Shown: piece by piece, positions 1-64,000 of the stretch
Position numbering within the stretch: the stretch's first letter is position 1
Layout of the letters: each line of letters begins with the position of its first letter
DNA from: Halobacteriales archaeon QS_3_64_16
GTDB lineage: Archaea > Halobacteriota > Halobacteria > Halobacteriales > Halococcaceae
Direction of reading: 5' to 3'
Length of the DNA stretch: 64,000 bases
Assembly: GCA_003021705.1 (NCBI GenBank)
Contig: PXRJ01000038.1
Span: 1 to 64,000, forward strand
Program-made: the position numbers and the translations under genes
Notes under the pieces: model-generated
Databases searched by the model: none
What the model saw: only the letters and a program-made list of their open reading frames with translations
Told to the model about the DNA's origin: nothing

Positions 1-103
1 CCCGCCGTCATCCTCGCCTTTTTTTCAGTATCCGATATCGTATCCGTGGTCTTCTGGCTCGAGAGAAGGCGATCGCCCCGAATCGATGAACGGAGGCCTC
101 GTT

Positions 104-421
104 CTATCGAGTGAGTGTTCGTGCGCCGGTTTCCTCGTCCTGAGTGGCCTCTCGCCATCGGGAACACCAGTCGGGCATGTCGATACCGCGGGACTCCTCG
201 ATCGGGAAGAGCCGCCGTCGATGCCAGGTGAGAAAGAAGGACCGAGGAATCCTAAAGTCAGCTCCGTCCCGATGGAGTCCAACGCTGGCCCCATCGATAC
301 CGGTCACCTGATAGCACTCCCGTCGATGGCGATCACAGAGGACGTCCCCTTCCCGGAGGTCTGCGAGTTCGTCCGGGACTGCTACCGCTCGGAACTGCCC
401 CTCTTTCTCCCTCCCGTTCAT
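104..421 (-). CDS. small hypothetical protein
   Basis: A 105-residue soluble protein with no family I can name. It reads like a genuine haloarchaeal coding sequence: a compact N-terminal part (VAVPDELADLREGDVL, then a CDRHRRECYQV segment with two Cys) and an acidic tail. There is no signal peptide or membrane segment. A TATA-like box lies 26-32 nt upstream of the ATG, which fits a leaderless transcript, and a perfect 14-bp palindrome sits between that box and the start codon. It may therefore be regulated by a repressor. Function unknown. Confidence 0.6.
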   Translation of the reverse strand: MNGREKEGQFRAVAVPDELADLREGDVLCDRHRRECYQVTGIDGASVGLHRDGADFRIPRSFFLTWHRRRLFPIEESRGIDMPDWCSRWREATQDEETGARTLTR

Positions 422-428
422 GATCTAT

Positions 429-454
429 GACTACGCGTAGTCCGAGATAAATTT
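429..454 (-). promoter_or_regulatory. TATA box and 14-bp palindrome upstream of the 421 start
   Basis: The palindrome GACTACGCGTAGTC occupies 429-442 and is perfectly symmetric. Read on the minus strand, a TATA-like AAATTTATC follows at 446-454, and the ATG at 421 is 25-30 nt beyond it. A palindrome between TATA box and start is where an archaeal repressor would block transcription. A second imperfect inverted repeat, ATAGT-TAT-ACTAT, lies at 464-476. Confidence 0.5.
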
Positions 455-709
455 CTCTACTAGATAGTTATACTATACCTCCGGGTGCGTGTTGATTCAT
501 AACTGGGGACGTTCGTTTCTCTCATAGCCCCCCGTCCTACCGAGAGGGGAAGATCGACGATCGAGGGGGCCACCGAACCGCCGGAGACCGGACGCGATCC
601 GGTCGAGGCGACGGTATCGTCTATGGCGTATCTCGATCGAGGAAGCGAAACGGGACAGCAGTGGAGTACCAGTAGGGAACATCCCCGTAACTACCGGGTA
701 TCGGGGCCA
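431..709. other. intergenic region, 279 bp
   Basis: Apart from the palindromes and TATA-like box near 429-476, I see no convincing gene. Open frames on both strands have unnatural, Arg/Ser-rich translations. The proximal part is unusually AT-rich for this window, as expected of a promoter. Confidence 0.4.
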
Positions 710-919
710 TCAGCCGTCGCTGTCGTGATCAGTTCCGGTTCGATGGCGGATGGCCTCCGAGTCACACGCCGGGCACAGCAGCCGGGTCTTTGCCCACGTT
801 CGGGCCTCGGATCGAGGGAAGGTTGCACCACAGTCACCACACTCCATTTTAGCCTTCGTCTCGATGTTGGGCTCGACACTCTGGCGGGGTAACTGGTAGT
901 CGTTCGGGTCTCCCGTCAT
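710..919 (-). CDS. small zinc-ribbon protein
   Basis: A 69-residue protein with two CxxC knuckles, CGDC (near residue 27) and CPAC (near residue 51), spaced as in a rubredoxin-like zinc ribbon. I chose the ATG at 919; upstream in-frame codons give a His/Pro-rich, unlikely N-terminus. Small zinc ribbons of this kind are common in haloarchaea and are usually of unknown function. It lies divergent to the nucleotidyltransferase at 1029. Confidence 0.65.
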   Translation of the reverse strand: MTGDPNDYQLPRQSVEPNIETKAKMECGDCGATFPRSEARTWAKTRLLCPACDSEAIRHRTGTDHDSDG

Positions 920-1028
920 GCAGTGGGAGGGTATCGGCGGGAGAGGATGAGTATGGTGGTCGGTCACTCGAGGCAAGGACGCCGAGAGACAGCGATACCT
1001 TCAGGAGGTCATTGGTCCGACTTCCGTC

Positions 1029-1751
1029 GTGATCGGGGTTGTACCGGCCGCCGGCAGGGGAACGCGACTGGGGCCGCTGACCGACGACCGACCGAAAGGA
1101 TTGGTCGAGGTGGGCGGGAAGCCGTTGCTCGCCCACGCCTTCGAGACGCTGATCGCGAGCGACGTCAGCGAGGTAGTGGTCGTCGTCGGCTACCGAGCCG
1201 GACAGATTCTCGAATACTTCGGCGAGTCCTTCCAAGGCCGGCCGATTACCTACGTCTACCAGCGCGAGCGACTGGGACTGGGTCACGCCGTGCTCCAGGC
1301 CGCGCCACACGTTGATGGCCCGTTCGTCGTTCTGAATGGCGACAACGTACTCGCAGGCGATCTACGGGGCGCGATCGAACGGGTGGGTGAGGCGGGAGTC
1401 GACGCCGCCATAGCAGTAGAGCAGGTCGATCCTGAGACGGCACGGGAAACGGGCGTCGTCTCGGTCGCGGAGGAAGTGGATGGCGGGCAGGTGATCGATG
1501 TCGTCGAGAAGCCCACGGAACCGCCATCGACGCTCGCGACGACGGGCTGTTACGTGCTGCCCGAAGAGGTATTCGCCGCAATGGGACTCTGCCGGCCCTC
1601 CAATCGCGGCGAGTACGAGTTACCCGATGCGATCGGCATGTTGGTACGTGCAGGGGCGCGGGTCGAGGCGATCGAGTTGGGCTGTGAGCGGGTGAATGTA
1701 AACACCTCCGAAGACATAGAGCGAGCCGAGAAGGTTCTGGACGGTCGGTAA
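1029..1751 (+). CDS. sugar-phosphate nucleotidyltransferase
   Basis: A 240-residue enzyme of the nucleotidyltransferase family (NTP plus sugar-1-phosphate gives NDP-sugar plus PPi). The N-terminal signature VVPAAGRGTRLGPLT (residues 4-18) binds the nucleotide, PKGLVEVGGKPLL follows, and LNGDN (about residue 102) carries the metal-binding Asp. The length matches single-domain enzymes such as the haloarchaeal AglF type. There is no left-handed beta-helix domain, so no acetyltransferase activity. The start is GTG. A role in surface-glycan precursor synthesis is likely; the exact sugar is unknown. Confidence 0.85.
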   Translation: MIGVVPAAGRGTRLGPLTDDRPKGLVEVGGKPLLAHAFETLIASDVSEVVVVVGYRAGQILEYFGESFQGRPITYVYQRERLGLGHAVLQAAPHVDGPFVVLNGDNVLAGDLRGAIERVGEAGVDAAIAVEQVDPETARETGVVSVAEEVDGGQVIDVVEKPTEPPSTLATTGCYVLPEEVFAAMGLCRPSNRGEYELPDAIGMLVRAGARVEAIELGCERVNVNTSEDIERAEKVLDGR

Positions 1752-1843
1752 ACTGGGTGGCTAATTCGAGGGCGGGCCGTACCTGTGGCTCGTCGGTAGT
1801 CGAATCGGAGTTAAGTGGCTGGGGAAGGATCGGCCCTCGAAGG

Positions 1844-1917
1844 TGGGCCAACACGGATTTGAACCGTGGACTTCCCGGTTATCAGCCGAGCGCTCTACCT
1901 GACTGAGCCACTGGCCC
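1844..1917 (-). tRNA. tRNA-Ile (anticodon GAT)
   Basis: The minus strand folds as a 74-nt tRNA. The acceptor stem pairs GGGCCAG with TTGGCCC (one G-U), the anticodon stem CTCGG/CCGGG encloses a seven-base loop with GAT, and the T-arm carries the standard GGTTCAAATCC. No intron is seen and CCA is not encoded. A T-rich promoter-like stretch lies about 25 nt upstream at 1938-1946. Confidence 0.95.
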
Positions 1918-1960
1918 AGGTAGGCGCACGACGGAGAGCAAAAGCAGAGAGGGGCCGACG

Positions 1961-2449
1961 CTAATCCTCGACATTGTAGTCCTCGCGATCGACATCGTAG
2001 GTGTCTCCATCGCTGCTTCGGTCCTCGGGGTCGGGAAAACCACCGGTGTAGGCCGTTCCGGCGTACAGGCCCCCAGTCCGGGCGTTGACGTAGGGCCGAA
2101 CGACGAAGCGCTTGGTCGCGACGCGGATCGGATACCGGCTCGGAGGAATCACCAGGATCAATCCTACTAGGTCGGTCACCAAGCCAGGGGTGAGCAGGAA
2201 GGCCCCGGCGGCGATGAGCAAGCCCCCATCCAGCAGTTCGTCGGCCGGGAGTTGGCCTTGCCCGAGTTTGTTCTGGATCTTCCGGGCGGTGTGTCTGCCC
2301 TCCGCACGGACGAGCAACAGGCCGATCAGCCCCGTGAGGACGACGAGCACGACCGTCGGGAGCGCTCCCAGACGGGTCGCGATAAACACTAACAGCACGA
2401 TGTCGAACAGCGGGATGAGAAGGAGCAACCCGATGATCCGGAGCAACAT
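1961..2449 (-). CDS. fxsA: FxsA-family membrane protein
   Basis: A 162-residue membrane protein. After MLLRIIGLLLLIPLFDIVLL come a second helix (LPTVVLVVLTGLIGLLLVRAE) and a third, with the typical FxsA stretch around DGGLLIAAGAFLLTPGLVTD. The acidic cytoplasmic C-terminus (about 45 residues) is typical of haloarchaea. The ATG at 2449 puts the first helix at the very N-terminus, as usual in the family; a longer reading adds an unnatural Arg/Pro-rich extension. FxsA was named for relieving F-exclusion of phage T7 in E. coli; its role in archaea is unknown. Confidence 0.85.
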   Translation of the reverse strand: MLLRIIGLLLLIPLFDIVLLVFIATRLGALPTVVLVVLTGLIGLLLVRAEGRHTARKIQNKLGQGQLPADELLDGGLLIAAGAFLLTPGLVTDLVGLILVIPPSRYPIRVATKRFVVRPYVNARTGGLYAGTAYTGGFPDPEDRSSDGDTYDVDREDYNVED

Positions 2450-2572
2450 ACCCCGCCTACTCGGCCACGCCTCAAAACGTTTTAGCCTCGGGCGAAAGGG
2501 CGCCGCCGCTGGGCGGGAAAGAGCGCGGAGAACGCGAGCGCGCACACGAAGCGGTAGCTCGGAATCTGGACA

Positions 2573-3526
2573 TCAGTCGGCGGCCGGGACCGGCTCGCCG
2601 TCGCCGTCCAGCTCCCCGCGTAGCGTTCCGAGGGTCGCGACCCGTTCGGCGTGAGCGTTGTGCTGGTGGATCGATTCGTCGTTCGACTGTTCCATACGGA
2701 TCACTGCCTCGTCCGAAAGCACCTCGAGCCGGGCGACACAGCCCGCGGCCATGTCCCGCACACAGTCCTCGACGAACTTCGCGTTCGCATGGGAGCGATG
2801 GGTCATGTAATCTTCGTCGGGGCGTTTCGCGAGATTGTAGATCCGGGCGCTCATTGCCTCGCGGGCGATGTCGATTACGTCGAGCAGGTCGATCTCCGGC
2901 TCGCCCTCGCTCTCGACAGTGAGGGTGGCGTGACCGCGCTGGGCGTGGCCCGACTGGGGTACTTCCTCCAGAAAGCGCTCGACGACCCCCTCTTCAACGC
3001 CTAACTCCAGTAACGTCTCTCGTGCGCGCGAAGCGGACATTCCCTGGGAGCATGGACAGACCGTCATCCCGGTCACTTCCGCGCCGATCTCCTCGGTGGT
3101 GCCCTTCTCGGTGGCCGTCGCACCCGCCTTGACCGTAACGGTGTGCTGGGTCGGCCGCTCGGTCGCCGGGGTCCGTTCGTCGAGTACGAGATCGGCGTCC
3201 ATGCTGACCTCCGCGCGGGAGGTATACTCGTGTTTCTCGAGCAATCGTTCGGCGACGTCGCCACAGACGTCCTCAGTTCGGTAGGCCGGCTCGCGGACGG
3301 CGGCCTCGATCGTCTCGTCGATCACCTCCATATTCCGACTCATGTCCGCGCCCTTGCGCCAGCCGGGCAGATCGACGTAAACCGAAAAGGTCGCCATCAA
3401 TACGACCGGGCAGTCCCCGCTGCGCGACAACGAGAGTCGTTTCTCGACGTCGGTGACCCCGACGCGATTCAACCCTACCGTCACGTCCGGACGCGAGGCC
3501 TGTACGTCCGGCAACCCGTGGCTCAT
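2573..3526 (-). CDS. mptA: GTP cyclohydrolase MptA/FolE2
   Basis: A 317-residue enzyme of the MptA/FolE2 (COG1469) tunnelling-fold family, which opens the GTP ring as the first step towards pterins and 7-deazaguanine tRNA nucleosides. The diagnostic metal-binding segment [14 protein letters not shown] is present about mid-protein, and [11 protein letters not shown] and the [18 protein letters not shown] stretch match the family. In Haloferax the homologue serves both folate and archaeosine synthesis (known for the family, not shown here). The ATG at 3526 gives the usual start [15 protein letters not shown]; the in-frame extension upstream is not family-like. No other pterin gene is adjacent. 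Confidence 0.9.
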
Positions 3527-3737
3527 TACACAATAGTTAGGTTCGGGGTTCGTTATGGGTTTCGACCCACGCCGGGTCGCCGTTCGATCGGTCACTGCCA
3601 AACCGGGTCACTGCCTGACCGAATCGTCGCCCGAACCCCCTGTGCGACCTGCGATCGGAATCGGATCCCGGCGAGAATTGATTAGCGATGGCGAGACGAT
3701 CGGGGGGTATGAAGCGATTCGTCCGGGGCGATCGTCG

Positions 3738-4772
3738 GTGAGCGACGATCCCGAGCGGTCGGCACCGGACGATCGGTCGGAGACCGACCGGCCGGCGGAC
3801 TCGACGGGAAACGTGGGTGAGGGCGGCCGAAACGACCAGGACACCCGAGACGCCCAAGACGAGCACGACGACCGAGACGACGGGGAGAGGAGAGACAGTG
3901 AGGACGAAGCGGATGGCGACGACGATGCTACGAGCGGTCAGCGTGAGTCGGGAGAGCTGTTCGAAGAGGACTTCGCCAGCGCGTTCGAGACCGGCGGTGG
4001 GGCAGGTGGCTCGGGAAGCGCCGGAAGCGGGGACGATCCCGCGGAATTCGAGAGTGGAGAGGAGTTCGATTCGGCTATCCCGCGGATCGATCTCGGCATC
4101 GAGGGATTGGATGCGATGGTCCGTGGCGGCATCCCGGAGCGATCGCTGATCGCGGTGATCGGCAGCGCCGGCACGGGAAAGACCACGGTGGGACTCGAGT
4201 TCCTCCAGCAGGCACTTCGCAACGACGAGAAAGCGATTTTCATCGCTCTCGAGGAGAGCCGCGGGGCGGTGCTCGATACCGCCGCGGAGAAAGGCTGGGC
4301 GTTCGAGCGATACTGCGAGGAGGAACGGCTCGCGGTCGTCGACATGGACCCGATCGAGATGGCGAGAAGCCTCCGGGGGATCCGCAGCGAACTCCCCCGG
4401 CTGATCGCCGAGTTCGGTGCATCGAGAGTCGTGCTCGATTCGGTCTCACTGCTCGAGACGATGTACGACGATCCCGCAAAGCGCCGGACGGAGATCTTCG
4501 CGTTCGCACGAAGCCTAAAGGAAGCGGGCGTCACCACGCTGCTCACGAGCGAGGCCGCGACCGAGAGCGCGTACGCTTCCCGGTATGGCATCGTCGAGTA
4601 CCTCACCGACGCCGTGTTCGTCCTCCAGTACGTCCGGCCCTCCGACTTTCAGGAAACTCGCCTCGCCGTCGAGATCCAGAAGATACGCAATGCCGATCAC
4701 TCCCGGGAGACCAAACCATACGAGATCACGAACAAGGGGGTCGACGTCCACCGGCAGGCGAATTTCTTCTAG
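3738..4772 (+). CDS. KaiC/RAD55-type ATPase with acidic N-terminus
   Basis: A 344-residue RecA-fold ATPase. The single KaiC-like domain starts near residue 115 (IPRIDLGIEGLDAMVRGGIPE), has Walker A GSAGTGKTT and a Walker B-like strand ending in VVLDSVSLL. About 110 residues before it are a hyperacidic, low-complexity Asp/Glu/Ser/Gly region, probably disordered. I chose the GTG at 3738 (VSDDPERSAPDD); the frame is open further upstream to 3555 but the translation there is Arg/Pro-rich and unnatural. Proteins of this type are often signalling or gas-vesicle/motility-associated ATPases in haloarchaea; no partner is adjacent, so the role is open. Confidence 0.75.
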   Translation: MSDDPERSAPDDRSETDRPADSTGNVGEGGRNDQDTRDAQDEHDDRDDGERRDSEDEADGDDDATSGQRESGELFEEDFASAFETGGGAGGSGSAGSGDDPAEFESGEEFDSAIPRIDLGIEGLDAMVRGGIPERSLIAVIGSAGTGKTTVGLEFLQQALRNDEKAIFIALEESRGAVLDTAAEKGWAFERYCEEERLAVVDMDPIEMARSLRGIRSELPRLIAEFGASRVVLDSVSLLETMYDDPAKRRTEIFAFARSLKEAGVTTLLTSEAATESAYASRYGIVEYLTDAVFVLQYVRPSDFQETRLAVEIQKIRNADHSRETKPYEITNKGVDVHRQANFF

Positions 4773-5002
4773 GGACCCTTTGCGCTGCGCTCGTTCGGTG
4801 CGCTGACGCGCACCTTACTCGCTCGGCAAAATCTCCACCAAAAGCACTCCTCGCTCCTGTCGCGCTCGTTGCACTCGCGCGGTGGTCGCTCGTCGGCCCG
4901 CTCCTTCACTCCCTCCGGTCGTTCAGTCGCGGGGGACCGCTCGCTCGCCTCTGGCTCACTCGCGGATACTGGGACACCACAGAGCGGTCGATAGCAGGTC
5001 AG
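4773..5002. repeat. intergenic repeat, copy 1 (distal half)
   Basis: This gap lies between two convergent genes and is filled by CGCTCG-rich sequence. GCAAAATCTCCACCAAAAGC at 4826-4845 matches, with one or two changes, the A/T-tract core of the repeat copies near 6.6, 17.4 and 45.0 kb. The conserved GCATCCGCGAGC end seen in other copies is absent. No coding potential is seen. Confidence 0.6.
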
Positions 5003-5719
5003 TCAGTAGGCGACGAGGACCGCCGGGTCCGGCATGGCGGTCGGCGCGCCTTCATACCAGTCGTACGTCTCGGTGGTGTAGCCCGGTTCCTCCAGCGCGT
5101 CAGCGATCGTCTCTTCGTCGAAGAGCGTGAGGGTATGGGTGTCGACGAAGTGCTTCTCGCCGATGAACACGAGCGCGTCCATCCGAGCTCGGTTAGCGCT
5201 CCCGTGTCGGCACTGATAGAGCCGGGCACAGTCCCGATCGGCTGCCGACGAGACTTGGAGCGCTGGGCTGTCCATTGCCGGGAAGTCACCGACGTCGAGA
5301 ACTAAAATACTCTCCTCGGCGAGGGCGTCGGTCAGTGCGGCCAGCGCGTCGGCCAACTGATCGGGTTCGAGGTAGTTCAGAACGGTGTAAGGTGCCCACA
5401 CGAGGTCGAAAGTCGGGGACTCGTCGGCGTCGAACGCTGAGACGAGATCCGGCAGTCCGCCGCGGACAAAGGTTCCAGCCGATCGCTCGCGCGCCCGGTC
5501 GAGCATCGCCGGGTTCGGATCGACGCCCGTGACCTCGAAGCCCTGCTCGCCGAGAACGGCGCTGTGCTGACCGGTCCCACAGCCGACGAGAAGCGCTCGG
5601 TTCCCGTCGTTGCCGTGCGCGTTGAACCGATCGATCGCGAAGGCTACCTCGCTCTCGTAGTCCTTCGTCGCGTAGAGAGCGTCGTAAACGTCGGGTCGGT
5701 CGTAGAGCGCCTGTTCCAT
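5003..5719 (-). CDS. class I SAM-dependent methyltransferase
   Basis: A 238-residue enzyme. The SAM-binding motif I is ALLVGCGTGQHS (about residues 43-54), followed by the acidic end of strand 2 (VTGVDPNPAML). The strand-4 region reads FDLVWAPYTVLNYL. The C-terminal half is a substrate-binding subdomain with EKHFVDTHTLTLF. The fold is clear but the substrate is not; it resembles small-molecule methyltransferases rather than RNA or protein ones. It has its own start (MEQALYDRPDVYDALY) and no operon partner. Confidence 0.8.
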   Translation of the reverse strand: MEQALYDRPDVYDALYATKDYESEVAFAIDRFNAHGNDGNRALLVGCGTGQHSAVLGEQGFEVTGVDPNPAMLDRARERSAGTFVRGGLPDLVSAFDADESPTFDLVWAPYTVLNYLEPDQLADALAALTDALAEESILVLDVGDFPAMDSPALQVSSAADRDCARLYQCRHGSANRARMDALVFIGEKHFVDTHTLTLFDEETIADALEEPGYTTETYDWYEGAPTAMPDPAVLVAY

Positions 5720-6002
5720 ATGTCGAGTAGCGAATCGCTGGCGACAAAAATTCGCGGTCGAAAGGAGAGAGCGTCGGTCAGTCGGTATTCGACAGGTAAT
5801 CGAGCCGTGTTCGTAGCTATGGCTGGATAGTAGTGGAAAGTATCGACCAGTCGCCGACTGTCGGCCCTCGTTTCGACTTCACGGCCCGAATTCTCATTTC
5901 GGCACTGCCGACGAACGACACGTCTTTAGCAGTGAGATTGGCGAGCGATCGAACCAGTCGAATTGGGCTTAACTACTACATTTCCCAACCGTTCGTCGAA
6001 GT

Positions 6003-6221
6003 ATGAACACACGGTTTCAGGTTCTGGAGACGATCGGGCTCACCGTCGTATTGGTCATAGCTATCGTCGTCGGCATTGCACTCACTACCGCGATAGAAGG
6101 AGAGGTCAACTGGCTTCTCGTTCTCGGAGCTACAGTCGGAGCCCTCGGATCGTGGTCAGGAGCGCGCGAGAAGGCCATCGATCGGTGCAAGAAACGCCAG
6201 AAGGGGGATGGGAGCGATTAG
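6003..6221 (+). CDS. small two-helix membrane protein
   Basis: A 72-residue protein with two hydrophobic helices (about residues 12-30 and 37-52) and a basic C-terminal tail rich in Lys/Arg. A TATA-like CTTAACTA at 5968-5975 lies about 30 nt before the ATG, consistent with a leaderless mRNA. Its stop overlaps by four bases the stop of the convergent gene at 6218-6436, which has exactly the same length. No family recognised. Confidence 0.6.
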   Translation: MNTRFQVLETIGLTVVLVIAIVVGIALTTAIEGEVNWLLVLGATVGALGSWSGAREKAIDRCKKRQKGDGSD

Positions 6222-6436
6222 AACGGCAGATAACGGTCGTACAGATCGTCGATCGCCTCGTTGTACTCCTCGCCGCGCTGTGAGCCCCAAGGGTTCCGGG
6301 AAAAATAATACATGCTGGCGAGGATCACGCCGATGGTAACGCTGAGCTGTGGCGCGAGTGCCCCGACCACGAATGACGACAGGCCGGCGATCAGTCCCGA
6401 GACGAGCACGTCTACCAGCTGGTGTGTGGCGGACAT
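6218..6436 (-). CDS. small membrane protein, convergent with 6003 gene
   Basis: A 72-residue protein with two hydrophobic segments (about residues 7-27 and 30-46) and an acidic C-terminal tail ending DDLYDRYLPF. The ATG at 6436 was chosen because it begins just before the first helix; the open frame extends to 6568 but would add repeat-derived sequence. Family not recognised. The opposing tail charges of this protein and its convergent neighbour are noticeable. Confidence 0.6.
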   Translation of the reverse strand: MSATHQLVDVLVSGLIAGLSSFVVGALAPQLSVTIGVILASMYYFSRNPWGSQRGEEYNEAIDDLYDRYLPF

Positions 6437-6531
6437 ACCCCGCATTCGAACGACGGCTACTAAGACTGTGCTTTCACCGTAGCTGGACAGAGGCGAGGAT
6501 CGATTTCCCCCTCGTGCTGAAACCACACATA

Positions 6532-6678
6532 GCATCCGCGAGCGAGCGATAGTGAGCGAGCGGTTCACCGGGACCGAGTGCCATCAGGCACGAGGGAGCG
6601 GCCTTTTTAGTCCAGGTTTTTGCTGAGCCCGCAGCGAGTGCGAGCGGAGCGAGCGCGAGCGAGGACCTCAGCAAAAAA
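6532..6678. repeat. intergenic repeat, copy 2
   Basis: The copy begins with GCATCCGCGAGC at 6532-6543, continues through a GAGCGAGCGGTTC segment, and ends in GGCCTTTTTAGTCCAGGTTT at 6600-6619. It is followed by a long inverted repeat: TTTTTGCTGAG at 6617-6627 and CTCAGCAAAAA at 6667-6677. The whole block separates the stop of valS from the gene at 6218-6436. The T-run directly after the valS stop (minus strand) could act as its transcription terminator. Confidence 0.65.
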
Positions 6679-6686
6679 GTGAGTGC

Positions 6687-9395
6687 CTAGGGGAAGATCA
6701 GAACTGTTGCGCTATCAGTCTCGAGCACGGCGACCTCCTCGCCGCCCGCGCGGGGTTCCTCTTGTACTTCGATCGCTTCGCTATCGAGGACGACGACCTC
6801 GCCGTTTGTATCGAGCTCGATCTCGTCCTCGTGTTCGAGTTGGCGCTTGAGATCGCCGGGATCGCTGTCTTCGAGCGCGCTGACGACCGCGCCCGCCCGG
6901 TCGCGGAACTCCGGCCCGATCACGCTGTGATCGGGCTCGACATCCACGGGAACGAGCTCGACGTTCGGCCGGCCGGCCTCGACGTAGATCGGCGCGCCGA
7001 CGGTCTCGCTCAGATCGTAGGTGTCGAGATGGTCGGTCCCCTCGGGGTAGATCTCGATGCGTTCGAGGTCGGCGTTGAGCGCGCGGCCGGTCTCGGACTT
7101 CCAGGCCCGGACCTCGCTCGCGACCGCGGCGATCAGCGCCCCGCGCTGTTGTGCGTCCTCATCGTGGGCGTCGAGCGCGGGCCAAACAGTGGCGTGGACG
7201 CTGCCCTCGGTGCCTGGCAAGTGGCTGTAGGCCTCCTCGGCTAAGAACGGCGCGAAGGGCGCAAGCATCCTCAAGGAAGCTTCCAGCACGGTCGCGAGCG
7301 CGTGGCGGGCGGCGTCGCGTTCACCGGGCCGGCCCTCGTAGAGCCGGCCTTTAATCAACTCGACGTAGTCGTCGGCCAGGTCGTGCCAGACGAACTCTCG
7401 AAGTTCTCTGAGCGCCCGATCGAACCGGTAGTCGTCCATGTCCCGGGCGACCTCGCTCGCGACCTGGGAGCACCGCGAGAGAATCCAGCGGTCGGCGTCC
7501 CGGTAGGCCGGGTCCTCGACTGCGAGGTCTTCCTCCAGGTGGTCGGTTGCGAAACGTGTGATGTTCCAGGTTTTGGTCAGAAAGCGGGCAGCACTCGTCA
7601 CTTCCTTGGGCTGGAACTGGATATCGCTACCGGGCTGGCCCCCCAGTGCGATCGCCTGCCGGAAGGCATCCGCGGAGTGCTTCTCGACCACTTCTTCCGG
7701 TTGGACGAAGTTGTCTCGGGATTTGGACATCTTGTTGCCGTCCTCGCCGAAGACCATCCCGTGGATTAACGCCTCTTCCCAGGGGACCTGATCTTCCAAC
7801 GCAGCGGTCCGCAGCAGGGTGTAAAACGCCCACGTGCGGATGATGTCGTGGCCCTGGGGACGCAGCGAGACTGGACTAAAGGACTCCTCGGGCCACCCCG
7901 AGACGAAAAGGGGCGAGATCGACGAATCCATCCAGGTGTCCATCACGTCGGTCTCGCCTGCCCAGTCACTCGCCCCACACTCCGGACACGAGTCTATTTC
8001 CGGGTCCTCCTCGGTCGGTTCGACGGGTAGGTCCTCCGAATCGGCGACGTGGACGTGCCCGCACTCCGCACAGAACCAGGCAGGGATCGGCGTCGCGAAC
8101 ACCCGCTGGCGGCTGATTACCCAGTCCCACTCCATGCCATCGGCCCAGTCCTCCAAGCGGCTGTAGGCGTGTGCGGGGATCCACTCGACGTCCTGTGCTT
8201 TGTCAAGGATCTCCTCGGTGTCGACCCGGACGAACCACTGTTCCTTGCTGAGGATCTCGATAGGCGTATCACACCGCCAGCACGCGCCGACGGACTGTTC
8301 GACCGGCTCTTCGTCGTCGAGGTGGCCCGACTTCTGGAGCTCGGTGGCGATCCGTTCTTTGGCCTCGCCGATCTCCAGCCCGCCGAACTCAGCTACGTCT
8401 TCGGTGAGACGACCGTCCTCGGTGAAGACCTGTCGGAGCGGGAGGTCGTACTCCTGCCACCAACTCACGTCCTGTTTGTCGCCGAACGTACAGATCATTA
8501 CCGCGCCGGTCCCGAAGTCGGGATCGACCTCACTATCGGCGAGGATCTCGACGTCCTGGCCGAACAGCGGGACTTCGACCGTCTCGCCGGCCCGCCCGTC
8601 GTAGCGGTCGTCCTCGGGATGGACGGCGATCGCCACGCAGGCGGCCATGAGTTCCGGCCGGGTGGTCGCGATCTCGATCCCGTCTTCGGCGTCGGTGTCA
8701 GTATCGGCGTCCTCGCCGGCTCCGGGGAAGGAAACGTAGTACAGCGCCCCGCCGCGGTCGATCGCTTCGACTTCGGCATCGGCGATCGCCGTCTCGCAGC
8801 GCGGACACCAGTTGACGGGGTGTTCGTCGCGGTAGACGTAGTCGTCCTCGGCCATTGCGGCAAAGGAACGCTGGGTCCGGCCCCAGTACTCCGGATCCAT
8901 TGTCCGGAACTCCGCCGACCAGTCCTGGGAGAGGCCCAACTCGTCCATGGTTGCTTTCATCGAGTCGATCTGGGTCTCGGTGTGGGAAGTACACCACTCG
9001 CGGAACTGCTCGCGGGAGACATCGGTCCGGTGAGTATCCTTGTTCTCCTCGACTTTGACCTCGGTCGGAAGCCCGTGACAGTCCCAGCCCTGCGGGAAGA
9101 GGACGTTTTCGCCCTGGAGGCGGTGGTACCGAGCGGCGAAATCCATGTAACACCAGCCCAAGGCATTGCCGATGTGGAAATCGCCGGTCGGGTAGGGTGG
9201 CGGCGTATCGATCACGTAGTCGGGCCGATCGCTCTCCGGAGGTGTGTCGGCTGCGTCGATGTCGTCGGCTTCCTCGCGGTCCTCTTCGGAACCCTCGCCG
9301 GATCGTTCGTATCGATAGAGGTCGCTGCCGGCCCACTGGTCGCGCCACTTCGGTTCGATAGCGTCGGGATCGTAGGTCTCTGGGATCTCGGTCAT
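6687..9395 (-). CDS. valS: valyl-tRNA synthetase
   Basis: A 902-residue class I aminoacyl-tRNA synthetase that charges tRNA-Val. The HIGH signature appears as HIGN at residues 74-77, after PPPYPTGDF. The inserted editing domain contains ATTRPELM, the KMSKS loop is intact (KMSKSRDN, about residue 550), and Cys pairs (CPRC, CWRC, CAEC/CPEC) mark zinc knuckles as in archaeal enzymes. The anticodon-binding alpha-helical domain follows from about residue 620. An acidic insert at residues 32-57 precedes the catalytic fold. Full length and intact. It is monocistronic and transcribed towards the repeat at 6.6 kb. Confidence 0.97.
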
Positions 9396-9701
9396 CTGTA
9401 GGAGTCGTCGCTGTCCGCTGTCGGTACCGCGCGTCAGAAGCGGGAACGTAGCTACGGATGTACTACCACGGACGCGACGCGCATACCTGTTGCCAGTGGA
9501 CGTGTGTTGATAAAGGTTGTCGGTCCACGCCTCGTCTCGACCTCATCCATCCGCTTTCGTTCCTTTCCGTCCCCTCCCGTTCTCCCTTCTGTCCTCGTCG
9601 ATCCGGGGGGCCGCCGGCCGCGCCGAGCAGTATCGAGTCCGGTGGCGATCGAGGCAGGAGTTTGTATTCCGTAGAGAACTATCCGGATATGGATCGAGAC
9701 G
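9396..9701. other. divergent promoter region, valS and transducer pseudogene
   Basis: A 306-bp gap between two divergent genes. It contains an AT-richer patch near 9505-9520 (TTGATAAAGGTTG) that could be a TATA element. Open frames here have unnatural compositions; no gene, RNA or repeat is supported. Confidence 0.4.
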
Positions 9702-11199
9702 ATGGGAGTCGACGGTTCCGATACCCGAGCTTCGGACCGATCTGCCCCGCCTGCATCGACATCGGCGGCGATGTCCGACGCGGGACCGTTGTACAACGAG
9801 ACACTGACCGACGCGCTGCCGTCGGTCGTCTTCGTGCTCGACGACGAGGGTATCGTTCGGCTGTGGAACCGAGCGGCCGAGGAGTTCACCGGAACGGCTC
9901 GCGAGGACGTCCTCGGCACAGCGACAGTGAGTGCGGCCTTCTACCAGGACGATCGGCGGGCGAAGACGCTCGCGGACAAAGTAGTCGAAGCGCCCGAGTG
10001 GGCCGATGAGGTCTTCGGCGTAGAGCGCTCGACGGAGGTGTCCTACACCCGCTACGAGGATTCCAGTACGATGTTGAACGCGAAGGGCGAGGAAGTTCAC
10101 ATCGACTTCACTGCCGCCTATCTACGAGGACGACGAGTTCGTCGGCGTCGCCGAGATGGTCGAGGACTGCTCGGAACAACGCACGATGAAAGGGCTCGTG
10201 AGCGAGGTGAACGAGACGCTTTCGGCACTGGGCTCGGGTCAGTTATCGGCCCGGGCGAGCTTCGAGGACCCCAGGAACACGCTCGACGCGGATCGAGTAA
10301 GCATCGTCACTCACGTCAACGAAGCCGCATCGAACCTGGAGGAAACCTACTCACAAGTCGAACGGGAAACGGAGGTATTGGTCGGCCAGACCGACGAGAT
10401 CACCGAGCTAGCGAGCGAGATCGAATCGCTCACCGACGATCAGTACGAGGACCTCGATCAGGTGGTCGGCAAGATGGAGCAGTTCAGCGCGACGATGGAG
10501 GAGGTCGCCGCCACCGCCCAGCAGGTCACTACCGCCGCCGAACAGGCTCGAAGCGCGGCCACGGCGGGCCAGCACTCCGGCAAGCGCGCGAGCGAAACGG
10601 TCGAGTAGACCGTTGATGCGGGCGAGGCGCTCGTCTCCCAGGTGAACGCCCTCGAATCCCGGATCGAGGGAATCGTCGACGTGGTCGACATCATCGACGA
10701 AGTCGCCGATCAGACGAACCTGCTCGCGCTGAACGCCTCGATCGAAGCCGCCCGCGCGGGCGAAGCCGGTGCTGGCTTCGCGGTGGTTGCCGACGAAGTA
10801 AAGAGTCTCGCCGAGGAGACCCAGGAACACACCGACAGGGTCGGCGGGCAGATAACGGCTGCTCAGGAGGAGATGGCCGAAACCGTCGAGGCCGTCGAGA
10901 CCTCGAACGACCGAATCGAAGCGACGAGCGGGGAGATCGACGATATGCTCGGATCGTTAGGTGAGATCACGGCGGCCGTCGAGGAAGCTGCCGACGGAAT
11001 CGAGACGGTCGCGGAGGCGAACGACGACCAGGCCGAAACCGTCGAGGAAGTCACGGCACTCACCGAAGGTGCCGCGGACGACGCCAGTGAGGTTCGGGGG
11101 ATCGTCGAGGAGATCGCGACGAACGCGGACGAGCAACAAGAGGTGGTGACCGGACTCGCCGACCACGTCGGCGACCTCGACGGGAGTACCTCGACCTAA
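9702..11199 (+). pseudogene. PAS-domain chemotaxis-type transducer, broken
   Basis: Reading through the lesions gives a soluble methyl-accepting transducer of about 499 residues: a PAS domain (VVFVLDDEGIVRLWNRAAEEF), a linker, and a full MCP signalling hairpin (tip around [20 protein letters not shown]). There are no membrane helices. Two lesions are seen. A frameshift near 10118-10122, where TAAPIYEDDEF would be expected, moves the frame by one. An in-frame TAG at 10606-10608 interrupts the coiled coil. If this is real the gene is dead; if the assembly is wrong it would be a cytoplasmic Htr-type sensor for taxis. Three open segments remain: 9702-~10120, 10156-10608 and 10642-11199. Confidence 0.8.
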
Positions 11200-11361
11200 C
11201 GTACCGACGCGGGGACCGGATACCGAAACACCGAGGAGGGCGAAGAGGACGACGTTCGGGGGTCACGGCGAGTGCACCGAGAAGCGTCAGCGTGTTCGAC
11301 GTCGGTGTGTTCGAACAGGAGAATCGCAATCACCTAGTCACCTTCGGCCATATCCCGGTCC

Positions 11362-12264
11362 ATGCAACTGGGCGTAGTGGGGTTAGGGCGGATGGGGCGG
11401 ATCGTCGTCGAACGCGTACTCGGAGCCGGCCACGACGTCGTCGCCTTCGATGTCGATGCACAAGCGCGCGGAACTGCGGCCGAGGCGGGAGCGACGCCCG
11501 TCGACTCGCTCGCTGCGTTCGATCGGGAACTGAGCGACGAAAAGCGGATCTGGCTCATGGTGCCGGCTGGCGAAGCGGTCGATGCTGCGCTCTCCGATCT
11601 CGAAAGCGATCTCGACAGGGAGGACGTCGTCGTCGATGGCGGGAACTCCCATTTCGCCGACTCGGTCCGCCGAGCTGAGAGCACTCCAGCAGCCTACCTC
11701 GACTGCGGGACCTCGGGGGGACCGGCAGCCGCCGAGGCGGGTTTTTCGCTCATGGTCGGCGGGCCCGCCTGGGCTTACGAGGCCATGGAACCGGTCTTCG
11801 AAGCTGTAGCGACCGGCCCGGCAGGCCACGAGCGCATGGGACCCTCTGGTGCGGGCCACTACGTCAAGACGATCCACAATGGCGTCGAGTACGCGCTGAT
11901 GCAGGCCTACGGCGAGGGTTTCGACCTGTTATCCAATGGTCGGTACGACCTCGATCTCGAAGCCGTTGCCCGCACCTGGAATCACGGCGCGGTGATCCGC
12001 TCGTGGCTGCTCGAGCTCTGCGAGGAGGCTTTCCGCGAGGAAGGGAGTGACTTGGGCACCGTCGCCGATCGGGTCGCGGGCGGCTCGACCGGCCGTTGGA
12101 CGGTAGAAGAAGCTCTGAAGCAGGAAGTGCCAATGCCGCTGATCCAGGCCGCACTCGCCGAACGCTACGCGAGTCGCGTCCCGGACGAAGGACGTTTCTC
12201 TCGACGGCTCGTCAACCGACTGCGATACGGCTTCGGCCGTCACGAGGTCGCGCGCCGGGAGTGA
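11362..12264 (+). CDS. gnd: 6-phosphogluconate dehydrogenase (decarboxylating)
   Basis: A 300-residue enzyme that oxidatively decarboxylates 6-phosphogluconate to ribulose 5-phosphate. The N-terminal Rossmann fold starts LGVVGLGRMGRIV; the substrate motif DGGNSHFADS and the catalytic stretch GPSGAGHYVKTIHNGVEYAL (Lys and Asn positions) are intact. The short length matches the archaeal/YqeC-like form rather than the 470-residue bacterial one. In haloarchaea this enzyme belongs to the oxidative pentose phosphate pathway. No glucose-6-phosphate dehydrogenase is in the window. Intact between two decayed genes. Confidence 0.92.
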   Translation: MQLGVVGLGRMGRIVVERVLGAGHDVVAFDVDAQARGTAAEAGATPVDSLAAFDRELSDEKRIWLMVPAGEAVDAALSDLESDLDREDVVVDGGNSHFADSVRRAESTPAAYLDCGTSGGPAAAEAGFSLMVGGPAWAYEAMEPVFEAVATGPAGHERMGPSGAGHYVKTIHNGVEYALMQAYGEGFDLLSNGRYDLDLEAVARTWNHGAVIRSWLLELCEEAFREEGSDLGTVADRVAGGSTGRWTVEEALKQEVPMPLIQAALAERYASRVPDEGRFSRRLVNRLRYGFGRHEVARRE

Positions 12265-12533
12265 TCGAACCGTCGAACGCAAACGATCACGACCGTCGTT
12301 TGCGAGACAGTGATCGGTCCTGTGGCGACCAAGTAACGAGCGGCGGGGCCGGAGACATTTCACCGTCGTCGGAGACCGGTTCTCGACACTGCTCTCGACG
12401 AGGGCGACGGACACGTCTTCGGGCCGAATACCTGGTCGTCCCCGAACGGTTCGACGATGGGAGTGGAAAGCGCGTTCGTGCTTCGACGATCACTCGAGGT
12501 CGCCTGCGGGTATTCGCCGTCTCCGGTATCCGG

Positions 12534-12945
12534 TCAGGAGGCGATCAGGACAACGCTGATCGCGGCTAGACCGACGCCGAGTGCATTCTTCGCTGTGAGC
12601 GGTTCGTCGAAGAAGACGATTCCTAAGATCGCTCCGCCGACGATGAACATCCCATAGACGGGGACGATGACGCTCACCGGCCCCGTCGCCAGCGCTCGGA
12701 AGTATGACGACGGCCGCCGTGAGCGCGAGACCGGCCGCGTACGCGTACAGCGCCGGTCCGCTCGTATACGACCCGAAGCTCCACTCGCTGGTCACAGCGG
12801 TAGCTCCGACGGCTACTATCGCTACGATCACCACCGAAACGGTCATGACGGTGAAACCCGGCAGGCGTTCCATCGCGAGCTTCGCGAAAAGGAACACGAA
12901 AGAGTAGCTGACCATCGCGACTACCGTCCAGAAGAGATAGTTCAT
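12534..12945 (-). pseudogene. EamA-like small membrane transporter, frameshifted
   Basis: The minus strand encodes a single EamA/DMT unit of about 137 residues, starting MNYLFWTVVAMVSYSFVFLF and ending ALGVGLAAISVVLIAS. Midway the frame shifts: one extra base near 12703-12706 separates ALTAAVV from YFRALATGPVSVIVPVY. Both halves are well-preserved hydrophobic helices, so the shift is recent or a sequencing error. Half-size EamA proteins of this type usually dimerise to form a drug/metabolite exporter. The ferredoxin gene at 13052 is divergent. Confidence 0.75.
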
Positions 12946-13051
12946 GCTCGCGAGTCGGGTCACGCTCCCATGTATGCTGGCTCCCTCCGTCGCTCGTGAG
13001 CGTGGTCTCTGTAAACGACAGGTAATTGTACGGCGATTTCGTAGCCCGCGT

Positions 13052-13639
13052 ATGGTCGAGGCGTTCGGATTCGGGCTCGGGGTGGCGTTCACGCTCATCG
13101 TCGTCGTACTACACTTCGCGAAGGGCACTGGGCGAACGATCCCCAACGACATCTCCCAGGACGTCCTCGAGCGGCGCGCCGAGACGGTTCCCGAGACCGA
13201 CTTCCCCGAGCCGATGAACCGGGCGATCGGCGGCGGGGCTGCTCCTGCCGGCGCGGTCGGTGCGGGGGAGGGAGCTGGCGAACTCGAAGAGGGCGAAGCC
13301 GAGGAGGAAGGTGCCACGAGTCCCGCGGAGATCCCAGACGACGAAGCAGACACCTTCGAGATCGAATACGAGAAGGAAGGCGAGACCCTCGAGGTTCCCG
13401 AGAACCAGACCCTGCTCGAGGCCGGCGAGGAGCAGGGCTGGGACCTACCGTATGCCTGTCGGCAGGGCCAGTGTATCTCCTGTGGCGGCCAGGTCACCAG
13501 CGGCGGGAACTCAGAGGACTACCTCGTGCACGACGGCAACGAGATGCTCGGCGAGGAGGAACTATCGGACGGCTATACGCTCACGTGTGTTGCCTACCCG
13601 ACCTCGGATCTCACGCTCGCGAGCGGCGAGAGTCCCTGA
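13052..13639 (+). CDS. membrane-anchored 2Fe-2S ferredoxin
   Basis: A 195-residue protein: an N-terminal hydrophobic anchor (GFGLGVAFTLIVVVLHF, residues 5-21), an acidic Glu/Gly/Ala linker, then a C-terminal plant-type 2Fe-2S domain of about 85 residues. The ligands are visible as ACRQGQCISCGG plus a later LTCVAYP. The ATG at 13052 begins immediately before the helix. It is expected to carry single electrons at the inner face of the membrane, but no redox partner is adjacent. A tRNA-Arg gene follows. Confidence 0.9.
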   Translation: MVEAFGFGLGVAFTLIVVVLHFAKGTGRTIPNDISQDVLERRAETVPETDFPEPMNRAIGGGAAPAGAVGAGEGAGELEEGEAEEEGATSPAEIPDDEADTFEIEYEKEGETLEVPENQTLLEAGEEQGWDLPYACRQGQCISCGGQVTSGGNSEDYLVHDGNEMLGEEELSDGYTLTCVAYPTSDLTLASGESP

Positions 13640-13759
13640 GCGGCAGAACGACGAAGAAGGTCCATTCTTCGGCCTCACTTCAGCTTCAGAATCGATCGAC
13701 TCGTTCGTCGCTTCACAGGTTCACAATCGTTAACCGAGTCGCTCGAATAGGGAAGACGA

Positions 13760-13832
13760 GGGCGTGTAGCTCAGTGGACAGAGTTCTTGGTTCCGGACCA
13801 AGACGTCGCGGGTTCAAATCCCGTCGCGCCCG
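13760..13832 (+). tRNA. tRNA-Arg (anticodon CCG)
   Basis: A 73-nt tRNA. The acceptor stem pairs GGGCGTG with CGCGCCC (one G-U), the anticodon stem CTTGG/CCAAG encloses a loop with CCG, and the T-arm is GGGTTCAAATCCC. The discriminator is G and CCA is not encoded. A TATA-like GTTAACC lies at 13729-13735, about 25 nt upstream. Confidence 0.95.
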
Positions 13833-13955
13833 CTTTCGTTGTCCTGGTCCGAGAGCACGAGCGATCACGTCACACCGGAGCGATGGCTAGCCGGACAGCA
13901 ACCTCGCGTCCTTCAGCACCGAAGAGTAACTACTGTGCAGTGCGAAGAACCGACA

Positions 13956-14233
13956 ATGGATCAGTGTGAACTCTGTGATCGCACGATCGAGACGACCGAA
14001 CACCACCTGATCCCGAAAAACCGGAAGGAAAGTCCCACCGCTCGTCTCTGTCAGCCCTGCCACAAGCAAGTTCATGCGACATTCACGAATCACGAACCAA
14101 ACAGGAGTTTTACACCGTAGAACGACTCCGGGAGGCAAAGCGGCTCCAGTCATTTCTCTCATGGATCAGGACAACCGAGAAGACCGGTATCCAGGTCAAC
14201 GAGAGCGACCGCGTCCGGAACTGGCGGGAGTGA
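13956..14233 (+). pseudogene. HNH-type protein, frameshifted
   Basis: The first half reads MDQCELCDRTIETTEHHLIP, continuing to RLCQPCHKQVHATF: two CxxC pairs and HH, the layout of a haloarchaeal HNH nuclease-like protein. The frame is then lost near 14090-14104 and the other half continues at 14105 in a different frame (EFYTVERLREAKRLQSFLSW, ending VRNWRE). Total would be about 92 residues. A TATA-like GTAACTA at 13926-13932 is placed for a leaderless start at 13956. Either real decay or a base-calling error; a programmed shift cannot be excluded but nothing supports it. Confidence 0.75.
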
Positions 14234-14356
14234 TCGGAACCGAGGGCTCGCGGTCGCCCAATAGGGCCCAGCGCGGACTCGGGAAGTGCCCTTACCTGAT
14301 AGCGCGACGCGGCGAAACCGACGGTCCTTACCCGCCGGAAGGCGACGAACGGGTAA

Positions 14357-15004
14357 ATGTTGATTCTCGGCGACGCCCACGCGGACGACCCCGCCAACCG
14401 GCAGGCACTCCTGCATGCGTACGACGCGGCCGAGGAGACTTGCGCGCTCCAAGCCGGCGATCTCATGTACTACGATCTGCCCTACCGGACCTACTTCGTC
14501 GCCGGCAACAACGAGGACTTCGACGTGATCGACGCGCTCAGGCGCGGCGATAGCTCGCTTACCGACGAGGACCGACCTTACCTGCTGGCGAGCACGGTAG
14601 CGGAGATCGAAGGACTCCGGGTGGCCGGCCTCTCAGGGAACTACGCGCCGACGCGCTACGAGAAGAGCAGAGAGGAACTCCGTGGCGATCGACGCCGGCA
14701 CTTCACCCACGAGGACGTCGAGCGAGCCCGTTCGCTCACCGACATCGACGTCTTCCTGGCCCACGAAGCGCCCCACGGACTGATCAGTAACGCCGACTAC
14801 GAAGTCGGGAACCGGTACGTCGATACGATCATCGAGGAGCTCTCGCCCGCACTCTGTCTCGTCGGCCACCACCACCGCCACGCCGAGAGTGTAATCGGGG
14901 GGACCCAGGTGATATCACTGGCACCGGTCTGGGAGTCCTATTACCGTCTCGAGCCCGCGGCACTCTCGCTCGAACGCTACAAGACGCCAGCGGCGTCGGC
15001 CTGA
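14357..15004 (+). CDS. calcineurin-like metallophosphoesterase
   Basis: A 215-residue phosphoesterase. The metal ligands are visible in order: LILGDAHADD (the usual GDxH motif), AGDLMYYD, VAGNNEDF (GNND/E motif), FLAHEAPH, and GHHHRHAE. The family hydrolyses phosphomonoesters or phosphodiesters; the substrate is unknown. A TATA-like element (CCTTACC) precedes it. It ends convergent to the membrane-protein gene at 15130. Confidence 0.85.
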   Translation: MLILGDAHADDPANRQALLHAYDAAEETCALQAGDLMYYDLPYRTYFVAGNNEDFDVIDALRRGDSSLTDEDRPYLLASTVAEIEGLRVAGLSGNYAPTRYEKSREELRGDRRRHFTHEDVERARSLTDIDVFLAHEAPHGLISNADYEVGNRYVDTIIEELSPALCLVGHHHRHAESVIGGTQVISLAPVWESYYRLEPAALSLERYKTPAASA

Positions 15005-15129
15005 GAATCGGGGCGGTCGGGATACGCGGCGTCGAACGCGAGTGAGAGTGTGTCGGCCGGTCCGGTCGTTCCGACCGGTCGGATGGTTCGGCTATCGCGT
15101 CGATCACGCGTCGGGTTTCAGACCCGTGG

Positions 15130-15510
15130 TCAGTCGCCGGGGCCGAGTCCGTGGTCGGTCCGTCGCGTCTGTCGATCGGCGAGCGTCGCCCAGAGGTAGC
15201 CACCGAGTTCGACGAGCACCGTCGTCGCGAGCCAGACGCCGACTGCCACTGCGGCGACGGCGGGCGAGTCGCTTGGATCGATAACGTCGAGCGTCCCGTG
15301 GAACCAAAAGAGGTTCGTCGAAAAGAGATCGTAGAGCACGTCGAACCGCTCGGCGTAGGTGGGTGCCACCAGCTCCAGATCCGGGATCATCGCCCAGATA
15401 CCACTTGCCATGATCGCCGTTCCCTTCAGTCGGGAGCGGGGGGCGAGGACGCCGAGAACGAGCGTCGCGGCGGCAGCGCCGACGGCGAAGTGAGCGATTG
15501 CAAAGGACAT
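15130..15510 (-). CDS. multi-helix membrane protein
   Basis: A 126-residue protein with three or four hydrophobic segments (residues 4-24, 33-50, about 80-105). The FAIAHFAVGAAAATL start and a mid-protein MIPDLELV-YAERF stretch recall DUF457/YdjM-like metal-dependent membrane proteins (His and Asp in the first helix and loop), but I cannot assign it firmly. It lies directly after the GcvT-GcvH pair in the same direction, with 155 bp between, and is probably separately transcribed. Confidence 0.65.
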   Translation of the reverse strand: MSFAIAHFAVGAAAATLVLGVLAPRSRLKGTAIMASGIWAMIPDLELVAPTYAERFDVLYDLFSTNLFWFHGTLDVIDPSDSPAVAAVAVGVWLATTVLVELGGYLWATLADRQTRRTDHGLGPGD

Positions 15511-15665
15511 CGAAGGGCTCCAACGAACCCTACTACGCGTCGAAGGGGTTTAGGTAGCGTGGGGGACCTGTCACCTCTTAGCATCCATCTCCATCCATCC
15601 TTACCAGCCGTCTCCGCCACCCTCTCGATCCCCGTGGAACCGCCGTCCGCCGACCGACGACCGTT

Positions 15666-16049
15666 CTACTCGATCTGCTCGCGGTACTCGGCCGCGGAGA
15701 GCAGTTCCTCGGATTCGGCGTCGTCGGCGGGCTCGAGTTCTACCATCCAACCCTCGCCGTAGGGGTCGGTGTTGAGGAGTTCGGGGGCATCCAGCAGGGC
15801 GTCGTTGGTCGCCGTCACCGCACCCGAGATCGGGGCGTAGAGATCCGAGACCGCTTTGATGGATTCAACGACGCCGAACTCCTCGTCGGCCCGTAGCTCC
15901 TCGCCGACCGCGGGGAGCTCGACGAAGACCACGTCGCCGAGTTCGTCCTGGGCGAAGTCACTGATTCCCACGCGTACCGACCCGTCCTCGCGGTGGGCCC
16001 ACTCGTGGGTCTCTAGGTACCGCCTGTCTTCGGGTACGTCGAAGCTCAT
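15666..16049 (-). CDS. gcvH: glycine cleavage system H protein
   Basis: A 127-residue lipoyl carrier that shuttles the aminomethyl group between the P-, T- and L-proteins. The lipoylated Lys is K65 in [14 protein letters not shown]. The start [17 protein letters not shown] is typical of the family. It is 15 nt downstream of gcvT, so the two form an operon. The P-protein genes that often complete this operon in haloarchaea are not next to it. Confidence 0.95.
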
Positions 16050-16064
16050 GGCTCGCTCCTCGCC

Positions 16065-17180
16065 CTACGTATCGATAAAAGGGGGCGTTTCGACCCGGAC
16101 GCGCTTCGCCTCGCCACGGATCACCACGGCGGTCTCCCCGTCGGTCTCGCTCGCAGCGTTCTCGGCGTAGTCGGCTGGCAGGTAGCCGAGTCCGATCGGT
16201 CGTTCGAGGGAAGGGCTCATCGTCCCGCTGGTCACGGTTCCGATCTCGCTGCCTTCTCCATCGACGATCGGGTAGCCGTGCCGGGGAACCCCGCGATCGA
16301 GCAGCGAGAAGCCGGTAAGACGTTCTTCGGGGCCGATCTCGGCGATCGCTTCGAGTGCGTCCCGCCCGAGGAAGTCGCTGTCGAGCGAAACGGCGAAGCC
16401 GATCCCGGCCGTGTAGGGATCCCTGGGATCGGTCTCGGGATCGAAGTCCTGGCCAGAGAGCAAGAGCCCGGCCTCGATCCGGAGGGTATCGCGCGCGCCG
16501 AGCCCGCAGGGCTGGCAGTCGAATTCCTCCCATATCGACTCGGCGTCGGCGGTAGGACAGAGGAGTTCGAAGCCGTCCTCGCCGGTATAGCCGGTACGCG
16601 CGAGGAGGCAGTCCACCCCGGCGACGGCCGCGGCGGTCACCGAAAAGCGGCCGAGATTGCGGACGGCCGTCCCCTCTCCATCGCCGGTGTCAGTGACGGT
16701 CGCGGCGAGGTCCTCGGCGTCGGGCCCTTGGATGGCGAACATCGCCCAATCGGTCGTCGTGTTCTCGATTGCGGCGTCTACGTCCCACTCCTGGCGGTAG
16801 GTGCGCCAGCGCTCGGCCATCTCTTCGTCGTGGCCGACGTTCGGGATAAATAGGACCCGCTCGTCGTCGAGCCGGTAGGTGATGGTGTCGTCGAGCATCG
16901 TCCCATCCGAATCGGTGATCGCACCGTAACCCGCGCGGCCGGGTTCGATCGCACCCACCTCGTTCGTCACCAATCGATCGGTGAGCGCCACGGCGTCCGG
17001 TCCGGTCACTTCGATCTGACCCATGTGCGAGACATCGAACTTCCCGACGGACTCGCGGACGCGTTCGTGTTCCGTGTTGATCGAGTCGAACTGGACGGGC
17101 ATCTCCCAGCCGCCGAATTCGGTGAGTTTGGCCTCCCGATCGGTGTGGGCGTCGTACAGCGGTGGTTTCCGAGCGGTCAT
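16065..17180 (-). CDS. gcvT: glycine cleavage system T protein (aminomethyltransferase)
   Basis: A 371-residue folate-dependent aminomethyltransferase that releases ammonia from the H-protein-bound intermediate. Family features visible: FGGWEMPVQF near the N-terminus, KFDVSHMGQIEVTGPDA, GYTGEDGFELL, the catalytic-domain ARDTLRIEAGLLLSGQD segment, and the C-terminal barrel GTVTSGTMSPSLERPIGLGYL. I chose the ATG at 17180 (MTARKPPLYDAHTD). First gene of the gcvT-gcvH operon. Confidence 0.95.
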   Translation of the reverse strand: MTARKPPLYDAHTDREAKLTEFGGWEMPVQFDSINTEHERVRESVGKFDVSHMGQIEVTGPDAVALTDRLVTNEVGAIEPGRAGYGAITDSDGTMLDDTITYRLDDERVLFIPNVGHDEEMAERWRTYRQEWDVDAAIENTTTDWAMFAIQGPDAEDLAATVTDTGDGEGTAVRNLGRFSVTAAAVAGVDCLLARTGYTGEDGFELLCPTADAESIWEEFDCQPCGLGARDTLRIEAGLLLSGQDFDPETDPRDPYTAGIGFAVSLDSDFLGRDALEAIAEIGPEERLTGFSLLDRGVPRHGYPIVDGEGSEIGTVTSGTMSPSLERPIGLGYLPADYAENAASETDGETAVVIRGEAKRVRVETPPFIDT

Positions 17181-17204
17181 AGCTCCTTCCTCTCCTCGGA
17201 GCAC

Positions 17205-17400
17205 CTAATGGTTTGCTCGACTGGGGCGTTCGGTGGAGACTGTGTGTGCTGTGTAGTCGCATCCGCGAGCACGGTCGTTCCCGTTCGCTCGTGGTTCAAG
17301 ACAGCTATGCCGTCTTGTCATCACGAAACGGCTTCGCCGTTTTGAACGACTCCGCTCGCTCAGTCGAACCACTCGCAAAAATCTGCACCAAAAGCCGCTC
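17205..17400. repeat. intergenic repeat, copy 3, with inverted distal half
   Basis: A 24-nt block at 17259-17282, starting GCATCCGCGAGCACGG, is identical to 44858-44881. Two TTC-loop hairpins follow, for example AAACGGC-TTC-GCCGTTT near 17326-17342. The A/T-tract core GCAAAAATCTGCACCAAAAG lies at 17375-17394 but in the opposite orientation relative to the 6.6 and 45.0 kb copies. No gene is seen. Confidence 0.65.
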
Positions 17401-17524
17401 CCTCACCACCTTTGGTGACTCGATCACGCGATCGAGTGTGATCAGAGAGTGGGAGATGCGCGAGTCGAGCGGGCGGACGGGAGGTCGTACTCGCGCGGCT
17501 GCGATGGGTCGATTACTCGCTTGC

Positions 17525-17704
17525 TTACGACTTCGAGAGGCCGTACCGGCCGGACTCGACCCACTCCGATTTACTCCAACCACACTCGGGGCATTGGTCG
17601 TCGTTCCAGTCGAATTCGGTACTGCAGCGCTGACAGAGGTTCATGTCCGGCTCTTTTCCCTCGGCTAAGCGCGCTCCGTCCTCCTCGGGGTTCTCCTGGG
17701 ACAT
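17525..17704 (-). CDS. small zinc-ribbon protein
   Basis: Found by reading the minus strand directly: a 59-residue protein starting MSQENPEEDGARL, with CQRC and CPEC about 15 residues apart (a four-Cys zinc ribbon), and ending WVESGRYGLSKS. Such single-ribbon proteins are common in haloarchaea; function unknown. The gene sits between repeat copy 3 and the ATP synthase promoter. Confidence 0.7.
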   Translation of the reverse strand: MSQENPEEDGARLAEGKEPDMNLCQRCSTEFDWNDDQCPECGWSKSEWVESGRYGLSKS

Positions 17705-17985
17705 CGCCCTGACGTTCGCCGGCCGTGCTAATAAATACCGATGGGGAGGCGGCCAGGGGATTCCAGCTGCGAGCGGGACCGTCGGCTCCGCTACGAGGAC
17801 CGGCGCTCGTACTCTCCGGTCGGCTCTTACCGTCCGGGACCTTCGAGGGCCTACGACTTCACTCGAGGAAAGGGGTGTTTCTGCCGAGCGACTGAGCGAC
17901 CGAACAAACGAACGAGAGGCAGACGAAACGCGAGAATCGCCTTCGCAACTACCAAATAGCCGCCTGGCGAAACCGAGATAAGTAC
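17705..17985. promoter_or_regulatory. ATP synthase operon promoter region
   Basis: A 281-bp gap without convincing coding sequence. The element TACCAAATA at 17950-17958 lies 28 nt before the atpH start, the distance expected for a TATA box and a leaderless or very short leader mRNA. This is the likely main promoter of the atp genes. Confidence 0.55.
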
Positions 17986-18327
17986 ATGGCCAGGCCAGAG
18001 GTTCTCGACGGGATCAAGCAGGCCGAACGTGAGGCAGAAGAGATCCGCGAGGAAGCACGGGCGGATCGGGACGAACGCATCGAGAAAGCCGCGGAACGCG
18101 CCGAGGAGATCCGCGAGGAAGCCCAGCAAGAAGCCGACGACAGCGAAGAAAAGCGGATGGCAGAAGCCCGCGAGGAGATCGAAGCCGAGCGCGAGCGAGC
18201 GTTGCAGGAAGGCGAGGACGAGCGCCAGGCACTACTCTCCCGCGCGGACGATCGGCGCGAGGACGTGGTCGCCTACGTCGTCGACCGGTTCGTCGAGAGA
18301 GTGGAGGGAATCGATGCTCAGACCTGA
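17986..18327 (+). CDS. atpH: A-type ATP synthase subunit H
   Basis: A 113-residue highly charged coiled-coil protein (AEREAEEIREEARADRDER repeats, Glu/Arg/Lys heptads throughout) that forms the peripheral stalk with subunit E. It is the first gene of the ATP synthase operon and its stop overlaps the start of atpI by 14 nt, so the two are translationally coupled. Length and position match haloarchaeal AhaH/AtpH. Confidence 0.9.
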   Translation: MARPEVLDGIKQAEREAEEIREEARADRDERIEKAAERAEEIREEAQQEADDSEEKRMAEAREEIEAERERALQEGEDERQALLSRADDRREDVVAYVVDRFVERVEGIDAQT

Positions 18328-20641
18328 GCGGATGAGCCGGGTGTCGGTCGCCGGCTCCCGGCGCGTTCGCGAGGAGGTGATCGAGACGGTACACGACCTG
18401 CATCTGTTGCATCTCTCGGGGTACGACGGCTCCTGGGAGGGCTTCGAGCCGGGCGACCCGATCGAGGGGGCCGACGACTCCTCCCAGCAGCTTGTGACGA
18501 TCCGCTCGCTTCAGAGCATCCTCGACGTCGATAGCGAGGACGCCGGACCGGCCCGGATCGTCGACCCGGAGGAGTCAAAACGTGAACTCGAGGCCGTTCG
18601 CACGCGGGTCAACGACCTGGACGATCGCCGAGACGATCTCGAAGACGATCTCCAGGAAATCGACGAGCGCCTCGGAACGATGGAGACGCTCGCCTCGCTG
18701 GGGATCGATCTCGATCTGCTCGGCGGCTACGAGACCATCGATACCCGCGTCGGCGAAGGCGACGCCGAGGCGGTCTCACGGGCACTCGAAGACAGCGAGG
18801 ATGTCACGTCCTACCAAGTGTTTTCCGGCGAGAACGATCGCATCGTCGCCGCCTTCGCCCGACCGACGGCCGACGCCGAGACCGGTGATCCCTTCGAGAA
18901 GACACTCGTCGGCGTCGAGTTCACGCCGATCACGGTACCCGACGCGGAAGGCAGCCCCGAGGAGGTCGCCGCCGAACTCCGGGAACGTCGCCAGCAGGTC
19001 GAAGCCGATCTGGAGGAAGTAGAAGAAAGCCTCCGGACGGTCCGCGAGGAGGACGGTGGCTTTCTGCTCGCGACCGAAGAGCACCTCGCGATTGACGTCC
19101 AGAAACGCGAGGTCCCGCTCTCGTTTGCGACCACCGAGAACGCCTTCGTCGCGGAGGGGTGGATTCCGACCGAGCGGCGCGATGATCTCGAGGCTGCCCT
19201 CGAACAGGCCGTCGGCGATCATATTGAGTTCGACGAACTCGAACGCGCCTCGTATGACGGCGATGGCGGAGTGCGCGATCGCACGCCGGTCGAGGGCGGC
19301 GCGGGCGAGGCGGGCGAGCCGACCGCCGCCGACGGTGGCAGCGAGGAAGTACGGACCGACGGCGGTCCGAGTCGGACGGAGAGCTCCGGGCACGGAGGCG
19401 GCTCCCAGCACGGCTCCGCGGATAACCAGCCGGCCGGTGAAGACGAGGAACTGCGGGCCGATGGGGGAGTCAGCGAGCAGGACGAACGGCCGATGGCGAG
19501 CCGGCCGCCAGTCGTTCAGGACAACCCCGGTTCGGCGAAACCGTTCGAGACACTCGTTCGCGTTCTCAACCGACCGCAGTACTCCGAGTTCGACCCGACC
19601 TTCCTGGTTTTCCTCACCTTCCCGCTCTTTTTCGGCTTCATGATCGGGGATGTCGGCTATGGTCTACTGTACCTCGGGATCGGCTACCTGGTCTACTCGC
19701 GATACGACGGCGCGATCGGCGCGCTCGGGGCGATCGCGCTGTGGTCCGGTGCGTTCACGGCGGTCTTCGGCGTGTTGTATGGCGAGATATTCGGCCTACA
19801 CACGATCGGGACGGTACTCTGGGGCGGCCATCCCCCCATCGAGAAGGGCCTCTCGCCCGCGACGGTTCAATGGGCACAGCTCTGGCTCGTGGTGAGCCTT
19901 CTGGCTGGGCTACTGCACGTCACCGCAGGCTACGTGCTCGGGTTCGCAAAGGAACTCCGGCACGGCCTCAAGGACGCACTGCTCGAGAGCGGTTCGTGGG
20001 CGATTCTGATGCTCGGCGTCTGGGGCTGGATTCTCAGCCGAGCGCTCGAAGCATCGAAACCGGAGTTCCTCTTCGCCGTCTTCAGCGGTGAACCGTTCCC
20101 CTTCGGTTTCAGCGGCCTCCCGGAGAGCGTCGGCTGGGCAGCGCTTCTGCTCGGAGTCGTTGTCGGGTTGCCACTGATGGTCTATGGCGAGGTCGAACAC
20201 CTCGGGAACATCGGAATCATCGCGGGCGTACTTGAGAGCCTCAACGTGCTCGTAAACGTCTTGTCGTATGCCCGGATCGCCGCGGTACTGCTCGCGAAGG
20301 CGGGCATGGCCTTCGTCGTAAACCTGCTTTTCTTCGGGGCCTACCAGGAGAACGGCGAGTTCCACTTCCTGTTGACTCACGGTCCCGAGTACGTCGCCGA
20401 ACTCGGTCCCGAGGCCGAGCTCATGTTCCCCGGCCTGATCCACCTGGGCGTTATCGGCGTGCTCGTCGGCCTCGTCGTCGTCGTGGTCGGCCACGCCCTG
20501 GTACTCGTTCTCGGAATCACGAGTGCCGGCCTGCAGGCCGTACGACTCGAATACGTCGAGTTCTTCCAGAAGTTCTACGAGGGCGGCGGCGATCAGTATG
20601 AACCCTTCGGCTACGACCGTCGACACACCGCCGAGGAGTAG
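18314..20641 (+). CDS. atpI: A-type ATP synthase subunit I (membrane stator)
   Basis: A 775-residue subunit a homologue. The N-terminal half (to about residue 330) is the cytoplasmic coiled-coil arm. It is followed by a hyperacidic Gly/Ser insert (about residues 310-390) and seven or eight membrane helices starting at FLVFLTFPLFFGFMIGDVGY. The functional arginine lies in the LSYARIAAVLLAKAGMAF helix. Together with the K ring it forms the ion half-channels. ATG at 18314 (MLRPERMSRVSV) matches haloarchaeal orthologues. Confidence 0.95.
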   Translation: MLRPERMSRVSVAGSRRVREEVIETVHDLHLLHLSGYDGSWEGFEPGDPIEGADDSSQQLVTIRSLQSILDVDSEDAGPARIVDPEESKRELEAVRTRVNDLDDRRDDLEDDLQEIDERLGTMETLASLGIDLDLLGGYETIDTRVGEGDAEAVSRALEDSEDVTSYQVFSGENDRIVAAFARPTADAETGDPFEKTLVGVEFTPITVPDAEGSPEEVAAELRERRQQVEADLEEVEESLRTVREEDGGFLLATEEHLAIDVQKREVPLSFATTENAFVAEGWIPTERRDDLEAALEQAVGDHIEFDELERASYDGDGGVRDRTPVEGGAGEAGEPTAADGGSEEVRTDGGPSRTESSGHGGGSQHGSADNQPAGEDEELRADGGVSEQDERPMASRPPVVQDNPGSAKPFETLVRVLNRPQYSEFDPTFLVFLTFPLFFGFMIGDVGYGLLYLGIGYLVYSRYDGAIGALGAIALWSGAFTAVFGVLYGEIFGLHTIGTVLWGGHPPIEKGLSPATVQWAQLWLVVSLLAGLLHVTAGYVLGFAKELRHGLKDALLESGSWAILMLGVWGWILSRALEASKPEFLFAVFSGEPFPFGFSGLPESVGWAALLLGVVVGLPLMVYGEVEHLGNIGIIAGVLESLNVLVNVLSYARIAAVLLAKAGMAFVVNLLFFGAYQENGEFHFLLTHGPEYVAELGPEAELMFPGLIHLGVIGVLVGLVVVVVGHALVLVLGITSAGLQAVRLEYVEFFQKFYEGGGDQYEPFGYDRRHTAEE

Positions 20642-20892
20642 GGTCGTTCGTCGCTGCGTAGGACAGAGTTGCGACCCGCTTTTCGTTCGCTCGATGGTCA
20701 CCGATGATAGCCTCGGTCCGAACCCGTCCTGTCAACGGATCAGTCACGATCGTCCGAATCCGTAACGCTCAAAAACAGGGCTGTGAGGCTGGATACGCCG
20801 AAGTTTTTGGGAAGCTTTAAGAAGCCAGTGTGAGGAAATACGCCCGTTCGGCAATGAGCGAACGATGTCAGTGGAGCGCTGAATAACACACC
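20642..20892 (+). promoter_or_regulatory. possible internal promoter before atpK
   Basis: This is a large gap (251 bp) within an otherwise tight operon. It contains GAAGTTTTTGGG and a TATA-like CTTTAAG near 20814-20820, followed by about 70 nt to the atpK start. The T-run could attenuate the H-I transcript and the TATA-like box could add transcription for the proteolipid, which is needed in many copies per enzyme. Confidence 0.4.
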
Positions 20893-21144
20893 ATGTTCGA
20901 GTTGATCGCCGCATTCGTCAGTGTCGTATTGCAAGGGGGCGGACCGGCCGTCCCGCCGACAGCCGGTGCCGCCATCGCCGTTGGACTCGCCGCGCTCGGT
21001 GCGGGGATCGCGGAGCGAGGGATCGGGGCCGCAGCCGTCGGGGCGACCGCCGAGGACGACGACATGTTCGGTCGTGGGCTGATCCTGACGGTGCTGCCGG
21101 AGACGCTCGTCATCCTCGCACTGGTCACCATCTTCGTGGTCTAA
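20893..21144 (+). CDS. atpK: A-type ATP synthase subunit K (proteolipid c ring)
   Basis: An 83-residue hairpin membrane protein: helix 1 is glycine/alanine-rich (TAGAAIAVGLAALGAGIAERGIG) and helix 2 carries the ion-binding Glu70 in VLPETLVILALVTIF. It forms the rotating membrane ring. The hydrophobic stretch before helix 1 may be a cleaved leader, as in other haloarchaeal K subunits. Confidence 0.95.
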   Translation: MFELIAAFVSVVLQGGGPAVPPTAGAAIAVGLAALGAGIAERGIGAAAVGATAEDDDMFGRGLILTVLPETLVILALVTIFVV

Positions 21145-21167
21145 CGCGACCGACTCGTCTTTTCACC

Positions 21168-21818
21168 ATGAGTTTAGACACCGTCGCGGAGGACATCAAA
21201 GAAGAGGCACGCGAAGACGCCGAGGAGATCCGTGCGGAAGGCGACCGGCGCGCCGAGGAGATCACCAGCGAGGCCGAATCCGACGCCGAGGCAATCGTCT
21301 CCGAGCGCGAGGACGAAATCGAACGACGGATCACCCAGGAGCGCGAGCGGACGCTATCGAGTGCCACTCTCGAAGCGAAACAGAAACGACTCGAAGCCCG
21401 TCGCGACGTCCTGCAGGAGGTACGGGCGGACGCACGCGAAGAGGTCGCTGCCATCGACGGCGACACCCGCGCCGATCTCACGCGGACGCTGCTCGCCGAC
21501 GCCGCCACGGAGTTCGGCGAGCGCGAGGTCGAGATCTACGGCCGTGCCGAGGACGAGGGCCTCATCGAGGAGATCGTGGCTGAGTACGACGAGTACGAGA
21601 ACTACGAGTACGCCGGGGAGTTCGACTGTCTCGGCGGCGTGGTCGCCGAGAGCGAGGCTTCTCGTGTGCGCGTGAACAACACCTTCGATTCGGTGTTCGC
21701 CGACATCTGGGACGACGAACTGAAGCAGGTGAGCGACCGGCTGTTCGAGAACGGTGAGGCTGCCGGGACCGAAACCGGAACTAGGACCGTCGAGAGCACA
21801 GACGGGGACACCGGATGA
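21168..21818 (+). CDS. atpE: A-type ATP synthase subunit E
   Basis: A 216-residue peripheral stalk subunit: a charged N-terminal coiled coil (Glu/Arg/Ala repeats, residues 1-95) and a globular C-terminal head containing GEFDCLGGVVAESEASRVRVNNTFDS-type sequence. It overlaps the start of atpC by four nt (ATGA), indicating translational coupling. It partners AtpH to hold the A3B3 head. Confidence 0.93.
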   Translation: MSLDTVAEDIKEEAREDAEEIRAEGDRRAEEITSEAESDAEAIVSEREDEIERRITQERERTLSSATLEAKQKRLEARRDVLQEVRADAREEVAAIDGDTRADLTRTLLADAATEFGEREVEIYGRAEDEGLIEEIVAEYDEYENYEYAGEFDCLGGVVAESEASRVRVNNTFDSVFADIWDDELKQVSDRLFENGEAAGTETGTRTVESTDGDTG

Positions 21819-22876
21819 GTACCGCGTCGTCGTCTTCGAGTTCGAACTACGAGTACGTCACCGCACGAGTACGCTCGCGGAAGGCCAAACTCTTCGACGA
21901 GGACGACTACCGGCAACTGACCCGGATGGGGACGGGCGAGATCGCCCGCTTCATGGAGGAATCGGAGTACGAAGAAGAGATGAACGACTTAGGCGCGCGG
22001 TACTCGGGGGTCGATCTCATCGAGTTCGCCCTGAACCGGAACCGGGCGAAACACTTCGAGGACCTCTTGCGCTGGGCAGAAGGCCCGTTGTACGACTACG
22101 TTGCCCGGTATCTCCGACGCTTCGATGCCTGGAACGTAAAGACCGTGATCCGGGGACTGTCCTCGGAGGCCGACCGCGAGGACATTGAGGCCGACCTCGT
22201 TCGTACAGGCGAGTTCTCCGGCTCGCTCACCGACCGACTGCTCGAAGCGGGTTCGATCGAGGAGGTAGTCGAGGTACTCGATCACACCGCCTTTGGGCCG
22301 GCGCTCGAAGACGCGCTCGACGACTACGAGGAAAGCGGTCAGCTCGTCCCCATAGAGAACGCCGTCGACCGGGCGTACTACGAGTCCCTACTCGAGAACA
22401 TGCCCGCGGAGACCGATCGGGCGACGAGCCTTTACATCGAGTTCCTCCGCGCGGAGATCGACTTCCGTAACGTCAGGAACGCCCTGCGGCTCGCCCGGAG
22501 CGGGGCATCGGTCGACGTGGGTGAATACTTCATCGGCGGCGGGCGGCTCTTCTCGGCCGAGGAGATCGACGGCCTCGCCGGGAACACGAACGAACTGATC
22601 GCCCGGCTCCGCGATAGCGTCTACGGCGAGCGTCTCGCAGGCCCGCTCGACGACTTAGAGAACGCCGAGAGCCTGATCGGCTTCGAGCGCGCGCTCGAAG
22701 AAGTGTTGTTGGCCTACTCGAACCGGCTCTCACAGTTGTATCCGCTGTCGGTCTGTCCGGTCTTTTCGTACGTCCTCGCGAAGGAACGCGAGGTACGGAA
22801 CGTCCGGGCGATCGCCCGTGGCCGCGAGGCCGGCCTCGACGCAGAGGAAATCGAAAACGAGCTGGTGGTACTGTGA
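21815..22876 (+). CDS. atpC: A-type ATP synthase subunit C
   Basis: A 353-residue all-helical funnel subunit (V-type subunit d homologue) that links the K ring to the central stalk. Family features include YEYVTARVRSRKAKL at the start, a KTVIRGL segment and the C-terminal FSYVLAKEREVRNVRAIARG. Coupled to atpE by a four-base overlap. Confidence 0.95.
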   Translation: MSTASSSSSSNYEYVTARVRSRKAKLFDEDDYRQLTRMGTGEIARFMEESEYEEEMNDLGARYSGVDLIEFALNRNRAKHFEDLLRWAEGPLYDYVARYLRRFDAWNVKTVIRGLSSEADREDIEADLVRTGEFSGSLTDRLLEAGSIEEVVEVLDHTAFGPALEDALDDYEESGQLVPIENAVDRAYYESLLENMPAETDRATSLYIEFLRAEIDFRNVRNALRLARSGASVDVGEYFIGGGRLFSAEEIDGLAGNTNELIARLRDSVYGERLAGPLDDLENAESLIGFERALEEVLLAYSNRLSQLYPLSVCPVFSYVLAKEREVRNVRAIARGREAGLDAEEIENELVVL

Positions 22877-23003
22877 GCGCCCCTCGTCGCTCCCGCTCGC
22901 CTACCCTCCGACCGGGCGCAGCCGCGAGTGTCGTTCGGACGGCCCGCCCGATCACTGAGATGACCGCCGCTTCTATGAACGTCCGGAACCGTATGGAGAA
23001 CCG

Positions 23004-23324
23004 ATGAGCCGTGAAGTGGCCGTTATCGGCAGTCCGGAGTTCACGACGGGCTTTCGTCTCGCCGGAGTACGAAAATTCGAGAACGTCCCGGCCGAGAAGA
23101 AAGACGAAGAGCTCGACGATGCCGTGACGCGTACCTTCGAGGACGAGGAGGTCGGCATCGTCGTGCTCAAAGACGAGGATATGGAGTACCTCTCGCGGCG
23201 AGTTCGCGAGCGCGCGGAGACGAGCGTCGAACCCACCCTCGTCACCCTCGGCGGGGGCGCGGGCAGCGGCGGGCTGCGCGAGCAGATCAAACGCGCCATC
23301 GGAATCGACCTGATGGACGAGTGA
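23004..23324 (+). CDS. atpF: A-type ATP synthase subunit F
   Basis: A 106-residue central-stalk subunit. The start EVAVIGSPEFTTGFRLAGV and the C-terminal ALTVGGG-like LVTLGGGAGSGGLREQIKRAIG segment match the family. It binds subunit D in the rotor. It follows a 127-bp gap after atpC. Confidence 0.95.
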   Translation: MSREVAVIGSPEFTTGFRLAGVRKFENVPAEKKDEELDDAVTRTFEDEEVGIVVLKDEDMEYLSRRVRERAETSVEPTLVTLGGGAGSGGLREQIKRAIGIDLMDE

Positions 23325-23454
23325 TCGCGGCGACCGCGAACCACATCGACATCGATCCCGGCGACCGGCTCGACAAACGGTCGGCCGCCCGACGCGAGTA
23401 TCGGCGACCTGAACGACGAACGACAGACGACGGACGACGACCAACACATAACAC

Positions 23455-25212
23455 ATGAGTCAAGCAGTAGATTCCGAAACCGAATCCGAGGCGGTGATCC
23501 GCAGCGTCAGCGGCCCCGTCGCCACGGCGACCGGCCTCGACGCGAAGATGAACGACGTGGTCTATGTCGGCGATGAAGGCCTGATGGGCGAGGTGATCGA
23601 GATCGAAGGTGATGTCACCACCGTCCAGGTCTACGAGGAGACGTCGAATGTCTCGCCCGGCGAACCCGTCCGGAACACGGGCAGTCCCCTCTCGGTGGAT
23701 CTGGGGCCCGGAATGTTGTACTCGATCTACGATGGGGTCCAGCGACCCCTTACGGTTCTCGAAGAGCAGATGGGGGCTTTCCTCGATCGGGGCGTCGACG
23801 CGCCGGGCATCGACATGGAAGACACCTGGGACTTTTCGCCGACCGTCGAGGAAGGCGAGACGGTCGAGTCGGGCGATATCATCGGGACTGTCCCGGAGAC
23901 CGAAAGCATCGAACACCGCGTGATGGTCCCGCCCGACGCCGAGGACGGGGAAGTAACGAGCATCGCAGAGGGCGAGTACACCGTCGAGGAGACGGTCTGT
24001 GAACTCGATTCCGGTGTCGAAATATCGATGCATCAGGAGTGGCCCGTGCGCGAAGCGCGGCCCACCGTCGATAAGAACACCCCGACGACCCCTTTGGTGA
24101 CCGGTCAGCGCATTCAGGATGGATTGTTCCCGATCGCGAAGGGCGGGACGGCGGCGATCCCCGGCCCCTTCGGCTCAGGGAAAACCGTCACCCAACAGCA
24201 GCTCGCGAAGTGGGCCGACGCCGACATCGTCGTCTACATCGGCTGTGGAGAGCGGGGCAACGAGATGACCGAGGTCATCGAGGACTTCCCCGAACTCGAC
24301 GACCCCCAGACCGGCAAACCGCTGATGGCCCGGACCTGCCTGATCGCCAATACCTCGAATATGCCCGTCGCCGCGCGGGAATCGTGTGTGTATACGGGCA
24401 TCACGATCGCGGAGTTCTACCGCGATATGGGCTATGACGTCGCGCTCATGGCCGATTCGACCTCCCGATGGGCCGAAGCCATGCGCGAGATCAGTTCGAG
24501 ATTGGAGGAGATGCCCGGCGAGGAGGGCTATCCGGCCTACCTGGCCGCTCGGCTCTCGCAGTTCTACGAGCGAGCGGGCAATTTCGAGAACATCAACGGT
24601 ACGGACGGCTCGATCTCGGTGGTCGGTGCGGTCTTGCCGCCCGGGGGTGATTTCTCCGAGCCAGTAACGCAAAACACACTGCGGATCGTCAAGACCTTCT
24701 GGGCGCTTGATGCCGACCTGGCCGAACGGCGGCACTTCCCGGCGATCAACTGGGACGAGTCATATTCGCTCTATCGCGATCAGTTAGATCCCTGGTTCCA
24801 GGAGAACGTCGCGGAGGACTGGCCGGAGGTCCGCCAGTGGGCGATCGACACCCTGGACGAGGAGAGCGAACTCCAGGAGATCGTCCAGCTCGTCGGCAAG
24901 GACGCCCTACCGGACGACCAGCAGCTCACCTTAGAGGTCGCTCGCTACCTTCGAGAAGCGTTCCTCCAGCAGAACGCCTTGCACGACGTCGATACGTACT
25001 GCGAACCCGAGAAGACGTACCGGATCATGCAGGCGATTCAGACGTTCAACGACGAGGCCTTCGAAGCGCTGGAAGCCGGCGTGCCGGTCGAAGAGATCCA
25101 GTCGATCGACGCCGCTCCCCGATTGAACCGGATCGCGACGACCGAGGAGTACGAGGAGTTCACCGAAGACGTCGAGACGGATATCGAAGAGCAGCTCCGG
25201 GCGAAGTACTAA
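23455..25212 (+). CDS. atpA: A-type ATP synthase subunit A (catalytic)
   Basis: A 585-residue catalytic subunit. The Walker A motif GPFGSGKT is at about residues 236-243, within the nucleotide-binding domain; [15 protein letters not shown] and the [19 protein letters not shown] segment are intact. The bulge domain typical of A/V-type A subunits precedes the P-loop. With AtpB it forms the alternating hexamer. No intein is present. Confidence 0.98.
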
Positions 25213-25239
25213 CTGAGCTACCGAGAGAGACACACGACA

Positions 25240-26706
25240 ATGAAAGAATACCAGACCATTTCCGAGATCAGCGGCCCCCTCGTGTTCGTCGAGATCGACG
25301 AGCCGGTGGGCTACGACGAGATCGTCGAGATCGAGACGCCCGAGGGCGACCAGCTACGCGGCCAGGTGCTCGAGTCCTCCGAGGACTTCTGTGCTATCCA
25401 GGTCTTCGAGGGCACCGGCGGAATCGATCGCAACGCTTCGGTCCGCTTCCTCGGCGAGACCCTCAAGATGCCCGTCACCGAGGACCTGCTCGGGCGGGTG
25501 CTCGACGGCTCGGGTAACCCGATCGATGGCGGCCCCGAGATCGTCCCCGACGAGCGTCAAGACATCGTCGGCGCGGCGATCAACCCATACTCCCGGGAGT
25601 ACCCCGAGGAGTTCATCCAGACCGGCGTGAGTGCTATCGACGGCATGAACACCCTGGTACGAGGGCAGAAACTGCCAATCTTTTCCGGATCGGGACTGCC
25701 CCACAACGATCTGGCGCTTCAGATCGCCCGGCAGGCGACTGTTCCGGAAGAAGCCAGCGAGGAGGGTGAAAACGGTGAGGACGACGAGGGAAGCGAGTTC
25801 GCGGTGATCTTCGCGGCGATGGGGATCACCGCCGAGGAATCGAACGAGTTCCTCGAGGACTTCGAGCGCACAGGTGCATTGGAACGCTCGGTCGTCTTCG
25901 CGAATCTCGCGGACGACCCGGCCGTCGAACGCCAGATCACGCCCCGGCTCGCGCTCACGACCGCCGAGTATCTCGCCTTCGAGAAGAACTATCACGTACT
26001 CGTGATCCTCACGGACATGACGAACTACTGTGAGGCCCTGCGCCAGATCGGGGCCGCCCGCGAGGAGGTGCCCGGCCGGCGTGGCTATCCGGGCTACATG
26101 TATACTGACCTCGCTCAACTCTACGAGCGAGCGGGCCGGATCGAGGGCGTCGAGGGCTCGGTGACCCAGATCCCGATCCTCACGATGCCCGGCGACGACG
26201 ACACCCACCCGATCCCCGACCTCACCGGGTATATTACCGAAGGCCAGATCTACATCGATCGCGACCTCAATTCCCAAGGGGTTCAGCCGCCGATCAACGT
26301 CCTGCCGAGCCTCTCGCGGCTGATGGACGACGGCATCGGCGAGGGCCTCACCAGGGAGGATCACGGCGATCTCTCCGACCAGATCTATGCGGCCTACGCG
26401 GAGGGAGAGGACCTCCGTGATCTCGTGAACATCGTCGGCCGCGAGGCCCTGGACGAGCGCGATAACACCTACCTGGACTTCGCCGACCGATTCGAGTCGG
26501 AGTTCGTCGACCAGGGCTTCGAGACCAACCGGGAGATCACCGAAACCTTGGATCTCGGCTGGGAGCTGATCTCGATGCTTGATACGGCCTACCTCAATCG
26601 CATCGACGAGGAGCTGATCGAGAAGTACTACCGCCAGGACGTCTCGGCGGACGACGCGGAGGACGAAGCAAGCGAGGACAGCGAGACCGCCGAAGCCGCC
26701 GACTGA
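25240..26706 (+). CDS. atpB: A-type ATP synthase subunit B (regulatory)
   Basis: A 488-residue non-catalytic nucleotide-binding subunit. The P-loop is replaced by [15 protein letters not shown], as in all B subunits. A short acidic insert ([15 protein letters not shown]) follows it and the C-terminus ends in an Asp/Glu/Ala tail. [22 protein letters not shown]-like sequence is present. This is the last gene of the contiguous block; atpD is not next to it. Confidence 0.97.
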
Positions 26707-26797
26707 CACACACCATCGCTTCTTCCCGTTCGTCGTCTTTTCGTCTCTTTCGCCCCGGTTTCTCGGCGATTCGAACCCGGTCAGTACGCCTCGTTCC

Positions 26798-26986
26798 CTA
26801 CAGCCGGTTGGCCTGTTTTTCCTGGTCCTGAAGCCCCGAGCGAGACCCGCTCCGACCGCCAGCGCTCGGGCCGTAGCGCGGATCTGATATCGACGACTGG
26901 CGAGCCATCGAGGACTTCCGGTGCTCGCCATAACCGTAGTGGGAGTCGAACGATCGCTCGTACTGTCGATCGTTCGGCAAGTACAC
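26798..26986 (-). CDS. possible small hypothetical protein
   Basis: A frame on the minus strand, with GTG start at 26986, gives a 62-residue Ser/Gly/Tyr-rich product (VYLPNDRQYERSFDSHYGYG, ending QDQEKQANRL). It lacks the Arg/Pro-rich look of shadow frames and might be real. A downstream ATG (MARQSSISDPRYG) is an alternative start. No family is recognised, and nothing around it explains a role. The + strand of the same stretch has no competing gene. Confidence 0.35.
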   Translation of the reverse strand: MYLPNDRQYERSFDSHYGYGEHRKSSMARQSSISDPRYGPSAGGRSGSRSGLQDQEKQANRL

Positions 26987-27016
26987 TGATACTTCCCCCC
27001 GGGGTAACGGCGACCT

Positions 27017-27235
27017 ATGGGACCCACAGATCGACCGAACGTCTTCGTTCTCAGTGCCGACTCGCTCCGAGCGAACGCCTTCGCCTCCCTGATGGGTGAC
27101 GTTCCCGGGCTGATCGACGGTGTTGCCTTCACGAACGCGGTCTCGACGGCCAACGCGACGGGTAGCTCGATGCCCAGTCTGGTCGGCGGCGTCTACAGCG
27201 AGACGGTCCACGCGGCAACCTGGGCGCTCAAGTTC
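27017..27235 (+). pseudogene. sulfatase-like gene, 5' end only
   Basis: The first ~65 residues (RPNVFVLSADSLRANAF, then GVAFTNAVSTANATGSSMPSL) match the N-terminus of alkaline-phosphatase-superfamily sulfatases from haloarchaea. After about residue 70 the frame continues to 27361 but runs antisense through the asparagine-synthase remnant, so it no longer encodes sulfatase. The catalytic Cys/Ser and most metal ligands are missing. Truncated at 27206-27238. Confidence 0.7.
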
Positions 27236-28035
27236 GGCGAGTCGAGCCCGCCCGACAGCGAGAGCACCGGTCGTTCGCCCGCACGCGCCCGACTCCGGCA
27301 GGCTTCCTCGAACAGGCGGGCGAGTTCGCGGGCGTTTCGCTGCCGGGAGCGACCGGCGTGAGCCGAACTTCCGAGATCGATGGTGTGGTACTGATCGGCG
27401 GTCACCTCGCCAGCGGGCCGGAACGCGATCCAGGCGGCCGGTCGTGGCTTGCGTACGTTCTCGAGGGCGGTCCGCGTTCCGAGCGGGTACCCGAAACAGA
27501 GGCGCTGGGCGATCGCGAGCCGATCGTACGCCCGGTCGGGGGTCCCTGCATCGGCGGCGACCCGCAGCTCCCGGGAGAGACAGACCCCCTCCTCGTGCGT
27601 GCCGATATAGATCGGCAGGCGGCCGAGCGCGTCGGTGATCACGGTCGTCGCGTTACTACGCTCGTCGAGGAAGACAGCGACGAACTCCCCGTCGATCCCG
27701 GCGAGGCGGCTCGGTGCCCAGGCGGGGGGCGGCCCCTCGGCGTCGCCTCGCTCCCGGATCGAGCGCCCGAGCCGATCGAGGAAATCTTGGAGTTCCGCCT
27801 CGGAGCGGTCGTAGACGTAGCCATCGAGCACGCAGGCCATTCCAGGGACGTCGATCGGCACGCACCGGACGGGATAGCTCGGGTACGCGCTCGCTGCGAT
27901 AGTAACGGTTCCGTCGTCGCTCTCGGTGAGGATCGACGTTCGATACCGCTTGTCGTGCTCGACCGTCCCACAGGCTCTCTCCAGGCGATCGCTCCCGTCT
28001 CCCCGTTCGTCCGTTAGGACGCTCACCCCTGGCAT
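27193..28035 (-). pseudogene. asparagine-synthase-like gene, 5' part only
   Basis: A 280-residue remnant starting MPGVSVLTDERGDGSD. It has an N-terminal glutaminase-like domain without the catalytic Cys2 (Pro follows Met), with segments IDGEFVAVFLDE and YIGTHEEGVCLSRELRVA. It then enters the ATP-pyrophosphatase domain and stops right after the P-loop VLSLSGGLDS, so the catalytic domain is missing. In haloarchaea such enzymes sit in surface-polysaccharide clusters. The cut lies opposite the cut in the sulfatase-like gene. Confidence 0.8.
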
Positions 28036-28106
28036 GCAACCTAAGAGGGGCAGGGACGCCGGCAAAGCTCTTACGGGGAGCGAGGTAGTCATGGCCGCCA
28101 CGACCC

Positions 28107-29360
28107 TCACTCGCCGACGGCTAGGTCGGTCCAGACGAGGCGGTGGTCCGAGGCGGTCTCGACGGCGTCGAGCAGGCCCTCACTCGCCGTCTCGGCGGTG
28201 GGCCAGACGACATCGGACTCTTCGACGTCGAGGTCCGGCGAGGGCAACACGTAATCGAGCGTCAGGCCGTCCTCGATCGTCGCGGTCTCCGCTCCGGCTT
28301 CGGCCCCGCCCGGACTCCTCGGCAAGGGCTGGCCGTTGAAGGCTTCGTTATCGAGTAAGTATTCGTTCGCGGCCTCTAAGCTCTCCTCGTCGCCCGGAGC
28401 GGCGTTCATATCGCCCATAAGCACGTAGGACGGCTCATCCTCCAGTCCACCGTAGTAGCCCGCGTCGTCGTAGATATACTCCTCACCGACGACGTAGTCG
28501 GCCAGCAGGCGGATCTCGTCGTGGGTCCGCTTCCCATTGAAGTTCGCCGGCCCGTCGAATACCGGGGGTGTCGGGTGGGCGAGCAAAGCGTGTACGGTCC
28601 GGTCGCCGATCTCGATCGGGACATCGGCGTGGGTTTTCGAGGAGAGGCGAAAGGCCCTGGCTTCGGCGTCGTTGAGGCGGCGTTCGGCCTCGGGGTCGCG
28701 GACGACTAGGCTGTCTGGCATATCGGCCCACCGGAAGGTTCGAAAGGTCCTGATCGATCGGCCGTCGATCGGTTCCTTCGAGAGGATCGCCAGTGCGTAC
28801 TGGCCGGGATACTCCCCGTAGCCGAAGGCGTCGTTGCCATACGCTCGGTCGCCGGGCGTCACGTCCGCGTCGCCATTGTTGTCGAGGTCGTAGCCGCTGT
28901 GGACCCCCGTGTTGCTCCGCGGGACGAAGGCGTGCTCGTACTCGATCCCCTCTAAATCCGGGTCCTGGGGATCGTTCAGGTAGTTCTCGGCAAAGGCCCG
29001 GGCGTTCGAGCGGTCGGTCGGGACAGGTCGGTAGGAGTTCTCCTGGAAGTTGTTGACGATCTCGTTCAGAACCAGGACGTCCGGGCGGACCTCCTGGAGA
29101 ACCCGGGCGGCCGCCTCCGCTTGCTCGTCGCCGGCGGACTGGACCTGTTCGGTAGTGAGGTCCCTGATGTTGTACGTCCCGAAGCGGATCGTCTCCGGCG
29201 GTCGGTTCTCATTCCCGTTTTTCTCACCGTCGTTCCCCTCCCCCTCGTCGGCCGCCGCCTCCTCGGTTCCACCGGCCGCGGTCGTCCCGGACAACCCGGC
29301 GACGGTCGCGGCGGTGCCGAGAAGCGAGAGATATCGTCGTCGAGTCGAATCGAGTGTCAT
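28107..29360 (-). CDS. Tat-exported endonuclease/exonuclease/phosphatase-family protein
   Basis: A 417-residue secreted protein. The N-terminus TRRRYLSLLGTAATVAGLSG is a twin-arginine signal, and an acidic linker follows to about residue 55. The EEP fold includes GTYNIRDL, LNEIVNNF (metal-binding Glu), a MGDMNAAPG motif and ASDHRLVWTDL at the end (catalytic Asp-His). It could be an extracellular nuclease or a phosphodiesterase; the family does not decide. It is monocistronic on the minus strand, between the truncated pair and the DMT exporter. Confidence 0.88.
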   Translation of the reverse strand: MTLDSTRRRYLSLLGTAATVAGLSGTTAAGGTEEAAADEGEGNDGEKNGNENRPPETIRFGTYNIRDLTTEQVQSAGDEQAEAAARVLQEVRPDVLVLNEIVNNFQENSYRPVPTDRSNARAFAENYLNDPQDPDLEGIEYEHAFVPRSNTGVHSGYDLDNNGDADVTPGDRAYGNDAFGYGEYPGQYALAILSKEPIDGRSIRTFRTFRWADMPDSLVVRDPEAERRLNDAEARAFRLSSKTHADVPIEIGDRTVHALLAHPTPPVFDGPANFNGKRTHDEIRLLADYVVGEEYIYDDAGYYGGLEDEPSYVLMGDMNAAPGDEESLEAANEYLLDNEAFNGQPLPRSPGGAEAGAETATIEDGLTLDYVLPSPDLDVEESDVVWPTAETASEGLLDAVETASDHRLVWTDLAVGE

Positions 29361-29480
29361 GCGACCGATGGCTCGAAACGCGCTGGATTAAACCCATCGA
29401 CGGAGCATATTCCGGGGTTTCCCTGTAGTGTATCGGCGTCCGTTCGCTACCGGGCGAGGGCCGTTGCCTACCGTACTCGT

Positions 29481-30470
29481 TCAGTCCCCGTCGTTCCGGT
29501 AAGGACGGTCACGAAGCGCGGCCGTTCGATCCGTGAGGGTCCCGGGACCCATGTGGCGCTCGGCGACGTCGCGGAACGCCGCTGTGAGCGGTTCGTGGCC
29601 GACGATCGCGAAGCCCGCAAACACCGTCAGGAAGCCAGCGACCGTCAGCGGCGAGATCGACTCGCCGAGGAATACCCACCCGCCCAGGGTCGCGACGACC
29701 GGGACGGCATAGAAGGCCAGGTTCGCCCGGATCGCACCCGCAGCGTCGAGCAGCCCGAAGTACGCGATGTACGCGAACACGCCCGAGAGTACGCTTACCG
29801 ACGCGAGTGCGACGATCGCGGTCGGCGTCCACTCGACGGCTCCGGGATTCTCGCCGGCAGCGACGCTGAGTGCATGACAGAGCAGCGCCGCGAGCGGGAG
29901 GGCCCATGCAGTACGGACCGTACTCGCCATGTCCCCGTTGGCCCATCGGATGGATACGCTGCCCAACGCGGCGCTTATGGCCCCGGCGAGCAAGATCCCC
30001 TGGCCGATGCCGATCGTCTCCAGGAGGTTCGTCGGGTCGAGACCGACGACGAGCGAGACGCCGACGAACGCAACGCCCATTCCGACCGCACCGATACGAG
30101 AGAGGCGTTCGTCGACGAGCAGCACGGCCGCAAAGGCCGGAGTGAGAACCGGATTCAGGCTGAATACTATCGATGCGACTGCACTCGTCGTATATCCCTG
30201 GCCGACGAACAACAACGCGTTCGCGAGCCCGATTGCGAGTACGCCTGCTGCCGCGATGCCGGCGAGGTCGCGTCTCGTCCGGGGAATCCACTGTTCGCGG
30301 GGAAAGCGGAACAGGACGTAGGCGAACAACAGTACCGTTGCGATGTCGAAACGGAACGCGACGAACAACAGCGGCGGCACGTACTCCAGGCCGGCCTTCG
30401 CGGCGACGAACGTCCCGCCGAAGAACAACGCGGTCGCGGCGAACAGCCCGATCAGTCGGCGCCGAGACAC
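29481..30470 (-). CDS. EamA/DMT-superfamily exporter
   Basis: A 329-residue transporter with ten hydrophobic helices in two EamA repeats (about residues 8-135 and 150-285), and an acidic/basic C-terminal tail. Repeat 1 ends FSLNPVLTPAFAAVLL and repeat 2 contains AFYAVPVVATLGGWVFLGE, the usual conserved helix breaks. Substrate unknown. It is divergent to the HTH regulator at 30717, which may control it. Confidence 0.88.
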   Translation of the reverse strand: MSRRRLIGLFAATALFFGGTFVAAKAGLEYVPPLLFVAFRFDIATVLLFAYVLFRFPREQWIPRTRRDLAGIAAAGVLAIGLANALLFVGQGYTTSAVASIVFSLNPVLTPAFAAVLLVDERLSRIGAVGMGVAFVGVSLVVGLDPTNLLETIGIGQGILLAGAISAALGSVSIRWANGDMASTVRTAWALPLAALLCHALSVAAGENPGAVEWTPTAIVALASVSVLSGVFAYIAYFGLLDAAGAIRANLAFYAVPVVATLGGWVFLGESISPLTVAGFLTVFAGFAIVGHEPLTAAFRDVAERHMGPGTLTDRTAALRDRPYRNDGD

Positions 30471-30716
30471 TCAGCGACGCTCCCCGGTGCGGCAAGTACC
30501 GCTCCGGTAGCCCATCGACTGCCAACCGACTCCGCTCCGATCGAAACGAGTGAAAAGACGAGTCATCCTATAGTCGTCTATCGGATCGGCACGAACTTAA
30601 GATCGTTCGGAAAACGAGTCACTGAACGAAACCCCACGACGCCGTGATCGGCGACCGGACCTCGAAGTGCTTTCAGGGCACGAAACCCCTTTGAGCGATC
30701 GTGGCCGAGAGGTAAT

Positions 30717-31517
30717 ATGGACGAGGCGCTCGACGAGGTCGAATTCCTCGCGCTCTCGGCGAACCGGGTAGCGGTGCTCCGCGCGCTCGCCGATCGCCCC
30801 CACACGCGGAGTGAACTCGTCGCCTCGACGAACGCCTCACAGCCGACGCTCGGGCGGATACTGCGGGACTTCCGGGATCGTCGGTGGACCGAACGAACGA
30901 GTGAAGGGTACGTTGCGACGGCGACGGGTGAGTTGGTCGCCGAAGGGATCGGCGAGTTACTCGTGACGATCGAGACCGATCGGACGCTGCGGCCGATCAT
31001 GGACTGGCTACCAACGACGGCGATGGATTTCGACCTCAGACACCTACGGGAGGCAACGATTACCGCGCCGAGTCGGACGCGTCCGGACGCGCCGCTGCAA
31101 CGCGCGCTCGACCTCCTGGACGAAGCAACGTCGGTTCGGATCTGTTCACATACCTTCAACGAGCGGAGTTTGACGACGGTCCATGACCGCGTCGTCGAGG
31201 GGAACGGAACCTTCGCGGGTGTGCTCTCACGGGCAGCGATCGACGCGCTCGTCGCCGATCCCACGCTGCGGGTTCTTCTGGGAGAGTTGCTCGCGGCGAG
31301 CGGGGCGACGATCCGCGTCTACGAGGACGGGGAGATCCCGGTCGCAGTGGCGATCACCGACGATCGGGTCCACCTCATGTTGCGTGACGACGCCGGCATT
31401 CTAGAGGCGACGGTCGATTCCGACGATCCGGTGGTCCTGTCCTGGGCGGCGGCAACCCACGAGCGGTACTGGGCGGACGCGACGGCACTCGACCCCGGTG
31501 CGCTGGGAGACGAGTAG
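30717..31517 (+). CDS. HTH transcriptional regulator (FilR1-like)
   Basis: A 266-residue regulator. Residues 12-75 form a winged helix (NRVAVLRALADRPHTRSEL, then SQPTLGRILRDFRDRRW). The rest matches the COG4742/FilR1 architecture: a central ligand-sensing domain with ATSVRICSHTFNERSL and a C-terminal alpha/beta part. It faces away from the DMT exporter across 246 bp, a common arrangement for a regulator and its target. Effector unknown. Confidence 0.85.
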   Translation: MDEALDEVEFLALSANRVAVLRALADRPHTRSELVASTNASQPTLGRILRDFRDRRWTERTSEGYVATATGELVAEGIGELLVTIETDRTLRPIMDWLPTTAMDFDLRHLREATITAPSRTRPDAPLQRALDLLDEATSVRICSHTFNERSLTTVHDRVVEGNGTFAGVLSRAAIDALVADPTLRVLLGELLAASGATIRVYEDGEIPVAVAITDDRVHLMLRDDAGILEATVDSDDPVVLSWAAATHERYWADATALDPGALGDE

Positions 31518-31691
31518 CCAACCGTCGTGCGAACAACCGAGTGATGATCGTTACACGCCAGGAGAGAGTGCCCGGTATCGGTGAGATGGGGAACGAAACA
31601 CCGTGTAGGAAAGCCGAGGCGAACGGAGCGGTCGGAGCGAAGCCGGCCGGACAGGAGGGAGTGAGGGTGCTCGACGGGACGGGACAGCCGG

Positions 31692-32453
31692 CTATAGTTC
31701 CTGTTCGGTCGGTCGGATGAGGATCTCGTTGACGTCGACGTGGGCGGGTTGGGTCACCGCATAGAGAATCGAGCGGGCGATATCCTCGCCAGTCAGTGGC
31801 GCCATCGACTCCATCATTCCCTGGATCCCGTCTTGTTGGTCGTCAGAGGGAATGTGCTCGGGGAGTTCGGTATCGACCGCGCCGGGTTCGATCAGCGTGG
31901 TGCGGATCGCGTCCTCGCCGGTGACCTCCTGGCGCAGCGCCTCGGTGAAGCCGTTGACGCCGAACTTGGTGGCGTTATACGCACTCGATCCGGGAATCGC
32001 CTTTCGGCCGGCGACCGAGGAGAGGTTGACGATGTGGCCTTCGCCCTGCTCTTGCATGATCGGCAGGGCGGCATGGGTCGCGTTCATGAGTCCAAGCAGG
32101 TTGACCTCGGCCATCTGCCGGAAGTTCTCGGGACTGGCCTCGTCGACCCGTTCGAGCAGCATCACACCTGCATTGTTCACGAGGATATCGAGCCGGCCGA
32201 GCTCCTCGTGGGTGGTTTCGATCATGTTCTCGACCTGGTCTTCGTCGGTGACGTCGGTCGGCACGACGAGGGCGTCGCCACCCTCGCTTTCGATGCGGTC
32301 GGCGAGGGCCTCGAGGTCGTCCTCGCGCCGGGCGGCCAGTGCGACGCTTGCGCCGTTGGCGGCGAGCGCTTCGGCGGTGGCTTCGCCGATGCCCGAGGAG
32401 GCACCGGTAACGAGTGCGACCTGATCGGTGAGTTCGTTCGGAGTAACGCTCAT
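31692..32453 (-). CDS. short-chain dehydrogenase/reductase
   Basis: A 253-residue classical SDR. The cofactor motif TGASSGIG is near residue 18, NNAG near residue 90, the catalytic Ser is in SSVAG and the Tyr-Lys pair in YNATK. ARREDDLEAL suggests NADP preference by the Arg after strand 2 (inference). It resembles the serine/3-hydroxy acid dehydrogenase type (YdfG-like), but substrate is not determined. ATG at 32453 chosen; a GTG at 32465 is possible. Confidence 0.88.
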   Translation of the reverse strand: MSVTPNELTDQVALVTGASSGIGEATAEALAANGASVALAARREDDLEALADRIESEGGDALVVPTDVTDEDQVENMIETTHEELGRLDILVNNAGVMLLERVDEASPENFRQMAEVNLLGLMNATHAALPIMQEQGEGHIVNLSSVAGRKAIPGSSAYNATKFGVNGFTEALRQEVTGEDAIRTTLIEPGAVDTELPEHIPSDDQQDGIQGMMESMAPLTGEDIARSILYAVTQPAHVDVNEILIRPTEQEL

Positions 32454-32635
32454 ACCAATTGGCACAGAGGGGCCTAAGGTGAATGGCCATTGGGTTAGGC
32501 GACCCCTCTTCCTACTGCATCATCGACCATCGGTGACACGTTATCCCGACCCGGACCAAGCTGGAAGGAGGGACGCCGGACCGATCTACCGATCACAAAG
32601 GACTATGCCACTGGACCGAATAGTTGCGGGCAAGA

Positions 32636-33337
32636 ATGGCTCAGGACGTCAAACCCACGCGCAAGGAACTGATGGAGATCGACGACCGGATCGAGCTCTC
32701 CGAGCGCGGGCACGACACCCTAGAACAGAAGCGCGACGGGCTGATCATGGAGTTCATGGACATCTTAGATCAGGCCAAGGACGTCCGCGAGCAGGTCGAC
32801 GAGAACTACGAGGAAGCCCAGCGGAAGCTGAACATGGCCCGGGCGATGGAAGGGGATATCGCGGTTCGCGGGGCTGCCTCGGCCCTCGAAACGCATCCTG
32901 CGATCACGATCCAGTCCAAAAACATCATGGGCGTCGTCGTCCCCCAGATCGAGTCCTCGCAGGTGAAAAAGAGCCTCGATCAGCGCGGCTACGGCGTCAT
33001 GGGGACCAGTGCGCGCATCGACGAGGCCGCGGATGCCTACGAGGAGTTGCTCGAATCGATCATCCTCGCCGCCGAGGTCGAGACCGCCATGAAGGAGATG
33101 CTAGAGGAGATCGAGACCACCAAACGCCGGGTGAACGCTCTGGAGTTCAAGCTCCTGCCTGAACTGAACGAGGCCAAGGAGTACATCGAACAGAAATTGG
33201 AAGAACAGGAACGCGAGGAGATCTTCCGGCTGAAGAAGATCAAGGCCAAAAAGGAAGAAGAGGAGAGCGCAGCCCGCGAACAGGAACCTGAGAGCACCGA
33301 ACCGGCGACCGAGGAACCCCTGCCGGCCGACGACTGA
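32636..33337 (+). CDS. atpD: A-type ATP synthase subunit D
   Basis: A 233-residue central-stalk subunit (V-type D homologue): N-terminal helix [18 protein letters not shown], a central short globular region, and a long C-terminal coiled coil ([20 protein letters not shown]) ending in an acidic tail. It rotates with F and C inside the A3B3 head. It lies 5.9 kb from atpB, so it needs its own promoter or a long read-through transcript. The ATG at 32636 matches orthologues. Confidence 0.95.
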
Positions 33338-33639
33338 GGACTTCGAAGCGTCGAGAGTATCGGGAGCGTCGCCGAAACTGCCGCTTTCCCCGCGTCTTAC
33401 GCCTCCGTTTCCTCTCGACTCGAGTCGGTGGCTGCTTCGAAAGGCGACAGCCCGATTCTCGCCCGATAGCCGTTCCAGTAGTCAGTATGCGCTAGCGACA
33501 GATCTTCGCTACCCGATGCCCGAATAGAAGAGAACTACATAGAGGAACTGGACGACGATCGGGCCCGACAGCTCTGTTCAGTCACAGAGAACGAGACTCT
33601 TGGAACGACGCGCTGCCGGGATCGCTCGTAGGAACCTCC
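33338..33639. other. intergenic region, 302 bp
   Basis: No full gene is seen. A short + frame at about 33520-33630 reads IEENYIEELDDDRARQLCSV, which looks like leftover coding sequence but has no start codon after the preceding stop. It may be a remnant of a lost gene. The 5' part of this gap could hold the atpD terminator. Confidence 0.4.
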
Positions 33640-33828
33640 TTACGATCGCTCAGCTACCTCCGTCGTCGCCGCTACCGTGCTGAATCGCTCGCTGCCACAC
33701 CGTCCACACTCGGTCGTCCCCATGAGAATCGGTTCGTCGTCGTTCCCCCTTCGAAGCACCTGTGGTCGGCCACACTCAGCACACAGCGCTACCCTGCTGT
33801 TCGAGCCGTCGTCCTCGATCGCGACCAT
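33640..33828 (-). CDS. small zinc-ribbon protein
   Basis: A 62-residue protein with CAEC and CGRC pairs about 24 residues apart (CAECGRPQVLRR, then MGTTECGRCGSERF), a zinc ribbon. The TVAATTEVAERS tail is non-basic. Typical of uncharacterised haloarchaeal zinc-finger proteins. It lies alone on the minus strand, downstream of and convergent with atpD. Confidence 0.65.
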   Translation of the reverse strand: MVAIEDDGSNSRVALCAECGRPQVLRRGNDDEPILMGTTECGRCGSERFSTVAATTEVAERS

Positions 33829-34061
33829 ATCCAGTACGGCACTCGCCTCATGTGTCAGTGTACTGGGTGCATGCGGAAAGGGACTTTATCCGGGTCGGAG
33901 AGCGAACGTCCATCATCGATCAGTGGTAAAACAACGACGCTCGCACCGTACCTCGCTAGCGGCGTCGGCTGTCCTCAGCGGGTCACTGTTTCCGGGGGAC
34001 TATTGTATTGTTACTCCTGTCAGGATTCTCGCTCACTGGTCGCGGCGGGGCGGGCGCTCGC

Positions 34062-34409
34062 TTATTTGCTTAGGACTTTCCCGAAGTGATCGCGGTTGTT
34101 CGCGACCCACCGATAGCCCTTCTCGCGCCGGTTCGCGTGGCCCGGTAGCTTCCGGAGGAGAGGCACGAGGTCGGCCGGCGCGAGGTCGGTTCGCGCGAAG
34201 GCTTCCTCCATCGCCTCGCCACAGGAGTAGACCCGCCGATCGGTGAGCAGGTGGGCACACTGCTCGTAGTCGGCGGGCAGTCGGGCCCGCTGGTCGGCCG
34301 TCAGTTCGCTGAAACCCACTAACTCGACCTCGTCGTGGCGGGCAACGAACGCCGCGGACCAGGTACAGAAGCCACAGTCGTCGTCGTACACGAGTCGTGG
34401 TGGTTCCAT
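34062..34409 (-). CDS. DCC-family thiol-disulfide oxidoreductase-like protein
   Basis: A 115-residue protein of the DUF393/DCC family. The namesake motif is YDDDCGFC (C12 and C15), near the N-terminus, followed by CSGEA-like YSCGEAMEEAF and a C-terminal HANRREKGYRWVANNRDHFG. The ATG at 34409 is preferred because the longer frame adds unrelated sequence. The family is thought to be redox-active; partner unknown. Confidence 0.85.
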   Translation of the reverse strand: MEPPRLVYDDDCGFCTWSAAFVARHDEVELVGFSELTADQRARLPADYEQCAHLLTDRRVYSCGEAMEEAFARTDLAPADLVPLLRKLPGHANRREKGYRWVANNRDHFGKVLSK

Positions 34410-34693
34410 ATCGGTACTACGCTGCCGAGGGACAAAAGCGCCCGCCGTTCGACCGCCGATCGGGCCCGTCGGCAGTCTCGATACGACCCTCCAGAAAGAC
34501 ACGGTGGGAACACGATGCAGGGTGGCTGCCGTCGAGGGAGTTCGGACGGGGAAGCGAAACGGCGAGGAAGGGAAAAGTCGGTGAGGAAGAGAAGGGAGAG
34601 CCGCGAAGACAGGTGGCCACGAAGCGCGAGCGAAGGAGAGCCGACCGGCACCAGTAGTCGAGGGGAGGCGTCGAACGGATCGAGGGGAGACGA

Positions 34694-34858
34694 TCAGCCC
34701 GAGCGATCGACATCGAGTTCGTCCTTCAGATCGCCGAGTTCGTCCGCGTCGGCGAGTTCACGGAGGCGATCACGGAGGTGGGCCTTGCAGACGCCGACCT
34801 TGATGCCGTTCTTCTCGACGGCGAAGGCGGCCTCGCGCTCGCAGTAGTGGCAGTACAT
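34694..34858 (-). CDS. small zinc-binding protein, DUF6757-like
   Basis: A 54-residue protein: CHYC near the N-terminus and a VCKAH segment about 20 residues later give a Cys3His-type zinc site, followed by a charged helix (LRDRLRELADADELG). It resembles the haloarchaeal DUF6757 family by recollection. The ATG at 34858 is right for that family; the longer upstream frame (to 35089) is not. Confidence 0.75.
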   Translation of the reverse strand: MYCHYCEREAAFAVEKNGIKVGVCKAHLRDRLRELADADELGDLKDELDVDRSG

Positions 34859-35040
34859 ACCCGCTCTGGGGGCCGAGTCCGTTTGAGTGCTACGACCTCG
34901 ACAATCGCGTCTGACAGTTGCCAGGACGTCGATACGAAGAACCAGGCCCACGTGGATACGGTAGCAGTCACACCGTCGTCGGAATCGCTCGTCGAGACTA
35001 GCCACTCCGTTCGATCTTGTTCGTTCGACGAAACACCTAT

Positions 35041-35068
35041 GTTCGATTACTCGATTTGTGAATCGAAC
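35041..35068 (+). promoter_or_regulatory. 8-bp inverted repeat just before the start of the 35073 gene
   Basis: GTTCGATT at 35041-35048 and AATCGAAC at 35061-35068 are perfect inverted arms with a 12-bp spacer, ending four bases before the ATG at 35073. The arrangement is that of a dimeric regulator site. The downstream gene carries a nonsense codon, so the site may be a leftover. Confidence 0.4.
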
Positions 35069-35072
35069 CACG

Positions 35073-36119
35073 ATGGACGGGACGATCACGATCTGTTCCT
35101 GGAACGTTCAGGGTGAGATCGGTGCCTCGAAGGGAAGAATCGAGCAGCAACTGAACTTTCTGCGAACTCACACCCTGGATGTAGACGTCTTCCTGTTCCA
35201 GGCGGTGAACTACGAGCGCGTCGATGAGGACGAGTGGGGCGGCCAACTGGGGGCGTTCCTCCGATACTTCGAGTCCGAACGGGACTTCGATTGCGTTCAC
35301 ACAGGAGACTGGGCTCGGGAACTCTCCCAGTCGACGATACAACCACAACAGAGCATCGATACCCCGCATAACCGCTGTACCCTCACTGCCAGCCGATAGC
35401 CGCTCGAGCGAACGCCACTTTCTCTCCGCAACAGCGGGAACGGCTATCCGAACAAGCTCACCTACTACGACACCAACTTCCCCGAGAAGATACTGGTCTC
35501 CACTCTCGCCCTCGGGGATACCGATTCGTTCGACGCGGACGAAGTGACGCTGTGGAACGTCGGGATCATCAACGGGTCGAACTGGCACGAGGAGAAGGTG
35601 AAGATGGCCGAAACCGTCTACGCCCGATTGGACTTACATACCGAGAAGGTCGGCACACCAGTGGTGTTGGCGGGTGATTTCAACGCTCCCAAGCGAGAGA
35701 CCCAAAGTGGGATCGTCCCACACGAGGGCGGCGGGCTACAGTATCGCCACTACCTGTTCTACGGAGCGCCGTATTTCTTCGCGGACGGGGGCGAGAAACG
35801 GGAGTTCCTCTTTCGGGACCGCTGGAAGCGAGCCGAGCGCAGCCTCTTCGACCCGGCGGTCGGCGGGTGGGGGATGGTAGACGCCTACTGGGATGCAACC
35901 GAGGGTGTGAAACGACCCAGCACGGAGGACTACACCCACGTCGTTCACACCGGCGATCCCTCCCACAAGCGCCTCGATCACGTCCTCGTCTCCGGGCATT
36001 TCGATACGAACCGCTGTACGATATGGAAGGGCGAGGTCGACTCGATCGACGGGCTGGGAGCGAGCGATCACGCTCCGGTCGTCGCCGAACTCGCCGGCCC
36101 CGAAGGAGTCTCCGAGTAA
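35073..36119 (+). pseudogene. endonuclease/exonuclease/phosphatase-family protein with internal TAG
   Basis: The frame encodes a 348-residue EEP-fold protein: CSWNVQGEIG near the start, then a first part to residue 108, then TAG at 35397-35399 where Trp would fit (SRWPLERTPLSL), and then an unbroken second part with LAGDFNAPKRE, HKRLDHVLVSGHF and GASDHAPVVAEL. All catalytic motifs are downstream of the stop. One base change (TGG to TAG) would explain it. Real decay or a single-base error. Confidence 0.8.
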
Positions 36120-36159
36120 CGAGAGGCGTCTCCTCGAGTTACGTCACTGCTGGGGGCCT

Positions 36160-37059
36160 TTAGGATCGCGACAATCGCTCCGCGAAGGGTTCGTACTGTG
36201 TAGCCGAGGGTCCGGCCCGCCCGAGTTCCTGGTCGTGTGCGTCGCTACCGCCAGTTACGAGCAGATCGTACTCCTCGATCGCGCGATCGAGGAGTGCTTC
36301 GTCGACCGCCCGGCCGTAGGGGTAGTAGCGCTCGACGGCATCGATACCCAGCTCCTCACAGCGTTCGAGGGCGCGTTCGGGCTCGCGATACCGAAAGGGG
36401 TGGGCGAGCGAGACCACCCCACAGGCCCCGGTGAGGAGTTCGACGCCGGTCTCGATCGCCGGGAGATCGCGGGCGACGTAACACGGACAGCCCTCGCCGA
36501 TGAGGTGCTCGAAGGCCCCTCTGTAGTCGTAGTTCGCCTCGCTGTCGGCGATCGCGCGGGCGACGTGTGGCCGGCCGACGTTCCCGTCGATAGCGATATC
36601 GAGATCGACGCCAAGACGCTTCTCGACACGCTCGACGATGTGCCGCCCGCGCTCGGCCCGGTCTCGACCCAGGCGATCGAGTTCGCGGGCCAGTTGGGGC
36701 GTCCGCCGGACACCGTAGCCTAAGAGGTCGATCGACTCGAAGCCGGCGTCGACCCGCAGTTCGATCCCCCGGATCACCGTCAGCCCCTCCTCGCCGCTTC
36801 CTCCGCTATCGGTGCCGACCTGCTCGCCGTCGCCGAAGTCAGGTTCGCTTTCGGCGTCGCCATCGCTCTCGGGGTCGCCTCTAAGACCGCGCTCGCTACC
36901 GAGGCGGGTGATCGGCGCGTCGAGCGCGGGATGAAGACAGTCGTGATCGGTGATCGCGACGCTATCGAGGCCGGCCGCTCGGGCCGCCGCGCGAACCTCC
37001 GGGAATTCCATCGTGCCGTCCGAGGCGGTCGTGTGAACGTGGAGGTCCGCGACGATCAT
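36160..37059 (-). CDS. PHP-domain metal-dependent phosphoesterase
   Basis: A 299-residue protein of the PHP superfamily. The N-terminal DLHVHTTASDGT, then ITDHDCL, later RGIEL, AHPFRY and GSDAHDQELG supply the histidine/aspartate metal ligands. Residues about 53-90 are an acidic Gly/Asp/Ser insert. Such proteins are predicted phosphoesterases acting on nucleotides or phosphorylated sugars. ATG at 37059 (MIVADLHVHTT) is the natural start. Convergent with the EEP gene, 40 bp apart. Confidence 0.88.
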   Translation of the reverse strand: MIVADLHVHTTASDGTMEFPEVRAAARAAGLDSVAITDHDCLHPALDAPITRLGSERGLRGDPESDGDAESEPDFGDGEQVGTDSGGSGEEGLTVIRGIELRVDAGFESIDLLGYGVRRTPQLARELDRLGRDRAERGRHIVERVEKRLGVDLDIAIDGNVGRPHVARAIADSEANYDYRGAFEHLIGEGCPCYVARDLPAIETGVELLTGACGVVSLAHPFRYREPERALERCEELGIDAVERYYPYGRAVDEALLDRAIEEYDLLVTGGSDAHDQELGRAGPSATQYEPFAERLSRS

Positions 37060-37610
37060 GTGAGAAGAAAACGGGGTCGGAAAGCAAACCTCTTCCGTCA
37101 CGGCCGTCCGCGAGCGGTAGTGTTTCCTTTAGCAGTTCTACCGGAAAGCTCCGACAGGAGACCGTTCCGGAGGCCCCCAGGCGCTCGACAGCTGTGACTC
37201 GCTGTCGTTCGAAAGACGCTTCGCGCCTTTCGTGATCTCGCTCGCCGAGCGGGGGGTCGGCTTCGCTGACCTCCGAAAACGTGGTCGTTCCAGGGACCTT
37301 CGGCCTCTTTCGAACCACGGCGAAGCCGCCACGCACCCGGCCCCTTCCAGTCCCGCCCGATGGAGCCTGTGGCGGCCTTCGGCGCTTAACTAAACACCAC
37401 TCCGCGAACGGGATCGAACGCACCTCGCCCTTCTCTTGGCCGCCGATCGGCGCGTGCTGCGGCCGACCCGCCCTATGAAGCGGGTCGAACCGCGTGGGTG
37501 GAACGGACGCTCAATGATGGCAGGCAAGAACAGAGCGGCGGCCGGAGCGAACCCGAAGTTCACTCGCCTTCTCACAAACGACTAAACCACTGGCGGGCTA
37601 ACTCCATCGT
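37060..37610. other. intergenic region, 551 bp, with several hairpins
   Basis: Three hairpin-like elements are seen: CGAAAG/CTTTCG near 37208-37230, GGTCGGCTTCGCTGACC near 37256-37272, and a perfect 8-bp inverted repeat (arms 37464-37471 and 37480-37487). The TTC-centred hairpins recall those in the repeat copies at 17.3 and 45.0 kb. Candidate small frames, such as an ATG at 37474 for 36 residues, are not convincing. A TATA-like CTAAACC at 37582-37588 serves the next gene. Confidence 0.4.
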
Positions 37611-37991
37611 GTGGATCACCAGTTCCTCAACTACTGCCTCGAGTGCGAGTGGACCGCGAGCACCGATGGGTACACCCGCGGGGAACTCTCGCGGCTCGCG
37701 GTCGATCACGCCTGTTCGACCGGCCACGACATCGCCGGAGAGCGTCACGACGACGATCGCGACGGTCCGGATCGACTGCCCGACCGGGAGGAACGGGGAG
37801 AAGGAGACCCAGAAAAAGGGTCACGACCGACGGAGGCCAGTCCGGAACCTTCGGCGCGCCAGTCCCCTCGTCGGCGGCGCGTCTACAGTCTGAGCGACGA
37901 GTTCCGTACCGATAGGGACGGTCACGAGGACGGCAGGACTGCAAACGGCGACGGGGCCGGAGGCGAGGACTCCGTCAATAGCGGGCGCTGA
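37611..37991 (+). CDS. small hypothetical protein with acidic tail
   Basis: A 126-residue protein with GTG start. The first 42 residues (DHQFLNYCLECEWTAST, then RLAVDHACSTGHDI) look like a compact Cys/His domain, with C9xxC12 and later His32, Cys34 and His38: a possible single zinc finger. The remainder is a disordered Asp/Glu/Arg region. TATA-like CTAAACC lies 23-29 nt before the start, so a leaderless mRNA is plausible. Function unknown. Confidence 0.55.
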   Translation: MDHQFLNYCLECEWTASTDGYTRGELSRLAVDHACSTGHDIAGERHDDDRDGPDRLPDREERGEGDPEKGSRPTEASPEPSARQSPRRRRVYSLSDEFRTDRDGHEDGRTANGDGAGGEDSVNSGR

Positions 37992-38530
37992 AGGAGCGAA
38001 CGAGCAAGCTGAGAGGTAAGCGAACGAACGACGAGAAGCGAGACGAACGGGCGCAAGCAGTCGGCCGCGAGTGGGGTGGTGGACGTGTAGACACTCGATC
38101 GGTGGGATCGAGGCCGGGTGCGTGGGATCAGGACACACGTATCCACTCGCGAGCGACCGCCAGCGTATACACCGCAACAGGAAGTAGTTCCCGTTGCACA
38201 CCGAGATATGTAAGTCCAATGTATAGACGTTCGGGGTGCATTTGAACTCCCTTTGCACTCTCTTCCTCCCCTCGCGCATCGACGGCCGGGACACCGGTGA
38301 GGCTGTCCCGATCCCCTACTTTCGCACTCGTGAACCGCGTCCGCCCCGGTACCAATCAGGACACCCCCATCGGCACTCGTGAGGATTCGCGTGACAGTGC
38401 CTGCCGAGGAGACCCGACATCGGCCCGCCCGCTTGTCTACCGGTCGGGACGAGCGGGTATCGATTCGCTCCCGGCTACCGCTACGGGAAAGTACGCTCGA
38501 TGCGTCCGCTCCGGAGACGTTCCGGTCCGC
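37992..38530. other. intergenic region, 539 bp
   Basis: No convincing gene. The segment 38160-38260 is AT-richer (TATAC, GTATAGA boxes) and reads like promoter DNA. A minus-strand frame of 37 residues (HPERLYIGLTYLGVQREL) is open there but has no further support. The rest is Arg-coding, low-complexity DNA on either strand. Confidence 0.35.
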
Positions 38531-39292
38531 CTACCGCTTCGATCGACCGTCTCCTCCGCCGTTTTCATCTCTCCCACTTCCCTCGTCCCCATCGTTTCTC
38601 TCCTCCCCCTCGTTCCCCTCGTTTCGCCTGGGTCGTTCGAGATCGTCGATACCGGTCTCGGAGAGGTAGTTCCCCAGCGCGCGATTGAGCCGGCGGGTGT
38701 AGGCCTGCCGGGAGATATCGAGGCGATCGGCGAGTTCCGACAGCGAGATCTCTCTCGGCACCGCGAAGTACCCCGCGTCGAACGCGAGGGTCAGTGCCTC
38801 GCGTTGCTTATCCGTCAGGCCGTAGGGATCCTCGTTCTCGGCCGGGTCGTGGGTGAGCCGGCGAACGTCGAACTCGACGCCGTGTTCGTTACATCGGTGT
38901 TGGAAGCGAGTCAGGGCCTCGTGGTCGAGCGCCCGGAGACGGATCGTCCAGGTGTCGGTGCCGGTCCGGGCGAACCCATGCTCGACGATCAGGTCGCCCT
39001 CGGCCAGCGCGTCCAGGAAGCCGTCGATCGCTTCGGTCCATTCGAGCCGATAGAGGGTTCGGTCGGCCGCCTCGTCGATCCGGTCGAACGCGGCGATCCG
39101 GCCGTCGTTCTCGACGCCGCGCTCGAACCGATCGCGATCGTCGGTGGCGTCGGTGTCCACCCAGCAGAGGGGAACTGGGCGGCCCTCGACCGGGACGAAC
39201 TCCGCCAGTTCGATCCGGGCATCGGTACCCGCGAAGATTTGCCCGAGGTCGAAGGCCGCGCTCGGGACCTCGATCGTGGCGAGGACGGTCAC
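38531..39292 (-). CDS. HTH_10 (bacterio-opsin activator-type) regulator
   Basis: A 253-residue regulator. The N-terminal sensory part (residues 1-150) resembles the BAT/HTH_10-associated domain. The C-terminal helix-turn-helix reads LTDKQREALTLAFDAGYF, then ISLSELADRLDISRQAYTRR, followed by a Glu/Gly-rich acidic tail of 36 residues. It is the only complete HTH_10 gene here; a related C-terminal fragment lies at 41.8 kb. Targets unknown. Confidence 0.87.
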   Translation of the reverse strand: MTVLATIEVPSAAFDLGQIFAGTDARIELAEFVPVEGRPVPLCWVDTDATDDRDRFERGVENDGRIAAFDRIDEAADRTLYRLEWTEAIDGFLDALAEGDLIVEHGFARTGTDTWTIRLRALDHEALTRFQHRCNEHGVEFDVRRLTHDPAENEDPYGLTDKQREALTLAFDAGYFAVPREISLSELADRLDISRQAYTRRLNRALGNYLSETGIDDLERPRRNEGNEGEERNDGDEGSGRDENGGGDGRSKR

Positions 39293-39367
39293 AGTTTCAT
39301 CCTTCCCCCCTCCGCTTTCCCCTCGGTTCTCGACTCCGGTGCTACCGATGCGGTCGGTTCACTGATC

Positions 39368-40258
39368 TCATTGTTCTCGTTCATCTCCACTCTCACCGTC
39401 CGTTCCGCCCGTTCCATCGTGGCTTCCCGCGCGGTTCTCCGCGCTATCTAAGTTCTCGCCCTCCCGATCCAGGCCGGCAGCAAGCAGGCGACGGCCGATG
39501 ATCGTGAGGCCGTTCCCGACGCTGTCGCTCCAGATCGCCGTCTCGCTCACAGAATTCCCGGAACTAAGCGAACTGAGCAGTACCCTCCCGCGATCGACGA
39601 GCAGGAGCCGCCCGATCCGCTCGTCTTCCTTTTCCGTCTGGGGCTGGAGCCACTCCAGTTCGGATTCGAAGACTTCGACCTCGGGGACGGTCGCTTGCAC
39701 TTCCTTGTAGGTCCCTTCCGAGAGTGCGCCGACGTAGACCGTCACTCCACGTTCGGTGGCCACGCGTAACCGATCGAGCAGTCGTTTCGGCGTTAGCTCC
39801 GTCTCGTCGTCACCGTCGAGGACGAACACGATCTCCTCCTCGGCGCTGTCGATGAACCCGATGGCGCGACTCGTAATCGCCTCCTCCCCGCTCGTCGTCC
39901 AGACGTTCGCCCCGCTCTCGAGGCTCTCCTCGCCGACCGGCTCGATCGCTTCGAGGGACTCCCGGAGCGAATCGAAGCGCTCGTCGAACTCCCGCCGGAG
40001 CAAAGCGATGGCCTCATCGATCGGGATCGCGCGGAATCGCTGGGGCGTCGAGTGCTGGACGTCGACCAACCCGTAGGACTGGAGCTGGTCGACGGCATCG
40101 TACACGCGGGTGCGCGGGACATCTGCGATCTCGCTGACCTCCTTCGCGCTGCCCTGTGGGATCCGCGTCAGTGCCACGAACGACCGCGCTTCGTACTCCT
40201 TGAGGCCGAGCTCGCGCAGGATCTCGATCGGCTCGGACTGGTCCGGTTCATTACTCAT
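39368..40258 (-). CDS. TrmB-family transcriptional regulator
   Basis: A 296-residue regulator. Residues 8-75 are the TrmB winged helix (LGLKEYEARSFVALTRI, ADVPRTRVYDAVDQL). The effector-type domain contains EEIVFVLDGDDETEL and RLLLVDRGRVLLSSL. The C-terminus is a disordered acidic/Gly tail. Its divergent paralogue at 40728 shares the same architecture. TrmB proteins elsewhere repress sugar transport and sugar metabolism genes, depending on bound sugar. ATG at 40258 chosen. Confidence 0.88.
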   Translation of the reverse strand: MSNEPDQSEPIEILRELGLKEYEARSFVALTRIPQGSAKEVSEIADVPRTRVYDAVDQLQSYGLVDVQHSTPQRFRAIPIDEAIALLRREFDERFDSLRESLEAIEPVGEESLESGANVWTTSGEEAITSRAIGFIDSAEEEIVFVLDGDDETELTPKRLLDRLRVATERGVTVYVGALSEGTYKEVQATVPEVEVFESELEWLQPQTEKEDERIGRLLLVDRGRVLLSSLSSGNSVSETAIWSDSVGNGLTIIGRRLLAAGLDREGENLDSAENRAGSHDGTGGTDGESGDEREQ

Positions 40259-40727
40259 CGTAGCTCCCCTACCGACGTCGCTGCCGGTCGTCGGAGCTAC
40301 ATATGCTTTGGGGTCGTATAATACCCCAGGTTTGTCACTACTACAGGGACGACACGTAAAACAGTTAGTGACTCGCCGACTCACGGATACGATCGTGCTC
40401 GTTTTCGGGTTCGAGCGATCCGCTAGCCGGTAATCGATTCCGGTCCCTGGTGGTTGTTTACTTTCCTCACGGACGGTCCGCGATAGTTGACCCGAATCGT
40501 CACAAAACGCTCAAAGGCGTGGCGTACGTACCGCTGATCCGAGTGCATCGTGGAACTATCGATCATCGTCCGCCCGGTCGTTCGCCGGTTCGAGGCCGCC
40601 AGCGAGCGACTCCGAAGGCCATGAGACTTGTCCATCGACGTTCGGACACGTCCCGTCACGATCGGCCCGCTCCGCACGAGACACACTGGCGACCGATGTC
40701 GCCGGGAGCGCCCGGCGGGAGGCGAGC
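40259..40727. promoter_or_regulatory. divergent TrmB promoter region with GGGGT-N8-ACCCC palindrome
   Basis: A 469-bp gap between divergent paralogous regulators. The inverted repeat at 40310-40327 (GGGGTCGTATAATACCCC) has five-base arms and encloses a TATA-like TATAAT, about 55 nt before the 40258 start (minus strand). A regulator bound here would cover the promoter. A later AT-richer patch near 40355-40370 is another promoter candidate. No gene is supported in the gap. Confidence 0.5.
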
Positions 40728-41519
40728 ATGAGTGAGGACCTAACCGACGAGATCCACGCCGACGCGATTGCACGGCTCCAGAAGCTCGGGATGACCGAGT
40801 ACGCCGCCCGGATCTACGTCGCCCTGTTGCGATTAGGCTCGGGCACCGCCCGCGAGATCGCCGAAACCACGAGCGTCCCTCGTACTCGAGTCTACGACGC
40901 CGTCGAGGTCCTCCAGGAACGGGGCTTCGTCGAGGTCTCCTACGGATCGCCGAAGGTCTTTCGGCCCGTCTCCCGGGAGACCGCGACCCGGCAGTTCCAG
41001 CTCGAATACGACGAGACCATCGACGAACTCACCGATACCTTGGCGGCGCTCGAACCGACCGACGCGACCCACGAACAGACCGGTGTCTGGACCGTGAGCG
41101 GTCGGGAGGCGGTTACTGACCGGGTACTGGAGTTCATCGGGGAGGCAGACACCGAGGTCGTCTACATGTCCGTCGAGAGGCTACTGACCGACGAGATCAT
41201 TGGTGAACTCGCCGCCGCCGCCGACCGGGACGTTGCGATCCAGTTAGCGGGTATCTCCGCGGCGACGCGTCAGGAAATCGAAGCCGAAATTCCCGACGCC
41301 GAGACCTTCGAGACCCTCTGGGAGTGGTCCGATACGACGGCCGGCCGGCTGGTCATGGTCGATCGCGAGACGATACTGGTGAGCGTGCTCGCGGACGACG
41401 GCTCCTCGGAAGAGACCGCGGTCTGGGGCAGCGGCGAGCACAACAGCCTCGTCGTCGTCCTGAAGGCGGTGTTCACCTGGCGCATCAACCACGCCCACCG
41501 TTTCGAAGACGGCGGGTGA
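40728..41519 (+). CDS. TrmB-family transcriptional regulator, paralogue
   Basis: A 263-residue TrmB regulator. The DNA-binding domain reads LGMTEYAARIYVALLRLGSG and SVPRTRVYDAVEVLQERGFV, almost the same as in the 39368-40258 gene. The sensor domain has TEVVYMSVERLLTD and GRLVMVDRETILVSVL. Unlike its paralogue it lacks a disordered tail. The two are divergent and likely cross- or auto-regulate through the palindrome between them. Confidence 0.88.
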   Translation: MSEDLTDEIHADAIARLQKLGMTEYAARIYVALLRLGSGTAREIAETTSVPRTRVYDAVEVLQERGFVEVSYGSPKVFRPVSRETATRQFQLEYDETIDELTDTLAALEPTDATHEQTGVWTVSGREAVTDRVLEFIGEADTEVVYMSVERLLTDEIIGELAAAADRDVAIQLAGISAATRQEIEAEIPDAETFETLWEWSDTTAGRLVMVDRETILVSVLADDGSSEETAVWGSGEHNSLVVVLKAVFTWRINHAHRFEDGG

Positions 41520-41810
41520 TCGTCGCCTGCTCCACCCACCTCGTTCACCGAATCGCCACGCCGCTCCGGATAGTGGCATATACACCTGTGTTCTCATCGC
41601 GTCGGCAGTGACGAGGCGAGGATAGCTCGTCCGCTTCGGCGGGGAGGAAGATCGATTCCATCCGCTATCATCACGGCTGGGTACTGTTTTCACTCGAAGG
41701 GTTACGATCGCCACTGCTCCCCTGTCGACCACTGATCACCGGCGAACGTCGTCCGTCGCGTTCGTCCCCGTGTTCGTCTCCACCCATCCTTTACTCGACG
41801 AGTCACAAAG

Positions 41811-42017
41811 GTATAACCGGTGGACGAACGCGAAACGACCTATGCTGGCGCGAATCGCTCGTCCTCGCGTTCGAGGAGGGCTACTTCGACGTGCCCAGCG
41901 GAACCTCACTGTCGGAACTGGCCGGCCCTCCTCGATATCTCCCGGCAGGCCTATACCCGGCGGCTCGACCGCGCGCTGGGGAACTACCTCTCGAGTACGG
42001 GCATCGAAGCCCTCTAG
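41811..42017 (+). pseudogene. leftover C-terminus of an HTH_10 regulator
   Basis: Two frames together encode RESLVLAFEEGYFDVP, SGTSLSELAG, then after a frameshift near 41925 LLDISRQAYTRRLDRALGN and YLSSTGIEAL, followed by TAG at 42015-42017. This matches the HTH_10 end of the regulator at 38531-39292. The N-terminal sensory domain is missing. It is a degraded partial copy of such a gene just before sufS. Confidence 0.75.
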
Positions 42018-42130
42018 CGATGACCACCGGACGAGAACCCTGCTCCGTTCGTCCCGGTCGTAATCGATCGCGGTTACGCCGAGGGGGCCTGACCGAAGGA
42101 GTGTTCACGCTGGAGGCCCTCTTTTCGGTG

Positions 42131-43411
42131 ATGAGTACTCAACGTACCGAGGCGCTCGACGTCGAGCGGCTCCGCGAGGACTTCCCGATCTTGGACCGGG
42201 AGGTCGGCGGCGACATCGAAACGCCCGGCGCGAGCCCAGAGGACGACACGCCGCTGGTCTACCTCGATAACGGTGCAACGAGCCAGACCCCCGAGCGGGT
42301 GATCGACGCCATCAGTACGTACTACCGCGAGTACAACTCCAATGTCCACCGCGGCGTTCATCACCTCTCCCAGGAGGCCTCGATCGCCTACGAGGCCGCC
42401 CACGAGCGCCTCGCCGACTTTATCGGCGCGAACGGAGCCGAGGAGATCGTCTTCACGAAAAACACCACCGAAGCGATGAACCTGATCGCGTACTCCTGGG
42501 GCCTAGAGGAACTCGGCCCGGGCGACGAAGTGGTGCTGACCGAGATGGAACACCACGCCTCGCTGGTGACCTGGCAGCAGATCGCGAAGAAGACCGGCGC
42601 GGACGTGAGATACATCGCCATCGACGACGAGGGCCGCCTCGATATGGATCACGCCCGCGAGCTGATCGGTGAGGACACCGAGATGGTCTCGGTAGTACAT
42701 ATCTCGAACGTTCTCGGGACGATCAACCCGATCGCCGAACTCGCGGATCTCGCCCACGCATACGACAGCTACGTCTTCGCCGACGGCGCTCAAGCCGTAC
42801 CGAACCGACCGGTCGACGTCGGGGAACTGGGCGCGGACTTCTATGCCTTCTCCGGCCACAAGATGTGTGGGCCGACCGGCATCGGCGTGCTCTACGGGCG
42901 CGAGGAACTCTTCGAGGCTATCGACCCGTTCCTCTTCGGCGGTGAAATGATCCGGAAGGTCGACTTCGAGGACGCGACCTGGAACGAGCTGCCCTGGAAG
43001 TTCGAGGCCGGCACGCCCCCGATCGCCGAGGGCATCGCGCTGGCGGAAGCGACCGACTACATCGACGAGATCGGTATGGAGGCCATCCAGCGCCACGAGA
43101 CCGACCTCGCCGACTACGCGATGACGGAGTTAGAGGAATTCGACGACATCGAGATCTACGGCCCGCCGCGAGGCGAGGACCGCTCGGGGGTCGTCTCGTT
43201 CAACTTGGAAGGGGTACACGCCCACGATCTCGCGAGCATCATGAACGACGACGCCGTCGCGATCCGCGCGGGCGATCACTGCACCCAGCCCTTACACGAA
43301 AAGCTCGGGACCGCGGCCTCCGCGCGGGCTTCCTTCTATCTCTACAACACGAAAGAAGAAGTCGATACCCTCGTCGAAGCGATCGATTCCGCGCGCCAAC
43401 TGTTTGCCTGA
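42131..43411 (+). CDS. sufS: cysteine desulfurase SufS
   Basis: A 426-residue PLP enzyme that takes sulfur from cysteine for Fe-S cluster assembly. YLDNGATSQTP, the PLP lysine in FSGHKMCGPTGIGVLYG, and the active-site Cys384 in RAGDHCTQPL are intact. I chose the ATG at 42131 (MSTQRTEALDVERLREDFP); the frame is open further upstream but there it is the pseudogene remnant. It is followed by a membrane protein and sufU, which accepts the sulfur. Confidence 0.96.
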   Translation: MSTQRTEALDVERLREDFPILDREVGGDIETPGASPEDDTPLVYLDNGATSQTPERVIDAISTYYREYNSNVHRGVHHLSQEASIAYEAAHERLADFIGANGAEEIVFTKNTTEAMNLIAYSWGLEELGPGDEVVLTEMEHHASLVTWQQIAKKTGADVRYIAIDDEGRLDMDHARELIGEDTEMVSVVHISNVLGTINPIAELADLAHAYDSYVFADGAQAVPNRPVDVGELGADFYAFSGHKMCGPTGIGVLYGREELFEAIDPFLFGGEMIRKVDFEDATWNELPWKFEAGTPPIAEGIALAEATDYIDEIGMEAIQRHETDLADYAMTELEEFDDIEIYGPPRGEDRSGVVSFNLEGVHAHDLASIMNDDAVAIRAGDHCTQPLHEKLGTAASARASFYLYNTKEEVDTLVEAIDSARQLFA

Positions 43412-43493
43412 AGAGGGTCGGCCATCGCGGGCTCCGCTTCGATCGTGATCGGTCCTCAATTCCAGGTCCTCTCGACTCCGTGCCACCGAAGCC

Positions 43494-44291
43494 GTGTTTC
43501 CCTCGATTCCTGTCTCCAGAATCGATCCGCGCGTCGATACGGTTCTTACTGGCGTCGGCTACGCTTTTGTGATACTGATCGCGGGCTGGCTGCTCGGGTT
43601 TTCGATCACTTCCGGTCGATCGCTGCTTGGAAGCCCCGTCCCGGTACTCGTCCCCGCGCTGCTCGGCACGGCGCTGATCGGCGGTCTCGTCGCGGTGCTG
43701 GCGGGGGTCGGGCTTCGGTCGCCGCCGCTCGTCCTGCTTGCCGGTTCGGGAGCGATGCTCTACGCCGAGGCGGCGTCGCTCCGCCCGGCGGCCGCCTCGC
43801 TGTTAGGTATGTGGCCGACACTAGCTGCACTCGTGATCGCAATCGGCGGGATCGAATACGGGCCGCGCCGGAATCGGCATCCATCGGTCCGACGATCGGC
43901 GAGCACCGAGCGGGCGCTTCTCGGCGGGGCGATCGCTGCTTGCCTCGTTCTCGCTGCCTTCTCGCTTCGCGGTGCCGGGCCGCTTGCCGTACTCTTCGCG
44001 ACCGGATCGGTGTTTTCGCTGCGGGCTCTCGAGGCCGTCCTCTCGACGTTCGGGCCGCCCGCGTTGCTCATCTGGCTGTCGATGTCGCTCCTGTTGGGCT
44101 ATGGTCTGCTTACGCCGCTTCTCTCGATCCCGGCGGTCGGGGCGTTGCTCGCCAATCCACTGGGGTTCGCGTTCTCGCTGTTCGCGGCAGCGAGTCCCTT
44201 GCTATTTGTCGTCGTCCTCGTGCTCGGTGCCGGCGAGTACGCGCTGCGGGCGCGCTCCTCGTCGTTTCGCCCGCGATCGCTCGTCGGATAA
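43494..44291 (+). CDS. polytopic membrane protein between sufS and sufU
   Basis: A 265-residue protein with six or seven hydrophobic helices (about residues 18-35, 48-72, 82-97, 104-118, 142-160, 165-180, 187-212, 218-245). GTG start. No family recognised. Helices are Leu/Ala/Gly-rich with no obvious conserved charged residues. It sits 82 bp after sufS and 82 bp before sufU in the same direction, so it may be co-transcribed; a link to Fe-S assembly is only positional. Confidence 0.6.
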   Translation: MFPSIPVSRIDPRVDTVLTGVGYAFVILIAGWLLGFSITSGRSLLGSPVPVLVPALLGTALIGGLVAVLAGVGLRSPPLVLLAGSGAMLYAEAASLRPAAASLLGMWPTLAALVIAIGGIEYGPRRNRHPSVRRSASTERALLGGAIAACLVLAAFSLRGAGPLAVLFATGSVFSLRALEAVLSTFGPPALLIWLSMSLLLGYGLLTPLLSIPAVGALLANPLGFAFSLFAAASPLLFVVVLVLGAGEYALRARSSSFRPRSLVG

Positions 44292-44373
44292 CCCTCGCCT
44301 GAGGGCTCGTCGGCTGCCATCGGTGAACGGCCCCGGAATCCTTTTGCGGCGTGCTCGACTATTATAGTGTACT

Positions 44374-44796
44374 ATGAGCATGGGATCAGACATGTATCGC
44401 CAGCAGATCCTCGATCACTACAAGAACCCTCGTAATTACGGCGAGCTCGACGACCCCAGCTTCACCCACGTCGGCGAGAACCCGATGTGTGGCGACGCAC
44501 TCAGGGTCGACATCAAGCTCGCCGACGACGACGAGACTATCGAAGGGGTTTCGTTCAAGGGCGACGGCTGTGCGATCAGCCAAGCCGCCGCGAGCATGTT
44601 TTCGGGCGAACTCCGGGGCAAAACGCTCGAAGACCTCGATGCAATGGATCGAGACGACGTGATCGACCTCTTAGGCGTGGACATCAGCCCCGTGCGGGTG
44701 AAGTGTGCTGTTCTCGCCGAGAAAATCGCCCAGGACGGCGCGTCGATCTACCGCGGCGAGAAAGAGGAGATGGAGAAAACGACCACCGAAGAGTAG
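44374..44796 (+). CDS. sufU: Fe-S scaffold/sulfur acceptor SufU
   Basis: A 140-residue SufU/IscU-type protein. The three zinc/cluster Cys are C39 (ENPMCGD), C66 (GDGCAIS) and C111 (VRVKCAVL), with Asp41. It receives sulfur from SufS. A TATA-like ATTATAG at 44361-44367 is only 7-13 nt before ATG 44374 but 25-31 nt before the third Met (44392), so a leaderless start at 44392 (MYRQQILDHY) is possible; the longer form matches the family start I recall. Confidence 0.94.
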   Translation: MSMGSDMYRQQILDHYKNPRNYGELDDPSFTHVGENPMCGDALRVDIKLADDDETIEGVSFKGDGCAISQAAASMFSGELRGKTLEDLDAMDRDDVIDLLGVDISPVRVKCAVLAEKIAQDGASIYRGEKEEMEKTTTEE

Positions 44797-45065
44797 GCCC
44801 CTTCACTTGGTCCGTTTCCGGCGATGTTACTCTCCTGTTTCTGGTCACTATGGGGTAGCATCCGCGAGCACGGTCGTTCCCATTCGCTCGCGCTGCTCGC
44901 TCATCTCTCACTCCCTGCTCACACTCGCTCACTCCGTTCGCTCGCGTGAACGAACCGCAGGGAGCGAGCGGTTCCCCACGACCGAGCGAGCCGTAAGCGA
45001 GTGAGGGAGTGGCTCTTTTTTGATGCAGATTTTTTGGCCGAGCGGGTCGCTTCGCGACCCCGAGG
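44797..45065. repeat. intergenic repeat, copy 4
   Basis: Between the convergent ends of sufU and the GNAT gene. The block at 44858-44881 is identical to the block at 17259-17282 and is followed by CGCTCG-rich expansions. GAGGGAGTGGCTCTTTTTTG ends the module at 45004-45023 and the core runs to about 45038. A stable hairpin GGGTCGC-TTC-GCGACCC follows, flanked by runs of T and A; it may terminate both transcripts. Confidence 0.65.
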
Positions 45066-45548
45066 CTAAAAAAGGTGCGAGGTAAGGCGCTCTCGCAGGC
45101 TCTCGCGCCCGTCGCCCAGCGTGAGGTAGTAGGCCGCGCCGCCGTCCTCGTAGTAGTTCTCGACGCGGCGTTCGGTCTCGAAGCCCAGATGCTCGTAGAA
45201 CCGGATGGCGTCCTCGTTGGTCGAGCGGGCGTGACAGGTCACCGTCTCGTGTTCTTCGGCAGCGGCCCCGACCAGATCCGCGCCGAAGCCCTCGCCTCTG
45301 AACTCTTCGGCGACCGCGAGAAAGAGGAGGTAGCCGTCCCGGCGAACCGCGGCGAACCCGATGATCTCCTCGTCGGCGGGGCGAACGAGCAGGTTGACCG
45401 TCGAGCGCCGGTAGGCGTTCGTAAAAAAGCCCTTGCGCTGTTTGAGCACGTCGTCGTTGCGGCGGATCCGCTCTTTGAGATCCCAGGCTTCCGCGACCAG
45501 CTCGTCGTCGCCCGAACCGACGACGCGCCGTTCGACGTTGACGCTCAC
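45066..45548 (-). CDS. GNAT-family N-acetyltransferase
   Basis: A 160-residue acetyltransferase (with the GTG at 45548; an ATG at 45584 gives 172). The acetyl-CoA binding region reads VAEEFRGEGFGADLV, near residue 95, followed by ARSTNEDAIRFYEHLGFETERRVE. The N-terminal ERIRRNDDVLKQRKGFFTNAY is recognisable from haloarchaeal GNATs. Substrate (protein, amine or tRNA) is unknown. Convergent with sufU. Confidence 0.82.
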   Translation of the reverse strand: MSVNVERRVVGSGDDELVAEAWDLKERIRRNDDVLKQRKGFFTNAYRRSTVNLLVRPADEEIIGFAAVRRDGYLLFLAVAEEFRGEGFGADLVGAAAEEHETVTCHARSTNEDAIRFYEHLGFETERRVENYYEDGGAAYYLTLGDGRESLRERLTSHLF

Positions 45549-45756
45549 TACCACGGCGTACTCCGTACTGCGATATAATTCCATCGCCTACCGACACTGT
45601 AGCCGGCGCTCCGCTGTCCTGCTCACTCGTTGGTCTCCTGTTCGACTCGTCTCGGTGCTCGCTCGCCGATCAACCCTTAGTTCCGAAGCCCATCGAGGTC
45701 GGTCGCCGGACAATCGAAACCGTCAGCCCGAAGCCGCCGCCGCTTCTACCCGATAT

Positions 45757-46521
45757 ATGCGCGACCCCTCACTGCTCTCGATGACGTGGCGCGACGTACT
45801 CTTTGCCCACTGGCCGGTCGCGCCATCGGTCGTCGAGGAGAAACTCCCGCCGGGGCTCACCGTCGATACCCACGACGGCCAGGCCTGGCTCGGGGTCGTC
45901 GCCTTCCGAATGGACCCGATCAAACCCCGTTACTCGCCGCTCGGGCTCACCTTCGGCGAGTGTAACCTCCGGACCTACGTCACCCCCGCCGACGCCACCG
46001 AAGTGGACGCCGATCCCGATACCGACCTCGAGGGGAACGTCGACGCCGGTTCCGAGTCAGACCCCAACCCCGGCCCGGGGATCTACTTCTTCAATCTCGA
46101 CGCGAGCGACCGTCTCAGCGTTACCCTCGCTCGTCGGCTGTTCGATCTCCCCTACTACACTGCTCGAATGGACATCTCCCGGCGGGGCGAGGAGGTCCGC
46201 TTTCACAGCCGGCGCACCCATTCCGGTGTGCCCCTGAACCGCTTCGCGGCGACCTACCGGCCGACCGGCGAGCCCTTCCGTGCGGAGGCGGGCTCGATCG
46301 AGGCCTTCCTCGCCGAGCGCTACCGTTTTTACACCGCTGCCGGGGACGGGCTCGCAGTCGGCGAGATCGAGCACGACCCCTGGCAGCTACAGCCCGCGGC
46401 AGCGACCATCGAGACGAACACCTGCTTCGAGGCCAACGGCTTCGATCGACCCGAGGGCGAGCCCTTGCTTCACTACAGTAGAACCCTTCCCGTCTCGGCG
46501 GGTCGCCTCCGGCGGTGTTGA
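45757..46521 (+). CDS. DUF2071/YqjF-family protein
   Basis: A 254-residue protein. Family hallmarks: MTWRDVLFAHWPVAPSVVE near the start, the AWLGVVAFRM strand, ECNLRTYV, and VRFHSRRTHSGVPLNRFAATYRP late in the protein. An acidic insert (DATEVDADPDTDLEGNVDA) splits the middle. Function of the family is unknown. The start at 45757 is divergent to the GNAT gene, about 200 bp away. Confidence 0.82.
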   Translation: MRDPSLLSMTWRDVLFAHWPVAPSVVEEKLPPGLTVDTHDGQAWLGVVAFRMDPIKPRYSPLGLTFGECNLRTYVTPADATEVDADPDTDLEGNVDAGSESDPNPGPGIYFFNLDASDRLSVTLARRLFDLPYYTARMDISRRGEEVRFHSRRTHSGVPLNRFAATYRPTGEPFRAEAGSIEAFLAERYRFYTAAGDGLAVGEIEHDPWQLQPAAATIETNTCFEANGFDRPEGEPLLHYSRTLPVSAGRLRRC

Positions 46522-46597
46522 GTTCGGTACTTAGTATGAATCCCTACCGACGCACTCTCGGGTCCCGATCGACCATCTCACAGCCGGGAGCCGACCG

Positions 46598-48283
46598 ATG
46601 AACCTCGACCCGCGCTCGATCCCCTACCGCGCCGCGGAGCGACTCTTCCGGTTCGGCTGGCCGCTCCTCTTTCTCGCGGTCTCGGGGACGCCGGGGATCG
46701 GCCCGCTCGGACCACTCGCGGTTCTCGCCATCGCGATCGGCGGCGTGCTCTTGTTACTTGGCTGGCAGGCCGCGGTCTACCGGCGCTTTTCCTACGAAGT
46801 GAGTGCCGATACCCTCGACATCCACTCGGGCGTGCTCTCCCGGCGCGAGCGCGAGATCCCCCTCCATCGCATCCAGAACGTCGATACCAGCCGAAATATC
46901 TTCCAGCGAGCGCTCGGCATCGTCGACGTGAGCGTCGAGACCGCCGGTGGGGGCAGCACCGAAGCCCGCCTGCGCTACCTGAGCGTCGAAGGCGCTCGCA
47001 CGCTCCGCGAGGACCTCCGCCGACGCAACTCGGAACAAGAGAGCGGAACTGAGACGGCGGGTGAAGAGCCCGAGGCCGACCGGGCTCCGACCGAGCTGTT
47101 CGCGATCGAGTCCGGCGAACTCGCGCTGTTGGGACTAACCGCGATCGACCTTCGGCTACTGTCGCTCGCGACGGTCGCCCTCCCAGTTCTCGTCCCTTCG
47201 TTCGCGAGCATGGCAGGACCCGATGGCGTGCCGGTCGGTCCGATGGGCGCGCTCGTCCTCGCGCCGGTAAGCGCGGCCGTCTTCGTTCTCCTCACGGGGC
47301 TCGTGAGCGGCGCGTCGACGGGCTCTAATTACTACCGCTTTCGCCTGCTGGGTGCCAACGGGGATCTCCGGTACGAACGCGGGTTATTACGGCGGAGCGA
47401 GGGGACGATCCCGGTGGATAAAATCCAGGCGCTCGCGATCGAGGAGACCGTCCTGGCACGGCTCTTTGGCTACGCGACGCTGGCGGTCGAGACGGCGGGC
47501 TACACCCCTGGCCAGGGGCCGAGCGGCGGCTCCCAGGCCGCAGTGCCGCTTGCGACCCGCGAGCGCTGTCTCGCCCTCGCCCGGTCGATCGAACCCGTCT
47601 CGATGCCCGAGTTCGATCGCCCACCCGAGCGCGCCCGGCGTCGCTACGCGATCCGCTACGGCCTGGTCGTTGCCCTGCTCACCAGTCTCGCGTGGGGAAT
47701 CATGCAGGTTCTCGACGTCACCTTCCCCTGGTATAGCGTGCTCGCTCTCTTCGGCGTCGTGCCAGTCGCCGCCCACCTGAAGTGGGTCAACCGGGGGTAT
47801 GCACTGACGGAGGGCTACGTCCTCACGCGCAACGGCTTTTTCACCCGGACGACGACGGTCGTTCCCGACTACCGGGTCCAGACCGTCGCCGAGACCCGAA
47901 CGATATTCCAGCGCCGCCGGTCGCTCGCGACCGTCACCGTCGATACCGCCGGGGCGGGCGGCTCGCGGGTCGCCCGCGCGGTCGATATCGACGCCGCGAG
48001 TGCTGCCGGACTGCGCGAAACCGTCGCCGACCGCCTCCAACGGGCGCTCACCGCCCGCCGCGGTGAGGGGGCCGGCCATACCGACCGCGCCGATCGGTCC
48101 GACCGCGACGTGACGCCGCCCCATCCACTGGCCAGTGATCTGACGACCGCCGAGAGCTCTCCAGGTGCGGAGAACGACGAGTATACGGCGACACCGAGGG
48201 ACGGCAAGGGCGAGGATGGGGACGAGACAGCCAACCGCGATGGGGATGCGAGCGCGAACGACGAAAATAGGGAGGAGACCTGA
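46598..48283 (+). CDS. membrane protein with three PH-like (YdbS/YdbT) domains
   Basis: A 561-residue protein. Each bacterial PH-type domain follows hydrophobic segments: domain 1 at about residues 65-130 (FSYEVSADTLDIHSGVLSRR), domain 2 at about 245-310 (LLRRSEGTIPVDKIQALAI), domain 3 at about 395-460 (VVPDYRVQTVAETRTIFQRR). The repeated NVDTSRNIFQRALG-like motif recurs. The tail (about 500-561) is disordered and acidic. This is the YdbT layout, usually paired with a smaller YdbS protein; none is adjacent. Confidence 0.85.
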   Translation: MNLDPRSIPYRAAERLFRFGWPLLFLAVSGTPGIGPLGPLAVLAIAIGGVLLLLGWQAAVYRRFSYEVSADTLDIHSGVLSRREREIPLHRIQNVDTSRNIFQRALGIVDVSVETAGGGSTEARLRYLSVEGARTLREDLRRRNSEQESGTETAGEEPEADRAPTELFAIESGELALLGLTAIDLRLLSLATVALPVLVPSFASMAGPDGVPVGPMGALVLAPVSAAVFVLLTGLVSGASTGSNYYRFRLLGANGDLRYERGLLRRSEGTIPVDKIQALAIEETVLARLFGYATLAVETAGYTPGQGPSGGSQAAVPLATRERCLALARSIEPVSMPEFDRPPERARRRYAIRYGLVVALLTSLAWGIMQVLDVTFPWYSVLALFGVVPVAAHLKWVNRGYALTEGYVLTRNGFFTRTTTVVPDYRVQTVAETRTIFQRRRSLATVTVDTAGAGGSRVARAVDIDAASAAGLRETVADRLQRALTARRGEGAGHTDRADRSDRDVTPPHPLASDLTTAESSPGAENDEYTATPRDGKGEDGDETANRDGDASANDENREET

Positions 48284-48412
48284 AACGAGGAGTAATAACG
48301 TTTCTCACGGCACCAACCGAGTCAGAGAAGGGTGATTCGGTAGCCGGCGCGTAGCCCCTGCTCGCTGGACCTGCTGCGATCGCCGAGTCCGGCTTTTCCG
48401 TTCGCTCGAACG

Positions 48413-48559
48413 CTACTCGTCGACGATCTCTTCGGAGCCCTCGTCCGAGCGCAGTAGTTCAGGCGTCCCGAAGGGAAGTTTCCCGGTCGCGAGGTAGTGG
48501 ACGACAGTGAGTACTCCGAGGAGGAGCCCGAGGTTTCTGATCCAGTTCGCTTTGCTCAT
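48413..48559 (-). CDS. small single-helix membrane protein
   Basis: Found by direct reading: a 48-residue protein with one hydrophobic helix (NLGLLLGVLTVVHYLA, residues 9-24) and an acidic C-terminus ending GSEEIVDE. The start MSKANWIRN sits 50 bp downstream of the phosphotransferase stop in the same direction. Small acidic membrane proteins of this type are common and uncharacterised. Confidence 0.6.
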   Translation of the reverse strand: MSKANWIRNLGLLLGVLTVVHYLATGKLPFGTPELLRSDEGSEEIVDE

Positions 48560-48607
48560 ACCTGCCTCGAAGGTCGGGGCGATCTTAATTCCGGCGACAG
48601 GTCTCGA

Positions 48608-49720
48608 TTAGAGCGGTTCCTCGCCTTCGATGATCCGCTCGGCGCGTTCGACGAGCGCCGGGACTCGTTCTTCCATCTTCGGGTACATCGGGTCGTCCGA
48701 ATTCCCCTCCAGGTAGCGCCGGAAGAACATCTCACCCAGTGCGCCTAGCTTGTAGACCGCGAGCGCGCGGTAGAACGTCTCGTCGGTGAACTCGATGCCC
48801 GCTCGCTGTTCGTAGCGATCGACCAACTCCTGTCGGCTGGGATAGCCCTCCCGCTCCATGAACGTCGCGGTGAGTTCGGGGATCGAGGGCTCGGGGTCGC
48901 CCGCGTCGCGCCAATACGAAAGCATCCATCCCAGGTCCGCACGGGGATCACCGAGCGTCGAGAGCTCCCAGTCGAAGACGCTCACCAGCTTCGGAGGGGT
49001 GCTGGAGGCGTACATCACGTTATCGAGCTTGTAATCGCCGTGAACGAGTGTGTGGGGATACTCGCTCGGGCAGTTCGCGTCGAGCCACTCGCTGACGTCC
49101 TCTAACCTGGGCAAGTCGCGTTCCTCAGTGGTGAGTTCCATCGCCCAGTCGTACTGCTTGCCCCAGCGCTCGACCTGACGTTCGGTGTAGCCCTCCGGGT
49201 AACCGAACTCACCCAGCCCCACCGCCTCATAGTCGACAGCGTGGATCTCACAGAGCGCGTCGATGAGTTCCTCGCCGATCGCCTGGCGGCTTTCGGAGTT
49301 AGCGAACCGGTCGGCTTCCGATTCCCGGAGGACGGTGCCCTCGACCCGCTCCATCACGTAGAAATCGGAGTTCATGACGCTCTGGTCCTCCGAGCCCAGT
49401 ACCGTTGCCGGGACGCGGGCGTCGGTTCCCTGGAGGGCGTCGATCACCCGGTACTCTCGGAGGACGTCGTGGGCGGTCTCTGCGATCTCGCCCGGCGGTG
49501 GCCGGCGGACGACGAGTTCCCGATCGCCCCACGTGACGAAGAGGGTCTCGTTCGAGTGACCCTCTTGGTGGTGGCGGACGTCGTACTCGTTCACGGAGCC
49601 GAGTTCGGCTTCGAGATACTCCGCTAAGATTTCCTCGTCGACGAGGCGTGCGAAGTACTCGCCGTCCTCCCGGGTCTCATCGTGGCCGTCTCGGGTTCCG
49701 GTGTCGGTGTCCCTACTCAT
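48608..49720 (-). CDS. APH-family phosphotransferase (ACAD10/11 kinase-like)
   Basis: A 370-residue aminoglycoside-phosphotransferase-fold kinase. The catalytic loop LVHGDYKLDNVMY and the metal-binding VFDWELSTLGDPRADLGWML are intact, with GHSNETLFVTWGDRELVVRRPP as the nucleotide-binding start and an AVDYEAVGLGEFGYPEGYTERQVERW lid. This is the architecture of the APH part of ACAD10/ACAD11-type proteins. ATG at 49720 chosen. Divergent to the acyl-CoA dehydrogenase, 136 bp apart. Confidence 0.87.
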   Translation of the reverse strand: MSRDTDTGTRDGHDETREDGEYFARLVDEEILAEYLEAELGSVNEYDVRHHQEGHSNETLFVTWGDRELVVRRPPPGEIAETAHDVLREYRVIDALQGTDARVPATVLGSEDQSVMNSDFYVMERVEGTVLRESEADRFANSESRQAIGEELIDALCEIHAVDYEAVGLGEFGYPEGYTERQVERWGKQYDWAMELTTEERDLPRLEDVSEWLDANCPSEYPHTLVHGDYKLDNVMYASSTPPKLVSVFDWELSTLGDPRADLGWMLSYWRDAGDPEPSIPELTATFMEREGYPSRQELVDRYEQRAGIEFTDETFYRALAVYKLGALGEMFFRRYLEGNSDDPMYPKMEERVPALVERAERIIEGEEPL

Positions 49721-49856
49721 GTGCGCCGGGTTCGCCGCCGGCCCATAACATCCTTCGGGTCGTTCGCTTTCGGTGGTGGTCACGAGTTCGCCTCACCGTC
49801 GCGCCAACTCCCGCTCGTCCCGTGGCTTTAGGACCTCGTGTGTGCAATGCCGAGAC

Positions 49857-51017
49857 ATGGAGTACAACGACTCCGAGACGGCCCGCGAATTGGCCGAGCG
49901 CGCACGTGCGTTCATGGACGAGGACATCGCCGACCTGCGCGGCGAGGCTCGCGAGCGCGACCTCTATGCACCCCAAATCTCCGAGGAACACGGCGGCATG
50001 GGACAGGACTTCCGGGACGTTCTGCCGCTGTTCGAACAGGCCGGCCGGTCGCTGCTCGGCGCGCCCGCGATGCGCGTTGATGCCCCCGACGAAGGAAACA
50101 TGCACACCTTCGAACTCGTCGGCACCGACGCCCAAAAACAGGAGTACCTCAACCCGCTGGTCGCCGGGGAGATCTCTTCTGGCTTTTCGATGACCGAACC
50201 GCTTCAAGGAGGTGGCTCGGACCCGAAGATGCTCCAGACGACTGCGGAGAAAGACGGCGACGAGTGGGTTATCAACGGGCACAAATGGTGGACCACCCAG
50301 GGCTCGGCCGCCGACGTCCTGTTGGTGATGGCTCGCACGAACCAGGAGGCCCACCCCTATTCGGGCTGTTCGTTTTTCCTCGTATCGCCGGATATGGACG
50401 GCGTCGAGATCGTCCGGGACATCCCTCACGTCGGGCCCTCGATGGTAGGTGAAGGTCACGCCGAGATCAAATATGATAACGTACGGGTCCCCGAAGAGAA
50501 CCTCCTGGGCGAGCGCGACCAGGGCTTCCAGCACGCTCAACAGCGCCTCGGACCCGCGCGCCTGACTCACTGTATGCGCTTCACCGGGATGGCCACCCGC
50601 GCGCTCGAGATCACAAAGGCCTACCTGGACGAACGCGAGGGCTTCGACTCCCCGCTCTCGGAGAAACAGGCCCTTCGCTACGAGATCGCCGAGGCCGAAA
50701 CCCGGCTGCACGCCGTGCGGACGATGGTCAGGGACGCCGCCGATAAGATCGCGGCGGGCGAGGAAGCCCGAATCGAGGTCGGGATGTCGAAGGTCTTCGC
50801 CGCGAACGTCACCCAAGGGGCGATCGACACCGCCTTGCAGTTCTGTGGGGCGAACGGCATCGGCCGGGATCTGCCGATCGCCGACTTCTACGAGGCGGTC
50901 AGGGCCTTCCGGATCGTCGACGGCGCGGACGAAGTCCACAAGCGCGTGATCGCCCGGGACGCCTTCGAGGACCTGGACGAAGCGGAGCTAGAGGCCATCA
51001 CCCGCTACGACGAGTAG
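49857..51017 (+). CDS. acyl-CoA dehydrogenase, ACAD11-like
   Basis: A 386-residue flavoenzyme. SGFSMTEPLQGGGSDP, INGHKWWTTQGSAADVLLVM, RLGPARLTHCMRFTGMATRALE and YEAVRAFRIVDGADEVHKRVIARD match the ACAD10/11 subfamily. The N-terminal helix pair appears about 15-20 residues shorter than usual: after RARAFMDE the sequence goes straight to DIADLRGEARERDLYAPQ, suggesting an in-frame internal loss. FAD- and active-site regions are otherwise intact. Divergent from the APH kinase. Confidence 0.9.
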   Translation: MEYNDSETARELAERARAFMDEDIADLRGEARERDLYAPQISEEHGGMGQDFRDVLPLFEQAGRSLLGAPAMRVDAPDEGNMHTFELVGTDAQKQEYLNPLVAGEISSGFSMTEPLQGGGSDPKMLQTTAEKDGDEWVINGHKWWTTQGSAADVLLVMARTNQEAHPYSGCSFFLVSPDMDGVEIVRDIPHVGPSMVGEGHAEIKYDNVRVPEENLLGERDQGFQHAQQRLGPARLTHCMRFTGMATRALEITKAYLDEREGFDSPLSEKQALRYEIAEAETRLHAVRTMVRDAADKIAAGEEARIEVGMSKVFAANVTQGAIDTALQFCGANGIGRDLPIADFYEAVRAFRIVDGADEVHKRVIARDAFEDLDEAELEAITRYDE

Positions 51018-51078
51018 TTCGGTATCCGCAGCCGAACGCCGATCGCGCCGCGACCGTCCCGGCTGACCGGCCGATCGA

Positions 51079-51597
51079 TCAGTCCCCCTGCGCCGTCGAG
51101 ATCGACGTTCCATACTCCCCGCAGGTCGCTTCGAGGTCGATGCGTTCGGCCTGCCACTCGCCCGAACCGACCGGCAGGCAGTTATGGATGGTCTCGCCGT
51201 TACACTCCGGACACTCGATGAGTACCTCCAACTCCGCCCAGTCGTGTCGCCGACCGGGCGCGCCGAACCCGAGCGCGACGACCCGCTCTTCGCTTTCGTT
51301 CGTGCCCTTCTGGAACTCCCCCGGCGCGATACGGATCGCCTCGCTCTCGCCGACCGTGATTCGCTTCGGGTCCCGCCCGATCTGGAAGGTCGCCGTCCCG
51401 CTCAAAACGTAGAACACCTCCTCCTGGTCGCCGTGACGGTGGCGCAGTCCGCCCGAGAACGCCTCGCCGGGCTCTAACTCGTAGTACACTAACCCGAAAT
51501 CCGTCGTTCCCAGCCCTTCCGAGACCGACCGCCGGACGCTGTTGACGCCCATCGGGTGCTCGACGTGATCGAGGTCTCCGATCGTGATCTTTTCCAT
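51079..51597 (-). CDS. cupin-domain protein
   Basis: A 172-residue protein. The cupin metal motif 1 reads GGLRHRHGDQEEVFYVLSG, followed by APGEFQKGTNESEERVV as motif 2. A C-terminal extension has CPEC and a lone Cys (LEATCGEYGTS), maybe a zinc site. Function not known; cupins bind small organic ligands or metals. ATG at 51597. Divergent to the sirtuin gene. Confidence 0.8.
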   Translation of the reverse strand: MEKITIGDLDHVEHPMGVNSVRRSVSEGLGTTDFGLVYYELEPGEAFSGGLRHRHGDQEEVFYVLSGTATFQIGRDPKRITVGESEAIRIAPGEFQKGTNESEERVVALGFGAPGRRHDWAELEVLIECPECNGETIHNCLPVGSGEWQAERIDLEATCGEYGTSISTAQGD

Positions 51598-51702
51598 ACG
51601 AGTGCCCCTTCCGGCCGGGTGATAAATCGTGGTGTTCGTGATCATCCCTCTGTCGATCGAGGGTGGCCGAGGAGCTTTGCTTCTCGCAGCCCGTCCGGAT
51701 AC

Positions 51703-52497
51703 GTGAACGCGACCGACACCGACGACGCCGAGAGCGTGAACGAAGAGACGATCCGATCGCTCGCCCGGGCGATCCGCGGGGCCGACTCGACGGTCGCGCT
51801 GACCGGCGCGGGGGTTTCGACGGCCTCGGGCGTCCCCGACTTCCGGGGCTCAGGTGGTGTCTGGAAGTGCCACGACCCGCGGGATTTTCACCTCGCTCGC
51901 TTCGAGCGCGATCCGGCCGGCTTCTGGACCGATCGCCTCGCCCTGTTCGAGACTATGTACGGCGATCGCGAGATCGAGCCCAACGCCGCCCACGAGGCGC
52001 TCGCCCGGCTCGAATCGGTGGGCGAACTCGACGCACTCGTGACACAGAACACGGATGGTCTCCACGGGGACGCCGGCTCCGAGAACGTAATCGAGCTACA
52101 CGGCAACGGCAGCCGCGTGGTCTGTCGAGCGTGTGGGGAGCGTACCGACGCCGATGTTGCCCGCGAGCGGGTTCGGGAAGGCCATACCCCGCCGCGCTGT
52201 TCGTGTGGCGGGCTCTACAAGCCCGACGTCGTGCTCTTCGGCGAGGACCTCCCTGAAGGTGCCCGTTCCCGCTCGCAGGCACTCGCCGACAACGTTGACG
52301 TCTTCCTCGTCGCTGGCTCCTCGCTCACCGTCGAACCGGCTGCCTCCCTCCCGCGACGGGCCGCCGACAGCGGGGCGACGCTTTCGATCGTTAACCTCGA
52401 CCCGACCTCAGTATCCGATCGGGCGCCCTACGATCTTCGAGCCGACCTCATCGACGCGCTCCCGCGGGTGACCGAGGCGGTGCTTGAGGAGAACTGA
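51703..52497 (+). CDS. NAD-dependent protein deacylase (sirtuin)
   Basis: A 264-residue Sir2-family enzyme. GAGVSTASGVPDFRG, TQNTDGLHGDAGS, the catalytic His in ENVIELHG, four zinc Cys (CRAC, CSCG), and GSSLTVEPA near the end are all present. It removes acyl groups from protein Lys using NAD. The GTG at 51703 puts a short acidic stretch before the Rossmann fold. Targets unknown. Confidence 0.93.
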   Translation: MNATDTDDAESVNEETIRSLARAIRGADSTVALTGAGVSTASGVPDFRGSGGVWKCHDPRDFHLARFERDPAGFWTDRLALFETMYGDREIEPNAAHEALARLESVGELDALVTQNTDGLHGDAGSENVIELHGNGSRVVCRACGERTDADVARERVREGHTPPRCSCGGLYKPDVVLFGEDLPEGARSRSQALADNVDVFLVAGSSLTVEPAASLPRRAADSGATLSIVNLDPTSVSDRAPYDLRADLIDALPRVTEAVLEEN

Positions 52498-52572
52498 TCG
52501 CCGGACGACCGAGTCCGACGACCCGATCCCGGCGGTAGGCTTTTGCGCCGGGTCGGCCTGGGTTCGCCTGCC

Positions 52573-52974
52573 ATGGACTACAGTGTCACACACGTCGAGG
52601 ACGTCCCGGTCACGGATCTCTCTGCGATCGATGCGATCCCACCGGATCACGACATCCGCGCGATCGGCGACGCCTTGGATCTCGAAGAGACGAACGTCAG
52701 CGTCTGGTACTTCGAGCCGGGCGAGGAGATCGGCTACCACGCTCACTCCGAGCAGGAGGAGTTGTATTACGTCCTCGAAGGGGAGTTCTCGCTCAAGCTC
52801 GGTCGTTCAGGTGAAGAAGAGATAGTCGAAGCCGGTCCGGGGACCGTCTTCGCGGCTGGACCCAAGATCGGCCACGGGCATCGCTACACCGGCGACGACG
52901 TAGGAGTAGTACTCGCGATCGGCGCGCCGCCGGTCGAGGACCCCGGCCTCGACCCACACGACGTGGAGGAGTGA
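52573..52974 (+). CDS. cupin-domain protein
   Basis: A 133-residue single-domain cupin. YHAHSEQEELYYVLEGEF is motif 1 (His, His, Glu) and AGPKIGHGHRYTGD is motif 2. Acidic C-terminus. It lies 75 bp after the sirtuin in the same direction, so may be co-transcribed. The ATG at 52573 starts MDYSVTHVEDVPV. Function unknown; not the same family as the cupin at 51079. Confidence 0.85.
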   Translation: MDYSVTHVEDVPVTDLSAIDAIPPDHDIRAIGDALDLEETNVSVWYFEPGEEIGYHAHSEQEELYYVLEGEFSLKLGRSGEEEIVEAGPGTVFAAGPKIGHGHRYTGDDVGVVLAIGAPPVEDPGLDPHDVEE

Positions 52975-53075
52975 TAAGGCCCTTTGGCGATTGAGGATAG
53001 CGGGAAAACAGTCGGCACCGATTTGCTCATCGGCGTAGTTGCTTTCGGGGATCGGTCAGCCGATCGATCGTCGGC

Positions 53076-53351
53076 TCAGTCCGCTCCGGCCTCGACCGCC
53101 TCCGCCTCGCCGCCGGCGTAGGTCGCGTTCAGGTGTTCCAAGATGCGCTCGGACTCGGCCATTGTAATGCCTCGTTCGTCGTCGATCAGGACCGGGACGC
53201 CGCGCTGGCCCGAGACCTCCTTTACCTCGTCGCGTTCGGAGTGCAGCCCTTCGACCCAGACGCTGTCGTACTCGACGCCGAGTTCGTCCATGCGCTCGTG
53301 GACGCGTTCACAGAACGGACACCCTTCGAGTTCGTAGAGCGTGATGCTCAT
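53076..53351 (-). CDS. glutaredoxin-like protein
   Basis: A 91-residue thioredoxin-fold protein: CPFC at residues 11-14, then SGQRGVPVLIDDERGITMAESERILEHL, typical of glutaredoxin/NrdH-type proteins with the cis-Pro in GVPVL. It reduces disulfides or mixed disulfides in the cytoplasm. An acidic tail follows. Divergent to the peroxiredoxin-like gene at 53445, 93 bp apart. Confidence 0.9.
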   Translation of the reverse strand: MSITLYELEGCPFCERVHERMDELGVEYDSVWVEGLHSERDEVKEVSGQRGVPVLIDDERGITMAESERILEHLNATYAGGEAEAVEAGAD

Positions 53352-53444
53352 ACCCTAACGAGGCACGCCAGTACTAAAAGCGTGTTCCGCCCGCTGACGC
53401 GATCGCCACCGGGACTTTTGTTACCCGACCGCCCATCACAGGCC

Positions 53445-53927
53445 ATGCCACCGACCGACGGCGAGATCGCCCCCGATTTCGAGGCGCTGCTCTGTGACGG
53501 CGAGACCTTCCGGCCGACCTCTCTCGCGGGCCTTCTCGACGACGAGGCTGGCTGTGTGCTGGTCTTTTTCGGTTTTACCGGCAGTGCGATCGCGGAGAAC
53601 TGGTGGAAGCGCTACGACCGGGCCGGCTGGGGGGGGTTCGAGGTTCCAGTGGTGGGGATCAGCCGGGACGGTCCCTACGCACAGAACGCTTTCTTACGGA
53701 GGATTTCGAGCCCGTTTCGCTTCTGCAGCGACGTCGACGGCGAGGTCGCTGCGAGCTACGACCTACTGGCCGAGCGACGGGGGATGGCCGGAGTTCACAC
53801 CGCTCGTCGGGCGATCTTCGTCCTCAACGGCGAGCGGGCGATCGCTCACGCCTGGGTCGCCGACGACTGGATCTCTCCCGTACCGATCGAGGGGATCGAA
53901 ACCGCCGTCGCAGCCCTCGGGAACTGA
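53445..53927 (+). CDS. peroxiredoxin-like protein without the usual catalytic Cys
   Basis: A 160-residue protein of redoxin fold. It starts GEIAPDFEALLCDGETF, and VLVFFGFTGSAIAENWWKRY is where AhpC/TSA proteins carry their peroxidatic Cys; here the position is Gly/Ser. The remaining Cys (in LLCDG, AGCVL and FRFCSD) lie elsewhere. VVGISRDGPYAQNAFLRR and the C-terminal VLNGERAIAHAWVADDW match the fold. Likely a binding or regulatory relative rather than a peroxidase. Confidence 0.8.
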   Translation: MPPTDGEIAPDFEALLCDGETFRPTSLAGLLDDEAGCVLVFFGFTGSAIAENWWKRYDRAGWGGFEVPVVGISRDGPYAQNAFLRRISSPFRFCSDVDGEVAASYDLLAERRGMAGVHTARRAIFVLNGERAIAHAWVADDWISPVPIEGIETAVAALGN

Positions 53928-54008
53928 GGGTGGCCCGTCCGGCTACTCGTTCTCTCCGTCTCTCTGGGCGGTCGTGTCCCGATCGATGAACGTCGGCGAG
54001 CGTCGTCG

Positions 54009-56639
54009 CTACGTGCTCGTTTCGGCGTCGGTGCCGGTTTCGGTTTCGGTCGTCGCGTCCGCTCCCGTAGCCAGTCGTTCCCAGAGCACGACCACCGAAG
54101 GGGTGACGATCAGTGCCGTTAGGTAGGAGTAGACGACGGTGAGTGCGATCAACAGGCCGAACTGGCCCAGTACGGGAAAGATCGCGAGCACCAACACTCC
54201 GATGCCCGAGGCGGTCGTGAGCATGCTGCCCGTGAGCGCGCCGCCGGTGCCGATCACCGTGCGATCGAGCGCGACGAAGACGTCGCCGGTCAGTTCGTAC
54301 TCGTCGGTAAAGCGATGTACGACGTGAACTGAATAATCGATCCCGAGTCCGAGTGCGATCGCTAAGATCGTCGCCGTGAGCGCGTTGAACGGGATCGAAA
54401 ACAGGCGCATCGACCCCGCGAGCAGTGCGACGGCCACTACGATCGGCACGAGGTTCACCAGGCCAAGTGAGGCTCGCCCCTCGAGGACGTAGTAAACGAG
54501 TACTAGGAACAGTGCCGTCGCCCCTAGCGCGACGACGAGGCTCCGGATGGCCGAGGCCAGTATCGTATCGGAGATCTCCCGGAACACTACCGTACTGCCC
54601 GTCGCCGTCGCCTCCAAGCGGTAGCGATCGGCTACCTCGCGGGCGTCGTCGGTGATCACATCCTGTGCGGCGCTCGCTTTTACTGTATACACTACTTGCG
54701 TGCTCGAATAGTCCTCGGTGATGTACTCCAGTGCCTGGCTGCGATAGGGTGAGTCGAGCAACGCGTCGTAGATCTGCTTCAGGTTATCGTCGGGCACGCC
54801 GTCGTCATCGATATCGTTTCGCTCGACTAACCGTCGGAATTCGGGCGAGGTGGCCGCGTAGTCGTCGATCACGGTGATGATGCTCTGGGTCTCGGCGCGG
54901 CGACCCTCGCTCACGAAGGAATCGGGCGGGTCGCGATTGGCGCGCTGGATCGATTCGAGCGCAGTGTCTTTCGTGAGCGAGCCCCGCGCGTAGATCGTGA
55001 TCGTATCGTCCTCGGCGGACGCGAAGTTCTCCTCTAAGAAGTTCGTGGTCTCGGTCACCGTGTACTCACTCGGCGCGAAGGGTTCGGGCAGCGCTTCGAG
55101 GTAGTCGGGCACGTCCTCGGGGGGTAGAAAGTCCTCCTGGGAGAAGGAAGTCCCGACGCCCGTGGCGTAATACGAGGAGCCGACAGTGAGCAGCACGATC
55201 GTGACGAGGAACAGGTAGGGCGCTTTCCGGGCGATCACGACGCCGACGGGAAGCACTCGCGAGAGCACCGAGCCCTCCGAACCGAGGGGCTGCTCGCCGA
55301 AACGGGGGATCCCGATCCGATCGCTGCGCTCGTCGAGGTAGACCTTCGCCGCCGGCAGGAAGATCCCGAAGATCAGGAAGGTGAAAACGATCCCGACCGC
55401 AGCGACGAAGCCGAAATCCCGGATCGGCGGGAGCTCGCTCACGCCGTTCGCAGCGAAGCCTAAGACTGTGGTGCCCGTCACGATGAAGAAGGCGACGAGC
55501 AACTGGTCGGTCGCGACCCGCATGGCGGGCTGTATCGCCAGCCCCTCGATCCGCTCCTCGCGATAGCGATTGATCGCGTGGATGCCGAAGTCGATTCCCA
55601 CTGCCAGTAGTAATGGCGGCACCGCGATCAGGAGCTGTGAGAAGGCGATTCCGGCGATACCCAGAAAGCCGAACGTCCAGATTATCGCCATCCCGAGCGC
55701 GATAACTCCCAGTAGCAAGTCAAGTGGATCGCGATAGGAAAAGATCAGGAAGGCGAGGATCAGCAGTACTGCGGCGGGCGTGACGATCAGCAACGAATCG
55801 CCGACGACATTGGAGTTCTCCGCGGCGACGATCCCCGAGCCGAAGACCGTGATGTCCGAATCGACGCTGCTCACGATCGACTGGGCTCGGGTCTGGATCG
55901 GGGTGAGCGGACTCGTCCCACCCTGGCCCGCCGCGGTCGAGATTCCTCCTAAGACGTCGTGTTCGACGACCGCGATGGTCGCCGACGCCGAGGCGGCCTC
56001 GCGATTGAAATCGTCACTGACGATCCCGCTAAAGCCTTCGCTCCCGGCTGCTTGCTTCACGGCCGCGTCGATCTCCGCGGGGGTCGCTTTCTCGATCGCG
56101 TCGATCTGTGCTTCGGTGGTCCTCGCGTTCGGCTCTATGGTTCGGGCGACGGTCGCCGCGGCGCTAGATGTCGAGACCACCCGGAGGCCCTCGGCCTCTT
56201 GCAGGCGCTGTTGGGCCTCTAACATCGCGAGCAGCTCGTCTTTCGCGAGGACGTTGGGACCGCGCTGGATGAGCTGGGTGGTACCGTTGGTCGTCTCGAA
56301 GGGCGGGGAGAACTCCTGGTTTACCTCCTCGAGAGCGTCTTGGGCCGGGCTGTCCTCAGTGAACTGGCTCGTCCCCGCGGCCGTCGAGATGTTTCCGAGT
56401 CCCACGCCGAAGAGCACCGTCACGAGCAGGAAAGCGACGATCACCGTCCGCGGGCGCTCGGTGATCCACCGATCGATCCGATCGATGATCGCCTGGTAAT
56501 CGAAGCGCGCCCGCCTGCTGTCGTCCTCGGGATCACCATCGCCATCGCTCCCGCCGCCGTCGCTGCAAACGTCGGTACCACTAGCGCTCTCGCTTTCGCT
56601 CGAGTCGCCGAACTCGAAGCCCGACCCGTCCTCGCTCAC
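54009..56639 (-). CDS. RND/MMPL-family membrane transporter
   Basis: An 876-residue transporter with two similar halves: a TM helix near residues 65-85, a large extracytoplasmic loop (about 90-270), five helices (about 278-430), a second large loop and six more helices at the C-terminus. IDFGIHAINRYREER and LGIDYSVHVVHRFTDEY are the paired MMPL helix-4 motifs. The N-terminus is a ~45-residue hyperacidic tail. It may export lipids or hydrophobic compounds. No adaptor or accessory gene is adjacent. Confidence 0.9.
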   Translation of the reverse strand: MSEDGSGFEFGDSSESESASGTDVCSDGGGSDGDGDPEDDSRRARFDYQAIIDRIDRWITERPRTVIVAFLLVTVLFGVGLGNISTAAGTSQFTEDSPAQDALEEVNQEFSPPFETTNGTTQLIQRGPNVLAKDELLAMLEAQQRLQEAEGLRVVSTSSAAATVARTIEPNARTTEAQIDAIEKATPAEIDAAVKQAAGSEGFSGIVSDDFNREAASASATIAVVEHDVLGGISTAAGQGGTSPLTPIQTRAQSIVSSVDSDITVFGSGIVAAENSNVVGDSLLIVTPAAVLLILAFLIFSYRDPLDLLLGVIALGMAIIWTFGFLGIAGIAFSQLLIAVPPLLLAVGIDFGIHAINRYREERIEGLAIQPAMRVATDQLLVAFFIVTGTTVLGFAANGVSELPPIRDFGFVAAVGIVFTFLIFGIFLPAAKVYLDERSDRIGIPRFGEQPLGSEGSVLSRVLPVGVVIARKAPYLFLVTIVLLTVGSSYYATGVGTSFSQEDFLPPEDVPDYLEALPEPFAPSEYTVTETTNFLEENFASAEDDTITIYARGSLTKDTALESIQRANRDPPDSFVSEGRRAETQSIITVIDDYAATSPEFRRLVERNDIDDDGVPDDNLKQIYDALLDSPYRSQALEYITEDYSSTQVVYTVKASAAQDVITDDAREVADRYRLEATATGSTVVFREISDTILASAIRSLVVALGATALFLVLVYYVLEGRASLGLVNLVPIVVAVALLAGSMRLFSIPFNALTATILAIALGLGIDYSVHVVHRFTDEYELTGDVFVALDRTVIGTGGALTGSMLTTASGIGVLVLAIFPVLGQFGLLIALTVVYSYLTALIVTPSVVVLWERLATGADATTETETGTDAETST

Positions 56640-56885
56640 GTCCGGTCCCTGCTTCCAGTCCTCGGAGCCCGATCACCGAATCGATCTGCACGTACTTTAC
56701 TCACGGTTCGTCGTTGTTCTTTGTGAGATGGTACCGGCATTTGAGGGCTCCGATACCCCCGCTGGTAGCGACCCTGCTCCGGTAGCAGCTGGGCGCGACC
56801 GTTCGGATCGGCCAGTAACCAGCACTCGGCGCTCGACCCTCGATCGGGGGATCGAATTTATGTTCCGACCGAGTCCAGCTGAGCT

Positions 56886-57875
56886 ATGCGCCTCGGGGCA
56901 CTCCTCCCGCATCTCGGCGACACCGATCCGATCGAACTGGCGACCGACGCCGAGGGGTGGGGCTACGATTCGGTCTGGCTCGGCGAACTCTGGGGGCGAA
57001 ACTCGGTCGTCACGCTCACCGAGATCGCCTGCCACACCGAGGAGATCGGGATCGGAACCGCCATCACGAACGTCTACTCGCGCTCGCCGGCCACCCTCGC
57101 GATGACCGCCGCGACGCTCGACGACGCGGCCGACGGCCGGTTCACCCTCGGGGTCGGCACGAGCACCGAGAAGGCGATCGAGGACCTGCACGGGATGGAC
57201 TTCGCCCGACCCGTCAGGCGCGCACACGAGGCCATCGAGTTGCTCCAGCGCTTCACCAGCGGCGAGTCCGATCGAGTACGCTACGACGGCGAGATCTTTA
57301 GCGTCGCTGACTTCCCGCCGATCGAGGCAGACGTCCCGATCTATCACGCCGCGCTCGGGCCGGCTAACAGACGTGTGGTCGGCCGGCTCTGTGATGGCTG
57401 GCTCCCCCACAACGTGCCCTTCCTCGATCTGGACGATGCCTTCGAGGGGATCGCCACGGCCGCCCGCGAGCGCGGCCGCGATCCCGAGGCGATCACCGTC
57501 GCACCCTACGTCCCCGCCGCGGCATCGGAGGATCCGGACGAAGCCGAGCGGGCGGTCCGAGGCCACGTCGCCTATTACGTCGGCAGCGCCGCTGGTTACC
57601 GGAACGCCGTCGGGTCGCGATTCCCCGAGGCGAGCGAGGCGATCGCGAGCGCCTGGAACCAGGGCGACCGAGAGGCGGCCGCCGAGGCGGTCACCGAGGA
57701 GATGGTCGCTGCCTTGGGGGTCTGTGGCACGCCCGCGGAGGCACGCGCCCAGCTCGAAGCCCTCTACGAGGAGACGATAGTTGACTACCCGCTCGTGATC
57801 GTCCCCCAACAGGCCGCCGACGACCTCGCCGCGGGGACTCTCGAAGCGCTCGCCCCACTTGCGACCGAGGGCTAA
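56886..57875 (+). CDS. luciferase-fold F420-type oxidoreductase
   Basis: A 329-residue LLM-fold protein. YDSVWLGELWG, ATLAMTAATLDDAADGRFTLGVGT and DGWLPHNVPFL match the F420-binding methylenetetrahydromethanopterin reductase-like group. A long C-terminal part includes AVRGHVAYYVGSAAGYRN. It shares domain order and the NVYSRSPATLAMTAATL motif with the protein encoded at 62919, so they are paralogues. Substrate not known. Confidence 0.85.
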   Translation: MRLGALLPHLGDTDPIELATDAEGWGYDSVWLGELWGRNSVVTLTEIACHTEEIGIGTAITNVYSRSPATLAMTAATLDDAADGRFTLGVGTSTEKAIEDLHGMDFARPVRRAHEAIELLQRFTSGESDRVRYDGEIFSVADFPPIEADVPIYHAALGPANRRVVGRLCDGWLPHNVPFLDLDDAFEGIATAARERGRDPEAITVAPYVPAAASEDPDEAERAVRGHVAYYVGSAAGYRNAVGSRFPEASEAIASAWNQGDREAAAEAVTEEMVAALGVCGTPAEARAQLEALYEETIVDYPLVIVPQQAADDLAAGTLEALAPLATEG

Positions 57876-57884
57876 TCGGCCGCC

Positions 57885-58676
57885 CTACGATCCCCCGTCG
57901 AGACCGACGATCTCCAGTAGGTCGCGCAGGTCCGCAACCCGGTAGTCGACGACTCCATCCGGATCGCGAGCCGACGTTCGCCCGTTCTCGCTGCCGGTGC
58001 TATCGGTCCCACCGCTCTCGGCGTCGCCATCGGCCCCGTCGGTCTCGGCTTCGGGTCCGGTCGCCGCGCTCCCGCCGAAGGCCACGGTTCGAAGCCCGGC
58101 CCAGGAGCCCCCATGCATGTCGTTGTGGTACCGATCGCCGATCATCACCGATCTACCAGGACTGACCCCGGCGCTGCCGATGGCCGTCGCGAAGACCGCC
58201 GGGTCGGGTTTCGTCCGGCCGACCGCCTCGGAGGTCGTCATCCCATTGAAGTACTCGAGCAGGGAGAAGCCGCCGAGGATGCGTTCTGCCTCCCGGGTGT
58301 CGATGTCGCTGATCAGCCCCAGGTAGATCTCCTCCGAGAGCGCTTCGAGGGTCTCTCTAACACCGTCGACCGGCCGGAGACACTCCCCGGTCGCTTTTTC
58401 GAAGACCGGCCGCCACTCCGCTTCGGGGACGGGGGCACCGACCGCGGCCTCGATCGCCCGGTCGTAGCCCGCGGCGGCAGAACGGAACTCCGTGCCCCGG
58501 CGCTCGCGGAAGTGCTCGCCCAGGACCGCCCGCCAGGTCTGTAGCGCGCGCTCCTCGTCGAGATCGTATTGCTTGGCTAGTTCGGCGACGAACCGGCGGT
58601 GGCCCTCCCGGACCGACCCGAGATCGAGCACCACCCCGCCGATATCGAAGAAGACGGCCTCGGCGTCGTCGATCAT
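57885..58676 (-). CDS. HAD-superfamily hydrolase
   Basis: A 263-residue HAD phosphatase of the epoxide-hydrolase-N-terminal/haloacid type: VFFDIGGVVLDLGSV (catalytic Asp; second Asp replaced), LISDIDTREA (motif II), TKPDPAVF (motif III Lys) and MIGDRYHNDMHGG (motif IV). A disordered acidic insert (about 30 residues) is near the C-terminus. Substrate unknown. Its ATG at 58676 lies four bases inside the end of the upstream frame at 58673-59290. Convergent with the LLM gene. Confidence 0.87.
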   Translation of the reverse strand: MIDDAEAVFFDIGGVVLDLGSVREGHRRFVAELAKQYDLDEERALQTWRAVLGEHFRERRGTEFRSAAAGYDRAIEAAVGAPVPEAEWRPVFEKATGECLRPVDGVRETLEALSEEIYLGLISDIDTREAERILGGFSLLEYFNGMTTSEAVGRTKPDPAVFATAIGSAGVSPGRSVMIGDRYHNDMHGGSWAGLRTVAFGGSAATGPEAETDGADGDAESGGTDSTGSENGRTSARDPDGVVDYRVADLRDLLEIVGLDGGS

Positions 58677-59290
58677 ACCCGGCCTATCGACGCCCGCGAC
58701 AAGAGCGTTCCTACCCGCTCTCGTACCCACCCATCGTCCGATCGATCTCGGAGCGGTGACCGTGATCGAGATCGAACGCCAGACCCCGGTCGCTTCCGCC
58801 AGCGCCCTTCGCTCGTCTCGAGCGCTCCTCGAAGCCGATCGGCGAGCGCTCGACCGGACGGCCCGGGTGGGTGCGTGCCTCTCGCTCGTCGCCGCCGTCT
58901 CCCTCCTCGGTTCTTCGACGGCGATCGAAGCCGGACGATCCGGAAGCGCAATCGGTAGAAACCCGTGGCCGATCGTCCCCGCTCGGATCGGGAGAGCGGC
59001 CCGTCTCCCTTCACCCGCTGCGTTCGATAGGCGCTCGCCAGCCGATCGAGGCGCGCTACGAGGACTCGTACCGTCGCCGGTCGGACCTCGAGGCTCGACC
59101 ACGCGAAGACGATGCCGGCGGTGGCGACGAGGCGGCCGAGCACCGAGACCCACAGCAGCGCCGAGATCCCCCGGTCGGCGAGCAGGGCGGCCAGCGCGCC
59201 CCCGAGGCCGATCCCCGCCCCACCGGCGAGCAACGCCACTGCGAGCAGCCACCGCCAATGGCGCTCACAGCGCCCTTCGCGACCGTTCAT
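58673..59290 (-). CDS. possible membrane protein, C-terminal half doubtful
   Basis: The first 75 residues of this frame look real: MNGREGRCERHWRWLLAVAL, followed by two hydrophobic helices (LLAVALLAGGAGIGLGGALAALL and LLWVSVLGRLVATAGIVFAW). After residue 80 the translation is Arg/Ser-rich and unlike haloarchaeal proteins, so either a frameshift is present or the gene ends earlier. No family recognised. It overlaps the HAD gene by four bases. Confidence 0.35.
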   Translation of the reverse strand: MNGREGRCERHWRWLLAVALLAGGAGIGLGGALAALLADRGISALLWVSVLGRLVATAGIVFAWSSLEVRPATVRVLVARLDRLASAYRTQRVKGDGPLSRSERGRSATGFYRLRFRIVRLRSPSKNRGGRRRRRARGTHPPGPSGRALADRLRGALETSEGRWRKRPGSGVRSRSRSPLRDRSDDGWVRERVGTLLSRASIGRV

Positions 59291-59340
59291 AGTTTCAAAC
59301 CCTATTAGCACGTAATAAATACTCGTCAGACGGGGTGAAA

Positions 59341-59514
59341 TTAATAGTCGATGACGGTCACCGACTGGGAGGAGTGCTGGTCGGCGGCGAGCGAGGTGAT
59401 TTGAACGTGGCCGAACGCGTCGGGATCGGCCGATAGAACGGAAGAGCGATGAGAGGAGTCGTTCCAGTAGGATCGGGTGAACCGACCGACCGATTCGGTC
59501 GCCGAGTGGAACAC
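59341..59514 (-). CDS. possible small protein after the MBL-fold hydrolase
   Basis: Found by direct reading: GTG at 59514, five bases downstream of the hydrolase stop in the same direction. The 57-residue product (VFHSATESVGRFTRSYWNDS, ending DQHSSQSVTVIDY) has a natural composition and is not Arg/Pro-rich. It might be a small Ser-rich protein coupled to the hydrolase. No family recognised; chance cannot be excluded. Confidence 0.35.
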   Translation of the reverse strand: MFHSATESVGRFTRSYWNDSSHRSSVLSADPDAFGHVQITSLAADQHSSQSVTVIDY

Positions 59515-59519
59515 CTCGC

Positions 59520-60551
59520 CTACTCCACCGATGCCGGCCGGTAGCGCTGGACGCCCGCCTCAGTGGTCGAGCGCCGGGCCCGGTCGGTCGCCTCCAAGCG
59601 GGCGAGTGCCGAAACGACTTCGGGCAGGCGGTAGGCGAACTCCCGTTCGTCCTCGACACGTTCGCGGGCGAGCTCGGCCGCGGTCGTCCCGTTCTCAGGA
59701 TCGAGCCGGCTCGCTACGCCTTCGGTGAGGCGGCGCAGACTTCGGCGATCGCGATCGATCGTCTCCTGGTGCTCCTCGTGTACCGGGCCGTGGCCCGGGA
59801 AGGCTCGATCGATCGAGCGTGCCCCTAGCCGATCGAGCGTCCGCTCGAAAGCCGGTAGGCTCTGCTCGACCCCGCGATCGAGCCCGATGTGCAATAGAAC
59901 TGGTCGGAACGGTTCGAGGACGGTATCACCGGCGAAAAGCACTCGCTCGCCCTCGATCGTCGTCTCGAAACAGTGATGGTCGGCTTGATGGCCCGGCGTC
60001 GGTATCGTCTCGAACTCGAGTTCGCCGACGGTAACCGAGTCGCTTCCGTCCTCGCCGACCCATCGGTCGACGGCCGCGGGTGGGAGTAGCCGTCGGCTGC
60101 GTTCCAGGGAGTCGCGTGCCATCCCGATTGCCCCGTCGCGCTCCGCTCCTCCCAGACCGGCGGCCGTCGCGTTCGCTTCGACCTGTCGCTCGAGATCGTC
60201 CGGCTCGCGCGCGAGGCGCTCGCGGACGCCGACCGGGGCGTACACCGTCGGGTCCGCGCGCTCGATCACCCTCGGGACCTGACCGACGTGATCGACGTGG
60301 GGGTGGGTGACCAGGAGATGGGCTACGTCGGCGAGGTCGTAGCCGGCGGTATCGAGTGCTTCCTCCAGTCGATCGCCGGCGCGCTCGCCGGTCATCCCCG
60401 CGTCGATCAGGGTCAACTCGGGAGTCTCAAGCAGGTAGGCCGCGACGTGGCCGGGCGGCCAGTCGACGTCGAACTCGATGCGGTGGACGTCATCGATACC
60501 GATTCCGGTAGTCACGCTCCGATCGGCTCCTATCGGATCCGCGTCGTCCAT
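59520..60551 (-). CDS. metallo-beta-lactamase-fold hydrolase
   Basis: A 343-residue MBL-fold enzyme. The metal motif is THPHVDHVGQ (HxHxDH), with GHQADHHCFET, FAGDTVLEPF and PGHGPVHEEH as remaining ligands. The N-terminal segment MDDADPIGADRSVTTGIGI is typical of haloarchaeal members, and the C-terminal part adds an alpha-helical domain (ASRLDPENGTTAAELA). Such enzymes are broad thioesterase/hydrolase types; substrate unknown. Confidence 0.88.
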   Translation of the reverse strand: MDDADPIGADRSVTTGIGIDDVHRIEFDVDWPPGHVAAYLLETPELTLIDAGMTGERAGDRLEEALDTAGYDLADVAHLLVTHPHVDHVGQVPRVIERADPTVYAPVGVRERLAREPDDLERQVEANATAAGLGGAERDGAIGMARDSLERSRRLLPPAAVDRWVGEDGSDSVTVGELEFETIPTPGHQADHHCFETTIEGERVLFAGDTVLEPFRPVLLHIGLDRGVEQSLPAFERTLDRLGARSIDRAFPGHGPVHEEHQETIDRDRRSLRRLTEGVASRLDPENGTTAAELARERVEDEREFAYRLPEVVSALARLEATDRARRSTTEAGVQRYRPASVE

Positions 60552-60736
60552 CTACCGACACGAAGCGACCGCGCGCCGATAAGCGTTGAGAAGCGTCGCT
60601 ACTGTCGGCATCGAGTTCGACGGAGCTTCGATCGGGGAACGCCTATAATGCAGTAGTATCGACATAAACGCTGTATTGGCTTTCTACTGGCCGGAATGAA
60701 ACGTGTAATTATACCTACCGAATCGGGACGGTGGGT
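60552..60736 (+). promoter_or_regulatory. promoter region of the C5-epimerase-like lipoprotein gene
   Basis: The element TAATTATAC at 60706-60714 is 23-31 nt before ATG 60737, as expected for a haloarchaeal TATA box of a leaderless gene. A further AT-rich stretch with TATAAT lies at about 60640-60655. This also supports 60737 as the start rather than the in-frame GTG at 60731. Confidence 0.55.
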
Positions 60737-61876
60737 ATGGTCCGACGACGACAGGTCATTCGGGCGGTCGGTGCCGCCGGTCTCTCGCTTGCGGCCGGCT
60801 GTACGGACTCGAACTCCGGTAGCGCGAGGACGCCCGAGGCGAGAACCGAACGGACGCGGACGACACCGCCCAGACAGACAGCGGGAACCGAACGCCGGAC
60901 AACGACGGAATCGGAGACGACCACCGAGGAAACCGACGAAACGACGACCGGCACGCCCGAAGACGGCGAGGAGCGCTTTATCGCCGCCGAGGACGTCCGC
61001 ACCGGGTCGATACCGCTGCGGAAACTGCCCTACGAGCAGTGGCCGCGCCACGACGTCGGCCACTGCAGCCGCTCGGTCGCGGAGGTCTCCGAGCTGGCGA
61101 ACGTCTCCTTGCAGAACGAGAGCGACTCCGACAGCTACGATCCGCTCAACACGGCCAAGAATATCAACGACATCGTGCGGTGTTACAGCGTCGAGGGAGT
61201 CGAGGGCTACCGGAAGAAAGCCGACCGGATGATCGAGGCACTCCTCGAGACGTCCGTCCGGCGAGCAGGAGCAGCTTACGTCTCCTATACCTTCTATTAC
61301 GACTGGCACGGCGAGTTCCCGCTCATCCCGCCGATCTACTCCGGGATGGCCCAGGGAGTGCTGCTCTCGCCGCTGAGCCGGCTCTATCGACTGACCGGCG
61401 AGCAGCGGTACGCCGATCTCGCTCATCTCGTCTTCCGGTCGTTCGATCGCCCACGAGGGACGCTCGCGTCCGAGTACGTCGACGAACCGTGGACGACGAT
61501 GGTCGATTCGACGGGGTACTATTGGATCGAAGGTATCCCCCTGGACCCGCCCGGCCACGTTCTGAACGAGAAGAACGCGGCGATCGAAGGCTTATACGAG
61601 TACTGGCGCGTCTTCGAGACGCCCCAGAGCGAACTGTTACTCACTGCCGCGCTGAAGACGGTAAAGGATCACACCGACGACTACCGGGTGCCCGAGGAGT
61701 TGAGTTGGTACTGTCTCGGCCACGACGTACGGACTCCGCCCCGCTATCACGACCTGCATATCAGGCAGTTCGAGAACTTCTATCGGATGACCGGCGACCG
61801 GGCGTTCGAGCGGGCCGCCGCGCGATACAGGCGCGACCAGAAGGCGGCCGGCGTGAGGACGACCGACGAGAAGTAA
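60737..61876 (+). CDS. Tat lipoprotein, D-glucuronyl C5-epimerase-like
   Basis: A 379-residue exported protein. VRRRQVIRAVGAAGLSLAAGC has a twin-arginine motif and a lipobox ending in Cys, so it is Tat-exported and membrane-anchored. After a disordered Thr/Glu linker (to about residue 80) comes a helical alpha/alpha barrel: DPLNTAKNINDIVRCYSVEG, YTFYYDWHGEFPLIPPIYSGM and YYWIEGIPLDPPGHVLNEKN recall the pfam06662 epimerase domain that converts D-glucuronate to L-iduronate in polysaccharides. Leaderless promoter at 60706. Function by homology only. Confidence 0.8.
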   Translation: MVRRRQVIRAVGAAGLSLAAGCTDSNSGSARTPEARTERTRTTPPRQTAGTERRTTTESETTTEETDETTTGTPEDGEERFIAAEDVRTGSIPLRKLPYEQWPRHDVGHCSRSVAEVSELANVSLQNESDSDSYDPLNTAKNINDIVRCYSVEGVEGYRKKADRMIEALLETSVRRAGAAYVSYTFYYDWHGEFPLIPPIYSGMAQGVLLSPLSRLYRLTGEQRYADLAHLVFRSFDRPRGTLASEYVDEPWTTMVDSTGYYWIEGIPLDPPGHVLNEKNAAIEGLYEYWRVFETPQSELLLTAALKTVKDHTDDYRVPEELSWYCLGHDVRTPPRYHDLHIRQFENFYRMTGDRAFERAAARYRRDQKAAGVRTTDEK

Positions 61877-62034
61877 GCTCTCGACTATCAGTTCTCGCTC
61901 AACAGGAGCTCAATCGAACCGGGCCCTGCCTCGGGCCGCTCGGTGACGTACGCTTATACCCTGGGCACTCGATCGAGGAGTCGAACGATGCTAGTCGATA
62001 GAACACGACCGAGCGGACCCCAGAGGGAGAGGGC

Positions 62035-62922
62035 GTGAGCAGCGATCGATTCAGCGTGGCCGGCCAGACGGTGATGATCACCGGCGCGTCGGGTGGTATC
62101 GGCCGGGAAATCGCCGAACGCTTCGCAAGCGAGGGCGCGAACGTCGCGATCTGCTCGCGCTCGGCCGAGGATGTCGAGCGGGTCGCTGATGGGATCAACG
62201 ACCGCGCGGACGAAGCGGCAGGCGGCGAAGGCACCGGCGAACGCGGCCGGGCGATCGCGCTCGAGTGTGACGTCACTGACCGGGAGGCAGTCGAGACCTT
62301 CGTCGAGGGGGTAGTAGAGGAGTTCGGCACGATCGACTGTCTCATCAACAACGCCGGAGCGAGTTTCATGTCCTCTTTCGACGATATCTCTCAGAATGGC
62401 TGGGAGACGATCGTCGACATCAACCTGCATGGCACCTATCGCTGCACGCAGGCCGCCGGTCCCTACCTCCGGGAGAGCGAGGCAGAAGGCGAGGAAGGTA
62501 GGGAGGAGGACGACGGAGACGGTGATAGCGATGGGAACGGTGGCAGGCAAGCCGGGAGCGGTGGAACGGTGATCAACCTCGCGAGCGTCGCGGGCCAGGC
62601 CGGTTCGCCCTACATGAGTCACTACGGCGCGGCGAAAGCCGGCATCGTCAATCTCACGACGACGCTGTCCTACGAGTGGGCCGAGGAGAACGTCCGGGTG
62701 AACTGCATCGCCCCCGGCTTCGTCGCCACCCCCGGCGTCGAGAGCCAGATGGGCGTCAGTGCCGGCGAGATCGATCGAGGGAAAGTCGCCCGCCGGATCG
62801 GCACGAGCGAGGAGATCGCCGATATCGCCCAGTTCCTCGCCTCGCCGGCCTCCTCGTATCTCGTCGGCGAGACGATCACCGCCCAGGGCGTGCCCCGAAT
62901 CGAGGAATCCCCTGACCTATGA
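62035..62922 (+). CDS. short-chain dehydrogenase with acidic insert
   Basis: A 295-residue classical SDR. TGASGGIG near residue 17, NNAG near residue 104, the Ser in NLASVAG and Tyr-Lys in YGAAK are present. Between helix 4 and strand 5 a Glu/Asp/Gly insert of about 25 residues (about 156-180) projects from the fold. GTG start. Four-base overlap (ATGA) with the next gene, so the two are translationally coupled. Confidence 0.88.
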   Translation: MSSDRFSVAGQTVMITGASGGIGREIAERFASEGANVAICSRSAEDVERVADGINDRADEAAGGEGTGERGRAIALECDVTDREAVETFVEGVVEEFGTIDCLINNAGASFMSSFDDISQNGWETIVDINLHGTYRCTQAAGPYLRESEAEGEEGREEDDGDGDSDGNGGRQAGSGGTVINLASVAGQAGSPYMSHYGAAKAGIVNLTTTLSYEWAEENVRVNCIAPGFVATPGVESQMGVSAGEIDRGKVARRIGTSEEIADIAQFLASPASSYLVGETITAQGVPRIEESPDL

Positions 62923-63977
62923 GCCACGACAGCACGGAGGAAGGAGCCGCCGATGCCAGGGCCACCGGGTTCGACGCTGACCGCGAGATCCACCTGCCGG
63001 TAGCCGCCCAGGAAAGCGTCGGCGCGATCGTCGAGATCGCCCAGCGAGCCGAACGCGCGGGCTACGAGCGCGCCTGGATGCCGGAAACCTGGGGCCGGGA
63101 CGCCATCACGGTTCTCGCGAGCATCGCCCACGGGACGAGCGAGATCGGACTGGGCACCTCGATTGCGCCGGTCTATTCGCGCTCGCCGACCCTCGTGGGC
63201 CAGACCGCCGCCACCCTGCAAGAGGTCTCGGAGGGGCGATTCCGCCTCGGACTCGGGCCCTCCGGCCCGGCAGTGATCGAGAACTGGCACGGCGTCGAGT
63301 TCGGCAATCCCTTGCGTCGAACCCGCGAGTACGTCGATATCACTCGGCAGGTGCTTGCGGGCGAGCGGGTGACCTACGACGGCGAGTACTTCGAGTTGGA
63401 GGGCTTTCGACTCCGGAGCGATCCACCCGAGCGGCCCCCGGAGATCGACGTCACGGGGATGGGACCGAAAGCGGTCGAATTAGCAGGACGATTCGCCGAT
63501 GGCTGGCATGCGATACTCCTCACACACGATGGGTTCGACGAACGGATCGCCGACCTCCGCCGGGGCGTGGAGTTAGGCAATCGTGACCCGGCCGATGTGC
63601 GGAGTACCTGGGCGCTGACCTGCTGTGCGCTCGAGGACGGCGAGCGCGCCCGCCGGCTCGTTCGTGGGCACCTCGCCTTCTACGTCGGGGCGATGGGTGA
63701 CTACTATCGTGAATCGCTCGCGCGTCAGGGCCACGCCGAGACCGCCGAGGCGATCACGGAGCACTGGCAGTCGGGTGAGCGCGAGGCGGCGGTAGCGGCG
63801 ATTTCCGACGAGTTACTCGACGATCTCGCCGTCGCTGGTACGCCTGACCGAGCTCGCAAACTGCTCTCGGAGTTCGGGGCCATCGAGGGTGTCGACGCGC
63901 TTGCGGTATCGTTCCCCCGGGAAGCGGGGAGTGAAGAGATCGAGGCGACGATCGACGCGCTCGCGCCCGAGACCTGA
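62919..63977 (+). CDS. luciferase-fold F420-type oxidoreductase, coupled to SDR
   Basis: A 352-residue LLM-fold protein, paralogue of the 56886 gene: ERAWMPETWGRDAITVLASIA, PVYSRSPTLVGQTAATLQEV, GRFRLGLGPSGPAVIENWHG and FADGWHAILLTHDGF. Its tail includes VRGHLAFYVGAMGDYYRE. The ATG overlaps the SDR stop, implying a two-enzyme pathway; the substrate may be a common intermediate. The window ends 23 bp after its stop. Confidence 0.85.
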   Translation: MSHDSTEEGAADARATGFDADREIHLPVAAQESVGAIVEIAQRAERAGYERAWMPETWGRDAITVLASIAHGTSEIGLGTSIAPVYSRSPTLVGQTAATLQEVSEGRFRLGLGPSGPAVIENWHGVEFGNPLRRTREYVDITRQVLAGERVTYDGEYFELEGFRLRSDPPERPPEIDVTGMGPKAVELAGRFADGWHAILLTHDGFDERIADLRRGVELGNRDPADVRSTWALTCCALEDGERARRLVRGHLAFYVGAMGDYYRESLARQGHAETAEAITEHWQSGEREAAVAAISDELLDDLAVAGTPDRARKLLSEFGAIEGVDALAVSFPREAGSEEIEATIDALAPET

Positions 63978-64000
63978 TCGCGGTACGCTCGCTTCGCTTC

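Follow-up and report, generated by a model that had tools for sequence, protein, structure and literature searches.

Bacteria and animals have a recently discovered pathway in which 4-hydroxy fatty acids are phosphorylated on the way to their breakdown. A phosphate-elimination mechanism has been proposed for the acyl-CoA dehydrogenases (ACADs) ACAD10 and ACAD11 (PMC11342911). Cryo-EM and mutagenesis of mouse ACAD11 identified D753 as the base and R626, H634 and R637 as the site of the 4-phosphate, R631 being shared by all ACADs; the key residues of its kinase domain are D220, N225 and R176 (PMC12440821). In Pseudomonas putida, LvaA and LvaC are encoded by separate genes of the lva operon for levulinate catabolism, as relayed from Rand et al. 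2017 by PMC6692424 and PMC12440821, and LvaA requires the 12-kDa LvaB (PMC6692424). LvaA/LvaC-type homologues occur in Alpha-, Beta- and Gammaproteobacteria (PMC6692424), and separate Burkholderia enzymes substituted for the ACAD10 domains in vitro (PMC11342911). Judged from its sequence, the haloarchaeal gene pair described here is a well-supported archaeal member of this known enzyme pair.

Organization of the locus

The window, a stretch of 64,000 nucleotides, lies on contig C38 of a haloarchaeal assembly of 2.83 Mb (70 contigs, 79% complete). The initial annotation had described a kinase gene and an ACAD gene that face away from each other at a distance of 136 bp, and our coordinates confirm this layout.

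48608..49720, minus strand: APH-family kinase, candidate 4-hydroxyacyl-CoA kinase of the ACAD11 type; ATG start, 370 aa; Pfam APH, E 6.5e-49
49019..49036, minus strand: catalytic loop of the kinase, D229-YKLD-N234 (HGDYKLDN), aligned to D220/N225 of mouse ACAD11
49721..49856, no strand: 136-bp spacer separating the two divergent start codons, read from the sequence
49857..51017, plus strand: ACAD of the ACAD10/11-LvaC type, candidate 4-phosphoacyl-CoA phosphate-eliminating enzyme; ATG start, 386 aa; assigned by Pfam Acyl-CoA_dh_N/M/1, PDB matches, tree and residues
49917..49928, plus strand: junction of an in-frame gap of 18 residues (54 bp) in the ACAD relative to other haloarchaeal orthologues, from DNA and protein alignment
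50544..50579, plus strand: phosphate site R230-L-GPAR235-LT-H238-CM-R241, aligned to R626, H634 and R637 of mouse ACAD11 and the common R631
50919..50921, plus strand: D355, aligned to D753, the catalytic base of ACAD11; the residue is Glu in conventional ACADs

The kinase open reading frame was listed with 391 aa from a GTG farther upstream, and the 370-aa version begins at the ATG. Both promoters presumably lie in the spacer. Pfam searches found no beta-oxidation genes in the surroundings of the pair in the window, which hold a PH-domain protein, cupins and a sirtuin. Neither an SDR nor a ligase gene adjoins the pair, which is divergent and not a single operon of the lva type. Beside the ACAD, at 51079-52974, lie genes for a cupin, a SIR2-type deacetylase and another cupin; sirtuin or cupin neighbours were seen again in several related genomes.

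Family membership and active site of the dehydrogenase

The best PDB matches of the window ACAD are 4hr3 from M. abscessus and mouse and human ACAD11 (8v3u, E 7e-57; 2wbi), and such sequence matches to solved ACAD11 structures settle the fold. Mapped through a HMMER alignment, D355, R230, H238, R241 and R235 of the window ACAD correspond to D753, R626, H634, R637 and R631 of mouse ACAD11. The sequence GPARLTHCMR, which the initial annotation had singled out as a subfamily signature kept by this enzyme, is found at 50550-50579 as residues 232-241.

We compared these positions in 166 homologues with 38% identity or more (114 from haloarchaea and 52 from bacteria) with those in 40 conventional ACADs. 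The equivalents of R626, R631, H634 and R637 read R-R-H-R and are invariant in all 166 homologues. The catalytic Asp is present in 165 of the 166 subfamily rows, the last being a gap, whereas 39 of the 40 conventional ACADs have Glu, again with one gap. Conventional ACADs carry F, T or W at the R626 position and V, I, L, T or Q at the H634 position; none of the 40 has the equivalents of R626 and H634, and the R637 equivalent is Arg in 5. The Asp together with the R/R/H/R set is a clean discriminator of the subfamily among the homologues collected.

Phylogenetic analysis split the ACAD11/4hr3 family, haloarchaeal ACADs included, from the conventional ACADs with support of 100/100. The haloarchaeal ACADs form a single clade (100/100) whose nearest bacterial relatives are Anaerolineae sequences, a weakly supported placement (83/61). 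Both the ACAD tree and the kinase tree were built without LvaA and LvaC sequences. Residues and tree led us to reject a conventional ACAD identity, and by the same measures the window ACAD belongs to the ACAD10/11-LvaC subfamily.

Kinase type and the DUF6285 family

The best PDB matches of the window kinase are 9o56, 3dxp and the kinase domain of ACAD11 (8v3v, E 8e-46), to which it is 35% identical over 283 aligned positions. Its residues D229, N234 and R181 correspond to D220, N225 and R176 of ACAD11 and are conserved in 85 of 85 haloarchaeal kinases. R176 contacts CoA and has no counterpart in the kinases associated with DUF6285. R86 of ACAD11 did not map by its residue number; in the window kinase the Glu of helix C follows directly on an Arg (R88-E89). 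As the tree also groups the window kinase with that of ACAD11, it is, as far as sequence can tell, a kinase of the ACAD11 type. Aminoglycoside and thiamine kinases were considered and rejected, the NCBIfam scores being far under the cut-offs.

Two types of kinase stand beside ACADs of this subfamily. The first possesses the equivalent of R176 and is found in mouse ACAD11, 3dxp, 9o56, haloarchaea and Dehalococcoidia. The second, without this Arg, is found in Thermus, Anaerolineae and Hyphomicrobiales, shares 23-29% identity with the window kinase and was followed by a DUF6285 (PF19802) protein in all five cases checked. Three long-branch bacterial kinases without the R176 equivalent are placed within the first type in the kinase tree, an unsure placement. 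DUF6285 was found in none of the 146 haloarchaeal genomes by a search in which positive controls were matched. DUF6285 may be the LvaB family; if so, the haloarchaeal kinase would be closer to a split ACAD10/11 than to LvaAB.

Co-occurrence across genomes

The initial annotation had named co-occurrence of the pair across archaea as a check and its absence as a refutation, and each gene was searched across 146 genomes of the same order. Kinase and ACAD were found in the identical 86 genomes, also where they are unlinked, neither was found in 60, and in no genome was there a single one (Fisher 1.7e-42, a statistic that ignores kinship). In the eight genera that contain both states, presence or absence of the two genes matches genome by genome; the link has thus outlasted several independent gains or losses. 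Five genomes that had seemed to hold only the kinase were rejected as such, as a protein search found in all five an ACAD missed by the DNA pattern GPxRxxHCMR. A phylum-wide draw of 197 genomes gave matches restricted to members of the window's order.

Spacing was measured in 81 genomes in which the genes had been located by signature pattern. The two genes lie within 2 kb of each other in 49 (47 of them divergent by gap estimate), at about 9 kb or less in a further 11, and are unlinked in 21. The divergent order thus holds for most haloarchaea but is no universal rule. As at least 21 genomes have the genes unlinked, the co-occurrence is more than physical linkage, and the pairing is not chance. 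The perfect co-occurrence over 146 genomes lends independent support to the two-step mechanism. Together with family membership and the experimentally defined active-site residues, it also bears out the earlier proposal that the two proteins match the halves of ACAD10/11.

Gene neighbourhoods

We inspected 94 stretches around the pair genes, with open reading frames scored by composition because GC-rich DNA yields antisense frames. The recurrent neighbours encode SDRs, acyl-CoA ligases, MaoC, PaaI-type proteins, an HTH regulator, a HAD hydrolase and a 655-aa fused 3-hydroxyacyl-CoA dehydrogenase/enoyl-CoA hydratase (HACDH). In 25 genomes from 7 families the HACDH gene is no more than four genes away from the kinase, often as the next gene downstream in the same orientation; an SDR occurs within four genes in 36 of 67 kinase loci and a ligase in 14 of 67. 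The window's own genome has HACDH relatives on other contigs. Neighbourhoods vary, and LLM flavoenzymes, Zn alcohol dehydrogenases and SCP2 were seen as well. In 18 of the haloarchaeal genomes a HAD gene stands close to the kinase. The HAD protein matches TIGR02247, which we take to be the ACAD10-like HAD class, weakly (30.5 bits, cut-off 125.4), and a score so far under the cut-off led us to reject its membership as an ACAD10-type HAD domain.

The plasmid pHME132 of Haloferax mediterranei carries a row of genes for ALDH, Zn-ADH, SCP2, ligase, a conventional ACAD, HTH, HACDH, the kinase (WP_004060557.1), the ACAD (WP_004060558.1), HAD and SDR. From its gene content, this block is apparently a complete 4-hydroxyacid or alcohol-to-beta-oxidation set on a plasmid. 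It spans 189-14955 of the stretch examined. Natrinema caseinilyticum has the kinase with HACDH, CaiB, the ACAD, an iron alcohol dehydrogenase, thiolase, ligase, ECH and an annotated hydroxyacid-oxoacid transhydrogenase. The cassette of Cupriavidus oxalaticus includes an iron alcohol dehydrogenase like that of Natrinema, both presumably of the kind that acts on 4-hydroxybutyrate. The divergent pair is also found in halophilic archaeon DL31 and Haladaptatus salinisoli.

Proposed pathway and its alternatives

As the ACAD11 residues for 4-phosphoacyl-CoA defined by mutagenesis are all present in the window ACAD, we consider it probable that the pair forms a two-enzyme bypass through which 4-hydroxy acids enter beta-oxidation. 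A 4-hydroxy acid would be activated to its CoA thioester, and the kinase would use ATP to phosphorylate the 4-hydroxyl of the 4-hydroxyacyl-CoA, giving 4-phosphoacyl-CoA. By analogy to ACAD10/11 and LvaC, D355 of the ACAD would then abstract the C2 proton while R230, H238 and R241 grip the phosphate. The FAD would pass through a redox cycle with no net oxidation, and elimination of the phosphate would yield the 2-enoyl-CoA. Enoyl-CoA hydratase/3-hydroxyacyl-CoA dehydrogenase and thiolase would complete the breakdown. The bypass is further supported by the conserved catalytic and CoA-binding residues of the kinase and by the beta-oxidation neighbours elsewhere, and it is weakened by the lack of beta-oxidation genes around the pair in the window.

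The most likely substrates would be short 4-hydroxy acids, namely 4-hydroxyvalerate from levulinate or 4-hydroxybutyrate; longer-chain 4-hydroxy substrates are possible. In mineral medium, Haloferax mediterranei uses levulinic acid for growth, at a rate of 0.097 per h (PMC12455835), and it converts gamma-butyrolactone into a polymer containing 4-hydroxybutyrate (PMC6631277). Short substrates are favoured because of these observations on the organism, for which the pair would supply candidate enzymes.

The same phospho-elimination might serve another substrate, such as a long-chain, branched, isoprenoid-derived or otherwise-positioned hydroxyacyl-CoA in place of a short 4-hydroxy acid. ACAD11 prefers longer chains in vivo, the gene surroundings are variable, with the LLM flavoenzymes, Zn alcohol dehydrogenases and SCP2 noted above, and the pair is missing from 60 of 146 genomes, as would be expected for a dispensable substrate. 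The levulinate growth and gamma-butyrolactone uptake of H. mediterranei and the iron alcohol dehydrogenases in the Natrinema and Cupriavidus cassettes speak against such a substrate, which we regard as improbable. Far less credible still is an ordinary ETF-feeding ACAD that lies by accident next to an unrelated small-molecule kinase of the choline-, aminoglycoside- or thiamine-like kind. General models do say just ACAD and APH, and no NCBIfam equivalog reaches its cut-off, but Asp replaces Glu in this ACAD, the R/H/R triad is in place, and the trees put the ACAD with ACAD11/4hr3 (100/100) and the kinase with that of ACAD11. Moreover, 10 genomes having neither the pair nor the ACAD contain more distant haloarchaeal APH kinases (34-39% identity), so that APH genes generally do not track the ACAD. 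The co-occurrence of the pair, unlinked genomes included, largely refutes an accidental neighbourhood.

Another question is the condition of the copies in this genome. The window ACAD is missing 18 residues after residue 22, in the N-terminal helical domain, which are present in some form in all 112 haloarchaeal orthologue rows compared, and the reading frame of a second copy of the ACAD10/11 type, which lies at C1:41521-42743 and is 71% identical, is broken. The pair might thus be a decaying remnant of an intact kinase and a damaged ACAD. We consider this unlikely, though less so than the alternatives above, as the gap is exactly in frame, the remainder of the ACAD with every active-site residue is intact, a 79%-complete assembly in 70 contigs may contain errors, and two genomes of the same genus have intact genes. 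The ACAD copies of this metagenome-assembled genome may be defective or misassembled; unless they reflect assembly errors, the gap and the broken second copy point to a possible impairment of the pathway in this genome. Around the second copy (C1:31000-50000) lie many genes for ACAD, ligase, SDR, enoyl-CoA hydratase and thiolase-like proteins.

Returning to the 4-hydroxyacid bypass, we lean towards the broader view that Halobacteria run an archaeal branch of 4-hydroxy-acid phospho-elimination. The pair would have been acquired once from bacteria and jointly lost or moved many times, with an LvaB-free kinase of the ACAD11 type. Its substrates would be those of hypersaline habitats, whether levulinate, 4-hydroxybutyrate released from polyhydroxyalkanoate or 4-hydroxy fatty acids formed by lipid peroxidation.

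Comparison with known systems

The initial annotation had presented separate enzymes for this pathway in haloarchaea as undescribed. The split form is not new, separate genes being the bacterial norm in the literature, as in LvaA/LvaC and the Burkholderia enzymes (PMC6692424, PMC11342911). The novelty of the archaeal occurrence stands within the open-access literature searched, in which we found no archaeal or haloarchaeal report of the pair. An archaeal branch without a DUF6285 partner appears to be the unreported part. The gene arrangement is ordinary for prokaryotes, and the interest of the pair lies in its lineage and its testability.

Like the lva operon, the haloarchaea have separate kinase and ACAD genes, the ACAD has the same subfamily residues, and several genomes have an SDR and an acyl-CoA ligase nearby, comparable to LvaD and LvaE. 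Unlike the lva genes, the window pair is divergent, its kinase is of the ACAD11 type and not of the DUF6285-associated type, and haloarchaea lack DUF6285, a protein of the 12-kDa class that lies beside some bacterial kinases as LvaB lies beside LvaA. Plasmid pTT27 of Thermus thermophilus HB8 and a plasmid of Cupriavidus oxalaticus also encode a separate ACAD (44% and 42% identical, with the same residues) and a kinase together with SDR and AMP-ligase genes. These cassettes differ in being co-directional operons, and in Thermus a DUF6285 gene follows the kinase, which is 23-25% identical and has no counterpart of R181.

The likeness to animal ACAD10/ACAD11 (PMC12440821, PMC11342911) extends to both halves, with a kinase 35% identical, an ACAD matching at E 7e-57, and all catalytic and phosphate-site residues kept. 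The HAD gene near the kinase in 18 genomes recalls the HAD domain of ACAD10, with the weak TIGR02247 match noted above. The haloarchaeal pair consists of two genes, whereas the fusion is the animal form. By this comparison, the kinase half of the animal fusion may be of a type that never needed a DUF6285-like partner. The pair would extend a pathway with human enzymes assigned in 2024-2025 into the third domain of life and would yield stand-alone, salt-stable forms of both halves. On paper it accounts for the growth on levulinic acid of the biotechnologically used Haloferax mediterranei, a genetically tractable and PHA-producing carrier of the pair.
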